Below, in pieces: positions 1 through 64,000 of a DNA stretch of 64,000 nt. The stretch spans positions 1,240,001 through 1,304,000 of the forward strand of contig NZ_RBHX01000001.1 of NCBI RefSeq assembly GCF_003626735.1, read 5' to 3'. Numbering within the stretch: position 1 is the first letter of the stretch; every line of letters starts with the position of its first letter. The notes under the pieces were generated by a model that saw nothing but the letters and a program-made list of their open reading frames with translations, searched no databases and was not told the DNA's origin. Source of the stretch: Microbacterium sp. CGR2. Its GTDB lineage: Bacteria; Actinomycetota; Actinomycetes; Actinomycetales; Microbacteriaceae. Both the position numbers and the translations under genes were made by a program.

Positions 1-854
1 ACGGTGCCATCGACGGATGCGACGGACGCGACGGATGCCGGCGCACCGGCAGGACCAAGATGCAGCTTCTCCGGCCGCACGTAGCTCTCGGCCCTGGCAT
101 CCAGGTCCCCGCCGATGTTGATGAGCATGGCCCGAGTGAGGCGGTTGTTCTCGCCGATGAACCGGCAGACGAACGGTGTCGCGCTGCGGTCGTAGATCTC
201 CTCGGGAGTGCCCACCTGCTGCAACCGGCCGGCGTCGAGCACGGCGATCCGGTCGCTGAGGGTCAGCGCCTCTTCCTGATCGTGGGTGACGTAGACCGTC
301 GTCACCCCGACTTCGCGCTGCAGTTCCTTGAGCTGCTCCCGCAGCTGCACGCGGAGCTTCGCGTCGAGGTTCGACAGCGGTTCATCCAGCAGCAGGATGC
401 GCGGCGTCAGCACCAGCGCGCGGGCGATCGCCACGCGCTGCTGCTGTCCGCCGGAGAGTTCCGAGACGTTCCGGTCGAGCTGGGAAGAGGCAAGCCCCGT
501 CCGGTCGGCGATCTCATCGACGCGACGCTTCTGCTCGGCCTTCGACACCTTCTGCACCGACAGCCCGAACGCGATGTTCTCCCGCACGTTCATGCTCGGG
601 AAGAGGGCGTAGTTCTGGAACACCATGCCCACATCGCGCTTCTCGCTGGGCACGCGTGTCACATCGCGCCCCGCGATGTGGATGCGTCCACCGGTCGGCT
701 CGACGAACCCTGCGAGGGAGCGCAGGGCCGTGGTCTTGCCGCACCCGGAGGGGCCCAGGAGGGTGAAGAACTCACCCTCCTGGATCTCCAGATTCAGCTG
801 CGAGACGGCACGATGGTCGCCGAACACGACATCGACGTCTTCGAAACGGATCAT
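1..854 (-). CDS. ABC importer ATP-binding protein, 3' end beyond window
   Basis: Cytoplasmic ATPase of an importer of the iron/phosphonate/polyamine type, expected to drive uptake of the ligand of the lipoprotein encoded just upstream. Walker A GPSGCGKTT is at residues 34-42, followed by a Q-loop (VFQNYALFP), the signature LSGGQQQR, Walker B ILLLDEP and the switch histidine VTHD. A TOBE-type tail with RPEKL starts near residue 260. The ATG at 854 is 8 bases after the stop of the binding-protein gene, so both share a transcript. About 284 residues are visible and the frame is still open at base 1. Relatives are usually 350-370 residues, so the end is missing. The permease is presumably further left. 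Confidence 0.9.
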   Translation of the reverse strand, partial: MIRFEDVDVVFGDHRAVSQLNLEIQEGEFFTLLGPSGCGKTTALRSLAGFVEPTGGRIHIAGRDVTRVPSEKRDVGMVFQNYALFPSMNVRENIAFGLSVQKVSKAEQKRRVDEIADRTGLASSQLDRNVSELSGGQQQRVAIARALVLTPRILLLDEPLSNLDAKLRVQLREQLKELQREVGVTTVYVTHDQEEALTLSDRIAVLDAGRLQQVGTPEEIYDRSATPFVCRFIGENNRLTRAMLINIGGDLDARAESYVRPEKLHLGPAGAPASVASVASVDGT

Positions 855-862
855 GATGGCCC

Positions 863-1954
863 TCAGCCGATGTATTCGAGCGTGACCTTCTCGACCCAGG
901 CGCCGAGGTTCTCGCTCACGAACGAGAAGTCGATCTCCTGACGCGGAAGCTCTTCCATCAGCGCGACGACATCAGGGTTGGCCTGCTCGACCGCCCCTTC
1001 GTTGACGGGCATGGCGTTGAACTCGGCGGCGAACTCACCCTGGACCTCGGCGCTGCCGAACCAGTCGATGAACTCCTGCGCGGTCTCTTCCTTCGCGGTG
1101 CCGGCGATCGGTGCGATCTGCTCGGTCACGTACGGGACGCCGTACTCCGGAACGATCATCCCGGTGGACGTGCCGTACTCCTCGTCGCGCGCTTCGATAC
1201 CGCTGGACGGCAGCACGGCGTAGTCGATCTCGTCGCGGGTGATGCGGGCGTACGGGTCGGTGCCTTCGACGGCGGGGGAGCCGTTGGCGTAGTACGACTC
1301 CACGAGCTTCCAACCCTTGTCGCTGACACCCAGGTCGCCGTCCTCGTCGAGGTGTCGGGAGAGGATGCTCGCCAGCACGAGCTGCGGGGTCGCCTGGCCG
1401 AGAGCCGGGTTCACCTCGTAGCGGCCGGCGTTCGCCTCATCCGTCCACAGGTCGTCCTCGCTGGACGCCGGGTCGCTGACGCTGTTCTCGTCGTAGACGG
1501 TCACGATCGCCTGCTCGACCAGCGGCCAGTACACGCCGTCGGCCGCGTCGCCCGCGTCCTTCGGGACCTCTCCGCTCCAACTCGGCTCGTAGCCGGTGAT
1601 CGCCTCTTCGGCCTTGAGCTGCTCGAAGAACATGTTGTTGAGACCGAACACCACATCGCCGACCGGGTTGTTCTTCTCCGCGATGATGCGGTTCGTGAGG
1701 TCGGCACCGCCGAGCCCGACGATCTCGATCTCGTAGCCGGCCTCCGCGGCCTTCTCGGTGATCCATTCGCCACGGCCGTCGCTGTTGGAGTTGGTGTAGA
1801 CGATGAGCGTTCCGCCCTCGCCGCCGCCGCTTGCCCCGTCGCCCTCGCCACCGCCCCCGGAAGATTCGGTGCCGCCTGCACAGCCCGCCAATGCGATCGC
1901 TGTGACTGCCGTGAGCCCGATGAGGGACCAGCGCTTCTTCCGGATGTCGACCAT
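863..1954 (-). CDS. ABC transporter substrate-binding lipoprotein (Fe3+/phosphonate-type)
   Basis: Extracellular solute-binding protein of 363 residues, anchored by lipidation. Residues 1-25 form a lipoprotein signal with charged VDIRKKR and lipobox LAGC (Cys25), followed by a Gly/Ser/Glu linker. The mature part opens with TLIVYTNSNSD and contains GLGGADLTNRIIAEKNNP, the layout of periplasmic-binding proteins related to ferric-iron, thiamine and 2-aminoethylphosphonate binders. Ribosome site AAGGA precedes ATG 1954. It leads an operon with the ATPase 8 bases downstream. The ligand cannot be read from the sequence. The HutC-type operator upstream makes a phosphonate slightly more likely than iron. 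Confidence 0.85.
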   Translation of the reverse strand: MVDIRKKRWSLIGLTAVTAIALAGCAGGTESSGGGGEGDGASGGGEGGTLIVYTNSNSDGRGEWITEKAAEAGYEIEIVGLGGADLTNRIIAEKNNPVGDVVFGLNNMFFEQLKAEEAITGYEPSWSGEVPKDAGDAADGVYWPLVEQAIVTVYDENSVSDPASSEDDLWTDEANAGRYEVNPALGQATPQLVLASILSRHLDEDGDLGVSDKGWKLVESYYANGSPAVEGTDPYARITRDEIDYAVLPSSGIEARDEEYGTSTGMIVPEYGVPYVTEQIAPIAGTAKEETAQEFIDWFGSAEVQGEFAAEFNAMPVNEGAVEQANPDVVALMEELPRQEIDFSFVSENLGAWVEKVTLEYIG

Positions 1955-2011
1955 GGTCGTCCTTTCTCGTCGTCGAGTGATGTCAGAGACGACATTACTC
2001 GCATGTTGTGG

Positions 2012-2021
2012 TGTCTATACA
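2012..2021. promoter_or_regulatory. HutC/GntR-type operator TGTCTATACA over a probable -10
   Basis: TGTCTATACA is a near-palindrome matching the GT-N-TA-N-AC core known for the HutC subfamily of GntR regulators (DasR, PhnF). It lies 58-67 bases before the binding-protein ATG at 1954. On the minus strand it overlaps TATAGA, a possible -10, so repressor and polymerase would compete. No -35 is convincing. The rest of the gap 1955-2280 holds only a short CCGCC-ACA-GGCGG hairpin at 2228-2240 ahead of the pantothenate operon; I see no gene in it. Confidence 0.45.
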
Positions 2022-2280
2022 AAGAATGTGTTAATCCGTAGACGCGGTCGCGCGCCCGCACTCAAAGTAGGCGCTCGAGGTGAACTCCAGCGCACGCGAA
2101 GATGAATTGTGGGCACGGCTGTTCGACGCGGGAGCGATATGCATAGCGCAACGATTGATTGGGTAAGCATTTCGATAGGTGTTCACTTCTGCAACCAGTC
2201 ACTCTGATCTCAGATTTGGAACGGATACCGCCACAGGCGGATACTCATGGCATCCCCGCTGCCTCCCGAACGGTTCTCCC

Positions 2281-3036
2281 ATGAACACCGCGCACGCGCT
2301 CGCCCCCGAGGCGACCATCGTCGTCATCGGCGCCGGACGCCTGGGCCGCGTGCTCGCTCGGGCATTGGGCACCGCGGGGTTCGATGTCCGTGGCCCGATC
2401 GGGCGGGACACCGAGATCCCGGATGCCGACGTCGCCCTGCTCTGCGTCCCCGACGCGGCGATCCCCCAGGCAGCGATCAACGCCCGCGGTCATGCATCGC
2501 TGGTCGGTCATGTCTCCGGCGCGACCCCGCTCGACGATGTGGACTTCAGCATCCACCCGTTGCAGACGTTCACGGGCACCGAATCTCCCGACATCTTCCA
2601 CAGCATCGGTGCGGCGGTCGCGGGCAGCACCGACGAAGCCCGCGCCGTCGCCGCCCAGCTCGCCCGCGCGCTCGGCGCCCGCCCGTTCGCCGTCGATGAC
2701 GCCCACCGAGCGACCTATCACGCGGCGGCATCCTTCGCCTCGAACTTCGTACTCGCCGTGCTCGACGCCGCAGCGCAGCTCGCCTCCGCCTCCGGCATCC
2801 CGCAGCAGGAAGCGCGCGACCTCCTCGCCCCACTCGTCCGCCGCACGGTCGACAACTGGGACGCCGACGGAGCGGCCCGAGCGCTCACCGGACCGATCGC
2901 CCGGGGAGACGAGACCACCGTCGCCCGTCAGCGAGCCGCCATCGACGAAGTCGCCCTGCACCTGCGAGGGCTCTTCGACGAGCTCACGTCCGCGACGCGA
3001 GCCGTCACCGCGCGCACCGACGAGGAGACATTATGA
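2281..3036 (+). CDS. Rossmann-fold/DUF2520 protein, candidate ketopantoate reductase
   Basis: Soluble protein of 251 residues. An N-terminal NAD(P)-binding fold carries VVIGAGRLGR, then VALLCVPDAAIP and a GATPLDD/HPLQTFTG segment. The C-terminal half is the helical DUF2520 domain (YHAAASFASNF), resembling 6-phosphogluconate-dehydrogenase-like reductases. Its stop overlaps the panC start (ATGA), so it is the first gene of the pantothenate operon. No panE-type ketopantoate reductase is seen nearby. A PanG-like role reducing 2-dehydropantoate with NADPH is therefore a good inference from fold and position, but unproven. The ATG at 2281 begins just before the Rossmann strand; its ribosome site is poor. 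A start further upstream would add residues with no family character. Confidence 0.75.
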   Translation: MNTAHALAPEATIVVIGAGRLGRVLARALGTAGFDVRGPIGRDTEIPDADVALLCVPDAAIPQAAINARGHASLVGHVSGATPLDDVDFSIHPLQTFTGTESPDIFHSIGAAVAGSTDEARAVAAQLARALGARPFAVDDAHRATYHAAASFASNFVLAVLDAAAQLASASGIPQQEARDLLAPLVRRTVDNWDADGAARALTGPIARGDETTVARQRAAIDEVALHLRGLFDELTSATRAVTARTDEETL

Positions 3037-3896
3037 ACATCCTCCGCACCATCCTCGAGGTTCGCGCCGTCGTCGCCGAAGCGCGGAGCGCCGGAAAGAG
3101 CGTCGGGCTCGTCCCCACGATGGGTGCCTTCCACGAGGGGCACCTGTCGCTGATGCGGCGGGCGCGCGCAGCATCCGATCTCGTCGTCGTCTCGCTCTTC
3201 GTCAACCCGACCCAGTTCGGTGCGAACGAAGACCTCAGCTCGTATCCGCGCGACGAGATGCGCGATGCTGCACTCGCCGAGACCGAGGGCGTCGACATCC
3301 TGTTCGCGCCCGAGCCGACCGAGATCTACCCCGACGGGTTCTCGACCAGCATCCATGTCTCCGGCATCTCCGAGATGCTCGACGGTGCGAGCCGGGGCCC
3401 GCACCACTTCGACGGCGTCGCCACCGTCGTGACGAAGCTGTTCGGCATCGTCCGCCCCGACGTCGCCTACTTCGGTCAGAAGGATGCGCAGCAGGTGCTG
3501 GTCGTTCGTCGCGTCGTGCACGACCTCGACCTCGATGTGCGGATCGAGGCCTGCCCGATCGTGCGTGAGGCCGACGGGCTCGCGATGAGCTCCCGCAACG
3601 TGTACCTCGATACCGCGGCGCGCGAGCAGGCCACCGCGCTGAACGGCGCGCTGGATGCTGCCGCCGCGGCTCACGAGTCGGGGGAGCACGACGCGGGAAG
3701 CATCCTCGCTGCGGCCCGCCGCGTGCTCGCGGATGCCGGAATCGAACCGGAGTATCTCGAACTCCGCGACGCCGAGACCCTGCGTCCGATTCGACGAGTC
3801 GAAGCCGATGCCGTCCTCGCGGTCGCCGCTCACGTCGGCGCTGCGCGCCTGATCGACAACCATGTCCTCTCCATCACCGAGAAGGGTGCCGCCTGA
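3033..3896 (+). CDS. panC: pantothenate synthetase
   Basis: Cytoplasmic ligase joining D-pantoate and beta-alanine with ATP to give pantothenate. It has 287 residues, the family norm. [10 protein letters not shown] at 28-37 holds the nucleotide-binding HxGH histidines (34 and 37). [20 protein letters not shown] and the MSSRN loop follow in the expected order. The start overlaps the stop of the DUF2520 gene (ATGA) and the stop shares one base with the panD start (TGATG). Substrates come from the panD and panB products encoded directly downstream. Confidence 0.98.
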
Positions 3897-4288
3897 TGCG
3901 ACGCACCATGTTGAAGTCGAAGATCCACCGCGCGACCGTCACCGGGAGCGACCTGCACTACGTGGGGTCGATCACCATCGACCCGGACCTGCTCGAGGCG
4001 GCGGACATCCTCCCGCATGAGCAGGTGCACGTCGTCGACGTCGACAACGGCGCCCGCTTCGAGACGTACACGCTCGTCGGCGAACGCGGCTCGGGGGTGG
4101 TCCAGGTCAACGGGGCGGCAGCGCGTCTCGTGCACACCGGCGACACCATCATCGTCATCTCCTACGCCGACTACTCAGCAGAGGATCTCGCGACCTACGA
4201 ACCGCGCGTCGTGCACGTCGATCGGTCCAACGCGATCATCCAGGTGGATGACGCCGTCGATCAGCTGCTCACGGAGGCTCGCGCATGA
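3896..4288 (+). CDS. panD: aspartate 1-decarboxylase proenzyme
   Basis: Makes beta-alanine for PanC by decarboxylating L-aspartate. The proenzyme cleaves itself between Gly24 and Ser25 (HYVGS here) to give a pyruvoyl group; both residues are present, preceded by the typical [18 protein letters not shown] lead. [20 protein letters not shown] and IIVISYAD complete the double-psi barrel. It has 130 residues, slightly longer than E. coli PanD, with the acidic tail common in actinobacteria. The start overlaps the panC stop by one base and the stop overlaps the panB start (ATGA), so translation is probably coupled. Confidence 0.98.
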
Positions 4289-5154
4289 GCGCCCACGCGG
4301 CGTCGCGAAAGCGGGTCACGCTGGCGGCGCTGGCAGCGAAGAAGGATGCCGGCGACCCGATCGTCATGGTCACCGCCTACGACCACCCTGGTGCGCAGAT
4401 CGTCGAGGCGGCGGGAGTCGATGTCGTGCTGGTCGGCGATTCGGCTGCGATGACCGTCCTCGGCTACGACAGCACCGTGCCGGTCACGGTCGACGAGATG
4501 CTCATGCTGACCAAGGCCGTGCGGCGGGGGCTGACGACCCCGCTGCTGGTGGGCGACCTGCCGTTCGGGTCGTACGAGGCATCCGACGAGCTCGCGATCG
4601 CGACGGCGCAGCGCTTCCTCAAAGAGGCCGGCTGCGATCTGGTCAAGATCGAGCGCGGAGGCACCACCGTCGAGCGGGCGCGAGTGCTCGTGGGTGCCGG
4701 CATCCCCGTCGTCGGACACGTCGGGCTCACTCCGCAGACGGCGACGTCGTTGGGCGGCTACCGGGCGCAGGGACGGACGGCCGAGGCGGCGCTCGCCGTG
4801 ATCGACGACGCGCTGGCGCTGCAGGATGCCGGATGCTCCATGCTGGTCGTCGAAGCGGTGCCGTCCGAACTCACCGCCGCTCTGGTCTCGCTGCTGCGCA
4901 TCCCCGTCATCGGAATCGGGGCAGGAGCGGATGCCGACGGCCAGGTGCTCGTCTTCCACGACCTGCTCGGCATCTACGACGGGGGAGCGGCGAAGTTCGT
5001 CAAGCGATACGCCGACGTGCGCGGTGTGGCGGTAGCCGGTGTCGAAGCGTATGCCGCAGAGGTGCGCGGCGGCGTCTACCCGGCACCTGAGCACGGATAC
5101 GCGATGGCCGACAGAGAAGCCGAGCGGATGCGGGAGCTGCTCGCCCGACGCTGA
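4285..5154 (+). CDS. panB: 3-methyl-2-oxobutanoate hydroxymethyltransferase
   Basis: Transfers a hydroxymethyl group from methylene-tetrahydrofolate to 2-oxoisovalerate, giving ketopantoate, the substrate for the reductase step that the DUF2520 protein may perform. It has 289 residues. [48 protein letters not shown] and [14 protein letters not shown] carry the Mg2+ and ketoacid-binding residues of the TIM barrel. It is the last gene of the pan operon. Its stop touches the stop of the convergent XRE gene with no space and no evident terminator, so read-through into antisense is possible. Confidence 0.97.
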
Positions 5155-5376
5155 CTACCGGGTGCCCCCGCCCTCCGGCTCCCACCGCAGCAGGTCCCCC
5201 GGCTGGCAGTCCAACGCCTGGCACAGCGCATCCAGAGTCGTGAAACGTACCGCCTTCGCGCGGCCGTTCTTCAGCACCGCCAGGTTGGTGGGGGTGATGC
5301 CGATGCGCTCCGCCAACTCGCCGACGCCCATCTTCCTCCGCGCCATCATCACGTCGATGTCGACCACGACGGGCAT
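5155..5376 (-). CDS. small XRE-family repressor
   Basis: A 73-residue DNA-binding protein made almost entirely of one helix-turn-helix: MGVGELAERIGITPTNLAVL, then KNGRAKAVRFTTLDALCQAL and the family ending CQPGDLLRW. This is the compact YozG-like type found beside DUF2975 membrane proteins. The ATG at 5376 overlaps the stop of the DUF2975 gene (TGATG), so it is the second gene of a two-gene operon. It probably controls its own operon through the palindrome at 5891-5902. What else it controls is unknown. Confidence 0.85.
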   Translation of the reverse strand: MPVVVDIDVMMARRKMGVGELAERIGITPTNLAVLKNGRAKAVRFTTLDALCQALDCQPGDLLRWEPEGGGTR

Positions 5377-5864
5377 CAGATCACCTCGTTGTCGAGTTCG
5401 GAGCGAAGAGTGCGAGCCTCGGACTCGTGCTCGATCGCCTGCCGCAGCAGTGCCTTCATCACGACGACCAGCAGCGCCATTCCGCCGAGCACCAGAGCCG
5501 CACCGCAGATCAGACCCACGATTCCGGGCGCTGTTCCGCCGGGTGCCAGCAGCACAGCCAAGATGAACGCCAGGACGGCAGCCGCGAGGATCGCATCGAT
5601 GATGACATCGACGTAGCGGAACGATGACTCCGAGAAGATCGAACCGCGTCGCACCTTCGTCAGCAGCATCCACACGCAGACGCCGAAGATCTGCATGGCG
5701 ATGACGCCCAGCACGATGATCGTCACGAACGCGATCCGCCCCCAGAGCGCCTCTCCGGCGAGGTCGAACCACAGGGCCGGAACGATGAGTGCCTGCACGA
5801 CCAGGGAACCCAGCAACGCGAGCCCGATCACGACCTGGAGTATGACGATCGTCGGCTTGCTCAT
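5376..5864 (-). CDS. DUF2975 membrane protein
   Basis: Membrane protein of 162 residues with four predicted helices: about 5-30, 42-70, 88-110 and 115-140. Between helices 2 and 3 is the RRGSIFSESSFRYVD stretch typical of DUF2975. The cytosolic tail is acidic and charged (EHESEARTLRSELDNE). ATG 5864 has AAAGG eight bases before it. It is co-transcribed with a tiny XRE regulator, the usual partner of this family. Its biochemical role is unknown. It may sense a membrane state and modulate the regulator, which is inference from gene pairing only. Confidence 0.8.
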   Translation of the reverse strand: MSKPTIVILQVVIGLALLGSLVVQALIVPALWFDLAGEALWGRIAFVTIIVLGVIAMQIFGVCVWMLLTKVRRGSIFSESSFRYVDVIIDAILAAAVLAFILAVLLAPGGTAPGIVGLICGAALVLGGMALLVVVMKALLRQAIEHESEARTLRSELDNEVI

Positions 5865-5890
5865 GGGGAACCTTTCATCGAAGAACAACG

Positions 5891-5902
5891 ACAATCTATT
5901 GT
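5891..5902. promoter_or_regulatory. palindrome ACAATCTATTGT before the DUF2975/XRE operon
   Basis: Two 5-base arms (ACAAT/ATTGT) around CT, 27 bases or more before ATG 5864 and inside an unusually AT-rich patch. Small XRE repressors usually bind such sites, so this is a candidate auto-operator. It lies between divergent genes and could also affect the TetR gene. Confidence 0.35.
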
Positions 5903-5955
5903 TTATCGTTCGATTGGGCAAGCATTGAACGTCGTTGCTTGCTACGAGAGAAGAG

Positions 5956-5973
5956 TGAGTGTACGGTCACTCA
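5956..5973. promoter_or_regulatory. TetR operator, site 1 (TGAGTGTACGGTCACTCA)
   Basis: An 18-base palindrome with perfect TGAGTG/CACTCA outer arms. It ends one base before the TetR ATG at 5975. The same palindrome recurs at 6585-6602 before the efflux gene, so the regulator probably controls both itself and the pump. With the site abutting the start codon there is no room for a ribosome site, which points to a leaderless or near-leaderless message. Confidence 0.8.
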
Positions 5974-5974
5974 T

Positions 5975-6544
5975 ATGGCGATCAGCACCCGTAGTTCCGT
6001 TCTCTCCACGGCCGACGCTCGCCGACCTCTCGTTGCTGCCGCCGCTGTCACCGCGTTCGCGCGAGCCGGCTATCACGGCACCACCGTGGCGGATGTCGCC
6101 CGAGAGGCGAAGATCTCACCCGCGTACGCCTTCAAGCTGTACTCCGGCAAGGAGGCGTTGTTCATCGCCGCCCTCGAGGCTTGCTTCGACGCGATCCTGG
6201 TCGCCCTCGAAGATGGGGCGGATGCTGCGGCCGAACCCACCCCGGACGGCATCCTCGAAGCGATGGGAGACGCCTATGCTGCTCTCATCTCCGACCGCTC
6301 ACTGCTGATGCTGCAGGTGCACGCTCAGTCGGTGGCGGACATCCCCGAGATCGGCGCTGCACTTCGCACGGGACTGGGTCGTGTCACGACCTTCGCGCAG
6401 AGCCGTTCCGGTGGGTCTGACGATGACGTGCAGCGATTCATTGCGTACGGGCAGCTCTGTCACCTCATCGTCACCACGCAGCTCGACAGCCGCACTGAGA
6501 AGTGGGCGACGCTGTTGACCCACGGCATCCGCCACCCCGACTGA
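5975..6544 (+). CDS. TetR-family repressor of the adjacent DHA2 pump
   Basis: DNA-binding repressor of 189 residues. The HTH lies in residues about 15-60: AAAVTAFARAGYHGTTVADVA, then ISPAYAFKLYSGKEALF, with the recognition helix ending in YAFKLY. The rest is a helical ligand-binding domain. ATG 5975 is chosen because it directly follows the operator and gives a normal N-terminus; an in-frame TTG at 5939 would place the operator inside the coding region. It is encoded immediately upstream of the efflux gene, whose promoter carries the same operator. The inducer is unknown and is probably a drug-like compound exported by the pump. Confidence 0.88.
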   Translation: MAISTRSSVLSTADARRPLVAAAAVTAFARAGYHGTTVADVAREAKISPAYAFKLYSGKEALFIAALEACFDAILVALEDGADAAAEPTPDGILEAMGDAYAALISDRSLLMLQVHAQSVADIPEIGAALRTGLGRVTTFAQSRSGGSDDDVQRFIAYGQLCHLIVTTQLDSRTEKWATLLTHGIRHPD

Positions 6545-6584
6545 AGCTGCGTCGAACAGACCGCTTTTTGTTTGTCCAAAACAG

Positions 6585-6602
6585 TGAGTGAACAGTCACT
6601 CA
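6585..6602. promoter_or_regulatory. TetR operator, site 2 (TGAGTGAACAGTCACTCA)
   Basis: It differs from site 1 at 5956-5973 only in two central bases. It lies 19 bases before the pump start codon and just ahead of its AGGAGGAG ribosome site, so a bound repressor would block transcription of the transporter. Confidence 0.8.
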
Positions 6603-6621
6603 GTCATCCCAGGAGGAGATC

Positions 6622-8073
6622 ATGACCACCCGCACCCCCACCCCCGCCACCGCTCCGCCCTTCGGCCAGCTCACCGCGTCACCCCACACGCCACGGAGCT
6701 CACGCCGCTGGTTGGCCCTCGGCATCCTTGCGCTCGCGCAGTTCCTCGTCGTGCTCGACGCGTCGATCGTGAACATCGCGCTCCCTGTCCTCGGTCAGCA
6801 GCTCGGAATGGACACCGCCGCTCTGGCCTGGGTCATCACCGCCTATGTCCTCGCCTTCGGTGGGCTGCTTCTGCTCGGCGGACGTCTCGCCGACCGGTAC
6901 GGGCACCGCCGCGTGTTCCTCATCGGCACAGCCGGCTTCGTCGCGGCATCCGCCCTCGCGGGGTTCTCCGTCTCGAGTGAGATGCTGCTCGCCGCCCGAG
7001 CGGTGCAGGGAGCTTCCGCCGCGCTGCTCGCTCCTGCAGCGTTGGCTCTGTTGACGCAGCTCTTTCCCGACGCGCGGGAACGCACCAAGGCGCTGGGCGT
7101 CTGGGGTGGTGTGGCGGGCATCGGCTCGGCGGCCGGGGTGCTGCTCGGTGGCGTGCTCACCGCGAGCTTCGGGTGGCAGTCCGTCTTCTTCGTCAACGTT
7201 CCCGTCGGCGCGATCGTGTTGATCGCGATTCCCCTCCTGGTCACCCGCGACGGCGTCCGAACGCCCGGACGACTGGATGCTGCCGGTGCGGTGACCGTCA
7301 CCGCCTCGCTCGTCGCTCTCGTCGGAGCGTTCAGCGCGGTGGAGCAGCTCGGCTTCCTGCATCCGCTGCCCCTCGTGCTCTTCGCCGCCGCTCTCGCGCT
7401 GGGGGCTGTGTTCGTCGTGATCGAACGACGCACCCCCGAGCCTCTCGTCCCGCTGTCCCTCTTCCGCAACCGCAGCCTCGCCCTCGGCAATGTCGTGATG
7501 CTGCTGACCGGCGCGGCGATGGTCGCCCTGTTCTTCGCCCTGTCGGTCTACATGCAGGCCGTACTCGGCTACGACGCTCTGACCACGGGCCTGACGCAAC
7601 TGCCGCTCGCCGGTGCCCTCGTGCTGGTGGCAGGCGCGGTGCCGACTCTGATCGCCCGACTCGGCACCCGACCTGTGCTGTCCGGCTCTTTGCTGCTGCT
7701 CGCCGGTGGTCTCGTCTGGCTCTCCGCCGCCCCCTCGGATGCCGCATTCCTGATGCACCTTCTCGGACCGACCCTGTTGATCGGCGTCGGGCTGGGCGGG
7801 GCATTCGTGGCGACGACCCAGCTGGCCGTCGAGGGCGTCGAAGGAGGCGAAGCCGGGCTAGCCGGAGGACTCATCAACACCAGCCAGCAGATCGGCGGCG
7901 CCGTCGGACTCGCGGTGCTCGGGTCGATCGCCGGTCTCCGGACCGCGATGCTCGAGACCGACGGGGCGACAGCAGCGGATGCTCTCACCGGCGGCTTCGC
8001 ATGGCTCTTCCTCGGGGCGGCTCTGCTCGCCGTCGTCGGGGCAGCGGTCGTCGCCATCTGGCCGCGCGACTGA
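6622..8073 (+). CDS. MFS drug efflux transporter, DHA2 (EmrB/QacA) family
   Basis: Proton-driven multidrug exporter of the inner membrane. 483 residues with about 14 membrane helices, the DHA2 topology. Motif A is GGRLADRYGHRR after helix 2, and the antiporter motif C region is GIGSAAGVLLGGVLT in helix 5. The first helix carries QFLVVLDASIVNIALPVL, diagnostic of this group. ATG 6622 is preceded by GGAGGAG at seven bases. It is controlled by the TetR protein encoded just upstream through the matched operator. The substrate range cannot be inferred. Confidence 0.93.
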   Translation: MTTRTPTPATAPPFGQLTASPHTPRSSRRWLALGILALAQFLVVLDASIVNIALPVLGQQLGMDTAALAWVITAYVLAFGGLLLLGGRLADRYGHRRVFLIGTAGFVAASALAGFSVSSEMLLAARAVQGASAALLAPAALALLTQLFPDARERTKALGVWGGVAGIGSAAGVLLGGVLTASFGWQSVFFVNVPVGAIVLIAIPLLVTRDGVRTPGRLDAAGAVTVTASLVALVGAFSAVEQLGFLHPLPLVLFAAALALGAVFVVIERRTPEPLVPLSLFRNRSLALGNVVMLLTGAAMVALFFALSVYMQAVLGYDALTTGLTQLPLAGALVLVAGAVPTLIARLGTRPVLSGSLLLLAGGLVWLSAAPSDAAFLMHLLGPTLLIGVGLGGAFVATTQLAVEGVEGGEAGLAGGLINTSQQIGGAVGLAVLGSIAGLRTAMLETDGATAADALTGGFAWLFLGAALLAVVGAAVVAIWPRD

Positions 8074-8111
8074 GGGCAGGGTCCGGGCCTCGAGTAGGCC
8101 GCGACCGTCGC

Positions 8112-8504
8112 CTAACGCGCCGGCACTTCCGCTGTGCAATGCGCAGCTGCGGCCCCCGCGAGACGCCGGTCAAGCGTGAGGAGGGGAGACCTGCTGACCT
8201 CGGCGAGCGCGACATATGCGGCGTCGTAAGCGCTGAGGTTGTGACGCAGATCGAGCACTCGCGAGATCAGGGGCAGCGATGCGTACAGCTCGATCCGGAG
8301 TCGAGAGAGATCAGATGCTGCGGAAGCCAGACGTTCGTCGCTGAGCACGCCGCCGCGATTGAGCCCTCGGAGCGCGGAAGCGACTTCGATCGGCAGGATC
8401 TCGGGAGCGATGAGGGTCTCTGCGGCCAGTCGCTCGTGAAGTCGGGTCGGTCCGGCGGCGGCGGTCAGCAGGTCGACGACGACGGACGCATCGACGACGA
8501 TCAT
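8112..8504 (-). CDS. vapC: PIN-domain ribonuclease toxin (VapC)
   Basis: A 130-residue PIN-fold RNase that in this family cuts tRNA or rRNA when freed from its antitoxin. The acidic metal-binding residues are in place: Asp5 in MIVVDAS, Glu40 in LPIEVASAL, Asp94 in SAYDAAYVALAE and Asp112 in LLTLDRRL. The ATG overlaps the stop of the antitoxin gene (ATGA), the usual coupled arrangement. It is complete and looks intact. Confidence 0.92.
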   Translation of the reverse strand: MIVVDASVVVDLLTAAAGPTRLHERLAAETLIAPEILPIEVASALRGLNRGGVLSDERLASAASDLSRLRIELYASLPLISRVLDLRHNLSAYDAAYVALAEVSRSPLLTLDRRLAGAAAAHCTAEVPAR

Positions 8505-8731
8505 CCTTCGCGGCCGTCGCCGACGGCGGCGATGATCGCGCTCGTCGGAATCTGCGGTTGCGGTGGCCGTGTGGCGAAGTCGGCCAACAGTTCCGCCAGC
8601 GTCGGCTGGCCTGCCAGGCGCGTGAGTTCCGCGGTCAGGTACTGCTGCAGTGACTGGCCGTGCGCCTCAGCTCGCGCGGCGAGGGCGGCGTGCACCGAAG
8701 GATCGAGGTCGCGGATGAGGACGTTCGGCAT
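8501..8731 (-). CDS. vapB: VapB/FitA-type antitoxin
   Basis: Antitoxin of 76 residues. The N-terminus (PNVLIRDLDPSVHAALAARA) is a ribbon-helix-helix DNA-binding domain of FitA type. The C-terminal third, with QPTLAELLADFATRPP, should wrap the toxin. ATG 8731 is chosen because it begins right at the RHH strand and follows GAAAG; an alternative ATG at 8746 adds five residues. The pair probably represses itself through the imperfect palindrome overlapping these starts. Confidence 0.88.
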   Translation of the reverse strand: MPNVLIRDLDPSVHAALAARAEAHGQSLQQYLTAELTRLAGQPTLAELLADFATRPPQPQIPTSAIIAAVGDGREG

Positions 8732-8744
8732 GCTTTCAGTATGC
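8728..8744. promoter_or_regulatory. candidate VapBC auto-operator
   Basis: GCATGCTTTCAGTATGC is an imperfect inverted repeat (GCAT-G-C against G-T-ATGC) overlapping the vapB start. RHH antitoxins normally bind such sites at their own promoters. Assignment rests on position and symmetry only. Confidence 0.3.
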
Positions 8745-8873
8745 ATGCGCCCGGCCGTCCCGGCAATGGTTGTCGACGTCATGACTTCAGCCTCAGCTGG
8801 GAGGGGGGGCCGGCGGGGTCACCGAGGCGCGATCAGTGCGCCGTGCCGCAAAGGCTGGAGCGTGCAGAAGTGG

Positions 8874-9167
8874 TCAGGACGCGATGCCGCGCGCGTGCAT
8901 GTCGGCCGCGGCATCCGTCGCGATCTCCGACCACACCGCGTCGAGCGAGAGGTGCAGCACGGCGGCGACCGCGGCGATGGTCGAGAACGCCGGTGTCGCC
9001 ACACGACCGGATTCGATCTTGCGGAGCGTCTCGGGAGAGATTCCCGCGTCGAGGGCGACGGTCAGCATCGAGTGATCACCGCGCGCACGCCTCAGCAGGG
9101 CGCCGAGGCGTTCGCCTCGCTCGACCTCGGCGGGGCTGAGGGGCATCCGGACCATCATGACGCCCAT
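8874..9167 (-). CDS. XRE-family transcriptional regulator
   Basis: A 97-residue regulator. Residues about 15-75 form a classical Cro/CI-type HTH: RLGALLRRARGDHSMLTVAL, DAGISPETLRKIESGRVATP and AFSTIAAVAAVLHLSLDAVW. A short acidic tail follows. Start choice is uncertain between ATG 9167, 9158 and 9155; none has a good ribosome site, and a TAGTAT -10-like element lies just upstream of 9167, so the message may be leaderless. It is divergent from a methionine aminopeptidase gene, with a 14-base tandem repeat between them as the likely binding site. Confidence 0.85.
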   Translation of the reverse strand: MGVMMVRMPLSPAEVERGERLGALLRRARGDHSMLTVALDAGISPETLRKIESGRVATPAFSTIAAVAAVLHLSLDAVWSEIATDAAADMHARGIAS

Positions 9168-9193
9168 ACTAATACCGGGATACTATTACCGGG
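9166..9193. promoter_or_regulatory. two tandem 14-base repeats ATACTA(A/T)TACCGGG
   Basis: Copies are at 9166-9179 and 9180-9193, differing at one base, with a decayed third unit beginning ATAGTTATT. They occupy the whole short gap between the divergent XRE and aminopeptidase genes. Head-to-tail repeats here fit an operator array for the XRE protein controlling both directions. Confidence 0.55.
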
Positions 9194-9223
9194 ATAGTTA
9201 TTCGAAACAACAGAACGGGCGAC

Positions 9224-9994
9224 ATGATCGAGATCCTCACCGCCACCGAACTCGATCGAGCCCGCGACGCCGGCGCGCTCGTCGGCCGCATCCTGCAGTC
9301 TCTGAAGAACCGCGCCGGGGTGGGCGTCAACCTGCTCGACCTCGACCGCTGGACGAAGCAGATGATCGAGGATGCCGGAGCCGTGTCCTGCTACGTCGAC
9401 TACGCACCCTCGTTCGGCCGCGGACCCTTCGGCCACTACGTCTGCACCGCGGTCAATGACGCCGTGCTCCACGGCATGCCCCACGACTATGCGCTCGTCG
9501 ACGGCGACCTGCTGACCCTCGACCTGGCCGTCACCCTGTCGGGCGTCTCCGCCGACGCGGCGATCAGCTTCGTCATCGGCGACTCCCCGGCGCCGCGCGA
9601 CCTCGCCATGATCGAGACGACCGAGCGGGCGCTCGCCGCAGCCATCGCCGCGGCCCGTCCCGGTGCCCGCATCGGTGACCTGTCCCACGCGATCGGCACT
9701 GTTCTGAGCGCGGCCGGCTACCCGATCAACCTCGAGTTCGGCGGGCACGGGATCGGCTCGACCATGCACCAGGACCCGCATGTGGCCAACGACGGTCGTC
9801 CCGGCCGCGGCTACAAGCTCCGTCCGGGCCTCCTCCTCGCGCTCGAGCCCTGGGTGATGGTCGACACCGACGAGCTCATCACGGATGCCGACGGCTGGAC
9901 GCTGCGCAGTGCGACCGGATGCCGCACCGCGCACAGCGAGCACACGATCGCGATCACCGAGACGGGGGCGGAGATTCTCACTCTCGCGCCGTGA
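9224..9994 (+). CDS. map: type I methionine aminopeptidase
   Basis: Removes N-terminal methionine from new proteins. It has 256 residues in the pita-bread fold. The five metal ligands can be placed: Asp100 (LTLDLAV), Asp111 (SADAAISF), His175 (GGHGIGSTMH), Glu208 (LLALEPW) and Glu239 (HSEHTIAI). His83 in LHGMP is also kept. It lacks the N-terminal zinc-finger or SH3-linker extension seen in some actinobacterial copies. It is not next to adk/secY, where the housekeeping copy usually lies. It is therefore probably a second copy, perhaps controlled by the divergent XRE protein. Confidence 0.92.
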   Translation: MIEILTATELDRARDAGALVGRILQSLKNRAGVGVNLLDLDRWTKQMIEDAGAVSCYVDYAPSFGRGPFGHYVCTAVNDAVLHGMPHDYALVDGDLLTLDLAVTLSGVSADAAISFVIGDSPAPRDLAMIETTERALAAAIAAARPGARIGDLSHAIGTVLSAAGYPINLEFGGHGIGSTMHQDPHVANDGRPGRGYKLRPGLLLALEPWVMVDTDELITDADGWTLRSATGCRTAHSEHTIAITETGAEILTLAP

Positions 9995-10029
9995 GCGGGC
10001 GCTGAAACTCCCACCCCACCCTCAGGGTT

Positions 10030-10043
10030 AACGATATATCGTT
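10030..10043. promoter_or_regulatory. perfect palindrome AACGATATATCGTT (PadR operator candidate)
   Basis: A 14-base perfect dyad, with a further half-site GTATCGTT at 10046-10053. It lies 35 bases before the PadR start codon. Its position and AT-rich core fit PadR autoregulation. Confidence 0.6.
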
Positions 10044-10077
10044 GAGTATCGTTCGACACCCCAGGTATGGAGGCATC

Positions 10078-10683
10078 ATGAACAACACATTCCCCTTCAG
10101 CGGCCCCGGCAGCAACGACGGCGCCAACAACTTCGGCAGCCTGTTCGGCGGCGCCAACGGCCCCGCCGGCGGAATCTTCGAGGCGATGGACCAGCTTCGC
10201 AAGACCTTCGAACAGCGCCCGTCCGGCGGCTCGCGCATGGCCAAGGGTGACGTCCGCACCGCCGTGCTGTCGCTGCTCACCGAGAAGCCGATGCACGGCT
10301 ACCAGATCATCAACGAGATCGCCGAACGCAGCGGCGGCTCGTGGAAGCCCAGCGCCGGATCCGTCTACCCGACACTCCAGCTGCTCGCCGACGAAGGCCT
10401 CATCTCCGCGGAGGAGCAGAACGGTCGCAAGACCTACTCGCTCACCGAGGCGGGACGCGCGGTCGCCGCAGAGGCCACGGGCACCCGTGCGCCGTGGGAG
10501 TCGTCCGACAAAGACGGCCACCGCAACGACCCGCGATTCAGCGCCCTCCCCAAGGCGGGCGTCGATCTCGCGGCTGCCGCCGCCCAGGTCGGCCGCAGCG
10601 GATCTCCTGAGCAGGTGCAGAGCGCAGTCGACGTCCTCGACGACGCTCGCCGTAAGCTCTACTCGATCCTCGCTCAAGACTGA
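10078..10683 (+). CDS. PadR-family transcriptional regulator
   Basis: Regulator of 201 residues. A low-complexity Gly/Asn-rich lead (residues 1-45) precedes a PadR winged helix: KGDVRTAVLSLLTEKPMHGY, QIINEIAERSGGSWKPSAGS, VYPTLQLLADEGLI and EEQNGRKTYSLTEAGR. The C-terminal 70 residues form the dimerisation helices. ATG 10078 follows GGAGG; an upstream in-frame start would overlap the palindromic operator. It sits 27 bases before the ABC1-kinase gene and probably controls that operon. Confidence 0.9.
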   Translation: MNNTFPFSGPGSNDGANNFGSLFGGANGPAGGIFEAMDQLRKTFEQRPSGGSRMAKGDVRTAVLSLLTEKPMHGYQIINEIAERSGGSWKPSAGSVYPTLQLLADEGLISAEEQNGRKTYSLTEAGRAVAAEATGTRAPWESSDKDGHRNDPRFSALPKAGVDLAAAAAQVGRSGSPEQVQSAVDVLDDARRKLYSILAQD

Positions 10684-10710
10684 CACCGGGGTGACCGAGA
10701 GGAACCACCG

Positions 10711-12420
10711 ATGACGGATGCCGCGGCACAGGGCGTGCATCGTGCTCGGTACCGTCGCATCCTGTCCTTCGCTGCGCGCGAGTTCATCAAGATCTGGTGG
10801 TACGAACTCGTGCTGCCCCGGTTCGGACTCAGTTCGGTCGCCGAGCGCACACGTGCACCGCGGATGCAGAAGTTCGCCCGCCGGTTCCACGTTCTCGCGG
10901 TCGAACTCGGCGGCCTGATGATCAAGGTCGGCCAGTTCATGTCGTCGCGCCTCGACGTGCTCCCGCCCGAGATCACCGCCGAGCTCGAAGGGCTGCAGGA
11001 CGAGGTCCCCGCTGTGCCGTTCTCCGGCATCCGCGTCGTCGCGGAGGCAGAGCTCGGGATGCCGCTGGAGCGCGCGTACGCGTGGTTCGACGAGAACCCC
11101 GTGGCGGCAGCATCCCTCGGCCAGGCGCATCGCGCCCGATTGAACGACGTCGACACCGCAGACACCGGTCTCGAGAACGTCATCGTGAAGGTGCAGCGTC
11201 CGGGGATCGACGGGATCGTCGCGGTCGATCTCGCCGCACTCCGTCGCGTCGGCCGCTGGTTGACGCGCGTCCGCCTCGTCGCCGACCGCGTCGATGCGCC
11301 CGCTCTCGTCGAAGAGTTCGCCACGACCAGCCTGCAGGAGATCGACTACCTGCACGAAGCTGCGAGCGCCGAACGCTTCCGCGAGAATTTCACTGACGAC
11401 CCTCGCGTCGACACCCCGGAGATCGTCTGGGAGCGGTCGACCCGTCGGGTGCTGACCCTGTCCGACGTCACCGCCATCAAGATCAACGATCTCGACGGGC
11501 TCCGCGCGGCCGGCATCGATCCATCCGCCGTTGCGGACGTGTTCGCCGAGGTCATGTTCGACCAGGTGTTCACGCACAGTTTCGTGCACGCCGATCCGCA
11601 CCCCGGCAACATCTTCGTCACCCCGATCCCGTCCACGGAGGTGGCGGAGAACAACGGGCGCAACTTCCGTCTCACGTTCATCGACTTCGGGATGATGGCC
11701 GAGGTGCCGGACAACCTCCGCGCAGGCCTCCGTACACTCCTCATCGCAGTCGCGGGCCGAGACAGCCGCGGCCTGGTCACCGCGGCGAAGGAGATCGGCG
11801 TCCTGCTGCCCTCCGCCGACACCGCCGAACTCGAGCGCGCGCTCGCCGCCCTCTTCGCCCGCTTCGGTGGCATGGGTTTCGCCGAACTCAGCACGGTCGA
11901 CCCGCGCGAGTTCAGTGCCTTCGCCGACGAGTTCGGCGACATGGTGCGCTCGCTGCCGCTCCAGCTTCCCGAGAACATGCTGCTGCTGATCCGCGCCGTC
12001 TCGTTGACGTCAGGAATGTGCAGCGGACTCAACCCGGCGTTCAACGTCTGGGATGCCGCCGAACCGTACGCCGGGCGGCTGCTGCGGGACGAATCGGGAA
12101 ACCTCGTGCAAGACGTCGCGAAGCAGGCCATGACGATGGCGACGGTCTCGATGCGGCTCCCGCAGCGGATCGACAACATCATCACGCGCATCGACGACGG
12201 CAACGTGTCGTTCGACACCTCCCGGCTCGAACGGCGCCTCGATCGCCTCGAAGGAATCGCCCGCCGGATCACCTCCGGGGTGCTGTTCGCCGCGATGCTC
12301 GTCGGTGGCGCCCTGCTCGTGACGCCGCTTCCGCCGCTGGGCATCACGCTCCTGTGCGTGTCTGTTCTGCCGCTGCTGCACTCGCTCTTCGCCGGGGTGG
12401 GTCGCCGCCCGTCGCGCTGA
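10711..12420 (+). CDS. ABC1/UbiB-family atypical protein kinase
   Basis: A 569-residue member of the ABC1 (AarF/UbiB/ADCK) family. The hallmark KxGQ motif is in IKVGQFMSSRLDVLP, followed by AAASLGQAHRARL (the Ala-rich loop replacing the P-loop). HADPHPGNIFV carries the catalytic Asp and Asn, and LTFIDFGMMAE is the DFG equivalent. Two hydrophobic helices at the C-terminus (about 515-560) anchor it in the membrane. It is probably an ATPase/kinase acting in isoprenoid-quinone or lipid metabolism, known for the family but untested here. It is preceded by GAGAGGAACC and co-transcribed with the PadR gene. Confidence 0.92.
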   Translation: MTDAAAQGVHRARYRRILSFAAREFIKIWWYELVLPRFGLSSVAERTRAPRMQKFARRFHVLAVELGGLMIKVGQFMSSRLDVLPPEITAELEGLQDEVPAVPFSGIRVVAEAELGMPLERAYAWFDENPVAAASLGQAHRARLNDVDTADTGLENVIVKVQRPGIDGIVAVDLAALRRVGRWLTRVRLVADRVDAPALVEEFATTSLQEIDYLHEAASAERFRENFTDDPRVDTPEIVWERSTRRVLTLSDVTAIKINDLDGLRAAGIDPSAVADVFAEVMFDQVFTHSFVHADPHPGNIFVTPIPSTEVAENNGRNFRLTFIDFGMMAEVPDNLRAGLRTLLIAVAGRDSRGLVTAAKEIGVLLPSADTAELERALAALFARFGGMGFAELSTVDPREFSAFADEFGDMVRSLPLQLPENMLLLIRAVSLTSGMCSGLNPAFNVWDAAEPYAGRLLRDESGNLVQDVAKQAMTMATVSMRLPQRIDNIITRIDDGNVSFDTSRLERRLDRLEGIARRITSGVLFAAMLVGGALLVTPLPPLGITLLCVSVLPLLHSLFAGVGRRPSR

Positions 12421-12462
12421 TCGTCGTGTGCGCCTCTCGCGACCATGGGAGAATCGTCTTCC

Positions 12463-14418
12463 ATGAAGACCCCTGACGAGAAGCCGCCCGCACGCTCCGA
12501 AGGCACCGGCGCCGTACGCCTCCCTGCCAAAGCGGGCGAGGCAGCCAGCAAGATCGTCCGTGACATCTCGGCCGTTCCCCCTCGCGGGGTGCACCCGGCG
12601 CTCGTTCCCGGGGTCGGGGTCGAGGAGACCGGCCGCACGTACCGCACCGACCCGCTCGTCTTCGGCGTCGCGCTGACCCTCGTGGTGGCGTTCATCGCCT
12701 GGGGAGTGTTCGCCGGCGACAACCTCGCCGGCACCACCTCGGCCGCGCTCGGCTGGGTCGTGGAGTACTTCGGCTTCTTCTTCACCACCATCGCCACGAT
12801 CGTCCTGGTGTTCATGCTGTTCGTCGGCTTCAGTCGCTACGGCCGCATCCCCCTGGGACGCGATGACGAAGAACCGCAGTTCTCGATGTTCTCCTGGATC
12901 TCGATGCTGTTCGCCGCCGGCATGGGCATCGGCCTGGTGTTCTGGGGCGCGGCCGAACCGCTGACGTTCTTCGAGAATCCGCCGCCCGGCACCGTCGAGG
13001 CGAACACTCTCGAGGCCATGCACACCGCCCAGGCGCAGGTGCTCTACCACTGGGGTCCGCAGGCCTGGTCGTTCTACGCCCTCGTCGGTGGCGCCATCGC
13101 CTACGGAGCTTTCCGCCGCGGACGCACTCCGCTGATCTCGTCGATCTTCGCTCCACTTCTGGGCGAAGGGCGCACGGCTGGGCCGCTCGGACGCACCATC
13201 GACATCTTCGCCATCATCGTCACGCTGTTCGGCACCGCAGCATCCCTCGGTCTGGGTGCTCTGCAGATCGGGCACGGTGTCGAGATCATCGGCGGCATCG
13301 GCGAACTCGGCAACGGCGTGCTGATCGTCGTCATCGCCGTCCTGACCGCGTGCTTCATCGCCTCGGCGGTCTCGGGCGTCTCGAAGGGCATCCGCGCGCT
13401 GTCGAACATCAACGCGGTGATGGCGCTCGTGCTGGCCTTCTTCGTGTTCTTCGTCGGCCCGACGCTGCTCATCCTCAACGTGATCCCCTCCATCGCGGTG
13501 GAGTTCATCGGCGACCTGCCCCAGATGGTCGCCCGCTCGGCCTCACAGGGTGAAGAGACCCAGGCGTTCCTTTCGGGCTGGACCATCTTCTACTGGGCAT
13601 GGTGGATCTCGTGGTCGCCGTTCGTGGGCATGTTCATCGCGAAGATCTCCCGCGGACGGACGCTGCGTCAGTTCGTCTCGGTCGTGATCCTCGTGCCGTC
13701 CGCCATCTCGCTGGTGTGGTTCGCGATCTTCGGCACCACTGCCATTCAGCAGCAGATGGACGGTGCCGGACTCACCGTGGACCCGCCGGAGCAGGTTCTC
13801 TTCGGGGTGCTCGAGAACCTCCCGTTCCCGCTGATCACCAGCATCCTGCTCATCCTGCTGATCTCGATCTTCTTCATCACCGGTGCCGACTCCTCGTCGC
13901 TCGTGATGGGCACGCTGTCGCAGCAGGGCCGACCGGAACCGTCGCGCTGGGTCACGATCGTCTGGGGCTCGCTGGTCGGTGTGATCGCGGCCGTGCTTCT
14001 TGTCAGCGGGGAGGAGGGGAGTGGTCTGCAGTCGCTGCAGAACGCCACGATCATCGCCGCCCTGCCGTTCGCGGTGATCATGGGATTCATGATGGTCGCG
14101 TTCATGAAAGATCTGCGGCGCGACCCGATGATCCTGCGGGAGCGCTATGCGCGGGCAGCCGTCCGGCACAGTGTCATGTCGGGGCTCGAGGAGTACGGCG
14201 ACGACTTCGCCCTGGTTCCCGTCGAGTACGACCACTCCGACGACGATCTCGCCTGGATCGACGAGGCGACGGTCGATGACACGCTCGCCGAGGTCTACGA
14301 CGCGGCCACCGAGGCGATCAACGTCGTCCCTGAAGTGGATGCTGCAGACGGGCTCGCCGAATCAGGCGATCATGCCGAGTCCGGTGATTCGGCGACGAAG
14401 CGGCCTGATTCCGTCTGA
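12463..14418 (+). CDS. BCCT-family betaine/choline/carnitine transporter
   Basis: Secondary transporter for quaternary-ammonium compatible solutes (BetP/OpuD family). 651 residues with 12 helices between about residues 60 and 545. Family motifs: GMGIGLVFWGAAEPL in helix 3 and FYWAWWISWSPFVGMFIAKI in helix 8 (the Trp-rich substrate box). An acidic C-terminal tail of about 90 residues may sense osmotic state as in BetP. ATG 12463 is chosen because GGGAGA lies ten bases upstream; an in-frame ATG at 12445 lacks a ribosome site. The 3' end overlaps the convergent reductase gene by 49 bases. Confidence 0.93.
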   Translation: MKTPDEKPPARSEGTGAVRLPAKAGEAASKIVRDISAVPPRGVHPALVPGVGVEETGRTYRTDPLVFGVALTLVVAFIAWGVFAGDNLAGTTSAALGWVVEYFGFFFTTIATIVLVFMLFVGFSRYGRIPLGRDDEEPQFSMFSWISMLFAAGMGIGLVFWGAAEPLTFFENPPPGTVEANTLEAMHTAQAQVLYHWGPQAWSFYALVGGAIAYGAFRRGRTPLISSIFAPLLGEGRTAGPLGRTIDIFAIIVTLFGTAASLGLGALQIGHGVEIIGGIGELGNGVLIVVIAVLTACFIASAVSGVSKGIRALSNINAVMALVLAFFVFFVGPTLLILNVIPSIAVEFIGDLPQMVARSASQGEETQAFLSGWTIFYWAWWISWSPFVGMFIAKISRGRTLRQFVSVVILVPSAISLVWFAIFGTTAIQQQMDGAGLTVDPPEQVLFGVLENLPFPLITSILLILLISIFFITGADSSSLVMGTLSQQGRPEPSRWVTIVWGSLVGVIAAVLLVSGEEGSGLQSLQNATIIAALPFAVIMGFMMVAFMKDLRRDPMILRERYARAAVRHSVMSGLEEYGDDFALVPVEYDHSDDDLAWIDEATVDDTLAEVYDAATEAINVVPEVDAADGLAESGDHAESGDSATKRPDSV

Positions 14419-15975
14419 GCCCCTGATGTCGCGCTCTCGGCTGCGGCGGTGATCCGGCGCGCCATCGACGCGAAAATGAACCCGTGGAAGGGCAGCACGG
14501 CCAACCAGTACAGTCGTCCGCTCAGCCCGCGGGGAAAGAACACGGCGCGCTGCTCGTAGCGTGCCCCACCGGAGTCGGGTGTGGTGCGCAACTCGAGCCA
14601 CGCTTCGCCCGGCACCTTCATCTCGGCGCGCAGGCGCAGCAGTCCCGCGGCGTCGTCGCCGGTGCCGGGGGGGCGTGACCGCTTCGACCCGCCAGAAGTC
14701 GATCGCGTCACCGGCGCGAGCGGCCGTGCGGCTTCGTCGACCCCGTCGCAGCCCCACTCCTCCGACCAGCCGGTCCATCCAGCCGCGCACCTCCCAGAGG
14801 AACCGCGGCGAGTACCAGCCATTCTCCCCGCCGATGCCGATCACCACCTGCCACAGCTCCGAGACGGATGCCGTGGTGTCGAGCGACCGCACGTCGGTGA
14901 ACACGGTCCGCCCTGCCCACTCCGGGTCGCTCGGCAGCGGATCGCTCGGGGCGCCGGAGACCTCGGCATCCTGCCAACTCGTCTCGATCGTGTCGGCGGC
15001 GTCGCGACCGAGGGCGAGGGCGACCGCACGGCGATACGGAGTCAGGCCCCCGGCGGGCCGCGGGATGAGATCGTCGATCGCGTGGTCTTTCATGATGCAC
15101 TCGTTCTGCAGTGACGCGACCAGCGGCCGGGCGATCGATCGAGGCACCGGGGTGACCAGGTTCACCCAGTGGGAGGCGAGGCCCGGCGTGAGTACGGGAA
15201 GCGCGGCGATGGCCCGCTGCGGGAGACCCGCCTCGACCGCATACCCGTTCATCATCTGGCCGTAGCGCAGCACGTCGGGGCCGCCGATGTCGACCGCCCG
15301 GTTCACGCTGGCATCGATGCGGGCGGCGGCGAGCAGGTAGTAGAGCACGTCGCGCACGGCGATGGGCTGGATGCGGTTGCGCACCCACTTCGGTGCCGGC
15401 ATGTACGGCAGCACATCGGTGAGGTGCCGGATCATCTCGAAAGAGGCCGACCCGGAGCCGATCACGACGCCCGCCTGCAGCACGAGCGTGGGGACTCCGG
15501 AGCGCAGGAGCCTCTCACCCACCTCGACGCGGGAGCGCAGGTGCGGAGACAGCTTCGCATCATCGGGGTGCAGGCCGCCGAGGTAGACGATCCGTCGGAC
15601 ACCCGCCCTGACCGCGGCGTCCGCGACCGCCGCCGCGGCACGCTCATCGCTCTCTTCGAACCCCTTGCCCGCGGTCATCGAGTGGATCAGGTAGTAGACG
15701 ACGTCGACGTCGGTCATCGCGCCTGCCACGGCATCCGCATCGTCGGCTGAACCCTCGACGATCTCGCAGTCGGCACCCCAGGGGAAGGATGCCGCGCGCG
15801 CGGCGTCGCGCGGCAGCACGCGCACTCGGTAGCCGGCGTTCACCAGGCGAGGAGTGAGGCGACCGCCGATGTAGCCCGTCGCGCCGAGCACGAGCGCACG
15901 AGGCGGGGTGCCGTCTTCCCGCGGGCCGGCGCGCAGAGCATCCTCGCGTCCGGTGGGCTGCGTGAGGTCGGTCAT
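14370..15975 (-). pseudogene. NAD(P)-binding/DUF2867 reductase, frameshifted in a 7-base run
   Basis: The first 435 or so codons give an extended SDR/NmrA-like protein: VLGATGYIGGRL (nucleotide site), VYYLIHSM, VYLGGLHPDD and VVIGSGSASFEMIRHL, then a DUF2867 region with GWYSPRFLWEVRGWMDRLVGG and DAIDFWRVE. At the seven C run (minus strand; G run 14667-14673 on plus) the frame moves and the protein turns into Arg-rich nonsense. In the other frame the family ending continues perfectly: LLRLRAEMKVPGEAWLEL, YEQRAVFFPRGLSGRLYW and PFHGFIFASM, stopping at 14370. Six C residues would restore one frame of about 535 codons. It is a single-base insertion, either real or a sequencing error. Its substrate is unknown. 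Confidence 0.85.
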
Positions 15976-16013
15976 GGTCTGAGCGTATGCCGCGGTGGCG
16001 ACATGCCGAAATG

Positions 16014-16066
16014 GTGCAACTTGCAGGTTGCACTAATGAGTCATCCGTGCAACCCTGGAGTTGCAC
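16014..16066. promoter_or_regulatory. two tandem ArsR operators, GTGCAAC-N6-GTTGCAC
   Basis: Two 20-base inverted repeats with identical 7-base arms lie at 16014-16033 and 16047-16066, with centres 33 bases apart (about three helical turns, same face). They fill the gap between the frameshifted reductase (minus) and the SRPBCC/ArsR operon (plus). The same arm and spacer pattern appears at 36129-36148 before the second ArsR/SRPBCC module. Confidence 0.85.
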
Positions 16067-16118
16067 ATGAGTGGTAATCCGTCCGCTCCTGCCAACGAGA
16101 AGAAAGCGAAGCGCCATC

Positions 16119-16616
16119 ATGGTGAATATGACTGACAACCCCCGCTCCGTCGTCGACGAGGCGACACTCTCCGTCCGACGCACGATCCGCATCGCGGCAC
16201 CGGTCGAGAAGGTGTGGCGCGCCGTCGCCGAGCCCGAGCACATCTCGCGCTGGTTCGGGCGCACGGAACTCGACGGCAGAGGCGTCGGGGCCACCGGCAC
16301 CATGACCTTCGCGGACTACGGCTCCATCCCCCTGCGTGTGGAGGCCTTCGACGAACCGCACCACATCACGTACAGCTGGGGCAACGACGACGCCCAGGCG
16401 GAGCGACCGCGAGTGCTCGACGGCGCGACGTCCACCGTCTTCACGTTCACGCTGGTGTCCGTCGACGGCGGTACGCAGCTCACGGTCGTCGAGTCCGGTT
16501 TCGAGCGGACGTCCGCGCCGCTGGCCAACCTCGAGAGCCACCGCACCGGCTGGGACGAGGAGCTCGACAAGATGGTCGCGCTCGTCGAAGCCGAAGCCGC
16601 CGAAGGAGCAGCGTGA
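16119..16616 (+). CDS. SRPBCC (AHSA1-type) domain protein
   Basis: Small soluble protein of 165 residues with one START/Bet v1-like fold. Residues about 18-40 read RTIRIAAPVEKVWRAVAEPE followed by HISRWFG, and the end carries LANLESHRTGWDEELDKMV, both standard for the AHSA1 group. The fold binds hydrophobic ligands in a deep pocket; the ligand here is unknown. Start ATG 16119 is preferred, with ATG 16128 as alternative; upstream codons would run into the operators. Its stop overlaps the GTG of the ArsR gene, the common SRPBCC/ArsR two-gene unit. Confidence 0.85.
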   Translation: MVNMTDNPRSVVDEATLSVRRTIRIAAPVEKVWRAVAEPEHISRWFGRTELDGRGVGATGTMTFADYGSIPLRVEAFDEPHHITYSWGNDDAQAERPRVLDGATSTVFTFTLVSVDGGTQLTVVESGFERTSAPLANLESHRTGWDEELDKMVALVEAEAAEGAA

Positions 16617-16930
16617 CCACAGAGACCCTGATCCCGATGTTTGCAGCGCTCGCCGATGAGACGCGCTGGAGCATCCTGACGGCGCTCGGTGAGGGCGATG
16701 CTTCGGCATCCGCTCTCGCCGGGCGCCTCCCGGTCAGCCGCCAGGCCATCGCGAAACACCTCGCCGTCCTCCAGGAGGTGGGATTGGTCGAGCCGGTTCC
16801 CGTCGGTCGTGAGGTGCGCTTCCGGGTCATAGGGTCGGAGCTCGGTGCCACCGCAGCGAAGCTCGACGCGATCGGACGCGGATGGGACCGCCGCCTCGCA
16901 GCGATCAAGGAGATCGCCGAAGGCCTCTGA
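16613..16930 (+). CDS. ArsR-family winged-helix repressor
   Basis: A 105-residue metal-free-type ArsR regulator. It has FAALADETRWSILTALGEGD, ASALAGRLPVSRQAIAKHLA (recognition helix SRQAIAKHL), and wing GLVEPVPVGREVRFRV. No cysteine metal site of the ArsR/SmtB kind is present. GTG 16613 overlaps the stop of the SRPBCC gene and has GGAG five bases upstream. It probably represses its own operon, and possibly the divergent reductase, through the tandem GTGCAAC operators. Confidence 0.88.
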   Translation: MTTETLIPMFAALADETRWSILTALGEGDASASALAGRLPVSRQAIAKHLAVLQEVGLVEPVPVGREVRFRVIGSELGATAAKLDAIGRGWDRRLAAIKEIAEGL

Positions 16931-16959
16931 CCCCCGGCGCCCATGGAAGGATGGGCGCG

Positions 16960-18192
16960 ATGAACGATCCGAGCGTCCCGGATGCCGCCGAACGACGCGC
17001 GCGCATCGCGGTCAGTGCCCTGTTCTTGACCAATGGTGCGCTCTTCGCCAACATCCTGCCGCGGTACCCGGAGATCAAGGCGTCGCTCGGTCTCGACAAC
17101 GTCGGCTACGGGCTGTCGATCGCGGCTCTCCCCGCCGGCGCGATAGTGGCGGGCCTGGCGGCGGCCTTCCTCATCGGCCGGTTCGGCTCGGCACGGGTGG
17201 CGGTGTTCGGCACCGTCGTCACAAGTCTCGGCTACCTGCTGGCCGGTCTCGCCCCTTCTGCACTGCTGTTCCCGATGGCACTCTTCTTCACCGGGGCCAG
17301 CGACGCGATCACCGATGTCGCGCAGAACGCGCACGGGCTCCGCGTGCAGCGCCGGTACGGACGCTCCATCATCAACTCCTTCCACGCGATCTGGTCGATC
17401 GGAGCCGTGCTCGGTGGAGTCATGGCGGCCGCGGCGATCGCGGTCGGCCTGCCCGTCGGCATCCACCTCGCGATCTCCACGGCGATCTTCGCCGCCGTCG
17501 CCCTGAGCGCCCTCCGCTTCTGCCTCCCCGGGCGTGACGAAGAGCGCGGCGAAGACACCGAATCGGATGCCGTCACCGGCGCGACCGAGATGGCCGGCGC
17601 GCAGGCACCGGTGCGCCGGGGTGTGAGCTTCCGGACCGTGGCGATGCTCGCGGCGCTCACCCTCGTCGCCATGGCGGGTGCCATCGCCGAAGACGCGGGC
17701 AACTCGTGGGCGACCCTCTATCTCGCCGACTCCCTCGGTGCCGCGGCGGCGGTCGCGCCGATCGGGTTCATCGCGCTCGTCGGGGCACAGTTCGTCGGAC
17801 GGCTGCTCGGCGACAGTCTCACGGACAGATTCGGGCAGCGCGTCGTCGCCGGCGTGGGCGGGATGATCGCGGCAGTGGGGATGGCGCTGGCTCTCGCTTT
17901 CCCGAGCATCCTCGGCACGATCCTCGGATTCGCCGCCGTCGGGTTCGGCATCGCGACGCTGATCCCGGCAGCGATGCACGCGGCGGACGAGCTCCCCGGG
18001 CTCCGACGGGGCGTGGGTCTGACGGTCGTCTCCTGGTTGTTGCGCGTCGGCTTCCTCCTGTCCCCGCCGTTCGTCGGGTACATCGCCGACGAGTACAGTC
18101 TGCGAGCGGGACTGCTCATCGCTCCGGTCGCCGGAATCGTGGCCGTGCTGCTCTGCGGCGCACTGGAGAAGCGACGCGTCGGTCGCCAGTGA
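16960..18192 (+). CDS. MFS transporter
   Basis: Integral membrane protein of 410 residues with 12 helices. The start of helix 1 reads AVSALFLTNGALFANILPRY, then PEIKASLGLDNVGYGLSIAA, typical of the YbjJ-like sugar/efflux MFS group. A charged loop at residues about 190-220 separates the two halves. The second half has EDAGNSWATLYLADSLGA and GDSLTDRFGQR (motif A repeat). ATG 16960 follows GGAAGGA. It begins 29 bases after the ArsR stop, so it may be the third gene of that operon. The substrate is unknown. Confidence 0.88.
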   Translation: MNDPSVPDAAERRARIAVSALFLTNGALFANILPRYPEIKASLGLDNVGYGLSIAALPAGAIVAGLAAAFLIGRFGSARVAVFGTVVTSLGYLLAGLAPSALLFPMALFFTGASDAITDVAQNAHGLRVQRRYGRSIINSFHAIWSIGAVLGGVMAAAAIAVGLPVGIHLAISTAIFAAVALSALRFCLPGRDEERGEDTESDAVTGATEMAGAQAPVRRGVSFRTVAMLAALTLVAMAGAIAEDAGNSWATLYLADSLGAAAAVAPIGFIALVGAQFVGRLLGDSLTDRFGQRVVAGVGGMIAAVGMALALAFPSILGTILGFAAVGFGIATLIPAAMHAADELPGLRRGVGLTVVSWLLRVGFLLSPPFVGYIADEYSLRAGLLIAPVAGIVAVLLCGALEKRRVGRQ

Positions 18193-18194
18193 CC

Positions 18195-18261
18195 GTATAC
18201 GTATTCACCCCCGCGATATAATGCGAAAATAGGCTTCCCTAAGTCGACTGCATACGTATAC
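18195..18261 (+). promoter_or_regulatory. promoter with two LacI-type operators before the CUT1 binding-protein gene
   Basis: A consensus -10 TATAAT is at 18217-18222; no good -35 is visible, and the first operator occupies its place. Operators are GTATACGTATTC (18195-18206) and GCATACGTATAC (18250-18261), sharing the core ATACGTAT with the perfect palindrome at 24929-24940. Their centres are 55 bases apart and bracket the promoter, allowing repression by looping. The second ends 10 bases before the ATG, leaving no ribosome site. Confidence 0.8.
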
Positions 18262-18271
18262 CATCAGCCGT

Positions 18272-19579
18272 ATGGCACACAACAAGCATCGGGCATTGCC
18301 GGTTCTCGCACTCGCAGCCGTGGGCATCGTCGCCCTCTCCAGCTGCGGCGCCGGAACCCGCACCGACAATGACAACGCGACAACGGTGTCGTGCGACTAC
18401 ACCGCTCCCGAGGGCAAGACCACGGTCAACGTGCTCGCCTACAACTCCTCCGCGATCGATCCCTTCACCGACACGATGGTCTCGAGCTGCTCGACCGACG
18501 ACGTGACCCTGAAGCACGACCCGATCGACTTCGGTGGACAGGTGACCAAGACGACCGCCACCCTCGCCGGCGAGACGGGCACGTACGACATCCTCGAGAC
18601 CTATGGCTTCGTCATCCCGGGGCTCGGCGAAGACGAGAAGCTCGTCCCGCTGAACGACCTGTGGGACACCTACGCCGACGACTACGGTCTCGGCGACATC
18701 AGCGAGTCCATGGTCGAGGGCATGTCCTACGACGGCGATATCTACGCCGTACCCATGCAGGCGCAGATGTACGTGATGGCGTACCGGACCGACGTCTTCG
18801 AAGACCTCGGGCTCGAAGTGCCGACGACGTTCGGCGAGATGATCGAGGCGGCCGAAGCCATCAAGGAAGCGGGGGTCATGGACTACCCGATCGCCCTGCC
18901 GTGGCTCGCCACCAGCGACGTCTCGACGGGATTCCAGGCGGCGATGAACTCGCTGGGCGCCGATTTCGTCACCGCAGACGGCGAGGTCACCCTCGACACA
19001 CCAGAGGCCAAGGAGGCGGTCGAGGCGATGCTCTCCCTCAAGCCGTACATGGACCCCCAGGTCACCACGTTCGACCAGCCCAAGGTGCAGCAGCAGATGT
19101 TCAACGGCACGGCCGCGATGTCGATCATGTTCTCCGGCCGCATGTACGACCTGACGCTCGAGTCCAACTCGAAGCTCTCCGACTCCTTCGGGTTCGCCGG
19201 CGCTCCGAAGGTGTCGGACGACGCGGAATACTCCTACAACCGCCTGTCGATCGACGGCTGGTCCATTCCGTTCAACACCAAGCTCGACCACGAGATGCTG
19301 TTCGTCATGATGGCCTCTGCCGTCAGTGAAGACGCCTCCGAGGCATCCGTTCCTGCCGCCTACCCGGCCAGGGAAGGAATGGTCACCGAAGAGAACTCGC
19401 CGTACGGCGCAGCTGCCAACGATTCGATCGCCAGCGTGGCGCCGCCGGTCGTCTCGCCCTACACGGCGGACATCACCAACGAGATCCGCCCGATCCTGGT
19501 GCAGGTGCTCAACGGCAGCCTGGCGGTGGACGAAGGGCTCGCGCAGATGCAGGCCGCCGGCGAGAAGATCGCCGGCTGA
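18272..19579 (+). CDS. sugar-type ABC transporter substrate-binding lipoprotein
   Basis: Cell-surface binding protein of 435 residues (family 1, CUT1 class). Signal residues 1-26 end with the lipobox LSSC. The mature part has TTVNVLAYNSSAIDPF, then PMQAQMYVMAYRTDVFEDLG and PTTFGEMIEAAEAIKEAG, the usual MalE-like layout, and ends with EGLAQMQAAGEKI. It leads an operon with two permeases; no ATPase gene follows, so a shared ATPase (MsiK-like) encoded elsewhere must serve it. Ligand: carbohydrate, polyol or glycoside-like, not readable further. No Shine-Dalgarno precedes ATG 18272. Confidence 0.92.
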   Translation: MAHNKHRALPVLALAAVGIVALSSCGAGTRTDNDNATTVSCDYTAPEGKTTVNVLAYNSSAIDPFTDTMVSSCSTDDVTLKHDPIDFGGQVTKTTATLAGETGTYDILETYGFVIPGLGEDEKLVPLNDLWDTYADDYGLGDISESMVEGMSYDGDIYAVPMQAQMYVMAYRTDVFEDLGLEVPTTFGEMIEAAEAIKEAGVMDYPIALPWLATSDVSTGFQAAMNSLGADFVTADGEVTLDTPEAKEAVEAMLSLKPYMDPQVTTFDQPKVQQQMFNGTAAMSIMFSGRMYDLTLESNSKLSDSFGFAGAPKVSDDAEYSYNRLSIDGWSIPFNTKLDHEMLFVMMASAVSEDASEASVPAAYPAREGMVTEENSPYGAAANDSIASVAPPVVSPYTADITNEIRPILVQVLNGSLAVDEGLAQMQAAGEKIAG

Positions 19580-19596
19580 CCCCCACCGACAGCAGT

Positions 19597-19630
19597 GACT
19601 GTGGCCTGAGCGCGAGTTCAGGCCACAGTC
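19597..19630 (+). promoter_or_regulatory. intercistronic hairpin between binding protein and permease genes
   Basis: Arms GACTGTGGCCTGA (19597-19609) and its exact complement (19618-19630) enclose an 8-base loop. There is no T run, and a strong AAAGGAGG ribosome site follows at 19636-19643. This is the place where malE-malF-like operons use a stem to stabilise upstream mRNA, so that binding protein exceeds permease. That role is inferred. Confidence 0.65.
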
Positions 19631-19649
19631 CGTCCAAAGGAGGACGCCA

Positions 19650-20522
19650 ATGAAGGCACGTGAATTCTGGGTGCTCTTCTTCCCGAGCCTGCTGGTGATG
19701 GCTGCACTCCTCGTGCTCCCTCTGGTACGCACGGTGCAGTGGAGCTTCGAACAGGTCCGCTACGGCACACCCGGGACTTTCGTCGGTCTCGACAACTTCG
19801 CGAACGCGCTCACCGACCCGCGGTTCCACAGCGCGGTCATCTTCACGGTGGCAGTCACCGTGGTGACGACGGCGATCCTGCTGGTGGCGGGCTACATCAT
19901 CGCGACGGGCATCAACCGCATCACCACGTCCCGCCCGCTGGTCCTCGGCATCATGCTCGTCTCGTACGTGCTGCCGAACCTCGTCGGAGCCGTCGCGTTC
20001 TCCTGGCTCTTCGACGACAACTTCGGCGGGGTGGTGAACAGGCTGATCGGGTTCTTCGGCGGCACGCAGGTGCTCTGGTTCACCGACCAGGTGCCCAACG
20101 CGATCCTGGTCATCGCGAACACCGTCTGGCACATGCTCCCGTTCGCGATGCTCATCATCCTGGCAGGGCTGCAGGGAGTTCCGGCTGAACTCAAAGAGGC
20201 CGCGAAGATCGATGGTGCCAACGCGTTCCAGACGCACATCAGCGTCATCATCCCGACGATTCGCGGGGTGCTGGGGTTCGTCACCCTCATCACGATCATG
20301 GATGTGCTCCGCATGTTCGACAACCTGATCCCGCTGTCACCTCAGGCGCAGTCGATCGGGAACGAGTCGATCATGCTCTACGTCTATTCGGTCGCTTTCG
20401 CCGACGGCGCGGAGCAGCTCGGCCTCGGCAGCGCGATCAACGTCCTCACCATCCTGCTGATCCTCATCATGCTGATCCCGTTCATCCGGGGCATCTTCAA
20501 GGAAGCGAAGGCCGAACGATGA
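19650..20522 (+). CDS. ABC transporter permease (MalF/UgpA-type)
   Basis: Inner-membrane subunit, 290 residues with six helices. It begins FWVLFFPSLLVMAALLVLPL. The EAA loop that contacts the ATPase is VPAELKEAAKIDGANAFQTH at about residues 182-201. Final helix INVLTILLILIMLIPFIRGI. The ribosome site AAAGGAGG lies six bases before ATG 19650. The next permease start overlaps its stop (ATGA). Confidence 0.93.
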   Translation: MKAREFWVLFFPSLLVMAALLVLPLVRTVQWSFEQVRYGTPGTFVGLDNFANALTDPRFHSAVIFTVAVTVVTTAILLVAGYIIATGINRITTSRPLVLGIMLVSYVLPNLVGAVAFSWLFDDNFGGVVNRLIGFFGGTQVLWFTDQVPNAILVIANTVWHMLPFAMLIILAGLQGVPAELKEAAKIDGANAFQTHISVIIPTIRGVLGFVTLITIMDVLRMFDNLIPLSPQAQSIGNESIMLYVYSVAFADGAEQLGLGSAINVLTILLILIMLIPFIRGIFKEAKAER

Positions 20523-21412
20523 GTCTCACCGCCGCAGAGCTCTCCACCAGGGCCATCGTCACCCGGGGCTCTTCGCCGCGCAAGCGTCGCGGGACCCGTC
20601 GCCCACCCGTCATCACGGGGCTGCTGCTCGGCATCCTGTGCTTCGTCATGCTGAGCCCCTTCATCTGGATGACGCTGTCGGTGACCAAGCCCACCGACGT
20701 GGCGTTCGCGAATCCGCCGGTGCTCTGGGACTATCAGCCCACCCTGCAGGCCTTCGTCGACCTCTGGGAGACCACGTACTTCGCCGACTACCTCATCAAC
20801 ACCCTGGTCGTCGCCACGGTGTCGACGGTCGTCGCGCTGGTGATCGGGATCCCGGCGGCGTACGCGCTGTCCCGATTCCCCAGTTACGTCTCCGCGCTCC
20901 TGCTCGTGCTCGCCCTCATCTTCCGTGCACTGCCGCGCTTCGCGGTCGTGCTGCCGATGTACGACATCAGTCGCGCGCTCGGAATCTACGACACGACGTT
21001 CGCGCTCGCCATCGCGCTCGTCGCGATCAACCAGCCGTTCACGATCTGGTTGCTGCGAAACTTCTTCGCGGAGATCCCCCGCGAACTCGACGAAGCAGCC
21101 ATGATCGACGGCTGCACCAGGATCGGGATGCTACGCCGGGTCATGATCCCGCTGATGGGGCCCGGCATCCTCACCGCCGGCATCTTCGTCTTCCTGTTCG
21201 CATTCCAGGAGTACCTCACCGCGCTCGTGCTCACCGACACCTCGTCGAAGACGGTGCCGGTCTTCATCGCCACGCAACTCGGGCAGACACTGCCGATGCT
21301 CCAACAGGCGGGGGCGGCATCGATGCTCTTGACCATCCCGGTGTTCGTCATCGCGTTCATCGCGCAGAAGTACCTCGTCGCAGGGCTCAGCGACGGCGCT
21401 GTGAAGGGCTGA
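20519..21412 (+). CDS. ABC transporter permease (MalG/UgpE-type)
   Basis: Second membrane subunit, 297 residues with six helices. It has a basic cytosolic lead (SSPRKRRGTRRP). The first helix is LLLGILCFVMLSPFIWMTLS, the EAA loop EIPRELDEAAMIDGCTRIGM, and the end FIAQKYLVAGLSDGAVKG, where GLSDGAVKG is the conserved CUT1 C-terminus. It pairs with the preceding permease. The hydrolase gene starts one base after its stop. Confidence 0.94.
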   Translation: MSLTAAELSTRAIVTRGSSPRKRRGTRRPPVITGLLLGILCFVMLSPFIWMTLSVTKPTDVAFANPPVLWDYQPTLQAFVDLWETTYFADYLINTLVVATVSTVVALVIGIPAAYALSRFPSYVSALLLVLALIFRALPRFAVVLPMYDISRALGIYDTTFALAIALVAINQPFTIWLLRNFFAEIPRELDEAAMIDGCTRIGMLRRVMIPLMGPGILTAGIFVFLFAFQEYLTALVLTDTSSKTVPVFIATQLGQTLPMLQQAGAASMLLTIPVFVIAFIAQKYLVAGLSDGAVKG

Positions 21413-21413
21413 C

Positions 21414-22103
21414 GTGGCACCGCTGGTGCTGCTCGCCGGCATGAACTGCACGGCAGACCTGTGGGCGGATGCCGAGCTGGACGGGGTGGTCCTGCCGACG
21501 CTGGATCGCCCCACACTGTCGAGTCAGGTCGAGGTGCTGCTGGACGAGTTGCCGCGGTCGTTCGTCCTGGTCGGGCACTCGCTCGGCGCGATCGTCGCGA
21601 TGGCCCTCGCGCTGCACGCACCTGAGCGTGTTGCGGGGCTCTGTCTGGTGTCGACCAACGCCAAGGCGCCGACGGATGCACAGCGCGACGGGTGGCGGGA
21701 GTGGTTGCATCAGCTCGAGAACGGGGCGACTGCCCGGGAGCTGCAGGAGAGCATTCTCGACGCGCTGCTCGGGGCCGAGGTCGTGAGCGCACGGGAAGAC
21801 CTGGTGGCCCGCGCGCTCCGCATGGGAGACGAGACCGGGACAGCACGGTTGCGCGCGCAGCTCGCGATGCAGCTGACGCGCGCCGACCTGCTCTCCCGGT
21901 TGCCCGCGCTTACGGTGCCGACTCTCGTGGTGTCAGGTCTCGATGACGTCGTCTGCCCGCCGCACTTCCACACGGAGATCGTCACCGCGCTGCCGGACGC
22001 CCGACTGGTGACCCTGGACGGCGGGCACCTCTTGCCGTTGCAACGCGCGCAGGCTTTCGGCGGTCTGCTGCGGTCGTGGCAGGCGCAGCTACCGCGCGGG
22101 TGA
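21414..22103 (+). CDS. alpha/beta hydrolase
   Basis: Soluble hydrolase of 229 residues. Nucleophile elbow GHSLGA (Ser about 59) after FVLVG, an acid in VVSGLDDVVCPP, and a C-terminal His in LDGGHLLPLQRAQAF complete the triad. It is shorter than usual, with little cap domain. GTG 21414 follows the permease stop directly, so it belongs to the transporter operon and probably cleaves an ester, lactone or C-C bond in the imported substrate. The 3' end overlaps the convergent aldolase gene by 15 bases. Confidence 0.85.
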   Translation: MAPLVLLAGMNCTADLWADAELDGVVLPTLDRPTLSSQVEVLLDELPRSFVLVGHSLGAIVAMALALHAPERVAGLCLVSTNAKAPTDAQRDGWREWLHQLENGATARELQESILDALLGAEVVSAREDLVARALRMGDETGTARLRAQLAMQLTRADLLSRLPALTVPTLVVSGLDDVVCPPHFHTEIVTALPDARLVTLDGGHLLPLQRAQAFGGLLRSWQAQLPRG

Positions 22104-22829
22104 CGCGAGGTCGCGCAGATGCCCCATGAGCGACGAAGCGAGGTTGTAGACCACGAGGTCGGCACCCTGCGTGAAGGCTGTCTCGGCGGCCGCTCGCGTG
22201 CCGACGATGTCCATGCGCAGCGAACCCGCCGCAGCCAGGGCGTCGTGCACCGCGGCGATCGCGTCGGCGACCGGCGGGTCGTCGGCACACGAGCTCGCGG
22301 CGAGGTCGGCCGGACCCACCATGATCCCGTCGAGGCGCGGCATCGCGACGATCTCGTGGGCCGCGCCGACCCCGGCGGGTGACTCGATCATGCCGAGGAC
22401 GAGGGTGTTCTCGAGCCACCAGTCGCGGTGGTCGGCTGCGACGACTTCGCCGAAACGACCGGCGCGGCTGTAGGTCGCGAAGCCGCGACTGCCGACCGGC
22501 GGGTACAGCGACGCATCGATGAGTGCGGCCGCATCCGCCGCGGCGTCGAGGTGGGGTGCGAGAATCCCCTCGGCTCCCTGGTCGAGCACCCGCAGGATCT
22601 GCCCGCGGTCGTTCTCGCCGACACGCACGACGACCGGAACGTCATGCACCGCTGCGAGGGCGATGTGCTGGCGGAGCGCGATGATGTCGGCAGGTCCGTG
22701 CTCGCAGTCGAGGAGGATGAAGTCGAAGTCCGCCACGGCGAGCATCTCGACGAGCTCCTCCGACGGCATCCGCAGCAAAGCGCCGATGAGCTTCTCGCCC
22801 GCCCGCGCCCTCGACCGCAGGGACGCCAT
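22089..22829 (-). CDS. HpcH/HpaI-family aldolase
   Basis: Class II metal-dependent aldolase of 246 residues. Landmarks: DFDFILLDCEHGPADI (catalytic His and metal environment), VVRVGENDRGQILRVLDQGA, a YSRAGRFG loop, MIESPAGV (metal Glu) and GIMVGPADLAAS (metal Asp). Family members cleave or form 2-keto-3-deoxy acids with release of pyruvate or glyoxylate. ATG 22829 overlaps the SDR stop (TGATG). It is the last gene of the HisD-like/SDR/aldolase operon, fitting a route in which two oxidations precede an aldol cleavage. Confidence 0.9.
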   Translation of the reverse strand: MASLRSRARAGEKLIGALLRMPSEELVEMLAVADFDFILLDCEHGPADIIALRQHIALAAVHDVPVVVRVGENDRGQILRVLDQGAEGILAPHLDAAADAAALIDASLYPPVGSRGFATYSRAGRFGEVVAADHRDWWLENTLVLGMIESPAGVGAAHEIVAMPRLDGIMVGPADLAASSCADDPPVADAIAAVHDALAAAGSLRMDIVGTRAAAETAFTQGADLVVYNLASSLMGHLRDLASPAR

Positions 22830-23587
22830 CACGCGACCATCCCGGCCGACAGGTCGACGTCGGCCCCGCACATGCCCGGCATCGAGAGCATCGCGACGAC
22901 CGCGGCTCCGACCTCTTCCTCGGTGATCATCCGACCGAGGGCGGCACGCGAGACGAACAACTGCTCGGCGTCGTCGACGGTGGTTCCGGAGCGATCGGCC
23001 TCGAGCCGGAAGTTCCGCTCCATGCGCGGACCCTGAACGGGCCCGGGCGACAGGGTGTTCACGCGCACTCCAGCGGGCCCGACCTCGAAAGCGAGCGTCG
23101 AGGTCAGCCCGATCACGGCCATCTTCGAGGCGCAGTAGGGGGTGCGGTGCGCGAGAGGGCGCTTGCCCGACACGGACGCGACGTTGATGATGTCGCCGTC
23201 ACCGCGTTCGATCATGCCGGGGAGCAACGCTTTGCAGAGCAAGAAGGTGCCGCGCACATTCACCGCGAAGACGTCGTCCCACTCGTCGACCTCGATGTCG
23301 GTGAGGGCGGCGACCGGTCCGGGTACGCCGGCGTTGTTCACGAGGATCGAGACATCCGTTCCGGCGAGGGTGTCACGCAGAGCACCGACGGACGCCGCAT
23401 CCGCGACGTCGCATGTGACGGCACGTGCACGTTCCCCGAGCTCCGCGACGACCGCGGCGAGCTTGTGCTCGCCACGGCCGACGACGACGACATCCGCGCC
23501 GGACCCATGCAGCGCGCGGGCGATGGCCGCCCCGAGGCCGCTGCCACCGCCGGTCACCACGGCGGTACGGCCGGTGAGGTCGGTCAC
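22829..23587 (-). CDS. SDR-family NAD(P)-dependent oxidoreductase
   Basis: Classical short-chain dehydrogenase of 252 residues. Cofactor motif TGGGSGLG at about 13-20, NNAGVPGP, catalytic VASVSGKR and YCASK (Tyr and Lys), then LSPGPVQGPRMER. GTG 23587 overlaps the stop of the HisD-like gene (GTGA). It would oxidise or reduce a secondary alcohol or ketone in the pathway of this operon. The acceptor is unknown. Confidence 0.92.
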   Translation of the reverse strand: MTDLTGRTAVVTGGGSGLGAAIARALHGSGADVVVVGRGEHKLAAVVAELGERARAVTCDVADAASVGALRDTLAGTDVSILVNNAGVPGPVAALTDIEVDEWDDVFAVNVRGTFLLCKALLPGMIERGDGDIINVASVSGKRPLAHRTPYCASKMAVIGLTSTLAFEVGPAGVRVNTLSPGPVQGPRMERNFRLEADRSGTTVDDAEQLFVSRAALGRMITEEEVGAAVVAMLSMPGMCGADVDLSAGMVA

Positions 23588-24912
23588 CGCGACTCCACGA
23601 CGGCAGCGTGGCTCTCTACGATCCACGCGAACTCCGCGCCGGCATGACGCCAGGCGCGGGCGTCACCCGAGCGCGCATGTCCTTCGAACAGCTCCACGCG
23701 GGCGGCGCGCCCGCAGACAGCACCGAGCTCGGCCGACGACTGCGTGCTCTGCACCTCTTGGTACGTCACCGTGCGCAGGTACTTTCCCACCCAGAGTCCG
23801 CCCGTGTAGCGCGCGGCACCGAGCGTCGGCAGCACGTGGTTGGTGCCGATGACCTTGTCGCCGTAAGAGACGCACGTGTTCTCCCCGAGGAAGAGGGCGC
23901 CGTAGTCATGCAGCCGGTCGAGCGCCTCGCGGGGGTTCTCGGTGAAGATCTGCACATGCTCGAATGCGAAATCGTCGGCGATGCGATACGCGTCGTCGAG
24001 GTCGTCGGCCACGATGACCTGCCCCCAGTCCCGCCAGGCGGGCTCGGCATAGTCACGCGTGGGCATGCCGGGCAGGATCTTGTCGATCCAGTCCATGACC
24101 TCTTCTGCGAGCTTCTGCGAGGTGGTCACCAGAACGGCGGGGGAGTCGGGACCGTGTTCGGCCTGAGAGAGCAGGTCGACCGCGGTGAAGAACGGGTCGG
24201 CGTGCTCGTCTGCGAGGATCAGGATCTCGGTCGGTCCGGCGAAGAGATCGATGCCGACCTCTCCGAAGAGCTGCCGCTTCGCCTCGGCGACATAGGCGTT
24301 ACCCGGGCCCGCGATCATGTTGACCGGCTCGATCGTGTCGGTGCCCACCGCCATCGCGGCCACGGCCTGGACGCCGCCGAGGATGTAGATCTCGTCGGCA
24401 CCGGCCATCTTCATCGCGGCGACCGTGGCGGCGGGGATCTCACCCCGAATCGGCGGAGTGCAGGCCACCACCCGGGGGACTCCCGCGACCTTGGCGGTGA
24501 TGATCGTCATGTGGGCGGATGCCGTGAGCGGATACTTCCCGCCGGGGATGTAGGCGCCGGCCGCCTGCACCGGGACGTGCTTCTGGCCGAGGAACACGCC
24601 GGGAAGAGTCTCGACCTCGATGTCGACGAGGGAGTCTCGCTGCGCCTGCGCGAAACGACGGACCTGCGTCTGCACGAACTCGATGTCCTCGATCACCTGC
24701 GGCGACAGCGTGCCGATGATCTGCTCGATCTCGGCATCCGACAGTCGGTACGACTCGGGGCTCCAGCTGTCGAACTGCTCGGCGTAGCGTCGGACGGCGG
24801 CGTCGCCGTTCTCGCGGATGTCGCCGATGATCCCGCGGACGCGTTCGGCGACGTCCTGCTGAGCGGTGTCCGCGAACGTCTTCGTCGGCGCGGACTTCAA
24901 GTGCAGGGGCAT
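23584..24912 (-). CDS. HisD-superfamily alcohol dehydrogenase, catabolic paralogue
   Basis: Histidinol-dehydrogenase-fold enzyme of 442 residues, oxidising a primary alcohol to an acid with NAD+. Zinc and catalytic residues of the family are present: Gln250/His253 (QAEHG), Glu318/His319 (FEHV), Asp352 (GDKVIGTNH) and His412. It is not in a his operon. It stands with an SDR and an aldolase and is read from a LacI-controlled promoter. Known non-histidine members include HpsN, acting on dihydroxypropanesulfonate; the substrate here is unknown. AAGGAAGG precedes ATG 24912. The C-terminal 30 residues are longer than the family core. Confidence 0.88.
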   Translation of the reverse strand: MPLHLKSAPTKTFADTAQQDVAERVRGIIGDIRENGDAAVRRYAEQFDSWSPESYRLSDAEIEQIIGTLSPQVIEDIEFVQTQVRRFAQAQRDSLVDIEVETLPGVFLGQKHVPVQAAGAYIPGGKYPLTASAHMTIITAKVAGVPRVVACTPPIRGEIPAATVAAMKMAGADEIYILGGVQAVAAMAVGTDTIEPVNMIAGPGNAYVAEAKRQLFGEVGIDLFAGPTEILILADEHADPFFTAVDLLSQAEHGPDSPAVLVTTSQKLAEEVMDWIDKILPGMPTRDYAEPAWRDWGQVIVADDLDDAYRIADDFAFEHVQIFTENPREALDRLHDYGALFLGENTCVSYGDKVIGTNHVLPTLGAARYTGGLWVGKYLRTVTYQEVQSTQSSAELGAVCGRAARVELFEGHARSGDARAWRHAGAEFAWIVESHAAVVESR

Positions 24913-24928
24913 GGCCCTTCCTTTCGTT

Positions 24929-24974
24929 GCATACGTATGCTCTGATTATGACCGCGTATGCACAGCAGCGTCAA
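24929..24974 (-). promoter_or_regulatory. LacI-controlled promoter of the HisD-like operon
   Basis: On the minus strand -35 TTGACG (24974-24969), an 18-base spacer and -10 CATAAT (24950-24945). A perfect 12-base palindrome GCATACGTATGC (24929-24940) covers the expected transcription start. A half-matching site, TGCATACGCGG on the minus strand (24962-24952), lies in the spacer. This is the strongest operator of the family and defines the consensus; it also lies 71 bases before the lacI-type gene and may autoregulate it. Confidence 0.8.
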
Positions 24975-25011
24975 GGCGTTAGAATCCGATGGATCGAGCG
25001 GAGGGCGTCAG

Positions 25012-26013
25012 ATGGTCGTCACAAGTCGTGATGTCGCACGGCTGGCGGGGGTGTCGCAGCCGACGGTGTCCCGCGCGCTGCGCGATGACTCGCGGGTGTC
25101 GGATGCGACCAAGGTTCGCGTGCGCGAAGCGGCCCAGCTTCTGGGGTACGTGCCCAGCGAAGCCGGACGGGCACTGTCGTCCGGCCGGACGCGGCGCATC
25201 GGGCTGCTGCTGACCGATCTCGACAATCAGTTCTACTCGCACATCATCGCGCCCGTGCATCGCCAGCTTGAGGCCCTCGGCTATCAGCTCATGCTGCACA
25301 CCGAGAGCGCCGACAACGACACCATCGTGGAACGGCTGCTCGCAAACGGACTCGACGGGGTGATCCTCGCGACCACGACAGTCGAGTCGGCGGCTCCGCT
25401 GCGCCTCAAGGACCGCGGGCTCCCGTTCGTCTATTTCAACCGCACGGCCGCGCTGATCGAAGCGGACGCCACGGTGGTGGATCCGATTCCGGGATACCGG
25501 CAGGCCGTCGATCGCTCCGTCGAGTTGGGTCATCGCCGCATCGGGGCCGTGCTCGGGCCGAGCAACACGAGTACCGCACAGGCGCGGGAATCCGCGCTTC
25601 GCGCCGCGCTCCTGGCCCATGGTCTCTCCCTGGCCGAAGTCGACACCCGTCGCGTACCCTACAGCGCCGACGAAGGGGAGGCCGCGGCGCGCTCGATCCT
25701 GGAGCAGGTCGACCGCCCCACCCTGCTGTTCTGCGGCAACGATGTCGTGGCATACGGCGTCCTCAACGCGGCGCACCGCGCCGGCCTGCGAGTGCCGGAA
25801 GACCTTTCCGTCATCGGCTTCGACGACCTCCCCGAAGCCGCCTGGCCGATCATCGATCTCGCCACGGTCGGATACGACATCTCGGGGATGGCTGTCGCGG
25901 CCGCGGATCTCATCGTGCGACGCATCGAAGACCGCGAGGCCCCGATCGACAACACGCTGTTCGGGTCGGAGTTCGTCCCGCGCCGGACGCTCTCCGCAGC
26001 ACCGGTCCGCTGA
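25012..26013 (+). CDS. LacI-family repressor of the catabolic island
   Basis: Repressor of 333 residues. The N-terminal HTH is SRDVARLAGVSQPTVSRALR with the hinge AAQLLGYVPSEAGRALSS. A periplasmic-binding-like domain follows: RIGLLLTDLDNQFYSHI, GVILATTTV, RPTLLFCGNDVVAYG and DLSVIGFDDLPEAAWP. ATG 25012 has GGAGGG six bases upstream; an in-frame ATG at 24958 would only add a featureless lead overlapping the promoter. Sites of one consensus occur before the importer, the HisD-like operon and the NTF2-like gene, so it is probably the island's specific repressor. The inducer is likely the imported compound or its first product. Confidence 0.92.
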   Translation: MVVTSRDVARLAGVSQPTVSRALRDDSRVSDATKVRVREAAQLLGYVPSEAGRALSSGRTRRIGLLLTDLDNQFYSHIIAPVHRQLEALGYQLMLHTESADNDTIVERLLANGLDGVILATTTVESAAPLRLKDRGLPFVYFNRTAALIEADATVVDPIPGYRQAVDRSVELGHRRIGAVLGPSNTSTAQARESALRAALLAHGLSLAEVDTRRVPYSADEGEAAARSILEQVDRPTLLFCGNDVVAYGVLNAAHRAGLRVPEDLSVIGFDDLPEAAWPIIDLATVGYDISGMAVAAADLIVRRIEDREAPIDNTLFGSEFVPRRTLSAAPVR

Positions 26014-26055
26014 CCTTCGATCGGCGCTGACACTCGTGTGTCGCGAAACTGTTCC

Positions 26056-26084
26056 TTGCCATCGATTGTGCATACGCATACACT
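26056..26084 (+). promoter_or_regulatory. promoter with LacI-type operator before the NTF2-like/bicupin pair
   Basis: -35 TTGCCA (26056-26061), 17-base spacer, -10 TACACT (26079-26084). The operator GCATACGCATAC (26070-26081) matches GCATACGTATGC at 10 of 12 positions and lies between and over these elements, so binding would exclude polymerase. Confidence 0.75.
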
Positions 26085-26146
26085 GGCGACACGAGCCCTC
26101 GTTCACCGACGAAACGCGGACTCAGATGTCAAAGGAGTGAAACAGC

Positions 26147-27127
26147 GTGTCTCTCGATCCGGTCGCTTACCTGCCGTACAAAGACCCTGACGACTTCATC
26201 CGTGAAGTCACCGACCTGATCTGGGTCGATCGTTCGATCCATTACATCCGGGAGAACTACGAGCCTGACTCGATCGTGCACGGGGCCTACGGCACCTCCA
26301 CAACCCGCGACGAGGTGATCGAGGGAACGCTCATGCGCATCTCGGCCACCCCCGATCGCACGGGCCAGGCCGCAGACGTGATCTGGGAAGCACGTGGCGA
26401 TGACGCCTTCCTCAGCTCGCACCTCGTGCTCTCGGGGCAGCTGCAGACCTCGGCCCACAGCTACACGATCGCCAACTGCCTGTACCGTCGCGGACGCATG
26501 GTCGAGGAGTGGGTCGTGCGCGACTCGCTCGCCGGCGCACTGGAGAGTGGCGCCGACGTCGACGAACTCGCGCGGGCGCAGGCGTTCCGCGGATACACCG
26601 GGTCGTGGACCGAGCCGGCTCCGGCCGACCCGATCGCGAAGGGCGACTCGGGCGCTCGCCCGGACGAATACCGCTCTGAGGTCGAGACCGTGATCGACAT
26701 GATCCAGACCGTCTGGAACGAGCGCGATCTGCAGAAGGTGGAGAAGTACTTCCACCGCGATCTCGTGCTCCAGACCGTCGGCAACAAGGTTGTGATCCGC
26801 CCCGAGGGCTACCGTCGGGCGCTGTTGAAGTTCCTCGAATCCTTCCCCGCCGGACAATTCGAGATCCGAGACATCCAGACCAACTACGACGTGCGGTACG
26901 CCGGCCTCCGGGTCGCGGTGACGTGGAAGTTCACCGGCGCCTACAACGGCAAGCCGAACTACGGCTCGCTCACAGGCGCGCCCGTCGACGTCCTCGGAAT
27001 CTCGCAGTTCACCTTCCACCAGGGTGCCCTCGTCAAAGAGGTGCGTCTGTGGGACGACATCGCCCTCCGTGCACAGATCGCCGGCATGCGCGGCGACGAG
27101 CCCGTCGGCCCCACCAACATCTACTGA
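26147..27127 (+). CDS. tandem NTF2-like (SnoaL-type) protein
   Basis: Protein of 326 residues without signal or membrane segments. Two NTF2-like cone folds can be seen. The first (about 18-150) has DLIWVDRSIHYIRENY and VHGAYGTSTTRDEVIEGT; the second (about 180-315) has TVWNERDLQKVEKYFHRDLV and GYRRALLKFLESFPAGQFEI. Such folds serve as cyclases, isomerases, dehydratases or mere binding proteins. GTG 26147 follows AAAGGAG. The bicupin gene starts 30 bases downstream, in the same operon under LacI control. A role in modifying the island's substrate is inferred from context only. Confidence 0.8.
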   Translation: MSLDPVAYLPYKDPDDFIREVTDLIWVDRSIHYIRENYEPDSIVHGAYGTSTTRDEVIEGTLMRISATPDRTGQAADVIWEARGDDAFLSSHLVLSGQLQTSAHSYTIANCLYRRGRMVEEWVVRDSLAGALESGADVDELARAQAFRGYTGSWTEPAPADPIAKGDSGARPDEYRSEVETVIDMIQTVWNERDLQKVEKYFHRDLVLQTVGNKVVIRPEGYRRALLKFLESFPAGQFEIRDIQTNYDVRYAGLRVAVTWKFTGAYNGKPNYGSLTGAPVDVLGISQFTFHQGALVKEVRLWDDIALRAQIAGMRGDEPVGPTNIY

Positions 27128-27157
27128 TCACTCGCGGATCGACAAGGAGAAGAAGAA

Positions 27158-28306
27158 ATGAGCGACGTCATCGTCGACACGACCGAGATCGAACGACGGA
27201 CGATCCGCCGATCGGACTGGGTCCCGTGCAACTCGGCATTCATCGACTGCCGCACCCCCGGTTCGGACCGCAAGGAGAACTACGCCTTCATCGGCGCCGG
27301 TGTCTCGCAGAACGCGAACCAGTACGTGAACCTCGAGGAGAACCACGGGTTCAACACCGGTGCCGCGGGGATGCCGAACGGCATCTCGAACAACCTGCAC
27401 CTGCACTTCACGGCCGAGGTGTTCATCAACCTCGGTGGAGAGTTCCGTCTGCGCTGGGGAGTCGACGGCACGCAGGGCGAGTACATCAGCCACGACGGCG
27501 ACATCGTCACCATCCCCACCTGGATCTTCCGCGGTTTCACGAACGAGGGTCCGGACGAGGGCATCCTCTACACCGTGCTCGGTCGCGACGACAACGGCGG
27601 CATCATCTGGGGGCCGTCGGTGTTGCGCGAAGCCGAGTCGTACGGATTGCACCTCACAGCCGACAACCGTCTGATCGACACCGTCGCCGGCGACGTGCTG
27701 CCCGACGACGTCGCGCTGATCACTCCGATGAAGCAGCACTACATCGATGAGCTGACCGAGTTCACGGTCGAAGACATGCGCTCGCGCGTCATCCAGCCGG
27801 GCGACCGCAAGTACTCCTCCGCCGCACTGCTGTGCGCGGCCGTCGAGGGAGGCAGGGTCGAGCTCGCCACGGCGATCGGCTACGGCATGTCGGAGAACCG
27901 ACGCCAGGTCCCGAACGTGCACGAACCGCACTCGTTCAACCTCGCATGGGTGCGTGCCGAGGCCGGTCAGGGCGTGCTGCGTCACCGCCACGACAAGACG
28001 CAGGCGCTGCTCTTCAAGACGGGGCGCTGGGAGGTCACGCTCAACGACGACTCGTCCACGACGGTGAACCTCGGTCCCGGCGACGCGTTCTCCGTTCCCG
28101 AAGGCGCCTGGCGGTCGTATGTCTGCGTGGAGGCCGATGAGTCGGGGACGGGCACAGTGCTCGTCATCAACGGAGGAGACGACCGCGTGTACCTCGAGTG
28201 GGCGCCGGAGGTCGTCGAGGCCGCTGCCGCCGCGGACTGGACCATCGACCCCAACGGATATCTCGCGCCGCTCGGCGTGATGGTCACCGCGACCGAAGAC
28301 GACTGA
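27158..28306 (+). CDS. bicupin domain protein
   Basis: Soluble protein of 382 residues with two cupin barrels. The first (about 60-160) reads NNLHLHFTAEVFINLGGEFR, then GDIVTIPTWIFRGFTNEG. The second (about 245-345) reads HRHDKTQALLFKTGRWEVTL, then GPGDAFSVPEGAWRSY. Paired His-x-His and Glu/Gln residues in both suggest metal binding, as in ring-cleaving or sugar-isomerising bicupins. It is co-transcribed with the NTF2-like gene. The reaction is unknown; a dioxygenase or isomerase step on the imported compound is plausible. Confidence 0.82.
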   Translation: MSDVIVDTTEIERRTIRRSDWVPCNSAFIDCRTPGSDRKENYAFIGAGVSQNANQYVNLEENHGFNTGAAGMPNGISNNLHLHFTAEVFINLGGEFRLRWGVDGTQGEYISHDGDIVTIPTWIFRGFTNEGPDEGILYTVLGRDDNGGIIWGPSVLREAESYGLHLTADNRLIDTVAGDVLPDDVALITPMKQHYIDELTEFTVEDMRSRVIQPGDRKYSSAALLCAAVEGGRVELATAIGYGMSENRRQVPNVHEPHSFNLAWVRAEAGQGVLRHRHDKTQALLFKTGRWEVTLNDDSSTTVNLGPGDAFSVPEGAWRSYVCVEADESGTGTVLVINGGDDRVYLEWAPEVVEAAAAADWTIDPNGYLAPLGVMVTATEDD

Positions 28307-28309
28307 GAC

Positions 28310-28348
28310 GACGGGGCGCGAGAGGCGGGGGCATCTCCGCGCCCCGTC
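28310..28348. terminator. GC-rich hairpin between convergent bicupin and LysR genes
   Basis: Arms GACGGGGCGCG (28310-28320) and CGCGCCCCGTC (28338-28348) are perfectly complementary around a 17-base loop. It starts four bases after the bicupin stop and overlaps the end of the LysR gene, so it may terminate in both directions. There is no T run. Confidence 0.55.
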
Positions 28349-29279
28349 AGTTGAGTGCCACCCGACCGCGATGCTCGGGAAGCCGCTCGCGCAGCATCCG
28401 CTCGGCGAGCTCTGCGAGGCGCTGGGTCGCCGGCGAGAGCAGCATTCCCTCCCGTTTCACGAGGGCGATCGTGTCGTGGATGGGCTCTGCGAACGGGGTG
28501 ATGCGGATGCCGGCGGGGAAGCCGGCGGCCTCGGCGATGCTGCGGGAGACGATCGTGTCGGCGGTGCCTGCCGCGACCAGGCTGAGGGCCGTCTCGACGT
28601 GCTCGACCTCCACGGCGGGCTCCAGTACGAGGCCGACGGTTCGCGCGCGCTCGAGCAGCTGACGACGGGTCGGGTCGTCCCATCCGGCGAACGCGTCGTA
28701 GAGCACGAGCTTCGCAGCGGCGACCTCGTCGATCGTGACCGGTCCGGCATCCGGGTCTCGGGTCGCTGAGGCGTACACCACTTCGTCGCGGAACAGGGGT
28801 CGAACCTCGAGGCCGTCTTCGTCGATCGGCAGGACGAGCAGTCCGGCCTCGAGCTCGCCGCTCGCGATCGAGCGCGCGACGTGCGCGGAGTTGATGCCGA
28901 CGAGACGAAGCCGCACGTTCGGATGCCGGTGGTGGAACGTCTCGGCGAGATCGGCGAGTGCGTAGTAGGCCGCGTTGCGCAGCACCCCGAAGGTGCAGGT
29001 GCCTCGTTCGAGTGAGGTGAGCGCGTGAATGGTGTCGAGGCCGTTCCGCACGGCGCTGACCGCCTGGGTGGCGTGGGGGCGCAGCTCGAGAGCGGCGGTG
29101 GTGGGAACGAGCCGGCGACTGCCGCGAGTGAACAGCGCGACACCGAGTTCGCGTTCGAGGCGGGCGACGAGTTCCGAAACCGACGCCTGGGTCATGTCGA
29201 GTTCGGCGGCGGCGGCGGTGAAGGAACCGTGCTCGAGAGCGGCGAGAAAAGCGGTCAGCTGGGCGATGGACACACCCAA
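28347..29279 (-). CDS. LysR-family regulator
   Basis: About 310 residues. HTH: AFLAALEHGSFTAAAAELDM, TQASVSELVARLERELGVAL and FTRGSRR. The effector domain runs from residue about 90, with TFGVLRNAAYYALADLAETF and LVGINSAHVARSIASGELEA. The start is uncertain between TTG 29279 and GTG 29273; neither has a clear ribosome site. It is divergent from the second HisD-like gene with a T-N11-A box between them, so it probably activates that gene and represses itself. The effector is unknown, possibly an intermediate of the neighbouring island. Confidence 0.88.
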   Translation of the reverse strand: MGVSIAQLTAFLAALEHGSFTAAAAELDMTQASVSELVARLERELGVALFTRGSRRLVPTTAALELRPHATQAVSAVRNGLDTIHALTSLERGTCTFGVLRNAAYYALADLAETFHHRHPNVRLRLVGINSAHVARSIASGELEAGLLVLPIDEDGLEVRPLFRDEVVYASATRDPDAGPVTIDEVAAAKLVLYDAFAGWDDPTRRQLLERARTVGLVLEPAVEVEHVETALSLVAAGTADTIVSRSIAEAAGFPAGIRITPFAEPIHDTIALVKREGMLLSPATQRLAELAERMLRERLPEHRGRVALN

Positions 29280-29295
29280 TGGTAGACCCTGTGGA

Positions 29296-29308
29296 TCATC
29301 AAGGATGA
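29296..29308. promoter_or_regulatory. LysR box TCATC-AAG-GATGA
   Basis: A 13-base T-N11-A dyad with perfect 5-base arms in the 70-base gap between the divergent LysR and HisD-like genes. It lies 42 bases before the HisD-like start, where LysR activators usually bind. Confidence 0.5.
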
Positions 29309-29349
29309 GGTGGGTTGTCAGATGATTCGGGGCGATCTACCGTCGAAGC

Positions 29350-30666
29350 ATGCGCTACTCCACACCCGTTCTCGCCCGCCTCGACGGCGCTTTCCATCAC
29401 CTCAAGACTCCGCTGATCGACGCACCCGCAGCGCAGCGCGATCCCGCCGTGATCGAAACCGTGACGAACATGCTCGCCGACATCCGCGAGCGGGGTCTGG
29501 ATGCCGTGATCGACTACGCCCGGAAGCTCGACAACTATCAGGGCGCGGACATCGAACTCACGGCCGAGCAGATCGCGACCAGTGGCGACCGTCTGGATCC
29601 CGCCCTGCGCGCCGCGATCGAGCTCGGCGCCGAGCGCACGCAGGCATTCGCCCGTGAACAGCGGTCCCACCTGTCCGATTTCGAGACCGAGCTCGTGCCC
29701 GGACTCGTCACCGGCGCGAAGTACGTTCCCGTCTCGCGCGTGGGCGCCTACCTCCCGGCCGGCCGCTTCCCGCTGACAGCGAGCGCGTTCATGACGGTCG
29801 GTGTGGCGAAGGCGGCGGGAGTGCCGACGGTCATCGCATGCACGCCGCCTCAGCCGGACGGCGGAGCGAACGACGCGGTCGTCTATGCGGCGCATCTGTC
29901 CGGGGTCGACCGCGTGTTCGTGATCGGCGGTGTGCAGGCGCTCGCCGCGATGGCCTATGGACTGCTCGGTGAGCTCCCCGTCGACATGCTCGTCGGCGCC
30001 GGCAATGCCTTCGTCGCCGAGGCGAAGCGCCAGCTGTTCGGCACCGTCGCGATCGATCTGCTCGCCGGTCCGAGTGAGGTCGCGGTGATCTCCGACGACA
30101 CCGCCGACCCTGCCCTCGTCGCCGCCGACCTGCTCGGTCAGGCCGAACACGGACCCAACTCGCCGGCCGCGCTCGTCACGACCTCCGAGGAGCACGGACG
30201 TGCCGTGATCGCCGCGATCGAGCACCAGCTCGAGACCTTGGCGACCGCCGAGATCGCGGGCGCCGCGTGGCGCGACTACGGGGTGGTGACGGTGGCGAAG
30301 GACCGCGAGACCGCCGCCGCACTCATGGATGACCTGGCCCCCGAGCACCTCGAGCTGCTCACCGCCGACGACGACTGGTATCACGACAACCTTCGCAACT
30401 ACGGGTCGATCTTTCTCGGCACGTGGAGCACCGTCGCCTACTCCGACAAGGGCATGGCGGGCACGAACCACGTGCTGCCGACCGCGGGCGGCGCGAAGCA
30501 CAGCGCCGGCCTGTCGGTCTCCCGCTTCCTGAAGCCGTTGACGTATCAGCGCATCAGCCGCGAGGCCACGCCCGAACTGGCCAACGCCGTGCAGGTCATC
30601 TCCGACTCCGAGGGAATGGCCGCGCACAGCGCGACCGCGACGATGCGATTGGCGACGTTCGAGTGA
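29350..30666 (+). CDS. second HisD-superfamily dehydrogenase
   Basis: A 438-residue enzyme of the histidinol-dehydrogenase fold, clearly diverged from the copy at 23584-24912. Family residues: Gln264/His267 (QAEHG), Glu332/His333 (PEHLELL), Asp366 (YSDKGMAGTNH, where the usual GD is SD) and His426. It has the glycine motif LVGAGNAFVAEAKRQLFG. It is a single gene divergent from a LysR regulator and far from any his gene, so a catabolic role is likely. ATG 29350 lacks a good ribosome site. It may handle a related alcohol or the other enantiomer of the same substrate. Confidence 0.85.
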   Translation: MRYSTPVLARLDGAFHHLKTPLIDAPAAQRDPAVIETVTNMLADIRERGLDAVIDYARKLDNYQGADIELTAEQIATSGDRLDPALRAAIELGAERTQAFAREQRSHLSDFETELVPGLVTGAKYVPVSRVGAYLPAGRFPLTASAFMTVGVAKAAGVPTVIACTPPQPDGGANDAVVYAAHLSGVDRVFVIGGVQALAAMAYGLLGELPVDMLVGAGNAFVAEAKRQLFGTVAIDLLAGPSEVAVISDDTADPALVAADLLGQAEHGPNSPAALVTTSEEHGRAVIAAIEHQLETLATAEIAGAAWRDYGVVTVAKDRETAAALMDDLAPEHLELLTADDDWYHDNLRNYGSIFLGTWSTVAYSDKGMAGTNHVLPTAGGAKHSAGLSVSRFLKPLTYQRISREATPELANAVQVISDSEGMAAHSATATMRLATFE

Positions 30667-30690
30667 AGCCGGACCACCAGCACGGTACGG

Positions 30691-30944
30691 CTACGACTCC
30701 CAGAACCGACGCAACCTGCGGGCGAGACAACGGGATCCTGAATCGGATGTTCTCGCACTGCGTTCTCGTGCGAGAGGTACGGCTCGCCGGCGCTGCGATC
30801 GTGACCGGGAAGGTCGGGGACGAGAAGGCGGATGTCCGAGTCGAGATGCTCCCGCAGCGGTTCCCACATCCACCCGCCCACCCCGCCGCCATGCAGCAGA
30901 AGCACGCGTCGTCCCTGTTCGTCGCCCGACTTCTCCACGTACAT
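30691..30944 (-). pseudogene. truncated alpha/beta hydrolase
   Basis: From ATG 30944 the first 65 or so residues are a good hydrolase N-terminus: RRVLLLHGGGVGGWMWEPL (oxyanion HGGG), then LLVPDLPGHDRS. After SHENAVRE the similarity stops well before any nucleophile elbow, and the frame continues as unrelated sequence into the 3' end of the convergent HisD-like gene. In another frame the stretch ending LARRLRRFWES at 30691 resembles a hydrolase C-terminal tail, which would mean an internal deletion of about 180 residues; that part is tentative. It lies 14 bases after the TetR stop, in the same orientation. Confidence 0.65.
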
Positions 30945-30958
30945 CCCGGACCTTCTTC

Positions 30959-31537
30959 CTAGAGCTCGAACGCCGACACCATGCGCGCGATGGCGTTGAA
31001 TGCGCCCTCGAGATTCTCGGGATCGAGGGGCCCGAGCAGCGCGTTCGCAGAGAGCAGCCCGATCGTCGTGCTGGAGAGGGCGAGCGCCAGATGCTCGGCA
31101 TCGACGTCGGCGCGCAGGCGTCCTTGCTGCTGCAGGTGACGTAGCCACTCGATGACGAGCAGGTGCCGCGCTCGGTAGCGGCCATCGGTGACGGCGGAGA
31201 CATGGCTGCCCAGGACGCCGTGGTCGTCCAGAAAGGCCGCCGTCATGAGCCGGTCTTCCAGGAGCGCGCGGATCGCGCTGCGGTAGGCGCCGCTGAGGGT
31301 GACGTCGTCGCCCAACTCCGCATCGACGCGCGCCTGCATCCGCTCGCCTGCCCGTTGCAGAAGCGCGTCGAGGATGTCTGTCTTGCTGTCGAACTCGAGG
31401 TAGACCGCTCCCTTTCCGATGCCGGCGCGGGCAGCCACCGATGCGACACTGGTCGCGTCGAAGCCCTGCTCGAGGACGAGATGCTCAGCGGCGTCGAGAA
31501 TCGCGGTCCGTCGGTGGGGGCGGCGAGGGCGCGGCAT
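30959..31537 (-). CDS. TetR-family regulator
   Basis: A 192-residue repressor with the HTH in residues about 10-55 (RTAILDAAEHLVLEQGFDAT, SVASVAARAGIGKGAVYLEF) and a long helical effector domain. Its ATG overlaps the stop of the upstream hydrolase gene (TGATG), so both are one transcript, and the truncated hydrolase follows. It probably controls this unit through the inverted repeat at 32433-32456. The ligand is unknown; a hydrophobic ester cleaved by the hydrolase is a guess. Confidence 0.87.
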   Translation of the reverse strand: MPRPRRPHRRTAILDAAEHLVLEQGFDATSVASVAARAGIGKGAVYLEFDSKTDILDALLQRAGERMQARVDAELGDDVTLSGAYRSAIRALLEDRLMTAAFLDDHGVLGSHVSAVTDGRYRARHLLVIEWLRHLQQQGRLRADVDAEHLALALSSTTIGLLSANALLGPLDPENLEGAFNAIARMVSAFEL

Positions 31538-32418
31538 CAGACGCCGTTCTCGAGGAAGTCGACGATCGCTGCCGTCACGACGTCGGGTCGGTCACGCTGC
31601 ACCCAGTGCCCGGCGCCCGGCACCTCCACGAGCGTCCCCTGAGGGAGAAGCTCGGCGGCTGTGCGTGCACGGGCGATACCGACGCCGCCGTCGCGGTCTC
31701 CGTGCACGACGAGGGCGGGTACGTCGATGTCGCCGAGGCGGTCGGTGTAGTCGGTACGCAGGCCACGGGGCTGCACTTGGTCCCGTTGCCATTCACCGAA
31801 TGTCTCGAGCGCTGTTCCCGACGAGGCCTCATCGATCACGGCTTGAACCAGCTCCCGGGTTCGTGAGGACGGGTCGCGCACGAGGGAGCGCAGTCCGTGT
31901 TCCATCGCGGCGGGGTTCCTCGCGTATGACCTGGTCATGGCGGCGAGGAGTCCTGATCGTAGAAGCAGATACGTCGAGTAATGGGTGAGGCTGCTGAGCG
32001 GGCTGTCCACCAGTCGGGGCATGATGCCGAAGCTGCCGAGCAGCATCAGGCCGCGTGGCCCGTCGGGACGCTCGAGTGTGTGCCCAAGCGTCAGGCCGCC
32101 TCCCAGGGAAAGCCCGCCGACGATGTAGTCCGTCAGTTCCAGCCCATCGACGACTTCGCCCACGTACTGGATCAGTCTTTGCTGCGTGAGCGACCAAGTG
32201 GCCCTCGGGGTGCGGCCGAAGCCCGGGTGATCGGGGGCGAGCACCCGATATCCGGCAGACGCGAGGGCCGGCCCCAGCGCACCCCAGGAGAGTTCGGCGG
32301 TGTCGACGCCACCGCCATGCAGCAGCAGGACGGTGCGGCGGAACGGCTGCGGCGCAGCCCATTCCGCGACCGAGACCGTCGCGCCTTCGACATCGACCGA
32401 GAGTCGTCGAGCGATCAT
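31537..32418 (-). CDS. alpha/beta hydrolase
   Basis: A 293-residue hydrolase. HGGG oxyanion strand in TVLLLHGGGVDTAELSW, then VLAPDHPGFGRTP, nucleophile elbow GLSLGG, acid in VVHGDRDGGVGI and His in VPGAGHWVQRDRPD. It has a full-size cap domain. ATG 32418 has GAGGTG upstream; an in-frame extension begins inside the operator region. It is followed by an overlapping TetR gene. The substrate is unknown. Confidence 0.88.
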   Translation of the reverse strand: MIARRLSVDVEGATVSVAEWAAPQPFRRTVLLLHGGGVDTAELSWGALGPALASAGYRVLAPDHPGFGRTPRATWSLTQQRLIQYVGEVVDGLELTDYIVGGLSLGGGLTLGHTLERPDGPRGLMLLGSFGIMPRLVDSPLSSLTHYSTYLLLRSGLLAAMTRSYARNPAAMEHGLRSLVRDPSSRTRELVQAVIDEASSGTALETFGEWQRDQVQPRGLRTDYTDRLGDIDVPALVVHGDRDGGVGIARARTAAELLPQGTLVEVPGAGHWVQRDRPDVVTAAIVDFLENGV

Positions 32419-32432
32419 GTTGCACCTCGTTC

Positions 32433-32456
32433 TGACCGTATCGGTGATTTTGGTCA
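32433..32456. promoter_or_regulatory. candidate TetR operator before the hydrolase/TetR operon
   Basis: TGACC and GGTCA arms lie 14 bases apart, with an overlapping smaller dyad GTGA-N6-TCAC at 32444-32457. The site lies 15-38 bases before the hydrolase start, in an AT-rich patch. Assigned by position and weak symmetry. Confidence 0.35.
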
Positions 32457-32544
32457 CTACGAGTGCACCATACTTTCGGCCTGCTCGGCTGCGTTCACCC
32501 GGCGAAGCCCGCCATGTCGGCGGAGCCGGTGACCGCCGAAGCGC

Positions 32545-33417
32545 TTATCGCGCCAGCCGGCTCCGGTGGTGCGCGGCGAAGAGGAACGCCACGGTTGCGA
32601 CGGAGCACACGACGATGGCGACGATGCTGGCTTCCGGGCCGAAGCTCCCCCCGGTGAGCCAGTCTGGACCGGCGGTCGTCGCAGTGAAGAGCGAATCGCT
32701 GGCATCAGAGCCCGAGACCACCGTGCCGAAGATTCCGCCGATGGCGACGTTCCACCCGAAGTGCAGGCCGATCGCGAGCCACAAGGATCCCGTGAGCAGG
32801 TACGCCGCTCCGAGCATGAGTCCGGCCTCGATCGCGACGGCGAGCGCTCCGTTGAGGGAGGCGCCGGGATTGATCAGATGGAGCAGTCCGAAGATCGCCG
32901 ACGACACGATGAGCGCCACGATGACTCCCCATCGACTGCGGAGCAGACGGAACACGACGCCTCGGAAGAACACCTCTTCGGCGACCGCGACGGCACACAT
33001 CATGCCCACCACGGCGAGCGCACCGGTGACTGATCCCCACCCGGTGATCTGGTACACGCCGAAGAGGGCAAGGAGGCCGATCGTCACCGCTGCGAGGGTC
33101 ACTCCGCCGGCGATGCCCCACTGCAGATGGCGCACGCCCGCTCGGGGATCGACCTCCGCCACGCTCCGCTTCTCGAAGCGGATCCCCACCCAGACATAGA
33201 GCCACATCATGGCAGCCGCGAGAAGCGGACCGATGACGAGGCTGGCCACCGGGTTCTCGAGGGAGGAAGCGACGGAGTTCGTGGCGAGCATGGCGACCGC
33301 GAATCCGACGACCAGGATGGTCGTCCGAACCCAGGGTCGGAGAGGGGCGGTCTGCGCCGCGGTCGGAGTGGCTCTGTGAAGGGTGGGAGGTCGGTGGTCG
33401 GGCGTCTGGTTGGTCAT
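32545..33417 (-). CDS. CPBP-family intramembrane metalloprotease
   Basis: Membrane protein of 290 residues with about seven helices. The CPBP (Abi) signature is present: AVAEEVFFRGVVFRLL (EExxxR), FGLLHLINP and a third histidine motif LHFGWN. Such proteases act on membrane substrates; in other bacteria they relate to bacteriocin immunity or lipidated-protein handling. A disordered Pro/Thr lead of about 30 residues precedes the first helix. ATG 33417 follows GAGGAG. No partner gene indicates the substrate. Confidence 0.9.
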   Translation of the reverse strand: MTNQTPDHRPPTLHRATPTAAQTAPLRPWVRTTILVVGFAVAMLATNSVASSLENPVASLVIGPLLAAAMMWLYVWVGIRFEKRSVAEVDPRAGVRHLQWGIAGGVTLAAVTIGLLALFGVYQITGWGSVTGALAVVGMMCAVAVAEEVFFRGVVFRLLRSRWGVIVALIVSSAIFGLLHLINPGASLNGALAVAIEAGLMLGAAYLLTGSLWLAIGLHFGWNVAIGGIFGTVVSGSDASDSLFTATTAGPDWLTGGSFGPEASIVAIVVCSVATVAFLFAAHHRSRLAR

Positions 33418-33465
33418 CGTCGTGCTCCTCGTGCGTTGGTTGTGTCGATGGTCTTCTGGGGGCGA

Positions 33466-34239
33466 TCAGCGTCGGGTGACGCCACCGGAACCGGTCACCT
33501 TCTCGGTGACGTGGGCATCGCCGTCGTGCGTGATGAGACCGCTGCCGTCGACGACCGCCTCGAGCGTCTCGTCGGCTGTCACGGTGGCGCCGCCCGAGCC
33601 GCGAACAGTGATGGATGCGTCCGTGCTGCGGAGGTCGGCGCCGTGATACCCGCCCGAGCCGTCGATCTCGACGCGCTGTGTGCGCGCGACGCCGTCGACG
33701 GTGACCTCGCCCGAGTCGTCCACCCGTACCGTCAGGCTCTCGACTGCGACATCGTGGGCTGTGATGGCTCCGGACCCCTCGATCGTGAGAGCCGCCTCTG
33801 TCGCATCGATTCCGGATGCGTCGACGTGGCCGGAACCGCGGACCGTGACGGCGGGTTCATCAGCGTCCGAGAGATCGATGGACGCGTCACCGGAACCCGT
33901 GACGGTGAGGGATTCGAGGGATGAGACCGTCAGTTCGTATCGGATGTCACCGTCGAGGAGCATCGGCTCACCCTCCATCCCCAGCCGCAGCACCCCGTCT
34001 TCGACGACGTCGGTGAGGCGGTCGATGATCTGATCCCCGGCAGTCACGGTCAGTGACGGTGTCGCACCGAGGGTGATCGTGAGGTCTCCGGAGGTGTCCA
34101 GATGCACGGCGTCGACGTCCGTGATGTCGCGCTCTTGAGTGACGGCAGGCCCGGACGTCAGAGACGCGCAGCCTGACAGCGCGGCGACGGCGGCGAAGGC
34201 GAGGACGGAAGCGGAAAGGACAAGGGAGGGGGAGCGCAT
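33466..34239 (-). CDS. head-GIN (DUF2807) domain lipoprotein
   Basis: A 257-residue secreted lipoprotein. Signal 1-23 with lipobox LSGC. The mature part is a right-handed beta-helix built of short repeats around Gly-Ser: TVTGSGDASIDLSDAD, TVRGSGHVDASGI, TIEGSGAITAHDV, TVRGSGGATVTAD. Head-GIN proteins are thought to be adhesins or envelope scaffolds; no enzyme site is visible. ATG 34239 is chosen because the signal peptide begins there. The ribosome site is poor. It is followed by the CPBP gene in the same direction after a 48-base gap. Confidence 0.85.
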   Translation of the reverse strand: MRSPSLVLSASVLAFAAVAALSGCASLTSGPAVTQERDITDVDAVHLDTSGDLTITLGATPSLTVTAGDQIIDRLTDVVEDGVLRLGMEGEPMLLDGDIRYELTVSSLESLTVTGSGDASIDLSDADEPAVTVRGSGHVDASGIDATEAALTIEGSGAITAHDVAVESLTVRVDDSGEVTVDGVARTQRVEIDGSGGYHGADLRSTDASITVRGSGGATVTADETLEAVVDGSGLITHDGDAHVTEKVTGSGGVTRR

Positions 34240-34320
34240 GCCGTCAGCGTAGGTATGCGGCACGCAGCGTCGATAGCTACTGGGGTACTCACCGCGTCTA
34301 GCCCCGGGGTATGGTCCCGA

Positions 34321-35085
34321 TCATCCTCGCTGAGAGAGCCGGTACGACGGTTGCCGCAGCGCTCGCACCCAGGGATAGGTTGCTGCGCCCGGAAGAGGAT
34401 TCGTGTCGATGTCGAAGCGCAGATCCGGATCATCATCGGGGCGGGATCGGGACAAGCGCGCGTCGGCGAACGGATGCCATTTCCCCCGCGGAGAGGCGAA
34501 GTACAGACGCAGCGTCCACGGCTTCTCGTCCACGCTCTGCCGGAGGGCTGCCAGATCACCGGGGAGCCGTCGTGCGGGGACGGTCCTGGCGCACAGGAGG
34601 ACAGGACCGCGAGCCGTGCGATACGGCAGCACGCTGCTCAGCACGGCGCGCGACAGGGTCAGCCTCGGCATCAGCAGGTACCGCCCGGGGAAGCCGATGC
34701 CGGTGGAGGAGAGTTGCAGGTCGACGGGCGCCCCGTCATGCTCCCAGCGGATGCCGATGCCGTAGACATCGGGAAGCAGGGAAGGCAGTCCGACCGAGCG
34801 TGATACCCGCGCGACGATCGTGACCGGACCGTCCGGCGGATCATCGATCCACCCGATCCCCGACGTCGCACCTCGACGCAGGGCGGTCATCTCCCCCTCG
34901 AAGACCGCCCCGCGTGAGTGAATGGGTCTGGGGCGTCGCAGGAGAAGCAGCACCGCGATGCCACCGCGTAACAGCCACCCGCCGAGCCGGGAGGTGAGGG
35001 ACGCCACCGGCTCAGCGCTCAGGGTCGAGCGGGTCGAATCACTCTCAGCATCCTGCGGGGACGTCTCGACGTTGCTGTTCGGCAT
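34321..35085 (-). CDS. conserved uncharacterised protein with one hydrophobic segment
   Basis: A 254-residue protein I do not recognise beyond a general actinobacterial family. Residues 35-50 (GGWLLRGGIAVLLLL) could be a membrane helix. After it come HSRGAVFEGEM, VARVSRSVGLPSLLPDVYGI, the paired LQLSSTGIGFPGRYLLMPRL, VLPYRTARGPVLL and, near the end, LRLYFASPRGKWHPFADARL. The SRSVGLP and DVYGI pattern is reminiscent of catalase-fold or phosphodiesterase-annotated proteins, but no heme or metal site can be assigned. ATG 35085 follows AGGAGAAGC. It stands alone, with nothing in the context to suggest a role. Confidence 0.7.
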   Translation of the reverse strand: MPNSNVETSPQDAESDSTRSTLSAEPVASLTSRLGGWLLRGGIAVLLLLRRPRPIHSRGAVFEGEMTALRRGATSGIGWIDDPPDGPVTIVARVSRSVGLPSLLPDVYGIGIRWEHDGAPVDLQLSSTGIGFPGRYLLMPRLTLSRAVLSSVLPYRTARGPVLLCARTVPARRLPGDLAALRQSVDEKPWTLRLYFASPRGKWHPFADARLSRSRPDDDPDLRFDIDTNPLPGAATYPWVRALRQPSYRLSQRG

Positions 35086-35206
35086 GCTTCTCCTCGCTTC
35101 TGAAGGGGCGCTGGCGATCGCATCGTCGCGCGTCCCACGCGGCAGGAATACCGCCTTGACAAGCGGTGCGCAAGCGGACGGACAAGCGGTCCCGACAGAA
35201 AGCCGG

Positions 35207-35959
35207 TCAGGGCGCGGTGTATCCGCCGTCGACCAGATGGTAGCTGCCGGTGATGAAGCTGGCTGCGTCGCTCGCGAGGAAGGCGATGAGGTTCGCGACC
35301 TCGTCGGCCTGGCCCAGCCGTCCGATCGGGTGCTTGCTGACGAGGAACTCTCGTGCGTCGGAATCCATCGTGGCGAGCAGCGGGGTATCGATGAAGCCGG
35401 GGCCCACGGAGTTCACCCGCACGCCCTGCGCGGAGTACTCGAGTGCGGCGGACTTCGTCATGCCGACGACGCCGTGCTTGGCGGTGACGTAGGCCGGGGA
35501 GTTCGCGAAGCCGACGCTGCCGAGGATCGACGCGATGTTGACGACTGATCCACCGCCGTTCGCGAGGATCGACGGGATCTGCGCCTTCATGTTGCGGAAG
35601 ACGGCGTTGAGGTTGATGGCGATGACCTTGTCCCAGGCCTCGTCCTCATACTCGGCGGTGGGGGCGGAGGCGCCGCCGATTCCGGCGTTGTTGACGCCGA
35701 TGCGCAGTGGCGCGAGGGTGTTCGCGAGTTCGACCGACGAGGCGATCCACGACACGTCCGTCGCGTCGCCGACGGACGCTTCCGCGATGCCGCCGGCGGC
35801 GCGGATCTCGTCGACGACGGCGTGCGCGTTTTCGGCGTTCAGGTCATTGACGACCACGGATGCGCCGTTCTGCGCGAGCAGCAGGGCGGTCGCGCGTCCG
35901 ATGCCGCTTCCCGCTCCCGTCACGATCGCCGAGCGGTTCGAGACGTCGTACTGAGCCAC
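35207..35959 (-). CDS. SDR-family oxidoreductase
   Basis: Classical short-chain dehydrogenase of 250 residues. TGAGSGIG cofactor loop, NDLNAENA, NNAGIGGAS, NIASILGSV, catalytic YVTAKHG (Tyr and Lys), and C-terminal SFITGSYHLVDGGYTAP. GTG 35959 is preferred because GGAG lies eight bases upstream; GTG 35971 is the alternative. It is divergent from the second ArsR/SRPBCC operon with 179 bases between. The substrate is unknown. Confidence 0.9.
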   Translation of the reverse strand: MAQYDVSNRSAIVTGAGSGIGRATALLLAQNGASVVVNDLNAENAHAVVDEIRAAGGIAEASVGDATDVSWIASSVELANTLAPLRIGVNNAGIGGASAPTAEYEDEAWDKVIAINLNAVFRNMKAQIPSILANGGGSVVNIASILGSVGFANSPAYVTAKHGVVGMTKSAALEYSAQGVRVNSVGPGFIDTPLLATMDSDAREFLVSKHPIGRLGQADEVANLIAFLASDAASFITGSYHLVDGGYTAP

Positions 35960-36101
35960 GAGAGACTCCACTTCCGGGCGGGCACGGTGCCGGGAGATCT
36001 TCTCGGACGGTCCGTCCTTCTCTCCACCCTACGTCCGATTTCGGGTAGATGGATTCACGTGGATGGACTTGCGTGCCGACGTGCCGTCGACAAAGTACCT
36101 C

Positions 36102-36148
36102 TTGACACAGCTCCCACTCAGGCATAACGTACAACCAAATGGTTGCAC
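36102..36148 (+). promoter_or_regulatory. leaderless promoter with ArsR operator over the start codon
   Basis: -35 TTGACA (36102-36107), a 17-base spacer, -10 TAACGT (36125-36130), placing the transcription start at about 36137, two bases before ATG 36139. The operator GTACAAC-N6-GTTGCAC (36129-36148) covers the -10 end and the start codon itself. It has the same arms and spacing as the tandem sites at 16014-16066. Confidence 0.75.
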
Positions 36149-36540
36149 AAAGAGAACTGAGCGAAGCGGAGGTCGACCGTGTGTTCCACGCATTGGCGAC
36201 GTCGACCCGGCGTGACATCCTGCGCCGGACGATCGAGCGGGAGCAGTCCGTCTCGACCCTCGCCTCCGAATACGACATGTCGTTCGCCGCAGTCCAGAAG
36301 CACGTCGCCGTGCTCGAGGCCGCGAACCTCATCGTCAAGCGCGCCGAGGGACGCGAGCGGCTCGTCCGCGCGAACCCCGAGATGATCGCCCGCGCCAGGG
36401 TGCTTCTCGCCCGATACGAAGAACTGTGGCGGTCGCGCATCGCGCGGCTCGACGACCTGCTGGCTGGTTCGTCGAACGCAGGCGCGGAAACCGACCCCGA
36501 GAACAACAACAAGAACGCACGAAACCAAGAAGGAGACTGA
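36139..36540 (+). CDS. ArsR-family winged-helix repressor
   Basis: A 133-residue regulator. HTH: VFHALATSTRRDILRRTIER, SVSTLASEYDMSFAAVQKHV and AVLEAANLIVKRAEGRERLV. It is longer than the 16613 copy by an Asp/Asn-rich disordered tail. No metal-binding cysteines. ATG 36139 is inside its own operator and the message looks leaderless. The SRPBCC gene starts two bases after its stop. It probably represses this operon. Confidence 0.88.
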   Translation: MVAQRELSEAEVDRVFHALATSTRRDILRRTIEREQSVSTLASEYDMSFAAVQKHVAVLEAANLIVKRAEGRERLVRANPEMIARARVLLARYEELWRSRIARLDDLLAGSSNAGAETDPENNNKNARNQEGD

Positions 36541-36542
36541 AA

Positions 36543-37520
36543 ATGCCCGTCACCGAAGTCACCACCGATGCCGAGAACCTGACCATGACGGTCGTGGCCG
36601 ATCTCGCAGCATCCGTCGATCGCGTCTGGAACGCGTACAGCGACCCGGCACAGCTCGAGCGCTTCTGGGGCCCTCCCGGATGGCCCGCGACCTTCTCGAC
36701 CTGGGACCACACCGTCGGCGGCCGAGCCGTCTACACGATGAACGGTCCGCGGGGTGAGACGTCATCCGGCACCTGGGAGTTCCTCGCCATCGAGGCGCCG
36801 CACCGCTTCGAGGTCATCGACTCGTTCGCCGAAGAAGACGGCACGCCGGTCGACTCCCTCCCGTCGATGCGGATGACGTTCACCTTCGAGCCCACGGCCG
36901 ACGGCACGCGGATGGTCACGCAGAGCCATTTCGCTTCCACCGAGGCACTGGAGCAGGTCGTCTCGATGGGCGCCGTCGAGGGCACGAAGATGGCGATGGC
37001 GCAGTTGGATGCCGTCCTGCAGGATCTTCGCGAGTACGCGCAGGGCAGGGGGACGCAGGTCGAGTTGCTCGACGACACGCACGTGCGCATCACGCGTCTG
37101 GTCGAGGGCCCCCGCGATCTGGTCTGGCGTGCGCACAACGAGCCGGATTTGATGAAGCAGTGGATGCTCGGACCGGACGGCTGGGAGATGACGGAGTGCA
37201 CCGTCGCCACCGAGGCCGGCCAGTCGTACCGCACGTCCTGGGCGCCCGTGGGCGACACCGAGGGCGAGCCGTTCGGGTTCGAAGGGGAGGCGCTGCTCGT
37301 CGACGCACCCCGCCGCTCGGTGACCACCGAGCGGATGCAGGGCGTGCCGACGGAGACCCTCAACGACCTCAACCTCTACGAGGAGGATGGGGCGACGCTC
37401 ATCACGATCCTGATCGAGTATCCCGACGTCGAGACACGCGACATGATCCTCGCCACGGGCATGACCGACGGCATGGAGGCCTCGTACGCGCGACTCGAGA
37501 GCGAGCTCCTCACCGTCTGA
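36543..37520 (+). CDS. tandem SRPBCC (AHSA1-type) protein
   Basis: A 325-residue protein with two START/Bet v1-like domains. The first (about 10-155) has DLAASVDRVWNAYSDPAQLE and RFWGPPGWPATF; the second (about 168-325) has RLVEGPRDLVWRAHNEPDLM and KQWMLGPDGWEM, and ends with EASYARLESELL. Both have the W-G-P ligand-mouth motif. Relatives include Aha1-like domains and ligand-binding stress proteins. GAAGGAG precedes ATG 36543. It is encoded as an operon with its ArsR regulator, in reverse order compared with the module at 16119-16930. Confidence 0.88.
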   Translation: MPVTEVTTDAENLTMTVVADLAASVDRVWNAYSDPAQLERFWGPPGWPATFSTWDHTVGGRAVYTMNGPRGETSSGTWEFLAIEAPHRFEVIDSFAEEDGTPVDSLPSMRMTFTFEPTADGTRMVTQSHFASTEALEQVVSMGAVEGTKMAMAQLDAVLQDLREYAQGRGTQVELLDDTHVRITRLVEGPRDLVWRAHNEPDLMKQWMLGPDGWEMTECTVATEAGQSYRTSWAPVGDTEGEPFGFEGEALLVDAPRRSVTTERMQGVPTETLNDLNLYEEDGATLITILIEYPDVETRDMILATGMTDGMEASYARLESELLTV

Positions 37521-37548
37521 TCGCCCACCCCCACGCCGCGACAGCCCT

Positions 37549-37591
37549 CGCCGGATCAGGCAGTTTCCCTCGGAGACTGCCTGATCCGGCG
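37549..37591. terminator. strong hairpin after the SRPBCC gene
   Basis: Arms CGCCGGATCAGGCAGT (37549-37564) and its exact complement (37576-37591) flank an 11-base loop that can itself pair TCC with GGA. It lies 29 bases after the SRPBCC stop and 79 before the next gene. There is no T run, common for actinobacterial terminators. A processing role is possible. Confidence 0.6.
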
Positions 37592-37669
37592 CGTCTGCCT
37601 GAAGCGGCGCGGCGCAGAGCCGCGGATGCACTCGCTCGCGCGTCCGCGGCGGGATAAAGTGGCGACACG

Positions 37670-39022
37670 ATGAGGATCACGCGCCGCACACTGCTCCTGG
37701 GCGCCGGAGCGGGCGCCGTCTCGGTGCTGCTCGCCTCGTGCACACCGGAACCCGAGACGACACCGACCCCCACGCCCACCCGCGAGCCACAACCGCAGCC
37801 GGGCGTTCCACAGCCGACTCTCCGCCTGCGCAGCTCCTGGACGACCGACCCCTTCGCCTACGGAGCCGTCAGCTTCACGCCCGTCGGCGTCCTCGCCGAG
37901 ACCCGCTCCCAACTCGCCCGCCCGGTCGACGACCGCCTCTTCTTCGCGGGCGAAGCCACCGAGGAGGAGAACCCCGGAACGATGCGGGCCGCGATCCGCT
38001 CCGGTTCCCGTGCGGCGGACGAGGTCGAGGAGCAGGCGGAGCCCGGCGAGCGGGTCGCCGTGATCGGTGCGGGTCTCGCCGGCGCCACGGCGGCAGCGCG
38101 TCTCGCCGCCGCCGACCTGCAGGTGACCGCCTTCGAGGCGCGCGACCGCATCGGCGGACGCATCCACAGCGTGACCGATGACGCGTGGCCGGTGCCGGTT
38201 CAGCTCGGCGCATGGCTGTTCGGTGACGTCGACGAAGACTTGCGTGAACGGTTGGACGACCGCGAGATCGGGGTGGTCGACCTCGCCGGCGCACAGTGGC
38301 ATGCGCCGGACGGTGACATCGAACCGGTCGACGACCAGCCCCTGGAAGCCGCGATCGCGTCAGCACAGGCCGGACCCACCGACGTCTCGCTGGCGGATGC
38401 ACTGGTCGCCGCAGGTGGCGACCCCGAGGATCCCGCCACCGCCGCCCTCCTCGCGTTCCTCACGACGACCTCGGGCGCGGATGCCGCTGACCTCTCCAGC
38501 TGGTTCCCTCCGCCCCTTCCTCCCACGACTGTCGAGGCGGCCCGCGACAGCCTGACGCCCCTCATCGAACACGCGCTCGACGGCGTCCGGGTGTCGCTGT
38601 CCTCTCCCGTGAGCAACATCACTCACGACGACACGGGCGTGAGCGTGCGCCTCGGCACCGGGGAGGCCCTGTCGTTCGACCGGGTCGTCGTCACGGTCCC
38701 GCTCGGCGTGCTGCAGGAGCAGGACATCGAGTTCGAGCCGCCGTTGCCCTTCGTCAACCGCAACGCGATCACCGCCCTCGGCATGGGGCGGATCGAGACC
38801 ATCTGGCTGAACTTCGACGAAGCGTTCTGGGAATCGGACGCGGCGATCTGGCACACCGTGGGCTCCGACGTCGCGATCCGCACCTGGATCAACCTGCGTC
38901 CTGCGACAGGCGAGAGCATCCTCGTCGGAATCGTCGGCGGCGACGCAGCGGACGAATTCGCGGCCCTCGACGACACCGCCGCGCTCGAGTCGGCCCTCGC
39001 CGCGCTAGCCGTCTACGTCTGA
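37670..39022 (+). CDS. Tat-exported lipoprotein flavin amine oxidase, apparently circularly permuted
   Basis: A 450-residue FAD enzyme of the monoamine oxidase family. Twin-arginine signal ITRRTLLLGAGAG ends in lipobox LASC (Cys24), then a Pro/Thr linker to about residue 48. Unusually, the family's C-terminal block comes first: RSSWTTDPFAYGAVSF, LFFAGEATEEENPGT and AAIRSGSRAADEV (residues 54-118). Only then comes the N-terminal FAD fold, RVAVIGAGLAGATAAARL (GxGxxG at 133-138) and FEARDRIGGRIHS. The middle region (LGAWLFG, VVVTVPLGVLQ, LGMGRIETIWLNF) follows, and the protein stops at LAALAVYV where the displaced block would normally start. The likely role is oxidation of an amine outside the membrane. 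Its 3' end overlaps the convergent Pr6Pr gene by 10 bases. Confidence 0.85.
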   Translation: MRITRRTLLLGAGAGAVSVLLASCTPEPETTPTPTPTREPQPQPGVPQPTLRLRSSWTTDPFAYGAVSFTPVGVLAETRSQLARPVDDRLFFAGEATEEENPGTMRAAIRSGSRAADEVEEQAEPGERVAVIGAGLAGATAAARLAAADLQVTAFEARDRIGGRIHSVTDDAWPVPVQLGAWLFGDVDEDLRERLDDREIGVVDLAGAQWHAPDGDIEPVDDQPLEAAIASAQAGPTDVSLADALVAAGGDPEDPATAALLAFLTTTSGADAADLSSWFPPPLPPTTVEAARDSLTPLIEHALDGVRVSLSSPVSNITHDDTGVSVRLGTGEALSFDRVVVTVPLGVLQEQDIEFEPPLPFVNRNAITALGMGRIETIWLNFDEAFWESDAAIWHTVGSDVAIRTWINLRPATGESILVGIVGGDAADEFAALDDTAALESALAALAVYV

Positions 39023-39690
39023 GCGGCCGCCTCCGTCTGGCCGGCGCCCCCGGGCACACGCCACCGCTCCCGGACCGGCAGCCGACTGATGAGGACCAGC
39101 GCGGCCGCGACCAGAGCGAAGACGGCGAGAGCGATTCCCGAGAACATCAGGAACTCCGCCGGCCCGCTCACCTGCCGAGGGTCGAGGAAGTAGTACGGAT
39201 ACCAGCCGATGAGCGGCCCGCGCCACAGGGTCACCACGCCCCAGAGGATCGGATACGCCAGGGTGGCGGGGACCACTGGCCAAGGCACGGTGCGGTGCCC
39301 TGGCGCCAGCGCCCAGGCGGCGATCGTGCAGGCCGGCAGCCAGAAGTGCAGCACCTGATCCGACCACGGCACATCGATGCGGATGCCGCGCTCACCCGCC
39401 TGCCACACCAGGAGGGCGAAGACGAGCCCGGCGGTGATGGTCCACGACAGCACCATCGCCAGGGCGACCGTCAGCCAGCGTGGGTCATCGGGGCGCCGCA
39501 GCGCGATCACGCCGCCGATGATCAGCAGCACGACGAAAGCGATGTTGGACTGATTGGTGAGGTAGGCGAAGAAGTTCTGGCTGGCGATCGTGTTCGACGC
39601 CAGTCCCCAACTCAGTCGGTGGATCAGCGCGACCAGGCAGATGGCGGCGGCGCTCAGCCGGAGCAGGCCGAAGACGGTACGCGCGTTCAC
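39013..39690 (-). CDS. Pr6Pr-family membrane protein
   Basis: A 225-residue protein with six hydrophobic helices. Helix 1 and its loop read RLSAAAICLVALIHRLSWGL, then FFAYLTNQSNIAFVVLLIIG. The conserved central part is DQVLHFWLPACTIAAWALAP, and GWYPYYFLDP precedes the last helix. This pattern is the Pr6Pr/FAR-17a-AIG1-like family of unknown role. GTG 39690 is the only sensible start; the ribosome site is weak. It overlaps the amine oxidase gene tail to tail. Confidence 0.85.
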   Translation of the reverse strand: MNARTVFGLLRLSAAAICLVALIHRLSWGLASNTIASQNFFAYLTNQSNIAFVVLLIIGGVIALRRPDDPRWLTVALAMVLSWTITAGLVFALLVWQAGERGIRIDVPWSDQVLHFWLPACTIAAWALAPGHRTVPWPVVPATLAYPILWGVVTLWRGPLIGWYPYYFLDPRQVSGPAEFLMFSGIALAVFALVAAALVLISRLPVRERWRVPGGAGQTEAAAQT

Positions 39691-39736
39691 CGCCCGGTCA
39701 CCGTCCTTGCCATCAGCCGAGTCTACGGATCCGGGC

Positions 39737-40294
39737 TCAGCGGATCATCGAGAGCAGGAGGTGTCCTGCTTCATCGCGGGACAGTGCACGGAACATCGGG
39801 AGCGCGAGCACGTACCTTCCGAAGAGGAATCCGACGATGGCGACGGCCATCCGCCGTGCGTGTTCGCGCCCGAAGTCATCGACGAGAGGCTGGAAGACCG
39901 AGTTCTCGATGTAGGCGCTGATCGAGTCCGCCGACCCGCTTCCCGAGCCCAGTCGGCGCGCGAACTCGACGAGTCTCTCGCCGTGCTCCGGATGCTCCCA
40001 CACTGCGAGGATGCCGTGGGCCAGACGTGACAGGTCGACCTGGCCATCGCTGTCGCGTGAGAGGGCGATGACATCGTGCGGCGCAGCGCGCAGGGCGATC
40101 GCGGCCGACACCAGGCCGTCGCGCGAACCGAAGTGGTAATTGACCAGCGTGTGGCTGACGCCGACTTCTGCGGCGAGCTCGCGGGAGGAGAGGCGGGGGA
40201 GGTCACCCCGGTCGAAATGCTTCTGGGCAGCATCCATCAGTCGATCGCGGGCGGTGGACTCCCCACGGGGACGTCCGCGGCGATTATTGACCAT
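39737..40294 (-). CDS. TetR-family regulator
   Basis: A 185-residue repressor. Basic lead NNRRGRPRGES, then the HTH: ARDRLMDAAQKHFDRGD, RLSSRELAAEVGVSHTLVNY and HFGSRDGLV. The helical effector domain ends in EAGHLLLSMIR. ATG 40294 begins directly at the palindrome it probably binds. It is divergent from an FAD monooxygenase gene, the usual arrangement where the repressor senses the monooxygenase substrate. Confidence 0.88.
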   Translation of the reverse strand: MVNNRRGRPRGESTARDRLMDAAQKHFDRGDLPRLSSRELAAEVGVSHTLVNYHFGSRDGLVSAAIALRAAPHDVIALSRDSDGQVDLSRLAHGILAVWEHPEHGERLVEFARRLGSGSGSADSISAYIENSVFQPLVDDFGREHARRMAVAIVGFLFGRYVLALPMFRALSRDEAGHLLLSMIR

Positions 40295-40311
40295 GGTGGC
40301 ATGGTGCCACC
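40295..40311. promoter_or_regulatory. palindrome GGTGGCA-TGG-TGCCACC between TetR and monooxygenase genes
   Basis: Perfect 7-base arms. It abuts the TetR start codon (40294) and ends 20 bases before the monooxygenase ATG (40332), so one site could control both divergent genes. Confidence 0.75.
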
Positions 40312-40331
40312 CGGAAGAGCACGCTGGCCCT

Positions 40332-41513
40332 ATGAACATGCCGAAGGAAACGGATTGCGTCATCGTCGGAGGAGGACCGGCCGGACTCATGCTCGGCCTG
40401 CTCCTCGCGCGGCAGGGCCTGGATGTGACCGTGGTCGAGAAGCATGTCGACTTCCTCCGCGACTTCCGGGGCGACACGATTCACCCTTCGACGCAGGAGC
40501 TGCTCCGCGAACTGGGGCTCCTCGATGAGTTCCTTGCGAGGCCGCACGCCGACATGTCGCGCGTCACGCTCAGTTGGCACGGGACCGAACTCACCCTGGC
40601 CGACTTCTCTCGCCTGCCGACCGCACGCAAGGTCATGACCTTCATGCCGCAGTGGGACTTCCTCGACCTGCTCGCCGAAGCCGCGCATCGTCACGACGGC
40701 TTCCACCTCTGGCGTTCGACCCGCGTCGATGCGGTCATCCGGGAGGAGGGGCGGATCGTCGGGATCACCGGCCCCGGGCCGCATGGCGAGATCGAGATCC
40801 GTGCGCGGCTCGTCGTCGATGCCTCGGGCCGCGATTCGGAGGTGCGTGCGGCCGCAGGGCTCGTGCCGACGGGCGTCGCGGCCGCGATGGACGTGCTGTG
40901 GTTCCGCCTGCCGAAGCGCGACGGAGACACCTACCCGTTCGTCCAGGCGGGGGCCGGCATGATCATCACGATCGATCGCACGGAGTTCTTCCAGGTCGCG
41001 CACGTCATACCGGCCGGCTCCTGGACCGGATCCGTCGAGGACGTGCGGAAGATGATCGACCGCCTCGGCCGCATCTCGCCCCGTCTCGGCCAGGCTGCCC
41101 GGCATCTCACCCCCGCCGACGTCCACGTGCTGCGCGTGCGCCTGGAACGGCTGCGTCGCTGGCACGTCGACGGGCTGCTCTGCATCGGCGACTCGGCCCA
41201 CGCCATGTCTCCGGCGGGAGGCGTCGGCATCAACCTCGCCATTCAAGACGCTGTCGCCGCCGCGCGCATCCTGGGTCCGGTGCTGCAGAAAGGCATCCCG
41301 GACGCTGCCGACCTGCGGCGGGTGCAGCGGCGTCGTGCGTGGCCGGTGCTCGTCACGCAGGCGGTGCAGCGTGTGATGCAGAGACCGCTGCTGGTGACGA
41401 CCGAGCCGGGCTCACCACTCCCGGTGCCGCTTCGGATGCTGCGCGATCACCCCGCGCTGACCCGGATCACCGGCCGGTTCGTGGGGCTCGGGGCGCGGCC
41501 GGAGAAGCTCTGA
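40332..41513 (+). CDS. FAD-dependent monooxygenase (PHBH-type)
   Basis: A 393-residue group A flavin hydroxylase. N-terminal CVIVGGGPAGLMLGLLLARQ, VVEKHVDFLRDFRGDTIHPS (the FAD arginine and substrate loop), ARLVVDASGRDSEVRAAAGL (DG-like motif), and CIGDSAHAMSPAGGVGINLA (GD motif). Family enzymes hydroxylate aromatic or polyketide compounds or inactivate drugs. Start is ATG 40332, with ATG 40338 possible. No ring-cleavage gene is adjacent, so detoxification is as likely as catabolism. Confidence 0.9.
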   Translation: MNMPKETDCVIVGGGPAGLMLGLLLARQGLDVTVVEKHVDFLRDFRGDTIHPSTQELLRELGLLDEFLARPHADMSRVTLSWHGTELTLADFSRLPTARKVMTFMPQWDFLDLLAEAAHRHDGFHLWRSTRVDAVIREEGRIVGITGPGPHGEIEIRARLVVDASGRDSEVRAAAGLVPTGVAAAMDVLWFRLPKRDGDTYPFVQAGAGMIITIDRTEFFQVAHVIPAGSWTGSVEDVRKMIDRLGRISPRLGQAARHLTPADVHVLRVRLERLRRWHVDGLLCIGDSAHAMSPAGGVGINLAIQDAVAAARILGPVLQKGIPDAADLRRVQRRRAWPVLVTQAVQRVMQRPLLVTTEPGSPLPVPLRMLRDHPALTRITGRFVGLGARPEKL

Positions 41514-41516
41514 GGA

Positions 41517-41912
41517 TCAGCGACGGCGGCGCGGCTCGCGCGTCGACCAGAGCGACAACGCGATCAGCACGGGCTGGAAGAACAGGCGACCGAAGCGCTT
41601 CATGTCGGTGTCGAGTCCGAACCTGTCGCGATGGTGCATCCACTGCGCGACGTTGCCGGGGAAGACCGCGAGGAAGAACAGGGCGGCGACGGTTCCGGTG
41701 AGTCGACGGTGGCCGTGGGCCCACAGCAGCGCTGAGCCGAGGGCGACTTCCGCCACGCCGGAGGCGACGACCGTCACGTCGGGATCGAGCGGCAGCGACT
41801 CGGGCACCTGCGCCTGGAACTCCTCGCGGGCGGTGGTCAGGTGCGAGATGCCGGCGAAGACGAGAGACGCGCCCAGGAAGACGCGGCCGAAGGTGCGGGC
41901 GGGAGTCGACAT
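41517..41912 (-). CDS. DoxX-like membrane protein
   Basis: A 131-residue protein with four helices. It has RVFLGASLVFAGISHLTTAR, GVAEVALGSALLWAHGHRR, LTGTVAALFFLAVFPGNVAQ and a C-terminal RLFFQPVLIALSLW, the DoxX/MauE-like arrangement. Family members sit near redox enzymes of the quinone pool. ATG 41912 is the obvious start. Its stop lies three bases past the stop of the convergent monooxygenase gene. Confidence 0.82.
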   Translation of the reverse strand: MSTPARTFGRVFLGASLVFAGISHLTTAREEFQAQVPESLPLDPDVTVVASGVAEVALGSALLWAHGHRRLTGTVAALFFLAVFPGNVAQWMHHRDRFGLDTDMKRFGRLFFQPVLIALSLWSTREPRRRR

Positions 41913-41950
41913 GCTGCGAGTGTACGCCTGCGACCGCATCTCACGAACGG

Positions 41951-42709
41951 TCAGATCAGCCGACGAAGCGCCTGCTCCAGGGAGATGCCCTGTGCCTCGG
42001 CTCGGTCGCGCAGACGCGCGTGCTCGTCGCCGGAGAGGGTGAGCCGCACGTCGATCGGGTCGGCAGACGGCGCATCCAACCCATCGAGCAGGTCGGAGGC
42101 CTCGGCCCACAGCGGCTCGGGAGGAGCGGTCGTCGTCGTCCCGGTGCGCGCCGTCACGGCGGTGGGGACGGATGCTGCGGACGAAGCAGGTGCTGCGGAT
42201 GCGGCGATCGGTGCGGATGCCGCGACCGCGGCTCCGGCATCCGTCCCGCGGGTGAAGCCAGGGCCTCGACGCGGTTCCTGCTTGTTCTTGTAGGCGTTCG
42301 CTGCGGCGTTCGCCCGCTCATCCGCGGCCTCGTTGAGTTCGTCGCCGGCGTGGCCCTTCACCCAGGAGAATTCCACGTCGCGCCCACGCATGGCTTCGTC
42401 GATACCCTCGAGCAGGTCGCGGTTGAGCACCGGACCTCCGTCGGACTTGCGCCAGCCGCGACGTTTCCACCCCGGCATCCACTTCGTGACGGAATCGATG
42501 ACGTAGCGGCTGTCGCACCAGATGTGCAGCTTCTCGTCGCTGCCCGCCGTGGCCTTCAACAGTTCGAGCACGGCCTGCAGCTCGCCCTGGTTGTTGGTGC
42601 CGTGCGCGGAACCGCCGGCCGCCCAGTTCGCGTCGTCGATGTACCAGGCCCACCCGTTCGGGCCGGGGTTGCCCAGGGCGGAGCCGTCTGCGGCGGCGGT
42701 GATCGTCAT
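41951..42709 (-). CDS. rnhA: ribonuclease HI with C-terminal ribbon-helix-helix-like extension
   Basis: Cuts the RNA strand of RNA:DNA hybrids. Catalytic residues Asp8 (ADGSALGNPGP), Glu43 (NNQGELQAV), Asp66 (WCDSRYV) and Asp130 (EAADERAN), plus His120 of the KGHAGDELN handle. The catalytic domain ends near residue 145. An Ala/Pro/Thr linker follows to about 205, and residues 218-252 (VRLTLSGDEHARLRDRAEAQ, then GISLEQALRRLI) look like a ribbon-helix-helix half. ATG 42709 sits immediately after GGTGGAGGG, unusually close. Confidence 0.92.
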   Translation of the reverse strand: MTITAAADGSALGNPGPNGWAWYIDDANWAAGGSAHGTNNQGELQAVLELLKATAGSDEKLHIWCDSRYVIDSVTKWMPGWKRRGWRKSDGGPVLNRDLLEGIDEAMRGRDVEFSWVKGHAGDELNEAADERANAAANAYKNKQEPRRGPGFTRGTDAGAAVAASAPIAASAAPASSAASVPTAVTARTGTTTTAPPEPLWAEASDLLDGLDAPSADPIDVRLTLSGDEHARLRDRAEAQGISLEQALRRLI

Positions 42710-42758
42710 CCCTCCACCGTAGCCGCGGCCGACGGCGGCGCCGGACGTCGAGGCGATG

Positions 42759-43442
42759 TCAGCGGGCTCGACGGGCGTCGGCCGCCTCGAGCCCGCGCCG
42801 CATCTTCTCGCGGGACTCCTCTGGCCACGGACCGGAGTACGTCAGCGGGATCTCGGTCAGGAAGCGGCGCTGATCGGAGGGGATGCGGGCGGCGACGGCA
42901 TCCGGATCGGACTCGGCCATTCCGTAGAGGCTCGGGCCGTCGGCGTAGTACGGATCGATGACGACCAGCCGGTCGTCGCCGCCGCGCATCACGTTCGACG
43001 GGTTCTCGTCGAGGGGGCCGCACCACGGAAGCTCCGCCTGCGCGCGAGCGTGAATCCGACGGATGATGTCGGTCAGCTCGGCGACCTCGGGTGCGCGTGC
43101 GGCGATCGCGGCGTGGAAAGCCGCGGCGTCGGACTCCTCGGCCGGACGAAGCCACTCCAGCACCTGCAGGTCGCCACCGCCGGCAAGGCGGCGATGGGCG
43201 AAAAGTGTGGGGACCTGGCGGGTGGCGGCGGCATCACGATACAGCTGGGCAGCATACGGTCCGGTCGGATCGAACGGGCTGATCCGGGAGACCACGGCGC
43301 CATCGGGCGAGCGAAGGGCGATGGCCCAGTCTCCGGCGCCACACGGCTGCCACCCGGCTTCGCGGAACGACCGTTCCGCGTCCCGATGATCGGCATCCAG
43401 GCCGAGGGTCGCGAGGACGCGCTCGAACGAGTCAGCCGGCAT
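42759..43442 (-). CDS. degenerate aminoglycoside-phosphotransferase/kinase-fold protein
   Basis: A 227-residue protein with traces of the APH/choline-kinase fold. PTLFAHRRLAGGGDLQVLEW resembles the strand and hinge of the N-lobe, LPWCGPLDENPSNVMRGG stands where HGDxxxxNxL is expected, and LVVIDPYYADGPSLYGM where the metal Asp loop is. The catalytic Asp appears shifted or lost, while Asn and the second Asp remain. It may bind nucleotide without transferring phosphate. ATG 43442 is preferred; GTG 43460 is possible. It overlaps the preceding small gene by 11 bases. Confidence 0.65.
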   Translation of the reverse strand: MPADSFERVLATLGLDADHRDAERSFREAGWQPCGAGDWAIALRSPDGAVVSRISPFDPTGPYAAQLYRDAAATRQVPTLFAHRRLAGGGDLQVLEWLRPAEESDAAAFHAAIAARAPEVAELTDIIRRIHARAQAELPWCGPLDENPSNVMRGGDDRLVVIDPYYADGPSLYGMAESDPDAVAARIPSDQRRFLTEIPLTYSGPWPEESREKMRRGLEAADARRAR

Positions 43443-43737
43443 GCGAGTCGTCGGCGTCACCGACGTCAGAGTCGTCGCTCTGGTCGCTCTCTTCGCTTTC
43501 TTCGGGCTCGTCGCCTTCGTCCGGCTCGCGACTCTCGATCGAGAACGCGGCGGCAGGAGGCGGAGCCACCGGGAACACGATCGAGCTCACCTCCGCACCC
43601 AGGCCGAGAGTCATCGGGTCGACCACCGGAGCGGTGTCGAGGACGTCGGAGCCCCGGTCGAGCGGCTCAGACGGAAGGCCGGCCCACTGGTTCTCTTGCT
43701 CTTCCGGGCGGTGCTGAAACAGTCCCATGGGACCCAT
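43432..43737 (-). CDS. small acidic hypothetical protein
   Basis: About 101 residues. The front is GLFQHRPEEQENQWAGLPSE, followed by PLDRGSDVLDTAPVVDP and SSIVFPVAPPP. The second half is a Glu/Asp/Ser-rich disordered tail. I recognise only that short proteins opening MGLF and containing WAGLP occur in actinobacteria. Start is ATG 43737, or 43728 (GLFQ). The stop overlaps the next gene. No function can be given. Confidence 0.6.
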   Translation of the reverse strand: MGPMGLFQHRPEEQENQWAGLPSEPLDRGSDVLDTAPVVDPMTLGLGAEVSSIVFPVAPPPAAAFSIESREPDEGDEPEESEESDQSDDSDVGDADDSHAG

Positions 43738-43821
43738 TCTGCGCGCACCTGTCGGCTGCGATGCCGGATTCACACCCGATTGATCGGATGGCCCACCGTC
43801 GGCGCCGGGAATCGCGCGCGG

Positions 43822-44136
43822 TCAGTCGTCGGATTTCGCAGCTTCGCGCACAGCGTCGACCAGTGCCCGCCACGGCCCGTCGACCTCGGAGTCGGTCAGT
43901 TCGCGCTCGTGCCGCTCCGACGGAGTGCGCGCGCGGATCCGCCAGACGAAGCGGTCGGCGCCCGTCGCAGCATCCGCCTCCTGATCCCAGGGGCAGCTGT
44001 CTATGAGGGAGATCCAGTCGTCTGCGTCGGGGGACTCTGCCTCGACGCGCCATTGACGACGGATGCCGGCGAACCCACCCGTACGCACGACGGCGATGAC
44101 GACGCGCAGGTCAGTCGGTGGAGGGGACTCGCTCAT
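43822..44136 (-). CDS. emfourin-type inhibitor of M4 metalloprotease
   Basis: A 104-residue protein. The front LRVVIAVVRTGGFAGIRRQW and WRIRARTPSERHERELTDSE match the pattern of emfourin, the protein inhibitor encoded beside protealysin-like M4 peptidases. The start lies inside the 3' end of the M4 gene (overlap 26 bases), so enzyme and inhibitor are translated from one message. ATG 44136 has GGGAG at nine bases; ATG 44142 is the alternative. It probably holds the intracellular protease inactive until release. Confidence 0.8.
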   Translation of the reverse strand: MSESPPPTDLRVVIAVVRTGGFAGIRRQWRVEAESPDADDWISLIDSCPWDQEADAATGADRFVWRIRARTPSERHERELTDSEVDGPWRALVDAVREAAKSDD

Positions 44137-45178
44137 TCTCATAGACTCCCACGGCCGTCCACGCGCGTCGAGCGGCCATGGCGGTGTCATCTCCGAGGGT
44201 CGCCGCGGCCGCCACTGTGGCGTCGGCGAACTCGGTGAAGGTGGCGGTGCTGGACAGCCCGCCCGTGAGGGCGCGGTACCAGACGGTGCCGGCCCGCTCC
44301 CAGGCGTTGCCGCCGAGGTCGAGCGCGAAGAGCGCGAACGCGCGGTTGGGAATCCCGGAGTTGATGTGGACGCCGCCGTTGTCTTCGGTGGTGCGGACGA
44401 AATCGCTCATGTGGGCGGGCTGCGGATCTTTGCCGAGTTCGTCGTCGTCGTAGGCGGTGCCGGGCTCGATCATCGACCGCAGCGCCTTTCCCTGGACCGC
44501 GTCGGTGAAGATCTCGGCACCGATGAGCCACGTCGCCTGGTCGGCGCTCTGGCCGAGTGCGTGCTGTTCGGTCAGAGCGCCCAGCACATCGGCCACCGAC
44601 TCGTTCAGCGCACCGGGCTGTCCGTGATATTCGAGGTTCGCCGTGTGCTGGATGACGCCGTGGGCGAGTTCGTGCCCGATGACGGTGGTCGAGGCGGTGA
44701 AGCCGCGGAACACCTCGCCGTCACCGTCGCCGAACACCATGCGCTCGCCGTCCCAGAACGCGTTGTCGTAGTCGACGCCGTAGTGCACGGTCGCTTCGAG
44801 CGGGGCTCCGGCGTCGTCGAGCGAATTGCGCCCGAACGAGCTCAGCAGCATCTCGAAGGTCGCGCCGAGACCGTCGAACGCCTCGTTCACCGACGCGTCG
44901 GCCACCGGAGCGTCGTCTTCACCCCGCACCACCATGCCCGGCAGGTTCTGCGTGTTGCCGGCGTCGCTGATCGTGCGATTCGGAGCGTCGGAGAGGTGCG
45001 CCACCAGGTCGCCGTTCTCATCGATCGAGAGGTCGATGCGCGCGCGGAACGGAGGGCGCCCCGCCGTCAGCGTCTGTCGTGCGGCTGCCGCGGCCTTGGG
45101 GAATCGGCCCGACTCGGCCAGGCGTGCAAGCAGGTAGGAGGGGATGACCCCGTGGCGTTCGGATGCTGTGCTGCTCAT
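44111..45178 (-). CDS. M4-family metalloprotease, protealysin-like
   Basis: A 355-residue zinc endopeptidase. There is no signal peptide; a short propeptide of about 40 residues carries VIPSYLLARLAE, the PPxxL-type motif of protealysins. Zinc site: His169-Glu170-x-x-His173 (GHELAHGVIQ) and Glu193 in GALNESVADVLG. GVHINSGIPNRAFA supplies the substrate His/Asn cleft. Protealysins lacking signals act inside the cell or leave by non-classical routes. The overlapping inhibitor gene downstream completes the module. ATG 45178 is the start of the propeptide. Confidence 0.93.
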   Translation of the reverse strand: MSSTASERHGVIPSYLLARLAESGRFPKAAAAARQTLTAGRPPFRARIDLSIDENGDLVAHLSDAPNRTISDAGNTQNLPGMVVRGEDDAPVADASVNEAFDGLGATFEMLLSSFGRNSLDDAGAPLEATVHYGVDYDNAFWDGERMVFGDGDGEVFRGFTASTTVIGHELAHGVIQHTANLEYHGQPGALNESVADVLGALTEQHALGQSADQATWLIGAEIFTDAVQGKALRSMIEPGTAYDDDELGKDPQPAHMSDFVRTTEDNGGVHINSGIPNRAFALFALDLGGNAWERAGTVWYRALTGGLSSTATFTEFADATVAAAATLGDDTAMAARRAWTAVGVYENERVPSTD

Positions 45179-45336
45179 GCTGCGACGATACGCCGGGCCG
45201 CCGACGTTCGAACAGTGAACGTTCGTCGATGCTTCGCAGCGAGTGGCCGCAGAAATCTGTCGGGGCGCACGTCGCGATCCGCCGCAGCGACCGGCCCGGC
45301 GGCTGATGCCCAGGACACTCGCGTAAAATCGGCACA

Positions 45337-46926
45337 ATGACCGACGCACCTGGATCCTTCGACGAGCTCAGGGACCCAGAAGAGGGGACTGAAACCCTCG
45401 ACCCCGCGCGTGAACTCCAGGAGTCCGTGCGCGAGGTACTGGGCGCCGGCATCGAACCCGACGATCTCGCCACGACGCTCCGCGTCCTGTCGCAGCTGCA
45501 CGAGATCGACAACGAGCATCCGGATTTCGTCGCCGTTCGCCACGCGACCGCGGCGATGTTCAAGGCGGTCAAGCGGGTGCGCCGCAAGGAGATCCGCGAT
45601 GCGATCGCCGAAGCCGACAAGGCCGTCGTCGCCCGCACCGCCACCGGAGCCCCTGACCGCATCGATGACGAGACCCGCGGTAACGATCTCGCGACCAGCG
45701 TCACGGATGCGCCGATCGCAGGCGAGCTGCTCAAGCCTCGCAACTGCTACATCTGCAAGCAGCCGTACACCGTGGTCGACGCGTTCTATCACCAGCTCTG
45801 CCCGGACTGCGCACGGTTCAGCCATGGCAAGCGCAACGCCCGCACCGACCTTGCCGGCAAACGTGCCCTGCTCACCGGCGGACGGGCGAAGATCGGGATG
45901 CACATCGCGTTGCGGCTGCTCCGCGACGGAGCGCACACGACCATCACGACGCGATTCCCGCGCGATGCGGTGCGCCGTTTCTCGGCTCTTCCCGACTCGT
46001 CCGACTGGCTGCACCGCCTGCGAGTGGTCGGCATCGACCTGCGTGACCCCGCCCAGGTGATCGGGCTCGCGGATTCCGTCGCGGCGCAGGGGCCCCTCGA
46101 CATCCTGATCAACAACGCCGCCCAGACCGTGCGTCGATCCCCTGGGGCCTACTCGCTGCTGGCGGATGCCGAGCTGCAACCGCTCCCCGACGGGCCGCTG
46201 CCCGAGATGGAGACCTTCGGCCACACCGCCGATCCGCACCCGCAGGCGCTGCAGGCCTCCGTCGATGCGCATCCGCTGCTGTCCGTCGCCGCCCTCGGCG
46301 GGACCGTCGCCGAGCAGGGCGGGCAGGCGCTGACCGCCGAGGATCTCGCGCGCCTCGCGATGGCACCCGGGTCGGTGTCGCTGGAGAAGCACGCCGACGG
46401 TTCCGCGATCGATGCCGGCGGACTCGTGCCGGATGTGAACCGCGTCAACAGCTGGGTGCAGTCGATCGAGCAGGTCGACCCGCTGGAGATGCTCGAGGTG
46501 CAGCTCGCGAACACCACCGCGCCGTTCCTCCTGATCAGTCGCCTGCGGGCGTCGATGGCTGCGTCCGGTGCGCATCGCAAGTACGTGGTGAACGTGTCGG
46601 CGATGGAGGGGCAGTTCTCCCGCCGGTACAAAGGACCGGGGCATCCGCACACGAACATGGCCAAGGCGGCGCTCAACATGCTCACGCGCACCAGCGCCGG
46701 CGAGATGCTCGAGACCGACGGCATCCTGATGACCGCCGTCGACACCGGGTGGATCACCGACGAGCGCCCGCACTACACGAAGGTCCGCCTCGCCGAGGAG
46801 GGGTTCCATGCCCCGCTCGACCTGGTCGACGGTGCCGCCCGCGTCTACGACCCGATCGTCCGCGGCGAGGCCGGCGAAGACATCCACGGCGTCTTCCTGA
46901 AGGACTATGAACCCAGCCCCTGGTGA
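45337..46926 (+). CDS. SDR-family protein with N-terminal helical region and zinc ribbon
   Basis: A 529-residue protein. Residues 1-120 are charged and helical; a four-cysteine zinc ribbon follows (Cys137, 140, 155, 158: CYIC and CPDC). From 168 an SDR fold runs: GKRALLTGGRAKIGMHIALR, LDILINNAAQTVRR, a long insertion of about 130 residues, VVNVSAMEGQFS, and HPHTNMAKAALNML. The usual catalytic Tyr of YxxxK is Thr here, so chemistry may be altered or absent. ATG 45337. It is divergent from the M4 protease gene. Substrate unknown. Confidence 0.85.
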   Translation: MTDAPGSFDELRDPEEGTETLDPARELQESVREVLGAGIEPDDLATTLRVLSQLHEIDNEHPDFVAVRHATAAMFKAVKRVRRKEIRDAIAEADKAVVARTATGAPDRIDDETRGNDLATSVTDAPIAGELLKPRNCYICKQPYTVVDAFYHQLCPDCARFSHGKRNARTDLAGKRALLTGGRAKIGMHIALRLLRDGAHTTITTRFPRDAVRRFSALPDSSDWLHRLRVVGIDLRDPAQVIGLADSVAAQGPLDILINNAAQTVRRSPGAYSLLADAELQPLPDGPLPEMETFGHTADPHPQALQASVDAHPLLSVAALGGTVAEQGGQALTAEDLARLAMAPGSVSLEKHADGSAIDAGGLVPDVNRVNSWVQSIEQVDPLEMLEVQLANTTAPFLLISRLRASMAASGAHRKYVVNVSAMEGQFSRRYKGPGHPHTNMAKAALNMLTRTSAGEMLETDGILMTAVDTGWITDERPHYTKVRLAEEGFHAPLDLVDGAARVYDPIVRGEAGEDIHGVFLKDYEPSPW

Positions 46927-47041
46927 CGCGTGCTAGTGACCGGTTTCGGAGTTCCGCGCTTCATGTGCATGAGGAATCTCCGGATGCATTATGGGCCCTC
47001 GGTATGTCTGCCTGCGTCCGTCGCGCAGTCATGCAGGTGAG

Positions 47042-47068
47042 GGGCGTGCAGGGCGTGTAGGGCGTGGG
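47042..47068. repeat. three tandem 9-base units GGGCGTG(C/T)A
   Basis: Units at 47042-47050, 47051-47059 and 47060-47068 (the last degenerate), in the 152-base gap between convergent genes. This may be a simple slippage repeat near the 3' end of the HxlR gene. Nothing else is visible between 46927 and 47078. Confidence 0.5.
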
Positions 47069-47078
47069 GGGACGCGAC

Positions 47079-47417
47079 TCAGTGCGCGCGCTGCGCCAGG
47101 TTGGCTGACGCCCAGGTGCCCAGCTGATCGAGGATCGGCAGCAGGTCACGGCCGCTCGCGGTCAGGGCATAGGAGACCGTGACCGGCGGGCCGGCATCGA
47201 CCGTGCGCGCGACGAGGCCGGTCTCGGCGAGTTCTGCCAGCCGGTCGGAGAGCACGGTGTCGCTGATGCCCGACACTGCGCGGCGCAGCGACACGAAGGT
47301 CGACGGACCGCTGCCGAGCGAGGCGACGATCATCCCGTTCCAGCGTTTTCCGAGCACGCTGAAGGCCAGTGTGACGGCGGCGTCGCACACTTGGATCGCT
47401 TCGCTGACCTCGGCCAT
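47079..47417 (-). CDS. HxlR-family winged-helix regulator
   Basis: A 112-residue regulator: AFSVLGKRWNGMIVASLGSG, STFVSLRRAVSGISDTVLSD, RLAELAETGLVARTV and VSYALTASGRDLLPIL. HxlR proteins often sense quinones or electrophiles. A single Cys near position 11 (QVCDAAV) lies where redox-sensing members such as YodB/CatR carry theirs. ATG 47417 is preferred over GTG 47423. It is divergent from an azoreductase gene, the classical target of such sensors. Confidence 0.9.
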   Translation of the reverse strand: MAEVSEAIQVCDAAVTLAFSVLGKRWNGMIVASLGSGPSTFVSLRRAVSGISDTVLSDRLAELAETGLVARTVDAGPPVTVSYALTASGRDLLPILDQLGTWASANLAQRAH

Positions 47418-47449
47418 GCTCACATCCTACTCGTGCTACGTTAACCAGC

Positions 47450-47472
47450 GTCGCTAATAAAAAGTTAGCGAC
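47450..47472. promoter_or_regulatory. HxlR operator between divergent regulator and azoreductase
   Basis: Perfect 8-base arms GTCGCTAA and TTAGCGAC around seven bases, centred in the gap. It ends 20 bases before the azoreductase ATG. It is the obvious site for the HxlR protein and would control both genes. Confidence 0.78.
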
Positions 47473-47492
47473 TACGAAAACGAGAGGTAGTC

Positions 47493-48149
47493 ATGTCCCT
47501 GTTCCGCCTGGATGCCAGCATCCTTCCCGCGTCGTCCGCCAGCCGCTCGCTCGCCGACCTCGTCGAAGCCGAGTGGACCGCGTCGCACCCCGACTCGACC
47601 GTGCTCCGCCGCGACCTCGCCGCCGACCCGGTCCCCGCGACCGCCTGGGCCGACGCCGTGACCGGTGGCTTCGTGGACGAGGCTCAGCGCACCCCTGCGC
47701 AGAACGAGGCACGTGCCCTGGCCACGACCTTCGCCGACGAGCTCATCGGAGCCGACGCGCTGCTGTTCGCCGTGCCGCTGTACAACTACGGCGTCTCGCA
47801 GCACTTCAAGACCTGGTTCGACCTCGCGTACACCGACCCGCGCATCGACCCCAGTGGCACGGCGCTGCGCGGCAAGCCCGCGACTCTCGTCACGGTCCTC
47901 GGCGGCAACTACGCCCCCGGAACCCCGAAAGACGGCTGGGACCACTCGACCGGCTGGCTGCGTCGCGTGCTCGCCGACGTCTGGGGCCTCGACCTCCGCG
48001 TCGTGCAGCGTCCGTTCACCCTGGTGGGCGTGAACCCGGCCCTCGACGCGTTCGCCGACACCGCCCTCGAACTCAAGGAAGCCGCCGAGTCCGACGCGCG
48101 CACCTACGGCCAGGAGCTGGCCGCGCTCCGGGGGAGCAACGTCGCCTGA
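47493..48149 (+). CDS. azoR: FMN-dependent NADH-azoreductase (quinone reductase)
   Basis: Flavodoxin-fold enzyme of 218 residues, two-electron reductant of quinones and azo compounds. N-terminal FRLDASILPASSASRSLADL (FMN phosphate loop), LLFAVPLYNYGVSQHFKTWF (the P-x-Y-N-x-x-x-P flavin loop variant) and TVLGGNYAPGT. GAGAGGTAG precedes ATG 47493. It is controlled by the divergent HxlR regulator, so probably induced by quinones or diamide-like stress. Confidence 0.93.
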   Translation: MSLFRLDASILPASSASRSLADLVEAEWTASHPDSTVLRRDLAADPVPATAWADAVTGGFVDEAQRTPAQNEARALATTFADELIGADALLFAVPLYNYGVSQHFKTWFDLAYTDPRIDPSGTALRGKPATLVTVLGGNYAPGTPKDGWDHSTGWLRRVLADVWGLDLRVVQRPFTLVGVNPALDAFADTALELKEAAESDARTYGQELAALRGSNVA

Positions 48150-48165
48150 CGTTTTCGATCACACC

Positions 48166-48235
48166 TGTCGGGAGACAGCACGGATGCAGGGCCCGAAACC
48201 GCTTTCCGGCCCTGCATCCGTGAAAACTCCCGACA
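48166..48235. terminator. nested bidirectional terminator
   Basis: Inner arms CACGGATGCAGGGCC (48179-48193) and exact complement (48208-48222). Outer arms TGTCGGGAG (48166-48174) and CTCCCGACA (48227-48235), separated from the inner stem by ACAG and AAAA. It lies between convergent azoR and histidine-kinase genes and can serve both. Confidence 0.8.
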
Positions 48236-48256
48236 CCCGCCCGACACCCGCCCGGC

Positions 48257-49357
48257 TCAGCGCAACGGCGCCGGGTACGGATGGGGCAACCAGACGGTCA
48301 CGATCAGGCCGCCCTCCGCCCGCGGCGTGAGGACCAGCGTGCCGCCGTGCGCCTGAGTGATGCGCTCGGCGATCGCGAGGCCGAGGCCGACACCGGCGTG
48401 GTCGGCGCTGCGGGCGCGGTCGGCACCGCGCTGGAAGGGCTCCGTGAGAGTCGCCACCCGGTCGACGGGCATCACCTCACCGGTGTTCTCGATCACCAGT
48501 GCGAGCGCCTCGGGAAGGGCGTGGGTGCGCACCGCCACCGCTCCACCCGACGGCAGGTTGTGCACCACGGCATTGAGCACGAGGTTCGTGACGAGTTGCT
48601 GCAGCAGAGTCGACGACCCCAGGACGGATGCCGGGGCTCCGCCCACCTCGACCGCGACGCCTCGGCGGTCCGCCAACGGCAGCAGGATCTCGACGGCTTC
48701 TTCGGCGAGCAGAGACAGGTCGACGAGCTCACGCGGAAAAGAGCGGCTCTCGGCTCGGCTGAGTACGAGCAGCGCCTCGGTGAGTTCGACCGCCCGCGCG
48801 TTCACCTCTTCGAGGCGTGCGATGAGAGCGTCGACGTCGCGGTCCGGATCGGTGCGGGCCACCTCCAGCAGCGCCTGCGAGATGGCCAAAGGCGTGCGCA
48901 ACTCGTGTGAGGCGTTGGCGGCGAAGCGCTGCTGTTCGGCTACTTGCCTCTCGAGTTGCTCCAGCATGGAGTCGAACACGTCGGCCAGATCGCGGAACTC
49001 GTCGCGCGGGCCGTCCAGGGCGACGCGGTGCGACAGCGAGCCCTGCGTCGCGAGTTTCGCGGCATCGCTGATCCGGTCCAGGGGTGCCAGCATCCGTCCG
49101 GCGAGGAGCCAGCCGCCCCCCAAGCCGATGGCCAGCAGCACCACCATCACGGCAGTCGCCACCGGCACGAAAGCGCGAATCAGGTCGGAGCGGTTGGGGA
49201 CGAACGGCTCCGCGATGATGTTCACATCGGGCACGTAGCGCAGCAGGAACAAGGACACCGCGGCAAGAAGCAGCAGCCCCGACACGACGACGATCCCGGC
49301 ATAGCTGATCGTGAGCTTGAGGCGGGCACTCATGCCGCGGCGTCTAGGCATCGGCAT
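48257..49357 (-). CDS. sensor histidine kinase (VanS-like)
   Basis: A 366-residue membrane kinase. Two helices (about 15-40 and 62-87) enclose a short outer loop of about 20 residues. A HAMP domain follows, then FAANASHELRTPLAISQALL with the phospho-accepting His. N-box NLVLNAVVHNLPSGG, G boxes GVGLGLAIAERITQAHGG. The short sensor loop and VHNLP resemble VanS-type kinases. It overlaps its response regulator by 14 bases if ATG 49357 is used; ATG 49333 is possible. With the D-Ala-D-X genes divergent, the signal is probably cell-wall damage or a glycopeptide. Confidence 0.9.
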   Translation of the reverse strand: MPMPRRRGMSARLKLTISYAGIVVVSGLLLLAAVSLFLLRYVPDVNIIAEPFVPNRSDLIRAFVPVATAVMVVLLAIGLGGGWLLAGRMLAPLDRISDAAKLATQGSLSHRVALDGPRDEFRDLADVFDSMLEQLERQVAEQQRFAANASHELRTPLAISQALLEVARTDPDRDVDALIARLEEVNARAVELTEALLVLSRAESRSFPRELVDLSLLAEEAVEILLPLADRRGVAVEVGGAPASVLGSSTLLQQLVTNLVLNAVVHNLPSGGAVAVRTHALPEALALVIENTGEVMPVDRVATLTEPFQRGADRARSADHAGVGLGLAIAERITQAHGGTLVLTPRAEGGLIVTVWLPHPYPAPLR

Positions 49358-50015
49358 CCGTCCCGATGCGGTACCCGACGCCGGGGACGGTGAGGATCAG
49401 CCACGGTTCGCCCAGGCGCTTGCGCAGGGATGACACGGTGATGCGGACCGCGTTGGTGAACGGATCTGCGTTCTCGTCCCAGGCGCGCTCCAACAGCTCT
49501 TCGGCGCTCACGACCCCGCCCTCCGCTTCGACCAGGACCTCGAGGACCGCGAACTGCTTGCGGGTCAGAGCGACGTAGCGGTCGTCGCGGTACACCTCGC
49601 GCCGGAACGGGTCCAGGCGCAACCCGGCGAGCTCGCGCACCGGCGGTCGGGATCGGTGCCTTCGACGGTCGAGCGCGCGAAGGCGCAGCACCAGTTCCCG
49701 CAGCTCGAACGGCTTGGTGAGGTAGTCGTCGGCACCCATCTCGAAACCGGTCGCCTTGTCGTCGAGACGGTCGGCGGCGGTCAGCATCAGAATCGGAATG
49801 CCGCTGCCGGAGGCGACGATCGACCGGGCGATGTCGTCACCGGAAGGTCCGGGGATGTCACGGTCGAGCACCGCGATGTCGTACGCGTTGATGCTCAACA
49901 GTTCGAGGGCGGTGTCGCCGTCACCCGCGATGTCGGCGGGGATCGCCTCCAGGCGGAGCCCGTCCCGGACGGCCTCCGCGAGGTACGGCTCGTCCTCGAC
50001 GATCAATACGCGCAC
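49344..50015 (-). CDS. OmpR-family response regulator (VanR-like)
   Basis: A 223-residue regulator. The receiver has VLIVEDEPYLAEAVRDGL, phospho-acceptor Asp51 or so in YDIAVLDRDIPG, Thr in LMLTAAD and Lys in DDYLTKPF. The winged helix is VALTRKQFAVLEVLVEAEGG, then NAVRITVSSLRKRLG and TVPGVGYRIG. GTG 50015. It is the first gene of the two-component operon and is divergent from the D,D-carboxypeptidase gene. Likely sites are the two inverted repeats in the gap. Confidence 0.92.
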   Translation of the reverse strand: MRVLIVEDEPYLAEAVRDGLRLEAIPADIAGDGDTALELLSINAYDIAVLDRDIPGPSGDDIARSIVASGSGIPILMLTAADRLDDKATGFEMGADDYLTKPFELRELVLRLRALDRRRHRSRPPVRELAGLRLDPFRREVYRDDRYVALTRKQFAVLEVLVEAEGGVVSAEELLERAWDENADPFTNAVRITVSSLRKRLGEPWLILTVPGVGYRIGTDADA

Positions 50016-50041
50016 GGCTGGGCTCCCATGTGCTCAGATCC

Positions 50042-50087
50042 TACGCACCCGTGCGTATCGCGAGCGTATGCAGAAGTGCATACGCTC
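50042..50087. promoter_or_regulatory. two inverted repeats between the response regulator and D,D-carboxypeptidase genes
   Basis: TACGCAC-CC-GTGCGTA (50042-50057) and GAGCGTATGCA-GAAG-TGCATACGCTC (50062-50087; arms of 11 bases). Both share CG(C/T)A-type ends and fill the 102-base divergent gap. They are candidate binding sites for the VanR-like regulator. Confidence 0.65.
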
Positions 50088-50117
50088 CCGCAACGGGCCA
50101 CCTCCTTCACTGGAGAC

Positions 50118-50795
50118 ATGAACACCCGAACCGCCACCATCCGCCCGCACCGCCGATGGCGCCGCCTGCTCGTCTCCGTCGGCGCGCTCGCCGTCGCGGG
50201 CGCCCTCGCCTTCGCCGTGCAGCAGTCGTTGGCGCCGGCATCCGCGGCCGTCCCGACCGGCATCCCGGCCACCGTTCCGACCTCCGAGTCCGTCGGGGAA
50301 CCGGTGGGCGACGTCACCGGATCGGTCTTGGCGCCGAGCGAAGCCGACGGGGTGATCCGCGACGGCGACCAGCCCACCGTCTTCGACGTCGACCGTGAGG
50401 CGATCGGCAAGCTCGATCCCGCGCTCCTCGAGGCTCTGCAGCGGGCGGCGACGGATGCCGCGCACGACGGTGTGGACGTGCGGGTGAACAGCGGTTGGCG
50501 CTCGGCGGCGCTCCAGGATCGCATGCTGCAGGACGCGATCGCAGAGTACGGCTCAGAGGCCGAGGCGGCGCGCTGGGTCGCCACTCCGGCGACCTCGGCC
50601 CATGTGTCCGGCGACGCCGTCGACCTCGGTCCGCTTCCGGCGCTGGACTGGCTCGCTCAGCGCGGTTGGCGCTACGGGCTCTGCCAGATCTACGCCAACG
50701 AGTCGTGGCACTACGAGCTGCGACCGGATGCCGCCACCGACGGCTGCCCCGAGATGTACGCCGACCCCACCGAAGACCCGAGGATGCACCCGTGA
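50118..50795 (+). CDS. M15-family D,D-carboxypeptidase (VanY/VanXY-like)
   Basis: A 225-residue zinc peptidase trimming D-Ala from peptidoglycan stems. One N-terminal helix (about 15-35) anchors it outside the membrane; a Pro/Ser/Val linker follows to about 75. The catalytic domain has VNSGWRSA, zinc ligands His162 and Asp169 in SAHVSGDAVDLG, and Glu195 and His198 in ESWHYEL. TGGAGAC precedes ATG 50118. The stop overlaps the alanine-racemase GTG. It heads the cell-wall operon. Confidence 0.9.
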   Translation: MNTRTATIRPHRRWRRLLVSVGALAVAGALAFAVQQSLAPASAAVPTGIPATVPTSESVGEPVGDVTGSVLAPSEADGVIRDGDQPTVFDVDREAIGKLDPALLEALQRAATDAAHDGVDVRVNSGWRSAALQDRMLQDAIAEYGSEAEAARWVATPATSAHVSGDAVDLGPLPALDWLAQRGWRYGLCQIYANESWHYELRPDAATDGCPEMYADPTEDPRMHP

Positions 50796-51916
50796 CCGTT
50801 CTGCTCGCCCCGGAGCGCAGCGCGCTTTCCCTGCTGCCTGCACCCGCCCTGTGCACGCTGCCGACCGCTGTCACCGAGAACCTGCGCCATATCCGTGCCG
50901 CCACCGACGCCCGCATCATGGCCGTGGTGAAAGCCGACGGCTACGGCCACGGTGCGGTGTCGGTCGCGCGAACCGCCGTCGATGCCGGCGCGGAATGGCT
51001 CGGCGTGACAGATGTCGCCGAAGCGGTGATACTGCGGGACGCGGGCCTTCGTGTTCCGATCCTCGCCTGGCTGAATCCGTCGGGGATCGATGCGGCACAG
51101 GCGGCCGAGCACCGGATCGACGTCGCGGTCGGGTCGGTCGAGGAGTTGCGTCAGCTCATCGCGGATGCTGCGCGGCCGCTGCGCGTACACCTGCAGATGG
51201 ACACGGGGATGTCGCGCGGCGGTTGCCCGCTCGGCGAGTGGACCGAGTTGTTGCGGCTTGCACGAGCCGGACGAGGGCGAGTCGAGGTCGTGGGAGTGAT
51301 GGGGCATCTTCCGCGCGCCGACGAGGGCGACCCGCGAGCCAACGAGGCCGCGGTGCTGCGGATGCGTCAGGCGCGGGATGCCGTGCTGCGGGCGGGGTTC
51401 GGGCCGGTCCTGGTGCATCTTGCCGCGACCTCCGGGGTGCTGACCGACCCCGCCACCCACTTCGACATGGTGCGCATCGGGGCGGGCCTGGTCGGCATCG
51501 ATCCGTCCAGCACCGTGACGCTGGCGGGGGCTTCCCGGTTCACGGCATCCGTCGTGCACAGTTCGTGGGTGCCGGCCGGCACGCCCGTCGGGTACGGGAG
51601 CACACACCTCACGACGAGGGGGACGCATCTGAGTGTCGTCGGCGTGGGGTACGCCGACGGCATCCCGCGCGAACTCGGGGCGGGCGCCGCGGTCGAGATC
51701 GCCGGGCGGAGGTGCCCGATCGTGGGACCCGTGTCGATGGATCAGATCGTCGTCGACACCGGGGACACGGCGGTTCCTCGAAGCGCGGCGGTCACGGTGT
51801 TCGGTCCGGAGGGCGGTGCCGTGCCATCGGTGCAGGAGTGGGCGCGGTGGGCGGGCACCATCCCGCACACCGTCGTCACCGGTATCGGTTCGCGCGTGCA
51901 GCGGTGCATCGCATGA
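50792..51916 (+). CDS. alr: alanine racemase
   Basis: PLP enzyme of 374 residues interconverting L- and D-Ala, or possibly Ser. PLP lysine in MAVVKADGYGHGA, GVTDVAEAVILRDAG, MDTGMSRGGCP, VRIGAGLVGIDP, catalytic Tyr in GVGYADGIPRELG and GPVSMDQIVVD. It lacks the membrane domain of VanT. GTG 50792 overlaps the carboxypeptidase stop and its stop overlaps the ligase start. This is not the usual housekeeping location beside tsaE/tsaB, so it may be a dedicated supply gene for the ligase. Confidence 0.93.
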   Translation: MTVLLAPERSALSLLPAPALCTLPTAVTENLRHIRAATDARIMAVVKADGYGHGAVSVARTAVDAGAEWLGVTDVAEAVILRDAGLRVPILAWLNPSGIDAAQAAEHRIDVAVGSVEELRQLIADAARPLRVHLQMDTGMSRGGCPLGEWTELLRLARAGRGRVEVVGVMGHLPRADEGDPRANEAAVLRMRQARDAVLRAGFGPVLVHLAATSGVLTDPATHFDMVRIGAGLVGIDPSSTVTLAGASRFTASVVHSSWVPAGTPVGYGSTHLTTRGTHLSVVGVGYADGIPRELGAGAAVEIAGRRCPIVGPVSMDQIVVDTGDTAVPRSAAVTVFGPEGGAVPSVQEWARWAGTIPHTVVTGIGSRVQRCIA

Positions 51917-52863
51917 CGACGCACGTCCTGGTCATCGGGGGAGGGCAGAACGCGGAGCATGACGTCTCGCTGGCGTCGGCCGCGGCTGTCGCGGCAGCGC
52001 TGGGGATGAGCGGCCACGTGGTCAGTACGGTGACCATCGATCGCTCGGGGATCTGGCGCGCCGACGGCATCCCGCCGTGCGTCTCTCCGGCTGAATCGCT
52101 GGTGCGCGCGATGCCGTTGATCGCCCGAGCCGACGTGGTCTTCCCTGCGGTGCACGGAGCGCTCGGCGAAGACGGCGCGCTCGCCGCGTTGTGCGCGCTG
52201 GCCGGTGCCAGGGTCGTCGGGTCCGGTCTGCGCGCGGGCGCACTCGGGATGGACAAGTGGGCGACCAAGCTGGTGGCGGATGCCGTCGGCATCCGCACGG
52301 CGAGAGGACGCCTGATCGCGGCGGAGGACGCGGGAGATGCGGAGTTCGACGGCGAGGTCGTGGTGAAGCCCGTATCGGCGGGGTCGAGCTACGGCGTGAG
52401 CCTGGTGCGGCAAGAAGGAGAACTGCTCGCCGCACTGCACACGGCGGCGAAGTTCGATCGACGCATCCTCGTCGAGGAGGTCGTGCGGGGGCGAGAGATC
52501 GATGTGGCGGTGCTGCGGGAGTCCGGCGGGGTGCGGTGGGCGGCGCCGCCGTTGGAGATCCATGCGACCGGACTCTTCGACACCGCCATGAAGTACGACG
52601 GGAGCGCGCGGTTCACCGTGCCGGCTCAGCTCGATGCGGCGGAGACCTCCGCGCTCAAGCGCGCCGCGGTGGCGATGTTCGACGCGCTCGGCTGCGCGGG
52701 AGTCGCCCGCATGGACTTCTTCCTGACAGACGACGGGCCGGTGCTGAACGAGGTGAACACGATGCCGGGGCTGACCGCGGCCTCGCAGGTGCCTCGGATG
52801 TTCGCGGCGGCCGGAGTCGAGTACACCGACCTCGTGACGCGTCTCGTGCGGGCGGCGCGATGA
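51913..52863 (+). CDS. D-alanine--D-X ligase, van-type
   Basis: ATP-grasp ligase of 316 residues. HGALGEDG at 81-88, VVVKPVSAGSSYGVSLV (ATP lid), the omega loop with Lys227-Tyr228, ARMDFFLTDDG and LNEVNTMPGLTAASQVPRMF. The last block and MDKWATKLVADAVGI are nearer to VanA/VanC/VanG-type ligases than to housekeeping Ddl. The K-Y pair argues against D-lactate use and leaves D-Ser or D-Ala as partner. At 316 residues it is slightly short. It is the last gene of the operon, coupled by ATGA. Confidence 0.88.
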   Translation: MTTHVLVIGGGQNAEHDVSLASAAAVAAALGMSGHVVSTVTIDRSGIWRADGIPPCVSPAESLVRAMPLIARADVVFPAVHGALGEDGALAALCALAGARVVGSGLRAGALGMDKWATKLVADAVGIRTARGRLIAAEDAGDAEFDGEVVVKPVSAGSSYGVSLVRQEGELLAALHTAAKFDRRILVEEVVRGREIDVAVLRESGGVRWAAPPLEIHATGLFDTAMKYDGSARFTVPAQLDAAETSALKRAAVAMFDALGCAGVARMDFFLTDDGPVLNEVNTMPGLTAASQVPRMFAAAGVEYTDLVTRLVRAAR

Positions 52864-52905
52864 AAGGGTATCGACAAGCGGGCTCGGGCGGCGGATGCTG
52901 GACAC

Positions 52906-53295
52906 ATGGCGGCTTTCACTGTGGATGGTGCGTTCAGCGGATTCAGCGTCGATGACATCGACGCGGCGAGGGAGTTCTACGGCACGACCCTCGGGCTCGA
53001 CGTCCAGGACAACGCGATGGGATTCCTCGATCTGCGGCTGTCGAACGGCGGGATGATCCTGATCTACGGCAAACCGAATCACGAGCCGGCGAGCTTCACG
53101 ATCCTCAACTTCCCCGTCGCCGACATCGACGCCGCGGTCGACGAGCTCATCGCACGAGGAGTCACGACCAAGATCTACAGCGACGCGGAGTTCCCCTCCG
53201 ACGAGCGCGGGATCGTCCGTGGCAACGGACAGGGGCCCGACATCGCGTGGTTCCGCGACCCGGCCGGCAACGTGCTCGCGGTCATGGAAGCCTGA
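52906..53295 (+). CDS. VOC-family (glyoxalase-like) protein
   Basis: A 129-residue single-domain protein with two beta-alpha-beta-beta-beta units: [20 protein letters not shown], then [18 protein letters not shown], and [20 protein letters not shown] ending [14 protein letters not shown]. The conserved final Glu is kept; the His metal ligand usual in strand 1 is not obvious, so metal binding is doubtful. ATG 52906. It could be a small-molecule binder or a lyase/isomerase. It follows the ligase gene after 42 bases, probably without functional link. Confidence 0.87.
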
Positions 53296-53653
53296 CACCG
53301 GTTCCACCGTCCGTCCCGAATCACGGGTGCGCACCACCGAACGCTTCCCGGCTGACCACTTAACCCTCCGTGGCGAACCACGTAACGCTGGCGGTGCGAC
53401 TACTGAACGCCGACTCGCCGCCCCTCCTGCCACCCGATCGCAGGAAGGCTGGCGAGTTCGATGGCGAGTTGACGACGCGGAAGGGAGGCCGGAACGTGTC
53501 CTTCGGTAGACGTGATCGGGATCGGAGGCCGGGCGACCTGGCCGAGCGGTGCCGAGTACAGGAACAGCACGAGCCGCACAGCTGGCAGGTCAGTCCCACG
53601 GTGTATGCCGCGTGCGGCGGGCACGCCCCCGAGCGGCCGCAGAGGATGCGGGA
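53296..53653. other. 358-base stretch without a convincing gene
   Basis: Short open frames exist on both strands, but none has a ribosome site, a family motif or actinobacterial codon bias over its length. An imperfect stem is formed by CTCGCCGCCCCTCCTGC near 53411 and GCAGG-AAGGCTGGCGAG near 53442. GGCCGAGCGGT near 53543 looks like a tRNA arm but no acceptor stem can be built. A decayed gene or an uncharacterised small RNA is possible. Confidence 0.4.
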
Positions 53654-56188
53654 CTAGAGCCGATCGACGCCGGTGACGGTGAGCACAGCTTCCCCGGCCT
53701 CATCGGATGCCGCGAGGTCGACGGTGGCCGAGATGCCCCAGTCGTGGTCGCCTGCAGGGTCGTCGAAGATCTGGCGGGCGGTCCACTCGGTCGCTCCTTC
53801 CGAGAGCAGGAGGAGCTTCGAGCTGCGCGCATCCGCACCGGTGAGGATCTCGTCATGGTCGGTGAAGTAGCCGTCGAGCGCATCGGCCCATGCGTCGGCA
53901 CCGAACGCCGAGTCGAGCTCGCCGAGCGCGTTCACGTTCTCTCGGGCTGCGAGCTGCACGCGGCGGAACAGCTCGTTGCGCACCAGGGTGCGGAAGGCGC
54001 GGGTGTTGCTGGTGAGCCGCTTGGGAGCGGGCGGCACGATGGGCTCATCGCCCGCGGGGCCGCCGTCGAAGCGTCCGTTGTCGATGCCGGCGCGCAGTTC
54101 CTCCCACTCGTCGAGCAGGCTCGAGTCGACCTGGCGCACGAGCTCCCCGAGCCATTCGATGAGGTCGCGCAGATCCTCGTCCTTCAGCTCTTCGGGAATG
54201 GTCTGCGACGCCGCGCGGTACGCGTCGGAGAGGTAGCGGAGAACCACTCCCTCGGAGCGAGCGATCTTGTAGTACGCGACATATTCCCCGAACGACATGG
54301 CGCGCTCATACATGTCACGGACAACCGACTTCGGGCGCAGCTCGAAGTCTCGGATCCACGGCTGCGCCGCGCTGAACGTCTCGAACGCGGCCGAGAGGAG
54401 TTCTTCGAGGGGCTTGGGGTAGGTGATCTCCTCCAGGAGCTCCATCCGCTCGTCGTACTCGATGCCCTCCGACTTCATCGCGGCGACCGCCTCGCCACGG
54501 GCGAGGTACTCCTGCTGGCTCAGCACGGCGCGAGGGTCGTCGAGCGTCGACTCGACGATCGAGATCATGTCGAGTGCGAACGACCCGGTCCCGACGCCGC
54601 CTGACGCGCCCGGCTCCGGGTCGAGGAGCTCGAACGCCGCGAGGGCGAACGGGGACAGGGGCTGGTTGAGAGCGAAGTTCGGCTGGAGGTCGACCGTGAG
54701 ACGGATGCCGTCGCCGTCGTTCTCCACGATGCCCGATTCACGGAGGGTCCGGTAGATTCCGAGCGCACGGATCGCCAGCTGCCGCTGCCGTGCACGCGGC
54801 TCGTGGTTGTCGTATACCAGGGAGCGCATATTGCCGAAGACGTCGCCGCTGCGCGCGATCACGTTGAGCATCATCGCGCTGGTGATCTGCATGTGTGAGG
54901 TCAGCGTCTCGGGCACGGCATCGATCAGCTTGCGGAACGACGGCTCTCCCCACGACACGAAGCCGTCCGGGGCTTTCTTGCGGGTGATCTTGCGCTTCTT
55001 CTTCGGGTCGTCGCCGGCCTTCTTGATCGCGGCGATGTTGTCGCTCTCGTGCTCGGGCGCCTGCGCGACGACGGTTCCGGCGGTGTCGAAGCCCGCGCGT
55101 CCCGCGCGCCCCGCGATCTGGTGGAACTCACGCGCGTTGAGCTGCCGCATCCGAGTGCCGTCGTACTTCGTCAGTGCCGTGAGCAGCACGGTGCGGATCG
55201 GTACGTTGATGCCGACGCCGAGCGTGTCGGTGCCGCAGATCACCCGCAGCAGCCCGCGCTGGGCGAGCTGCTCGACCAGGCGACGGTACTTAGGCAGCAT
55301 CCCGGCGTGGTGCACTCCGATACCCGCCCGGAGGAATCGGGAGAGGGTCTTGCCGAACGCGGTCGTGAAGCGGAACTCGCCGATCAGGTCTGCGATCCTG
55401 TCGCGTTGCTCGCGCGTCGCGACCTTCGTGCTCGACAACGCCTGGGCGCGCTCCATGGCCGCCGCCTGCGAGAAGTGCACGACGTAGACCGGAGCCTGCC
55501 CCGTGCCCAGCAGGTCGTCGATGGTCTCGTGGATCGGCGTCGTCTCGTAGAAGAAGTGCAGCGGCACCGGACGTTCGACACCCGTGACGGATGCCGTCTC
55601 TCGGCCCGTGCGTCGCGTGAGGTCGGCGGCGAGTTCGGTCACGTCGCCGAGGGTTGCGGACATCAGGATGAACTGCGCCTGGGGGAGCAACAGCAGCGGG
55701 ACCTGCCATGCCCAGCCGCGCTCGGGGTCGCCGTAGAAGTGGAACTCGTCCATCACGACCTGCCCCAGATCCGCTGCCGTGCCCTGCCGCAGAGCGAGGT
55801 TCGCGAGGATCTCCGCTGTGCAGCAGATGATCGGCGCGTCCGCGTTCACCGCAGAGTCGCCGGTCACCATGCCGACGTTCTCGGCGCCGAACACGTCGAC
55901 CAGCGCGAAGAACTTCTCGCTCACCAGCGCCTTGATCGGGGCGGTGTAGTAGCTGCGCCTGCCCGAGACCAGGGCGGCGAAGTGCGCGCCCACCGCCACC
56001 AGGGACTTTCCGGTGCCCGTCGGGGTCGACAGGATCAGGTTGTTGCCCGAGACGATCTCGATGACCGCCTCGTCCTGCGCGGGATACAGGCGGATGCCGG
56101 TCGACTCCGCCCATTCGACGAACGCCAGGTAGACGGCATCCGGGTCGGTTCCGTCTGGCAGGGTGGCGGGGTCGAGGAGCGCAGGCAT
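53654..56188 (-). CDS. Ski2-like DEAD/DEAH helicase with DUF3516 domain
   Basis: An 844-residue RNA helicase. Motif I STPTGTGKS (about 54-62), motif II VVMDEFHFYGDPE (DEFH), motif III LMSATLGD, motif IV area VYVVHFSQ, motif V GTDTLGVGINVPI, motif VI QIAGRAGRAGFDT. The C-terminal half, from about 490 to the end, is DUF3516, found with actinobacterial Ski2 relatives. The probable role is RNA turnover or structured-RNA unwinding in the cytoplasm. AAGGA precedes ATG 56188. It stands 31 bases after the deoD stop region in the same direction, without functional link evident. Confidence 0.93.
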   Translation of the reverse strand: MPALLDPATLPDGTDPDAVYLAFVEWAESTGIRLYPAQDEAVIEIVSGNNLILSTPTGTGKSLVAVGAHFAALVSGRRSYYTAPIKALVSEKFFALVDVFGAENVGMVTGDSAVNADAPIICCTAEILANLALRQGTAADLGQVVMDEFHFYGDPERGWAWQVPLLLLPQAQFILMSATLGDVTELAADLTRRTGRETASVTGVERPVPLHFFYETTPIHETIDDLLGTGQAPVYVVHFSQAAAMERAQALSSTKVATREQRDRIADLIGEFRFTTAFGKTLSRFLRAGIGVHHAGMLPKYRRLVEQLAQRGLLRVICGTDTLGVGINVPIRTVLLTALTKYDGTRMRQLNAREFHQIAGRAGRAGFDTAGTVVAQAPEHESDNIAAIKKAGDDPKKKRKITRKKAPDGFVSWGEPSFRKLIDAVPETLTSHMQITSAMMLNVIARSGDVFGNMRSLVYDNHEPRARQRQLAIRALGIYRTLRESGIVENDGDGIRLTVDLQPNFALNQPLSPFALAAFELLDPEPGASGGVGTGSFALDMISIVESTLDDPRAVLSQQEYLARGEAVAAMKSEGIEYDERMELLEEITYPKPLEELLSAAFETFSAAQPWIRDFELRPKSVVRDMYERAMSFGEYVAYYKIARSEGVVLRYLSDAYRAASQTIPEELKDEDLRDLIEWLGELVRQVDSSLLDEWEELRAGIDNGRFDGGPAGDEPIVPPAPKRLTSNTRAFRTLVRNELFRRVQLAARENVNALGELDSAFGADAWADALDGYFTDHDEILTGADARSSKLLLLSEGATEWTARQIFDDPAGDHDWGISATVDLAASDEAGEAVLTVTGVDRL

Positions 56189-56219
56189 GGTCCTTCGATC
56201 ATCCCTTACTGAGCGGGGA

Positions 56220-56933
56220 TCAGACTGCGGTCGCCGCCTGCAGGGCGATGCGGATCATGTCGCCGAAGGTCTGCTCCCGTTCCAGGGCGGTGGTCTGCTC
56301 GCCGGTGACGATGTGATCGGACACGGTGCAGATGCTCAAGGCCCGGCGGCCGTAGTAGGCGGCGAGGGTGTAGAGCCCGCTCGTCTCCATCTCCACCCCG
56401 AGCACGCCGTGCTGTACGAACGGTTGGTTGAGTTCGGGGCGCGTGCTGTAGAACTGGTCGCTCGAGAAGAGCAGACCCACGTGCACGGCTGACTCCAGCG
56501 GCTCCGACCCGCTCGCCTCGACCGCCGCCCGCAGCAGCGAGAAGTCGGCGACCGGTGCATAGTCCTGTCCGTGGAAGCGCACGCGGTTGATACCGGAGTC
56601 GGTGCACGCGCCGTTGGCGATGATGATGTCGCGCACCGCCAGCTTCTCGGTCAGAGCTCCGCACGAACCGACCCGCACGATGGTCTGCACGTCGTACTCG
56701 TCGAAGAGCTCGGTGGCGTAGATCGCCATCGACGGCTGACCCATTCCGGAGCCCTGCACAGAGATGCGATGCCCGTTCCAGGTGCCGGTGAACCCCAGCA
56801 TCCCGCGGGTCTCCGTGTACAGCTCTGCGTCGTCGAGGAAGGTCTCCGCGATCCACCGGGCCCGCAGCGGGTCGCCGGGGAAGAGGACGATGGGGGCGAT
56901 CTGGCCGGGGTCGGCGGCGATGTGCGTGCTCAT
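56220..56933 (-). CDS. deoD: purine-nucleoside phosphorylase (DeoD-type)
   Basis: A 237-residue hexameric-type phosphorylase releasing purine bases from (deoxy)ribonucleosides. HIAADPGQIAPIVLFPGDPL (phosphate Gly and Arg), VQGSGMGQPSMAIYATELF, VRVGSCGALTEKLAVRDIII, VEMETSGLYTLAA (ribose Glu/Met) and CTVSDHIVTGE (base Asp). Length and order are normal. ATG 56933. It may form a transcript with the helicase gene. Confidence 0.96.
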   Translation of the reverse strand: MSTHIAADPGQIAPIVLFPGDPLRARWIAETFLDDAELYTETRGMLGFTGTWNGHRISVQGSGMGQPSMAIYATELFDEYDVQTIVRVGSCGALTEKLAVRDIIIANGACTDSGINRVRFHGQDYAPVADFSLLRAAVEASGSEPLESAVHVGLLFSSDQFYSTRPELNQPFVQHGVLGVEMETSGLYTLAAYYGRRALSICTVSDHIVTGEQTTALEREQTFGDMIRIALQAATAV

Positions 56934-57071
56934 CGTGCCAATGTACTGACCTCGTCGGGTCGGCGGGCAGGAGCGGCGGCGCGCCGCCGCGGCCCTAGGT
57001 CGCGGCAGCCGTCTTTGGCATCATCGGATGACGACCGGATGCGGTGGCTTCACCGCGAGGGAGGGACGACG

Positions 57072-58583
57072 ATGTCCGACCAGATCTTCACATTCGCGGC
57101 TCTCGGGCTGTACTTCGCAGCGATGCTGCTCATCGGCTGGATCGCGTTCCGGCGGACCGGCGACCACGAGGACTACATGCTCGGCGGGCGGAACCTGCCG
57201 CCGTGGGTCGCGGCGCTCAGCGCGGGAGCATCCGACATGTCGGGCTGGCTGGTCATGGGGCTTCCGGGCGCGATCTATGTCTCGGGACTCATCGAGGCGT
57301 GGATCGCGATCGGGCTGACCATCGGCGCATATCTGAACTGGCTGCTCGTCGCGCCGCGCCTGCGGGCGTACACCCAGGTGTCGCGCAACTCGATCACGGT
57401 CCCGAGCTTCTTCGAGAACCGGCTGCGCGATACGACGCGATTGCTGCGAGTGCTCTCCGGTGTCGTCATCCTCGTCTTCTTCACCCTCTACATCTCTTCG
57501 GGCATGGTCGCCGGCGGAGTCTTCTTCGAGAGCTCGTTCAACGGCGACTACCTCACCGGGATGCTGCTGGTCACCGGCGTCACCCTCGCGTACACGCTCT
57601 TCGGCGGTTTCCTCGGCGCCTCGTTCACCGACGTCGTGCAGGGGCTGATGATGGTCATCGCGCTGATCGTGATCCCGGTCGCCGCGATCGTCGCCATCGG
57701 CGGCCTGGCCGAGACAGGGCAGCTCATCAACGAGGTCGCGCCCGATCACCTGTCGATGCTGTCCGGTACGGCACTGACCGGCGGCACGGTCCTCGCCATC
57801 GTCTCCTCGCTGGCCTGGGGCCTCGGATACTTCGGGCAGCCGCACATCATCGTCCGCTTCATGGCGTTGCGCTCGCCGCAAGAGGCCAAGAGCGCGCGCC
57901 GCATCGGCATGTCCTGGATGATCGTCTCTCTCTTCGGCGCCGTGATCTCGGGGCTCGTCGGCATCGCCTACATCGCCAAGACGGGCACCGATCTCACCAA
58001 CCCGGAGACGGTGGTGCTGGTGATGTCGCAGACGCTGCTGCATCCGTTCGTCGCCGGTCTGGTGCTCGCCGCGGTGCTCGCCGCGATCATGAGTACGATC
58101 TCGAGTCAGCTGATCGTCTGCTCCTCGGCCCTCGTCGAGGATCTTTACGGCGTCTTCCGGCGCACGCCTCCCTCTCAGAAGACACTCATGCTGATGGGGC
58201 GTCTGGGCGTGCTCGGCATAGCGATCGTCGCCGCGCTGCTCGCGATCACGCCGAACGACACCATCCTCGGCCTCGTCTCGTTCGCCTGGGCCGGCTTCGG
58301 TGCCGCATTCGGGCCGGTGATCCTGTTGAGCCTCTACTGGCGCAAGCTCACCAACTGGGGCGCCCTGGCCGGGATGTTCGTCGGGGCGGCGACCGTCTTC
58401 ATCTGGAAAGCCTTCGACACGGGGCTCTATGAGCTGCTGCCCGCATTCGCCTTGGCGATGCTCGCGGCCGTCGGCGTGAGCCTCGTCACCTACACGCACG
58501 ACGACGACATCCAACAGGAATTCACCGACACCGGCACGATGGTCGCAGTCCGCCGGCCGCACGCGGTCGGCGACACCCCGTAG
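57072..58583 (+). CDS. putP: sodium/proline symporter
   Basis: A 503-residue SSS-family transporter with 13 helices. ALGLYFAAMLLIGWIAFRRT, YMLGGRNLPPWVAALSAGAS, DMSGWLVMGLPGAIYVSG (the Na+ site region with D-M-S-G-W), SSLAWGLGYFGQPHIIVRFM (the family signature) and AIMSTISSQLIVCSSALVED. It imports proline with sodium for nutrition or osmoprotection. GAGGGAGGGA precedes ATG 57072. No putA is adjacent. Confidence 0.95.
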   Translation: MSDQIFTFAALGLYFAAMLLIGWIAFRRTGDHEDYMLGGRNLPPWVAALSAGASDMSGWLVMGLPGAIYVSGLIEAWIAIGLTIGAYLNWLLVAPRLRAYTQVSRNSITVPSFFENRLRDTTRLLRVLSGVVILVFFTLYISSGMVAGGVFFESSFNGDYLTGMLLVTGVTLAYTLFGGFLGASFTDVVQGLMMVIALIVIPVAAIVAIGGLAETGQLINEVAPDHLSMLSGTALTGGTVLAIVSSLAWGLGYFGQPHIIVRFMALRSPQEAKSARRIGMSWMIVSLFGAVISGLVGIAYIAKTGTDLTNPETVVLVMSQTLLHPFVAGLVLAAVLAAIMSTISSQLIVCSSALVEDLYGVFRRTPPSQKTLMLMGRLGVLGIAIVAALLAITPNDTILGLVSFAWAGFGAAFGPVILLSLYWRKLTNWGALAGMFVGAATVFIWKAFDTGLYELLPAFALAMLAAVGVSLVTYTHDDDIQQEFTDTGTMVAVRRPHAVGDTP

Positions 58584-58619
58584 CGCTCGTTCGCCGAGCG
58601 GTCTGCCGCGGGCGAGCGA

Positions 58620-59288
58620 TCAGCCCTCGCGGCGGCGCACGATCTCGCCGATCCACAGCGGAGCGAAGGGCGAGGTGCACCCCGGCGCCGTCGGGTAGTC
58701 GGCGAGAACCTGCAGTCGTTCGCCGATCTCGAGCGCCCTGGCGCGGTACTCGGGGTGGAAGATGCCGATGTTCGCGAGGGTCTCGTTCATCGCCCACTGC
58801 AACCGCGACGGCGCATCCTTCAGGTCGCGCTCGATGAGGTCGAGAAGGTGCTCGAGGTCGAGTCCTTCGGGCTCCTTCATCACGCGAACCGTCGTCAACG
58901 ACCAGGCGGCCGCGGCGACGGTCGGGTCCTCGTCGTCGAACCAGCGCAGCCGCATCTCCTCAGCGAGTGGCGTCTTCTTGGCCACGTAGTTGACGAACCA
59001 GTCGTTGACCTTCGGGGCACGGGTCTCGCGCAGCATCCCGTCGAGCTCGTCGGCGCTGAAGGCCCGCGGCTTGCAGATCAGGAGCGCGAGCAGCAGAGCC
59101 GGTGTCTCGCCGGTCGCCCAGAGTTCCTGCGCGAGGGCCTGGTCGGTCTTGATCTTCTTCGCGAGGCCGCGCAGCTGACTGAGATTGATGCCGTGATCGT
59201 CGCCGCGCTTCTCATTCGCGGCGCGCATCTTCGGATCTTCGAGGGCGGCCAGCTCACCGAGCGCCTCCGCCAGGGTCATGTCGGGCAT
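58620..59288 (-). CDS. AlkD-like DNA alkylation repair protein
   Basis: A 222-residue HEAT-repeat protein. LGELAALEDPKMRAANEKRG, DDHGINLSQLRGLAKKIKTD, LAQELWATGETPALLLALLI, WFDDEDPTVAAAAWSLTTVR and ETLANIGIFHP give the stacked helical repeats of the AlkC/AlkD-like glycosylase group, which remove N3/N7-alkylated bases. ATG 59288 is preferred because it begins the first repeat with GGAA upstream; ATG 59333 is possible. Catalytic Asp/Trp residues cannot be assigned with certainty. Confidence 0.75.
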   Translation of the reverse strand: MPDMTLAEALGELAALEDPKMRAANEKRGDDHGINLSQLRGLAKKIKTDQALAQELWATGETPALLLALLICKPRAFSADELDGMLRETRAPKVNDWFVNYVAKKTPLAEEMRLRWFDDEDPTVAAAAWSLTTVRVMKEPEGLDLEHLLDLIERDLKDAPSRLQWAMNETLANIGIFHPEYRARALEIGERLQVLADYPTAPGCTSPFAPLWIGEIVRRREG

Positions 59289-59392
59289 GGTTCCAGGGTA
59301 GGCCGCCAGCTCCGGTCGCAGGAAGGCATCCATGTCGCCGCCGGATGCCTGCGTTCTCGCGACCGGAGCGGCACCGTCGGAGCGATACCCGA

Positions 59393-60430
59393 TCACTCCT
59401 CGTCGAGCAGTTCACCGCGGATGCGGCGGAGATCTTCCATCAGTGAGCCGATCAGGATCCAGTGCTGAGACGACGGAGGGCGGATCACGAGCGGAGCTGT
59501 CAGTGCGGGGATCGCGGAGGTCAGCATCTCCGGCTCCGGTGAGACGTCGGCGATCTGCACCGCCAGGCGGACGTCGTGCCCCGCACGGCGCAGCTGCTCG
59601 GCGATCGCGACGACGGCCGGCTCCTCGCCGATCGAGTCGTCGTAGTGATCGAAGTAGGCGCGCGTCATCCCGATCGTCTGGGTCACGATCGGGGAGAGCC
59701 GCTCCAACAGCGCGCGCATCTCGCGCAGCTCGGCTCGATGCGTGGAACGGCGGGGGTTGAGGGTGAGCGATTCCTCGCCGGCGGCGATGGATGCGTCGGC
59801 GGCATCCTTCATCGGGCGGAGCAGTCGAACCTCGACCATCATCTCCTGCAGCCTCGCCGGCGTCTGCGGGTGCGGCAACGCATCGGCCAGGCGGTCGAGG
59901 CTTGCGGCGAGCTCTTGCCCCAGCAGGCCGACGTCGCGGCGTGCCGGAGCCACCAGCACGGGCGGGACGATCAGCGCGTTCACGACGATGCCGATCACCA
60001 CGCCGATGAGGGTCTCGACGATGCGCGCGAAGGCGTATTCGGGGCTGGATGAGCCCAGCGCAAGCACGAGCATCGCGGAGATCGCGACCTGATTACCGGT
60101 GCCAGGAGTCGCCCGGAAGGCCCACGCCACGAGCATCGACACGACGATCGCGAGCAGCACGATCCAGCTCGGAGAACCGAGCAGCAGCCCGAGACCGACG
60201 GCGATCACGACTCCGGCTATCACGCCGATGCTGCGCTCGAGCGCTTTCGACAGCGACTGGTTGACGCTCGGCTGGACGACCAGCAGGGCAGCGATCGCTG
60301 CGAACACCGGCAACTGGTTCGGGAACACCCACCCCGCGAGCAGCCACGCACCGATCGTCGCGGCAGCGGATTTCACCACCTGCAGCAGGGGCGCGCGCTG
60401 CGAGGCGCGGATCGCGGCGTGGATGCGCAT
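59393..60430 (-). CDS. FUSC-family aromatic-acid exporter-like protein
   Basis: A 345-residue protein. Six closely spaced helices fill residues 20-160 (AAATIGAWLLAGWVFPNQLP, ALERSIGVIAGVVIAVGLGL, VETLIGVVIGIVVNALIVPP). A soluble helical domain follows, about 165-345, with ELAASLDRLADALPHPQ and LREMRALLERLSPIVTQTIG. This is the FUSC/ArAE layout, linked to efflux of aromatic acids. Stop and start are clear; the 3' end lies 105 bases before the alkylation-repair start. Confidence 0.87.
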   Translation of the reverse strand: MRIHAAIRASQRAPLLQVVKSAAATIGAWLLAGWVFPNQLPVFAAIAALLVVQPSVNQSLSKALERSIGVIAGVVIAVGLGLLLGSPSWIVLLAIVVSMLVAWAFRATPGTGNQVAISAMLVLALGSSSPEYAFARIVETLIGVVIGIVVNALIVPPVLVAPARRDVGLLGQELAASLDRLADALPHPQTPARLQEMMVEVRLLRPMKDAADASIAAGEESLTLNPRRSTHRAELREMRALLERLSPIVTQTIGMTRAYFDHYDDSIGEEPAVVAIAEQLRRAGHDVRLAVQIADVSPEPEMLTSAIPALTAPLVIRPPSSQHWILIGSLMEDLRRIRGELLDEE

Positions 60431-60519
60431 GGCTCCACGGTAGTCCTCGCCGGGTCTTCCGCCGCTGACCCGGGTCGTAGCGTCCAGGGGAGATCGTTCC
60501 CGAACGGGAGCGAGGTGCT

Positions 60520-60544
60520 CGACCAGGCGTGAGCCTGCTGGTCG
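60520..60544 (-). terminator. short hairpin after the 180-residue membrane protein gene
   Basis: CGACCAGGC and GCCTGCTGGTCG pair with a two-base bulge around GTGA, directly after the stop codon of the leftward gene ending at 60546. No T run. Confidence 0.4.
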
Positions 60545-60545
60545 G

Positions 60546-61088
60546 CTAGTGCACGAGGGCCTTCAAGACGACGAACACGGCGCCGAACGATGCGGTACCC
60601 AGCGCCCCGAGAATTCGGACGAGCTGAGAACTCCCGCGGCGCAGGAAGGCGACGTAGCCGAGGAACGTCAGGATCACGACTCCCGACCACAACGCCGCGT
60701 CGTTGGCCGCGTCGTCGGAGATGACGCGGGTCGTGCCCGCGAGGAGGAACGCGGCGGGCACGGCCGCGGAGGTCAGCATGCCGAGGGAGTGCTGCACCGA
60801 CGAGGTGAACGCCGCCGTGATTCCCACTCTCGGGCCGTGCGCCTTCTCGGTGTGGTCCGAGAGGCGGGCCACGGTTCCGGCGTACACGTGCGCACCCCAG
60901 AAGACGAGCACCGTCACGCCCACCGTCAGCAGCACGACGAATGACGTCTCTCCGTGCGCAGAGGACACGGCCACCAAGCCGCTGACGAGGATCGTGCCGT
61001 AGACCGCCGCCTCGGTGCCGAATCCGGGCCGAAGCGCGCTGTGGACACGGAGGATCCCGCGGTCGGTGGTCGTCGGAGCGGGAGGCAT
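60546..61088 (-). CDS. small integral membrane protein of unknown role
   Basis: A 180-residue protein with five hydrophobic stretches: AAVYGTILVSGLVAVSS, SFVVLLTVGVTVLVFWGAHV, a middle helix around LGMLTSAAVPAAFLLAG, ALWSGVVILTFLGYVAFLRR and GTASFGAVFVVLKALVH. A conserved-looking cytosolic loop reads YAGTVARLSDHTEKAHGPRV. I do not recognise the family. ATG 61088. It is divergent from the TetR/permease unit. Confidence 0.75.
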   Translation of the reverse strand: MPPAPTTTDRGILRVHSALRPGFGTEAAVYGTILVSGLVAVSSAHGETSFVVLLTVGVTVLVFWGAHVYAGTVARLSDHTEKAHGPRVGITAAFTSSVQHSLGMLTSAAVPAAFLLAGTTRVISDDAANDAALWSGVVILTFLGYVAFLRRGSSQLVRILGALGTASFGAVFVVLKALVH

Positions 61089-61183
61089 ACTTCACTGTGC
61101 TGTCGTCGTCTTCGCTTTGTCAACGACGGCGCTCGAGCCGCACGGGCCAACCTCTTGCGCTCCCCCGCAACGGAGGACTACCC

Positions 61184-61207
61184 TGCCTAACTAACAGTCG
61201 TTAGGCA
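61184..61207. promoter_or_regulatory. TetR operator TGCCTAAC-N8-GTTAGGCA
   Basis: Perfect 8-base arms end three bases before the TetR ATG at 61211. Overlap with the start region suggests autoregulation of a near-leaderless message and perhaps of the downstream permease gene. Confidence 0.75.
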
Positions 61208-61210
61208 GTC

Positions 61211-61789
61211 ATGACCCGAGCAACCATCCTCGCCGAGGCCCGAACGATCTTCGCGCGCCAAGGCTACGCCGAGACCAGCCTGCGCGAGATCGCCGAGGCC
61301 GTGGGCATCAAGACGCCCTCGCTCTACGCACACTTCTCGAGCAAGGAGGCCCTGTACGAGGCCGTCTACGCCGAGGTCGCCGTCGAGCACACCGCCTTCT
61401 TCGACGAACTGGCCCGCCGCAGCGGCGAACTCGAACCGCTCGCGCGCCTGCGTCACCTGCTGGGAGGCATCGAGGACTACTACCGCGACCGTCCCGACCT
61501 CGCCGAGTTCAGCCTCCGCGCGGCAGTCGCCGAGTACGGACCCGGTGGCCAGAATCTGCGCGAGATCTTCCTCGACAGCGAGTCGACCCTCGCCGCCGCC
61601 GTCCGCAAGACCTACGACGACGGTGCCGCGAGCGGGACGTTCGCGGCAGGCGATGCCGACGGGTTCATCGCTCTGGTGTTCGTCATCATGGACGGCCTCT
61701 TCCTCCAGCTCACCCACTACACACCAGAGGTCTACCGGGAACGCTTCGAGCACACCTGGCAGCACCTCGCCACGATCCTGTCTCGCTGA
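61211..61789 (+). CDS. TetR-family regulator
   Basis: A 192-residue repressor. HTH: ILAEARTIFARQGYAETSLR, EIAEAVGIKTPSLYAHFSSK and EALYEAVY. The C-terminal domain belongs to the TetR_C_33-like group (FDELARRSGELEPLARLRHL). ATG 61211 follows the operator. The permease and DUF917 genes follow in the same direction, so it probably controls purine/hydantoin-type uptake and use. Confidence 0.88.
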   Translation: MTRATILAEARTIFARQGYAETSLREIAEAVGIKTPSLYAHFSSKEALYEAVYAEVAVEHTAFFDELARRSGELEPLARLRHLLGGIEDYYRDRPDLAEFSLRAAVAEYGPGGQNLREIFLDSESTLAAAVRKTYDDGAASGTFAAGDADGFIALVFVIMDGLFLQLTHYTPEVYRERFEHTWQHLATILSR

Positions 61790-61902
61790 CCCACCTCCGA
61801 GACATCACACGCACACCCTGCACCGATCCGTCGGCACGGAGCCACGAACTCCCGAACGACACCGCACGACAGTCGGCATCACCCGCCGGCACCCCATGAC
61901 CA

Positions 61903-61975
61903 GCCCTGCGAGCCGCCCGCCTTCTCGGGAACCCGAATCCCCCGGGCGGCTTCGCAGGGCCACCTCCTGAAGGAG
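61903..61975 (+). promoter_or_regulatory. leader hairpins before the permease gene
   Basis: The 192-base gap 61790-61981 ends with a strong stem: GCCCTGCGAGCCGCCCG (61903-61919) pairs with 61943-61960 with one bulged base. A second stem, CTCC-TGAA-GGAG (61964-61975), includes the permease ribosome site. Alternative folding could regulate translation or act as a terminator/attenuator. It matches no riboswitch class I know. Confidence 0.45.
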
Positions 61976-61981
61976 CGCACG

Positions 61982-63322
61982 ATGACCACCACCGACTACG
62001 AACACGGCATCGTGCCGCAGGACCAGCGCAAGAGCTGGTTGTCGATCGCGACCGTGTGGATCGCCATCGGCATCGATCTGTCCGGAGCGTTCCTCGGAGT
62101 CGCGCTCGCCGCAGGGATGGCGTTCTGGCCGGCGATCGCCGCCACCATGCTCGGCTCGTTGCTCCTGGGCCTCCTGGCCATGGCCTGCGCCTATGTCGGC
62201 GCGGCCACCGGACTGAGCAGCGCCATGATCTCCCGCGCCGTCTTCGGCAAGATCGGCGGCGCCATCCTCGCGCTGGCGATCGCCATCAGCCTGATCGGCT
62301 GGTTCGCCGTCCAGGCAGGGTTCTTCGGCACGAACGCCCAGATCGCGTTCGCGGAGTTCACGGGCATCGACGTCCCCGTGCAGGTCTTCACCGGCATCGG
62401 CGCCGTGCTGATGGCCATCACGGCATTCTGGGGCTACCGCTCGATCAATCGACTCAGCTCACTCGCCGTCCCGTTGCTTCTCCTGCTGCTGATCGTCGGA
62501 ATCGTCGTCGCCTTCACCGTCAACGGCGCCGCGGGACTGGACGCGCCCGTCGAGGCGACCTTCACCTTCGGCGGCGCGGTCTCGCTGGTGATGGGCATCT
62601 TCATCCTCGGCGTGGTCCTCGCTCCCGACATGGCGCGCTGGGCGAAGACCCCGAAGCAGGCCATGATCGCCGGCTTCGTCGGGTTCTTCTTCGGCAACTC
62701 GATCATCCTCGTGGTCGCCATCGTGCTGGCCCGCGTCATGAACGGCACCGAACTCATGGCGATTTTCTTCGCGCTCGGCCTCGGTGGCGTTGCGGTCATC
62801 GTGCTCATCCTCGCTCAGTGGACGACCAACACCACCAACCTCTATTCGGCCGGCCTCGCGTTCGCCGCGATCAGCGAGCGCCTCGACCGCCGCATCGTGA
62901 CCGTCGTGCTCGGCGTGATCGGCATCGTCGTCGGCGTGATCGGCGCCGCCGACTACTTCGTGCAGTTCATCCTGGTGATCGGCGTCATCATCGCCCCGTA
63001 CGGCGGGGTCTACCTGGCGGCGTACTTCACGGGCCGAAAGGGCGCGCGCTGGGCGCACGACGCAGCGGTCCCGACGGTCGACGGCTGGTCGGTGGCGGCC
63101 TGGGTGGCCGGCATCCTCGTCGCCGTGGCGACGACCAATCCTGCCGACGGACCGGGCTTCGGCTGGTTCACGCTCACCACCATCTCGGCCCTCGACGGCC
63201 TGCTCGTCGGTTTCCTCGTCTACCTCGCTCTCGTGCCGCTGCGTCGCCGCACGGAACCGGATGCCGCGGCATCCCCCCACGTCGAGGAGACTGCTCGTCT
63301 CGGCGACGGAGCACACGCATGA
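61982..63322 (+). CDS. cytosine/purine permease family transporter (NCS1)
   Basis: A 446-residue protein with 12 helices. It opens DYEHGIVPQDQRKSWLSIAT, then VWIAIGIDLSGAFLGVALAA, GAATGLSSAMISRAVFGKIG and GVVLAPDMARWAKTP, all typical of CodB-like NCS1 proteins that import nucleobases, hydantoins or allantoin. GAAGGAG precedes ATG 61982. The DUF917 start overlaps its stop (ATGA), linking transport and first enzymatic step. Confidence 0.92.
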   Translation: MTTTDYEHGIVPQDQRKSWLSIATVWIAIGIDLSGAFLGVALAAGMAFWPAIAATMLGSLLLGLLAMACAYVGAATGLSSAMISRAVFGKIGGAILALAIAISLIGWFAVQAGFFGTNAQIAFAEFTGIDVPVQVFTGIGAVLMAITAFWGYRSINRLSSLAVPLLLLLLIVGIVVAFTVNGAAGLDAPVEATFTFGGAVSLVMGIFILGVVLAPDMARWAKTPKQAMIAGFVGFFFGNSIILVVAIVLARVMNGTELMAIFFALGLGGVAVIVLILAQWTTNTTNLYSAGLAFAAISERLDRRIVTVVLGVIGIVVGVIGAADYFVQFILVIGVIIAPYGGVYLAAYFTGRKGARWAHDAAVPTVDGWSVAAWVAGILVAVATTNPADGPGFGWFTLTTISALDGLLVGFLVYLALVPLRRRTEPDAAASPHVEETARLGDGAHA

Positions 63323-64000
63323 CCGACAGGCATCTCACCGAAGCCGACATCGACGAGATCGCGCTCGGTGCCGCCGTGCTGGGGACCGGCGGCGGCGGCG
63401 ACCCGCACGTGGGCTCTCTGATGGCGAAGCGGCTCATCCGCCTGCACGGGCCGGTGCCCCTCATCGACGTCGACGATCTCACGGCCGACGACTTCATCGT
63501 GCCCATCGGCGGCATCGGAGCGCCGTCGGTGAGTGTCGAGCGCATTCAGGCCGAGTCCGAACTGCTCGCAGCCCTCACGGCGATCGAGCGCGCGGTCGGT
63601 CGCCGACCCACTGCGGTGATGCCGATCGAGGTCGGCGGCGGCAACTCGATGATCCCGATCGCGACGGCGGCCCTCGCCGGACTCCCCGTGGTCGACGGTG
63701 ACGCGATGGGCCGTGCCTTCCCCGAGGCGCAGATGGTGACCTTCCATCTCGCCGGGTACGGCCCGGGAGCGACCGTCATGGTCGACCACCACGGCAACGA
63801 GGTCGTCAGCCGGCCTGTCGACGGGGCGTGGTCTGAGCGTCTCGCGCGCGCGGTGACGGTCGAGATGGGAGGAGGCGCGACCATGATCGACTACGCCTAC
63901 GGCGGCGACGTCGTGCGCGAGTGCGCGATCCCCGGCACTCTGACGCTGGCGAAGCGCATCGGTCGCATTCTGCGGGGCGAGGATGCCGCAGGCCGAGAAC
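63319..64000 (+). CDS. DUF917 (S-methyl-thiohydantoin desulfurase-like) protein, 3' end beyond window
   Basis: The first 227 codons are visible and open to the window edge. The family signature ALGAAVLGTGGGGDPHVG is at residues about 17-34, followed by VPIGGIGAPSVSVERIQ, MPIEVGGGNSMIP and GDAMGRAFPEAQMVTFHLAG. This N-terminal domain is named after an S-methyl-thiohydantoin desulfurase; relatives sit beside hydantoinases and nucleobase permeases. Full proteins are about 360 residues. ATG 63319 overlaps the permease stop. The substrate is probably the compound brought in by the permease. Confidence 0.85.
   Translation, partial: MTDRHLTEADIDEIALGAAVLGTGGGGDPHVGSLMAKRLIRLHGPVPLIDVDDLTADDFIVPIGGIGAPSVSVERIQAESELLAALTAIERAVGRRPTAVMPIEVGGGNSMIPIATAALAGLPVVDGDAMGRAFPEAQMVTFHLAGYGPGATVMVDHHGNEVVSRPVDGAWSERLARAVTVEMGGGATMIDYAYGGDVVRECAIPGTLTLAKRIGRILRGEDAAGRE

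Follow-up and report, generated by a model that had tools for sequence, protein, structure and literature searches.

A candidate LacI-controlled catabolic island with two HisD-family dehydrogenases and exchangeable modules in Microbacterium sp. CGR2

A 64,000-nucleotide stretch of the Microbacterium sp. CGR2 genome (the window) carries at positions 18195 to 30666 an island which, on balance, is probably a LacI-repressed regulon whose products import a small solute with several hydroxyl groups, resembling a sugar or polyol, and degrade it via exchangeable modules. Candidate LacI-type operators, common to three transcription units and supported by comparison with relatives, and the exchange of enzyme modules among related clusters carry this reading.

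Gene content and candidate operators of the island

The island begins with a CUT1-type ABC importer, comprising a solute-binding protein (SBP; 18272..19579, + strand; PF01547, 87.5 bits) and permeases A (19650..20522, + strand; PF00528) and B (20519..21412, + strand; PF00528); no transporter ATPase gene was present among the ORFs annotated from 16882 to 32457. The nearest solved structures of SBP include PDB 5iai and 4rya (58 bits), one sorbitol-named and the other a sugar-transport SBP. Next to the importer lies an alpha/beta hydrolase (21414..22103, + strand; PF00561) that is weakly like 3-oxoadipate enol-lactonase and scores far under the cut-off of PcaD-type models. The opposite strand encodes a HpcH/HpaI aldolase (22089..22871, − strand; PF03328), the start codon of which may lie approximately 40 bases further in, a short-chain dehydrogenase (SDR; 22829..23626, − strand; PF00106, 182 bits) and HisD1, a HisD-family dehydrogenase with the motif GKYPL (23584..24912, − strand; PF00815, 469.6 bits). 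The LacI-family regulator (24958..26013, + strand), which may in fact start downstream of its listed ATG, has both the HTH (PF00356) and the periplasmic-binding-like (PF13377) domains. It is followed by a protein of two NTF2/SnoaL-like domains (26147..27127, + strand; PF07366 on the second half), a bicupin (27158..28306, + strand; PF07883), a LysR-type regulator (28347..29279, − strand) and HisD2, a second HisD-family dehydrogenase with the motif GRFPL (29350..30666, + strand; PF00815, 437.6 bits). These gene families bear out the catabolic make-up assigned to the island in the first-pass annotation.

That annotation had also described four sites of one consensus. Four related palindromes matching GCATACGTATGC do occur, namely operator 1 (18195..18206, GTATACGTATTC, two mismatches) and operator 2 (18250..18261, GCATACGTATAC, one mismatch, its last base 11 nt ahead of the SBP start codon) at the SBP promoter, an exact palindrome between HisD1 and LacI (24929..24940) and a site at the NTF2 promoter (26070..26081, GCATACGCATAC, two mismatches); with a single exact site among the four, this is a degenerate motif rather than a strict consensus. 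Together with a fifth, weak match beyond the island (34247, two mismatches), the window holds five matches, a number reached in none of 100 window shuffles (mean 0.90, maximum 3). A genome scan for extra regulon members at up to two mismatches gave 69 matches versus 51 for a reversed-pattern control, which is near background, so that clustering and conservation, rather than rarity, make the case for the operators. Genome sites with zero or one mismatch are those at 24929 and 18250 in the island and two outside it, at 1011402 and 1886831 (one mismatch each).

When the window-derived motif was tested on promoters of 33 named relatives, it was found at the LacI promoter in 33/33, at the NTF2 promoter in 32/33 and at the SBP/importer promoter in 29/30, in agreement with the earlier proposal that one LacI-type site would serve the promoters of three units. 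It was rare at other island promoters (HisD2 2/32, HpcH 1/33), and outside the scanned promoter windows of these relatives only three matches were found in approximately 590 kb. The identical 12 bases of GCATACGCATAC recur at the NTF2 promoter of 32 relatives, GCATACGTATAC lies at −21/−22 of SBP in most relatives, and an equivalent of operator 1 at −75 to −88 of SBP is present in most and absent from some. Three sigma-70-like sequences were detected in 18000–30800 (shuffle mean 1.1), two of them at operators and both consensus matches only: TTGACG-18-CATAAT towards HisD1 (24945..24974, − strand), with its expected start inside the 24929–24940 site, and TTGCCA-17-TACACT ahead of the NTF2-bicupin unit (26056..26084, + strand), the second hexamer of which overlaps 26070–26081. 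The same search gave no match at either SBP site. The LacI-family protein may or may not act as a repressor.

Conservation of the neighbourhood, on which the first-pass annotation had staked its reading, was found from Microbacterium to Nocardioides and Pseudonocardia. Over the 33 named loci, HpcH, LacI and the bicupin are present in 33, HisD1, SDR and NTF2 in 32, SBP in 31, HisD2 in 30 and LysR in 27.

HisD proteins, cupin and NTF2 protein

The HpsN-type character of the dehydrogenases had raised the idea of sulfonate (dihydroxypropanesulfonate-like) catabolism. The nearest solved structures of both HisD1 and HisD2 are indeed DHPS dehydrogenases (365–384 bits, versus approximately 260 for histidinol dehydrogenase), members of the same HisD-fold zinc dehydrogenase family, and Lys353, which helps sulfonate binding in HpsN, is kept in 32/32 island HisDs. 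The zinc/catalytic residues Q248, H251, E318, H319, D352 and H411 are also kept in 32/32, being common to HisD and not discriminating. In HpsN of Cupriavidus pinatubonensis, His126 recognises the sulfonate, within the motif G-R-Y-A/S-H, and the hps cluster as that paper lists it is without the island's LacI, cupin, NTF2, aldolase and hydrolase (PMC11382572). The His126 column is Leu in both HisD1 and HisD2, which thus lack the HpsN motif, and Leu, Met or Ile in 29 of the 32 island HisDs, with gaps in the other three. The genome gave no match to PF04295 (UxaA-type domain, to which SuyB belongs) and no Xsc over cut-off, and the island contains no sulfolyase. Sulfonate catabolism was rejected as very unlikely because of the His126 motif and the missing sulfite-releasing genes.

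Histidinol dehydrogenase shares family and catalytic residues with the island proteins, and both HisD1 and HisD2 score above the cut-off of the broad TIGR00069; however, it has Tyr353 where the island HisDs have Lys, and the genome encodes a separate HisD at C1:3296146, 36% identical to HisD1. In the tree, which has few outgroups and long branches, HisD1 falls within a HisD group of its own with members from three phyla, and the island HisDs do not group with histidinol dehydrogenase; the genome's own HisD branches apart from them together with PDB 4g07 (100/100).

Cupin dioxygenases of the ARD and quercetinase type have a 3-His-1-Glu site, with an HxH...E motif plus a third His. The N-terminal site of the bicupin consists of H81, H83 and E87 with Arg125 at the usual third-His position, an arrangement retained in 25/25 cluster cupins and different from that of these dioxygenases. 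Its structural model (pLDDT 87) gave Foldseek matches to oxalate decarboxylase and quercetinase, at fold level only. The quercetinase-like fold, the weak PcaD-likeness of the alpha/beta hydrolase and the location of one related cluster, in Rhizorhabdus RW1, near aromatic genes on a plasmid would suit aromatic or lactone catabolism through a ring-cleaving cupin, an enol-lactonase-like hydrolase and the HpcH aldolase. We regard this as quite unlikely, as the cupins have Arg for the third His, the island contains no hydroxylase or ring-hydroxylating oxygenase, the importers are of sugar type and sister clusters contain Otn enzymes (see below).

For the double NTF2 protein, the AlphaFold model (pLDDT 81) matched SnoaL2, AclR and polyether epoxide hydrolases in Foldseek, again at fold level only. 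SnoaL-like proteins typically belong to polyketide biosynthesis, and these matches could indicate a biosynthetic or modification cluster rather than catabolism. A binding-protein importer under the same operator, the swap with Otn catabolic enzymes and the lack of any island gene for a synthase, ligase or exporter make such a function highly improbable.

Module exchange in related clusters

The co-occurrence of these genes, proposed earlier as a check, extends beyond the conserved relatives: rearranged versions of the enzyme kit were found in at least three phyla (Pseudomonadota, Deinococcota and divergent Actinomycetota). Across clusters, the stable core consists of a cupin plus an alpha/beta hydrolase, mostly joined by an aldolase-type enzyme (HpcH, RraA), and a MetE-like protein occurs in some; certain clusters have no aldolase, and in G263, G1185 and G1206 nothing but a MetE-like protein was seen within 20 kb. 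HpcH, alpha/beta hydrolase and SDR are only 31–46% alike between phyla, so that the same place is no proof of the same reaction. The island HpcH shares fold and active-site motifs with HpcH/HpaI class II aldolases (GarL, HpaI) and retains the family-motif H, R, E and D in an alignment of nine cluster proteins, but scores far under all curated cut-offs (GarL, 118.9 of 406.75 bits).

Among 24 cupin-bearing divergent clusters, 18 have a HisD1-type protein, four have Otn enzymes (OtnK/OtnC), two have neither and none has both, and this exclusivity suggests a four-carbon hydroxy-acid intermediate. The two counted as neither are Rhizorhabdus L118, without HisD or Otn, and Roseomonas L060, at a record edge; Sinorhizobium L061 was counted as HisD1, although its HisD matches are divided between two stretches that overlap and differ in frame. 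Left out of the count were Phaeobacter L066, which has NTF2 and importer without a cupin, and Cupriavidus L122, which has just a distant cupin. Marinovum L059 has HisD1 and no SDR match.

OtnI, OtnK and OtnC belong to the L-threonate/2-oxo-tetronate pathway, and those of Vibrio score above curated equivalog cut-offs. OtnK and OtnC stand beside the cupin-HpcH-alpha/beta hydrolase core in four sister clusters, in which stretches no tetronate C2 dehydrogenase is annotated, whereas the window island contains none of the pathway's enzymes and, being without OtnK and OtnC, does not qualify as a 3-oxo-tetronate locus. The genome does encode OtnK and OtnC at a separate locus (C1:728108), where no operator was found, and the HisD/Otn exchange thus holds for loci, not genomes.

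These Otn enzymes, together with CUT1, MFS or TRAP importers, LacI or DeoR regulators, the GarL/HpaI-like aldolase and an SBP closest to sugar and polyol binders, are also in keeping with an ordinary sugar-acid/polyol pathway (for a tetronate, an ascorbate breakdown product or a branched sugar) with unusual enzymes, in which the NTF2 protein, cupin and hydrolase would perform simple isomerisation and lactone opening. This is a real possibility, to which we give less than even weight, as it leaves unexplained the SnoaL-type proteins, up to four of which are annotated in one cluster, and the amide hydrolase accompanying the second HisD. The latter pairing was seen in 6/6 clusters with a second HisD versus 1/12 one-HisD clusters (Fisher p = 0.00038, the related clusters not being independent).

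In the relatives, a nitrilase-superfamily gene lies inside the island in 24/33, and exactly one close nitrilase-type copy is present in 27/30 genomes, 21 in the island and six elsewhere, never both. The candidate hydrolase of the window genome is at G000:C1:2317594, approximately 1.05 Mb from the island; no operator was found upstream (best match, three mismatches), and it is therefore not assigned to the LacI regulon. In Plantibacter, HisD2, LysR, hydrolase and permease sit together at a detached place. Both the nitrilase gene and the HisD/Otn exchange in other phyla had been missed by the first-pass annotation, being invisible within the window.

Proposed pathway and its implications

The operator sites, gene complement, conservation, module exchange and residues are observed; for the favoured LacI-repressed regulon, we infer the reactions, their order and the substrate class as follows. 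The CUT1 importer would bring the solute in, and HisD1 would convert a CH(OH)-CH2OH end to a hydroxy acid by four-electron oxidation with two NAD+, while SDR would act on a secondary alcohol nearby, oxidising it. Rearrangement or oxygenation of the skeleton may then fall to the double NTF2 protein and the metal-binding cupin domain at the N-terminus; a lactone or C-C bond may be opened by the alpha/beta hydrolase, and the oxo acid so formed could be split by the HpcH aldolase into fragments at the level of pyruvate. In the sister systems the same CH2OH end would be left unoxidised; OtnK would phosphorylate the four-carbon oxo acid and OtnC would decarboxylate it. HisD2 and the C-N hydrolase (detached here) presumably form another sub-module, which handles an amide-bearing alcohol part of the molecule.

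As a bold guess that can be put to the test, and an unlikely one, the regulon could degrade mycosporine/gadusol-type cyclohexenones, metabolites that absorb UV and occur in algae, fungi, lichens and cyanobacteria. From general chemistry worked through on paper, HisD1 would oxidise the C(OH)CH2OH group of the ring, opening of the enolised 1,3-dione ring would be the task of the cupin, the NTF2 protein and the alpha/beta hydrolase, and HpcH or RraA would cleave the tertiary-alcohol oxo acid. An amino-alcohol amide side chain, for example glutaminol, would be converted by HisD2 and the amide hydrolase through histidinol-like oxidation and deamidation; in HisD-less clusters, gadusol would yield exactly HOCH2-CO-CHOH-COO- (3-oxo-tetronate), the OtnK substrate, by retro-aldol cleavage and C-C hydrolysis. 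Mycosporine-glutaminol and its glucoside have been reported (PMC3083659). Against this guess, there is no glycosidase, the MetE-like protein found in some clusters is the only demethylase, and 4-deoxygadusol itself would not yield the 2-hydroxyl of 3-oxo-tetronate.

The first-pass annotation recognised no pathway, and our literature search, which covered few subscription journals and does not establish absence in print, likewise gave no description of one with this gene set. The kit shared by at least three phyla points to a degradation pathway without description in the literature searched. Annotation as histidinol dehydrogenase, ester cyclase and cupin masks a degradation system common to marine, plant-associated and soil bacteria. 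The comparison makes testable a distinct HisD group, a cupin with an unusual metal site, an exchange in which phosphorylation (OtnK/OtnC) takes the place of oxidation (HisD/SDR), and a sub-module of HisD2 and amide hydrolase that is separable from the rest. With the substrate identified, at least five protein groups would gain an assignment together, and a carbon source common to these bacteria would have a name.

Operators and conservation of a LacI-type regulon

The four palindromic sites noted in the first-pass annotation were recovered by motif matching in the window, at 18195 and 18250 (SBP promoter), 24929 (between HisD1 and LacI) and 26070 (NTF2 promoter), and the family assignments of the island genes (18195..30666) agreed as well. 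Only the site at 24929 is an exact palindrome, the other three carrying one or two mismatches. Shuffled windows gave an expectation of 0.9 such matches, and none of 100 shuffles reached the five seen here, which include a weak match at 34247 outside the island. Across the whole genome, 69 matches with at most two mismatches were found versus 51 in the control, which is near background, and conservation is therefore the real test of the motif. Two operator-like sites with one mismatch each also lie outside the island, at G000:C1:1011402 and 1886831 of the same contig.

The motif was scanned in 33 loci from named genomes, retrieved via the bicupin and none of them used for defining the motif. 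The promoter of the LacI gene carries a site in all 33 loci and that of NTF2 in 32, with GCATACGCATAC identical in all 32; in the remaining Arthrobacter locus (L028) the NTF2 gene is absent and the same site is kept upstream of the bicupin. The SBP promoter carries a site in 29 of 30 loci, and only three matches fall outside the ten promoter windows in ~590 kb of relatives' loci. Sites occur in just 2/32 HisD2 promoters, so most HisD2 genes fall outside the LacI regulon; HisD2 is probably controlled by LysR. Three sigma-70-like sequences are present in 18000-30800 (shuffle mean 1.1), of which one overlaps the NTF2 operator and another has its expected transcription start within the HisD1/LacI operator, the layout of repression at these predicted operators.

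The island was found again in records of Microbacterium, Plantibacter, Subtercola, Arthrobacter, Specibacter, Pseudarthrobacter, Nocardioides and Pseudonocardia. HpcH, LacI and bicupin are present in 33/33 loci, HisD1, SDR and NTF2 in 32, SBP in 31, HisD2 in 30 and LysR in 27, some loci being cut by contig ends; Pseudonocardia L034 lacks HisD1 and SDR. The distribution is patchy: a full-length close bicupin was found in 25/198 genomes of the genus Microbacterium (any match at E 0.001 in 33), in 5/394 of the class (any match in seven) and in 3/396 of the phylum. Upstream of the island in the window lie a BCCT (betaine/carnitine/choline) transporter gene (12445-14418) and, between the two, an MFS gene (16882-18192).

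A sub-module of HisD2, LysR and a C-N hydrolase

A carbon-nitrogen hydrolase gene (PF00795) is located after the bicupin or beside HisD2 in 24/33 relatives' loci and is absent from the window island, where only 40 bases separate bicupin and LysR. A search of 30 of the 33 relatives' genomes (without L009, L030 and L033), with the window genome's own copy as query, gave a single close match in each of 27. Coordinates identify 21 of these matches as the island gene; the other six map outside the island, in genomes where the island has no hydrolase, and none of the 27 has both. No close match was found in two searched genomes whose island has none, and the Nocardioides island hydrolase fell beyond the cut-off, too distant from the query. 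The window genome's copy, in the region G000:C1:2317594-2319902 (L050 7594-9902), adjoins a permease of the cytosine/purine/allantoin family (PF02133), and no island operator was found at this gene. Behind this pair, at L050 10160, comes a further, more distant C-N hydrolase. Such a permease also stands beside the detached hydrolase in six relatives, lies inside the island in L018, and is encoded elsewhere in three genomes with an island hydrolase. In Plantibacter, HisD2 (79% over the available part), LysR (70%), C-N hydrolase and permease form one group away from the island (L103, G956:C2 near 39836), and the island of this genome lacks HisD2 and LysR. This detached grouping, together with the island/elsewhere pattern, indicates that HisD2, LysR and the C-N hydrolase travel as a sub-module.

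HisD, cupin and NTF2 proteins

The first-pass annotation had considered a sulfonate substrate through an HpsN-type dehydrogenase. Judged by the functional residues of HpsN given in PMC11382572, all catalytic and zinc residues are retained in 32/32 island HisDs, as is Lys353, whereas His126 is found in none of the 29 having that column (L 21, M 6, I 2). The substrate probably carries a group reachable by Lys353, yet no sulfonate held by His126. In a tree with few outgroups and flagged long branches, a HisD1 group (99/94) joins Actinomycetota, Pseudomonadota and Deinococcota, the Actinomycetota HisD2 form a separate group (100/100) beside two DHPS enzymes (92/90), and the second HisDs of Pantoea and Alloyangia form a third (100/99).

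H81, H83, E87 and Arg125 are invariant in 25/25 aligned cluster cupins and the histidines of the second domain are variable, which places the likely active site in the first domain. The cupin model (pLDDT 87) is similar to oxalate decarboxylase and quercetinase (TM ~0.5), and that of the NTF2 protein (pLDDT 81), a tandem of two domains, to SnoaL2, AclR and polyether epoxide hydrolases, resemblances that fix no reaction.

Divergent clusters and the putative pathway

Tblastn of plasmids and genome searches gave 24 divergent cupin-bearing clusters (L054-L065, L067, L111-L121). HisD1-type genes (at least ~54% identical to HisD1 of the window or of Klebsiella) are present in 18, with SDR in 17 of these. 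Four others (Ensifer NER9, Thioclava, Vibrio and Salinivibrio) encode OtnK and OtnC, three of them with OtnI-like genes, and no HisD or SDR match was found within 25 kb; two clusters have neither type and none has both. Vibrio OtnK, OtnC and OtnI and Ensifer OtnK score above curated cut-offs, Ensifer OtnC just below (240.8 of 250). RraA takes the place of HpcH in marine and rhizobial clusters (e.g. L061, L062, L065, L115 and L116), sometimes with a MetE-like protein; in three divergent Actinomycetota clusters the MetE-like protein was found without HpcH or RraA. This MetE-like protein (Meth_synt_2) recurs in L059, L065, L067, L111-L113 and L120, in some replacing HpcH or RraA. An SBP56 gene lies near the Marinovum and Phaeobacter clusters. 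All six clusters with a second HisD contain an amidase or C-N hydrolase, compared to 1/12 with one HisD (Sinorhizobium L061; Fisher p = 0.00038, which overstates independence because the clusters are related). The HisD1 matches of L061 (10692-11941) are two overlapping stretches in different frames, perhaps a disrupted gene or a sequencing error.

The regulon and its modules, which the comparisons establish, probably serve to break down a polyhydroxylated solute that ends in CH(OH)-CH2OH; the substrate and the order of steps are putative. HisD1 would, from family chemistry, likely perform a four-electron oxidation, and aldol cleavage is likely as well. One branch (HisD) would oxidise the CH2OH end and the other (Otn) phosphorylate it. 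The case for a four-carbon hydroxy-oxo acid comes mainly from this HisD/Otn exchange, and it is weakened because the window genome itself has OtnK and OtnC at an unrelated locus (L126, G000:C1:728108-729361), with a DeoR-like regulator, another sugar-type importer and no island operator found. The amide hydrolase implies an amide in part of the substrate, whether present from the outset or acquired. Mycosporine-glutaminol and its glucoside are documented in PMC3083659. No description of the gene set was found in titles and abstracts of an open-access collection with few subscription journals. The island is a real, conserved LacI-type regulon with predicted operators, its pathway matched to no named one. 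Known enzyme families are combined in it in a new way, and the combination extends across at least three phyla.
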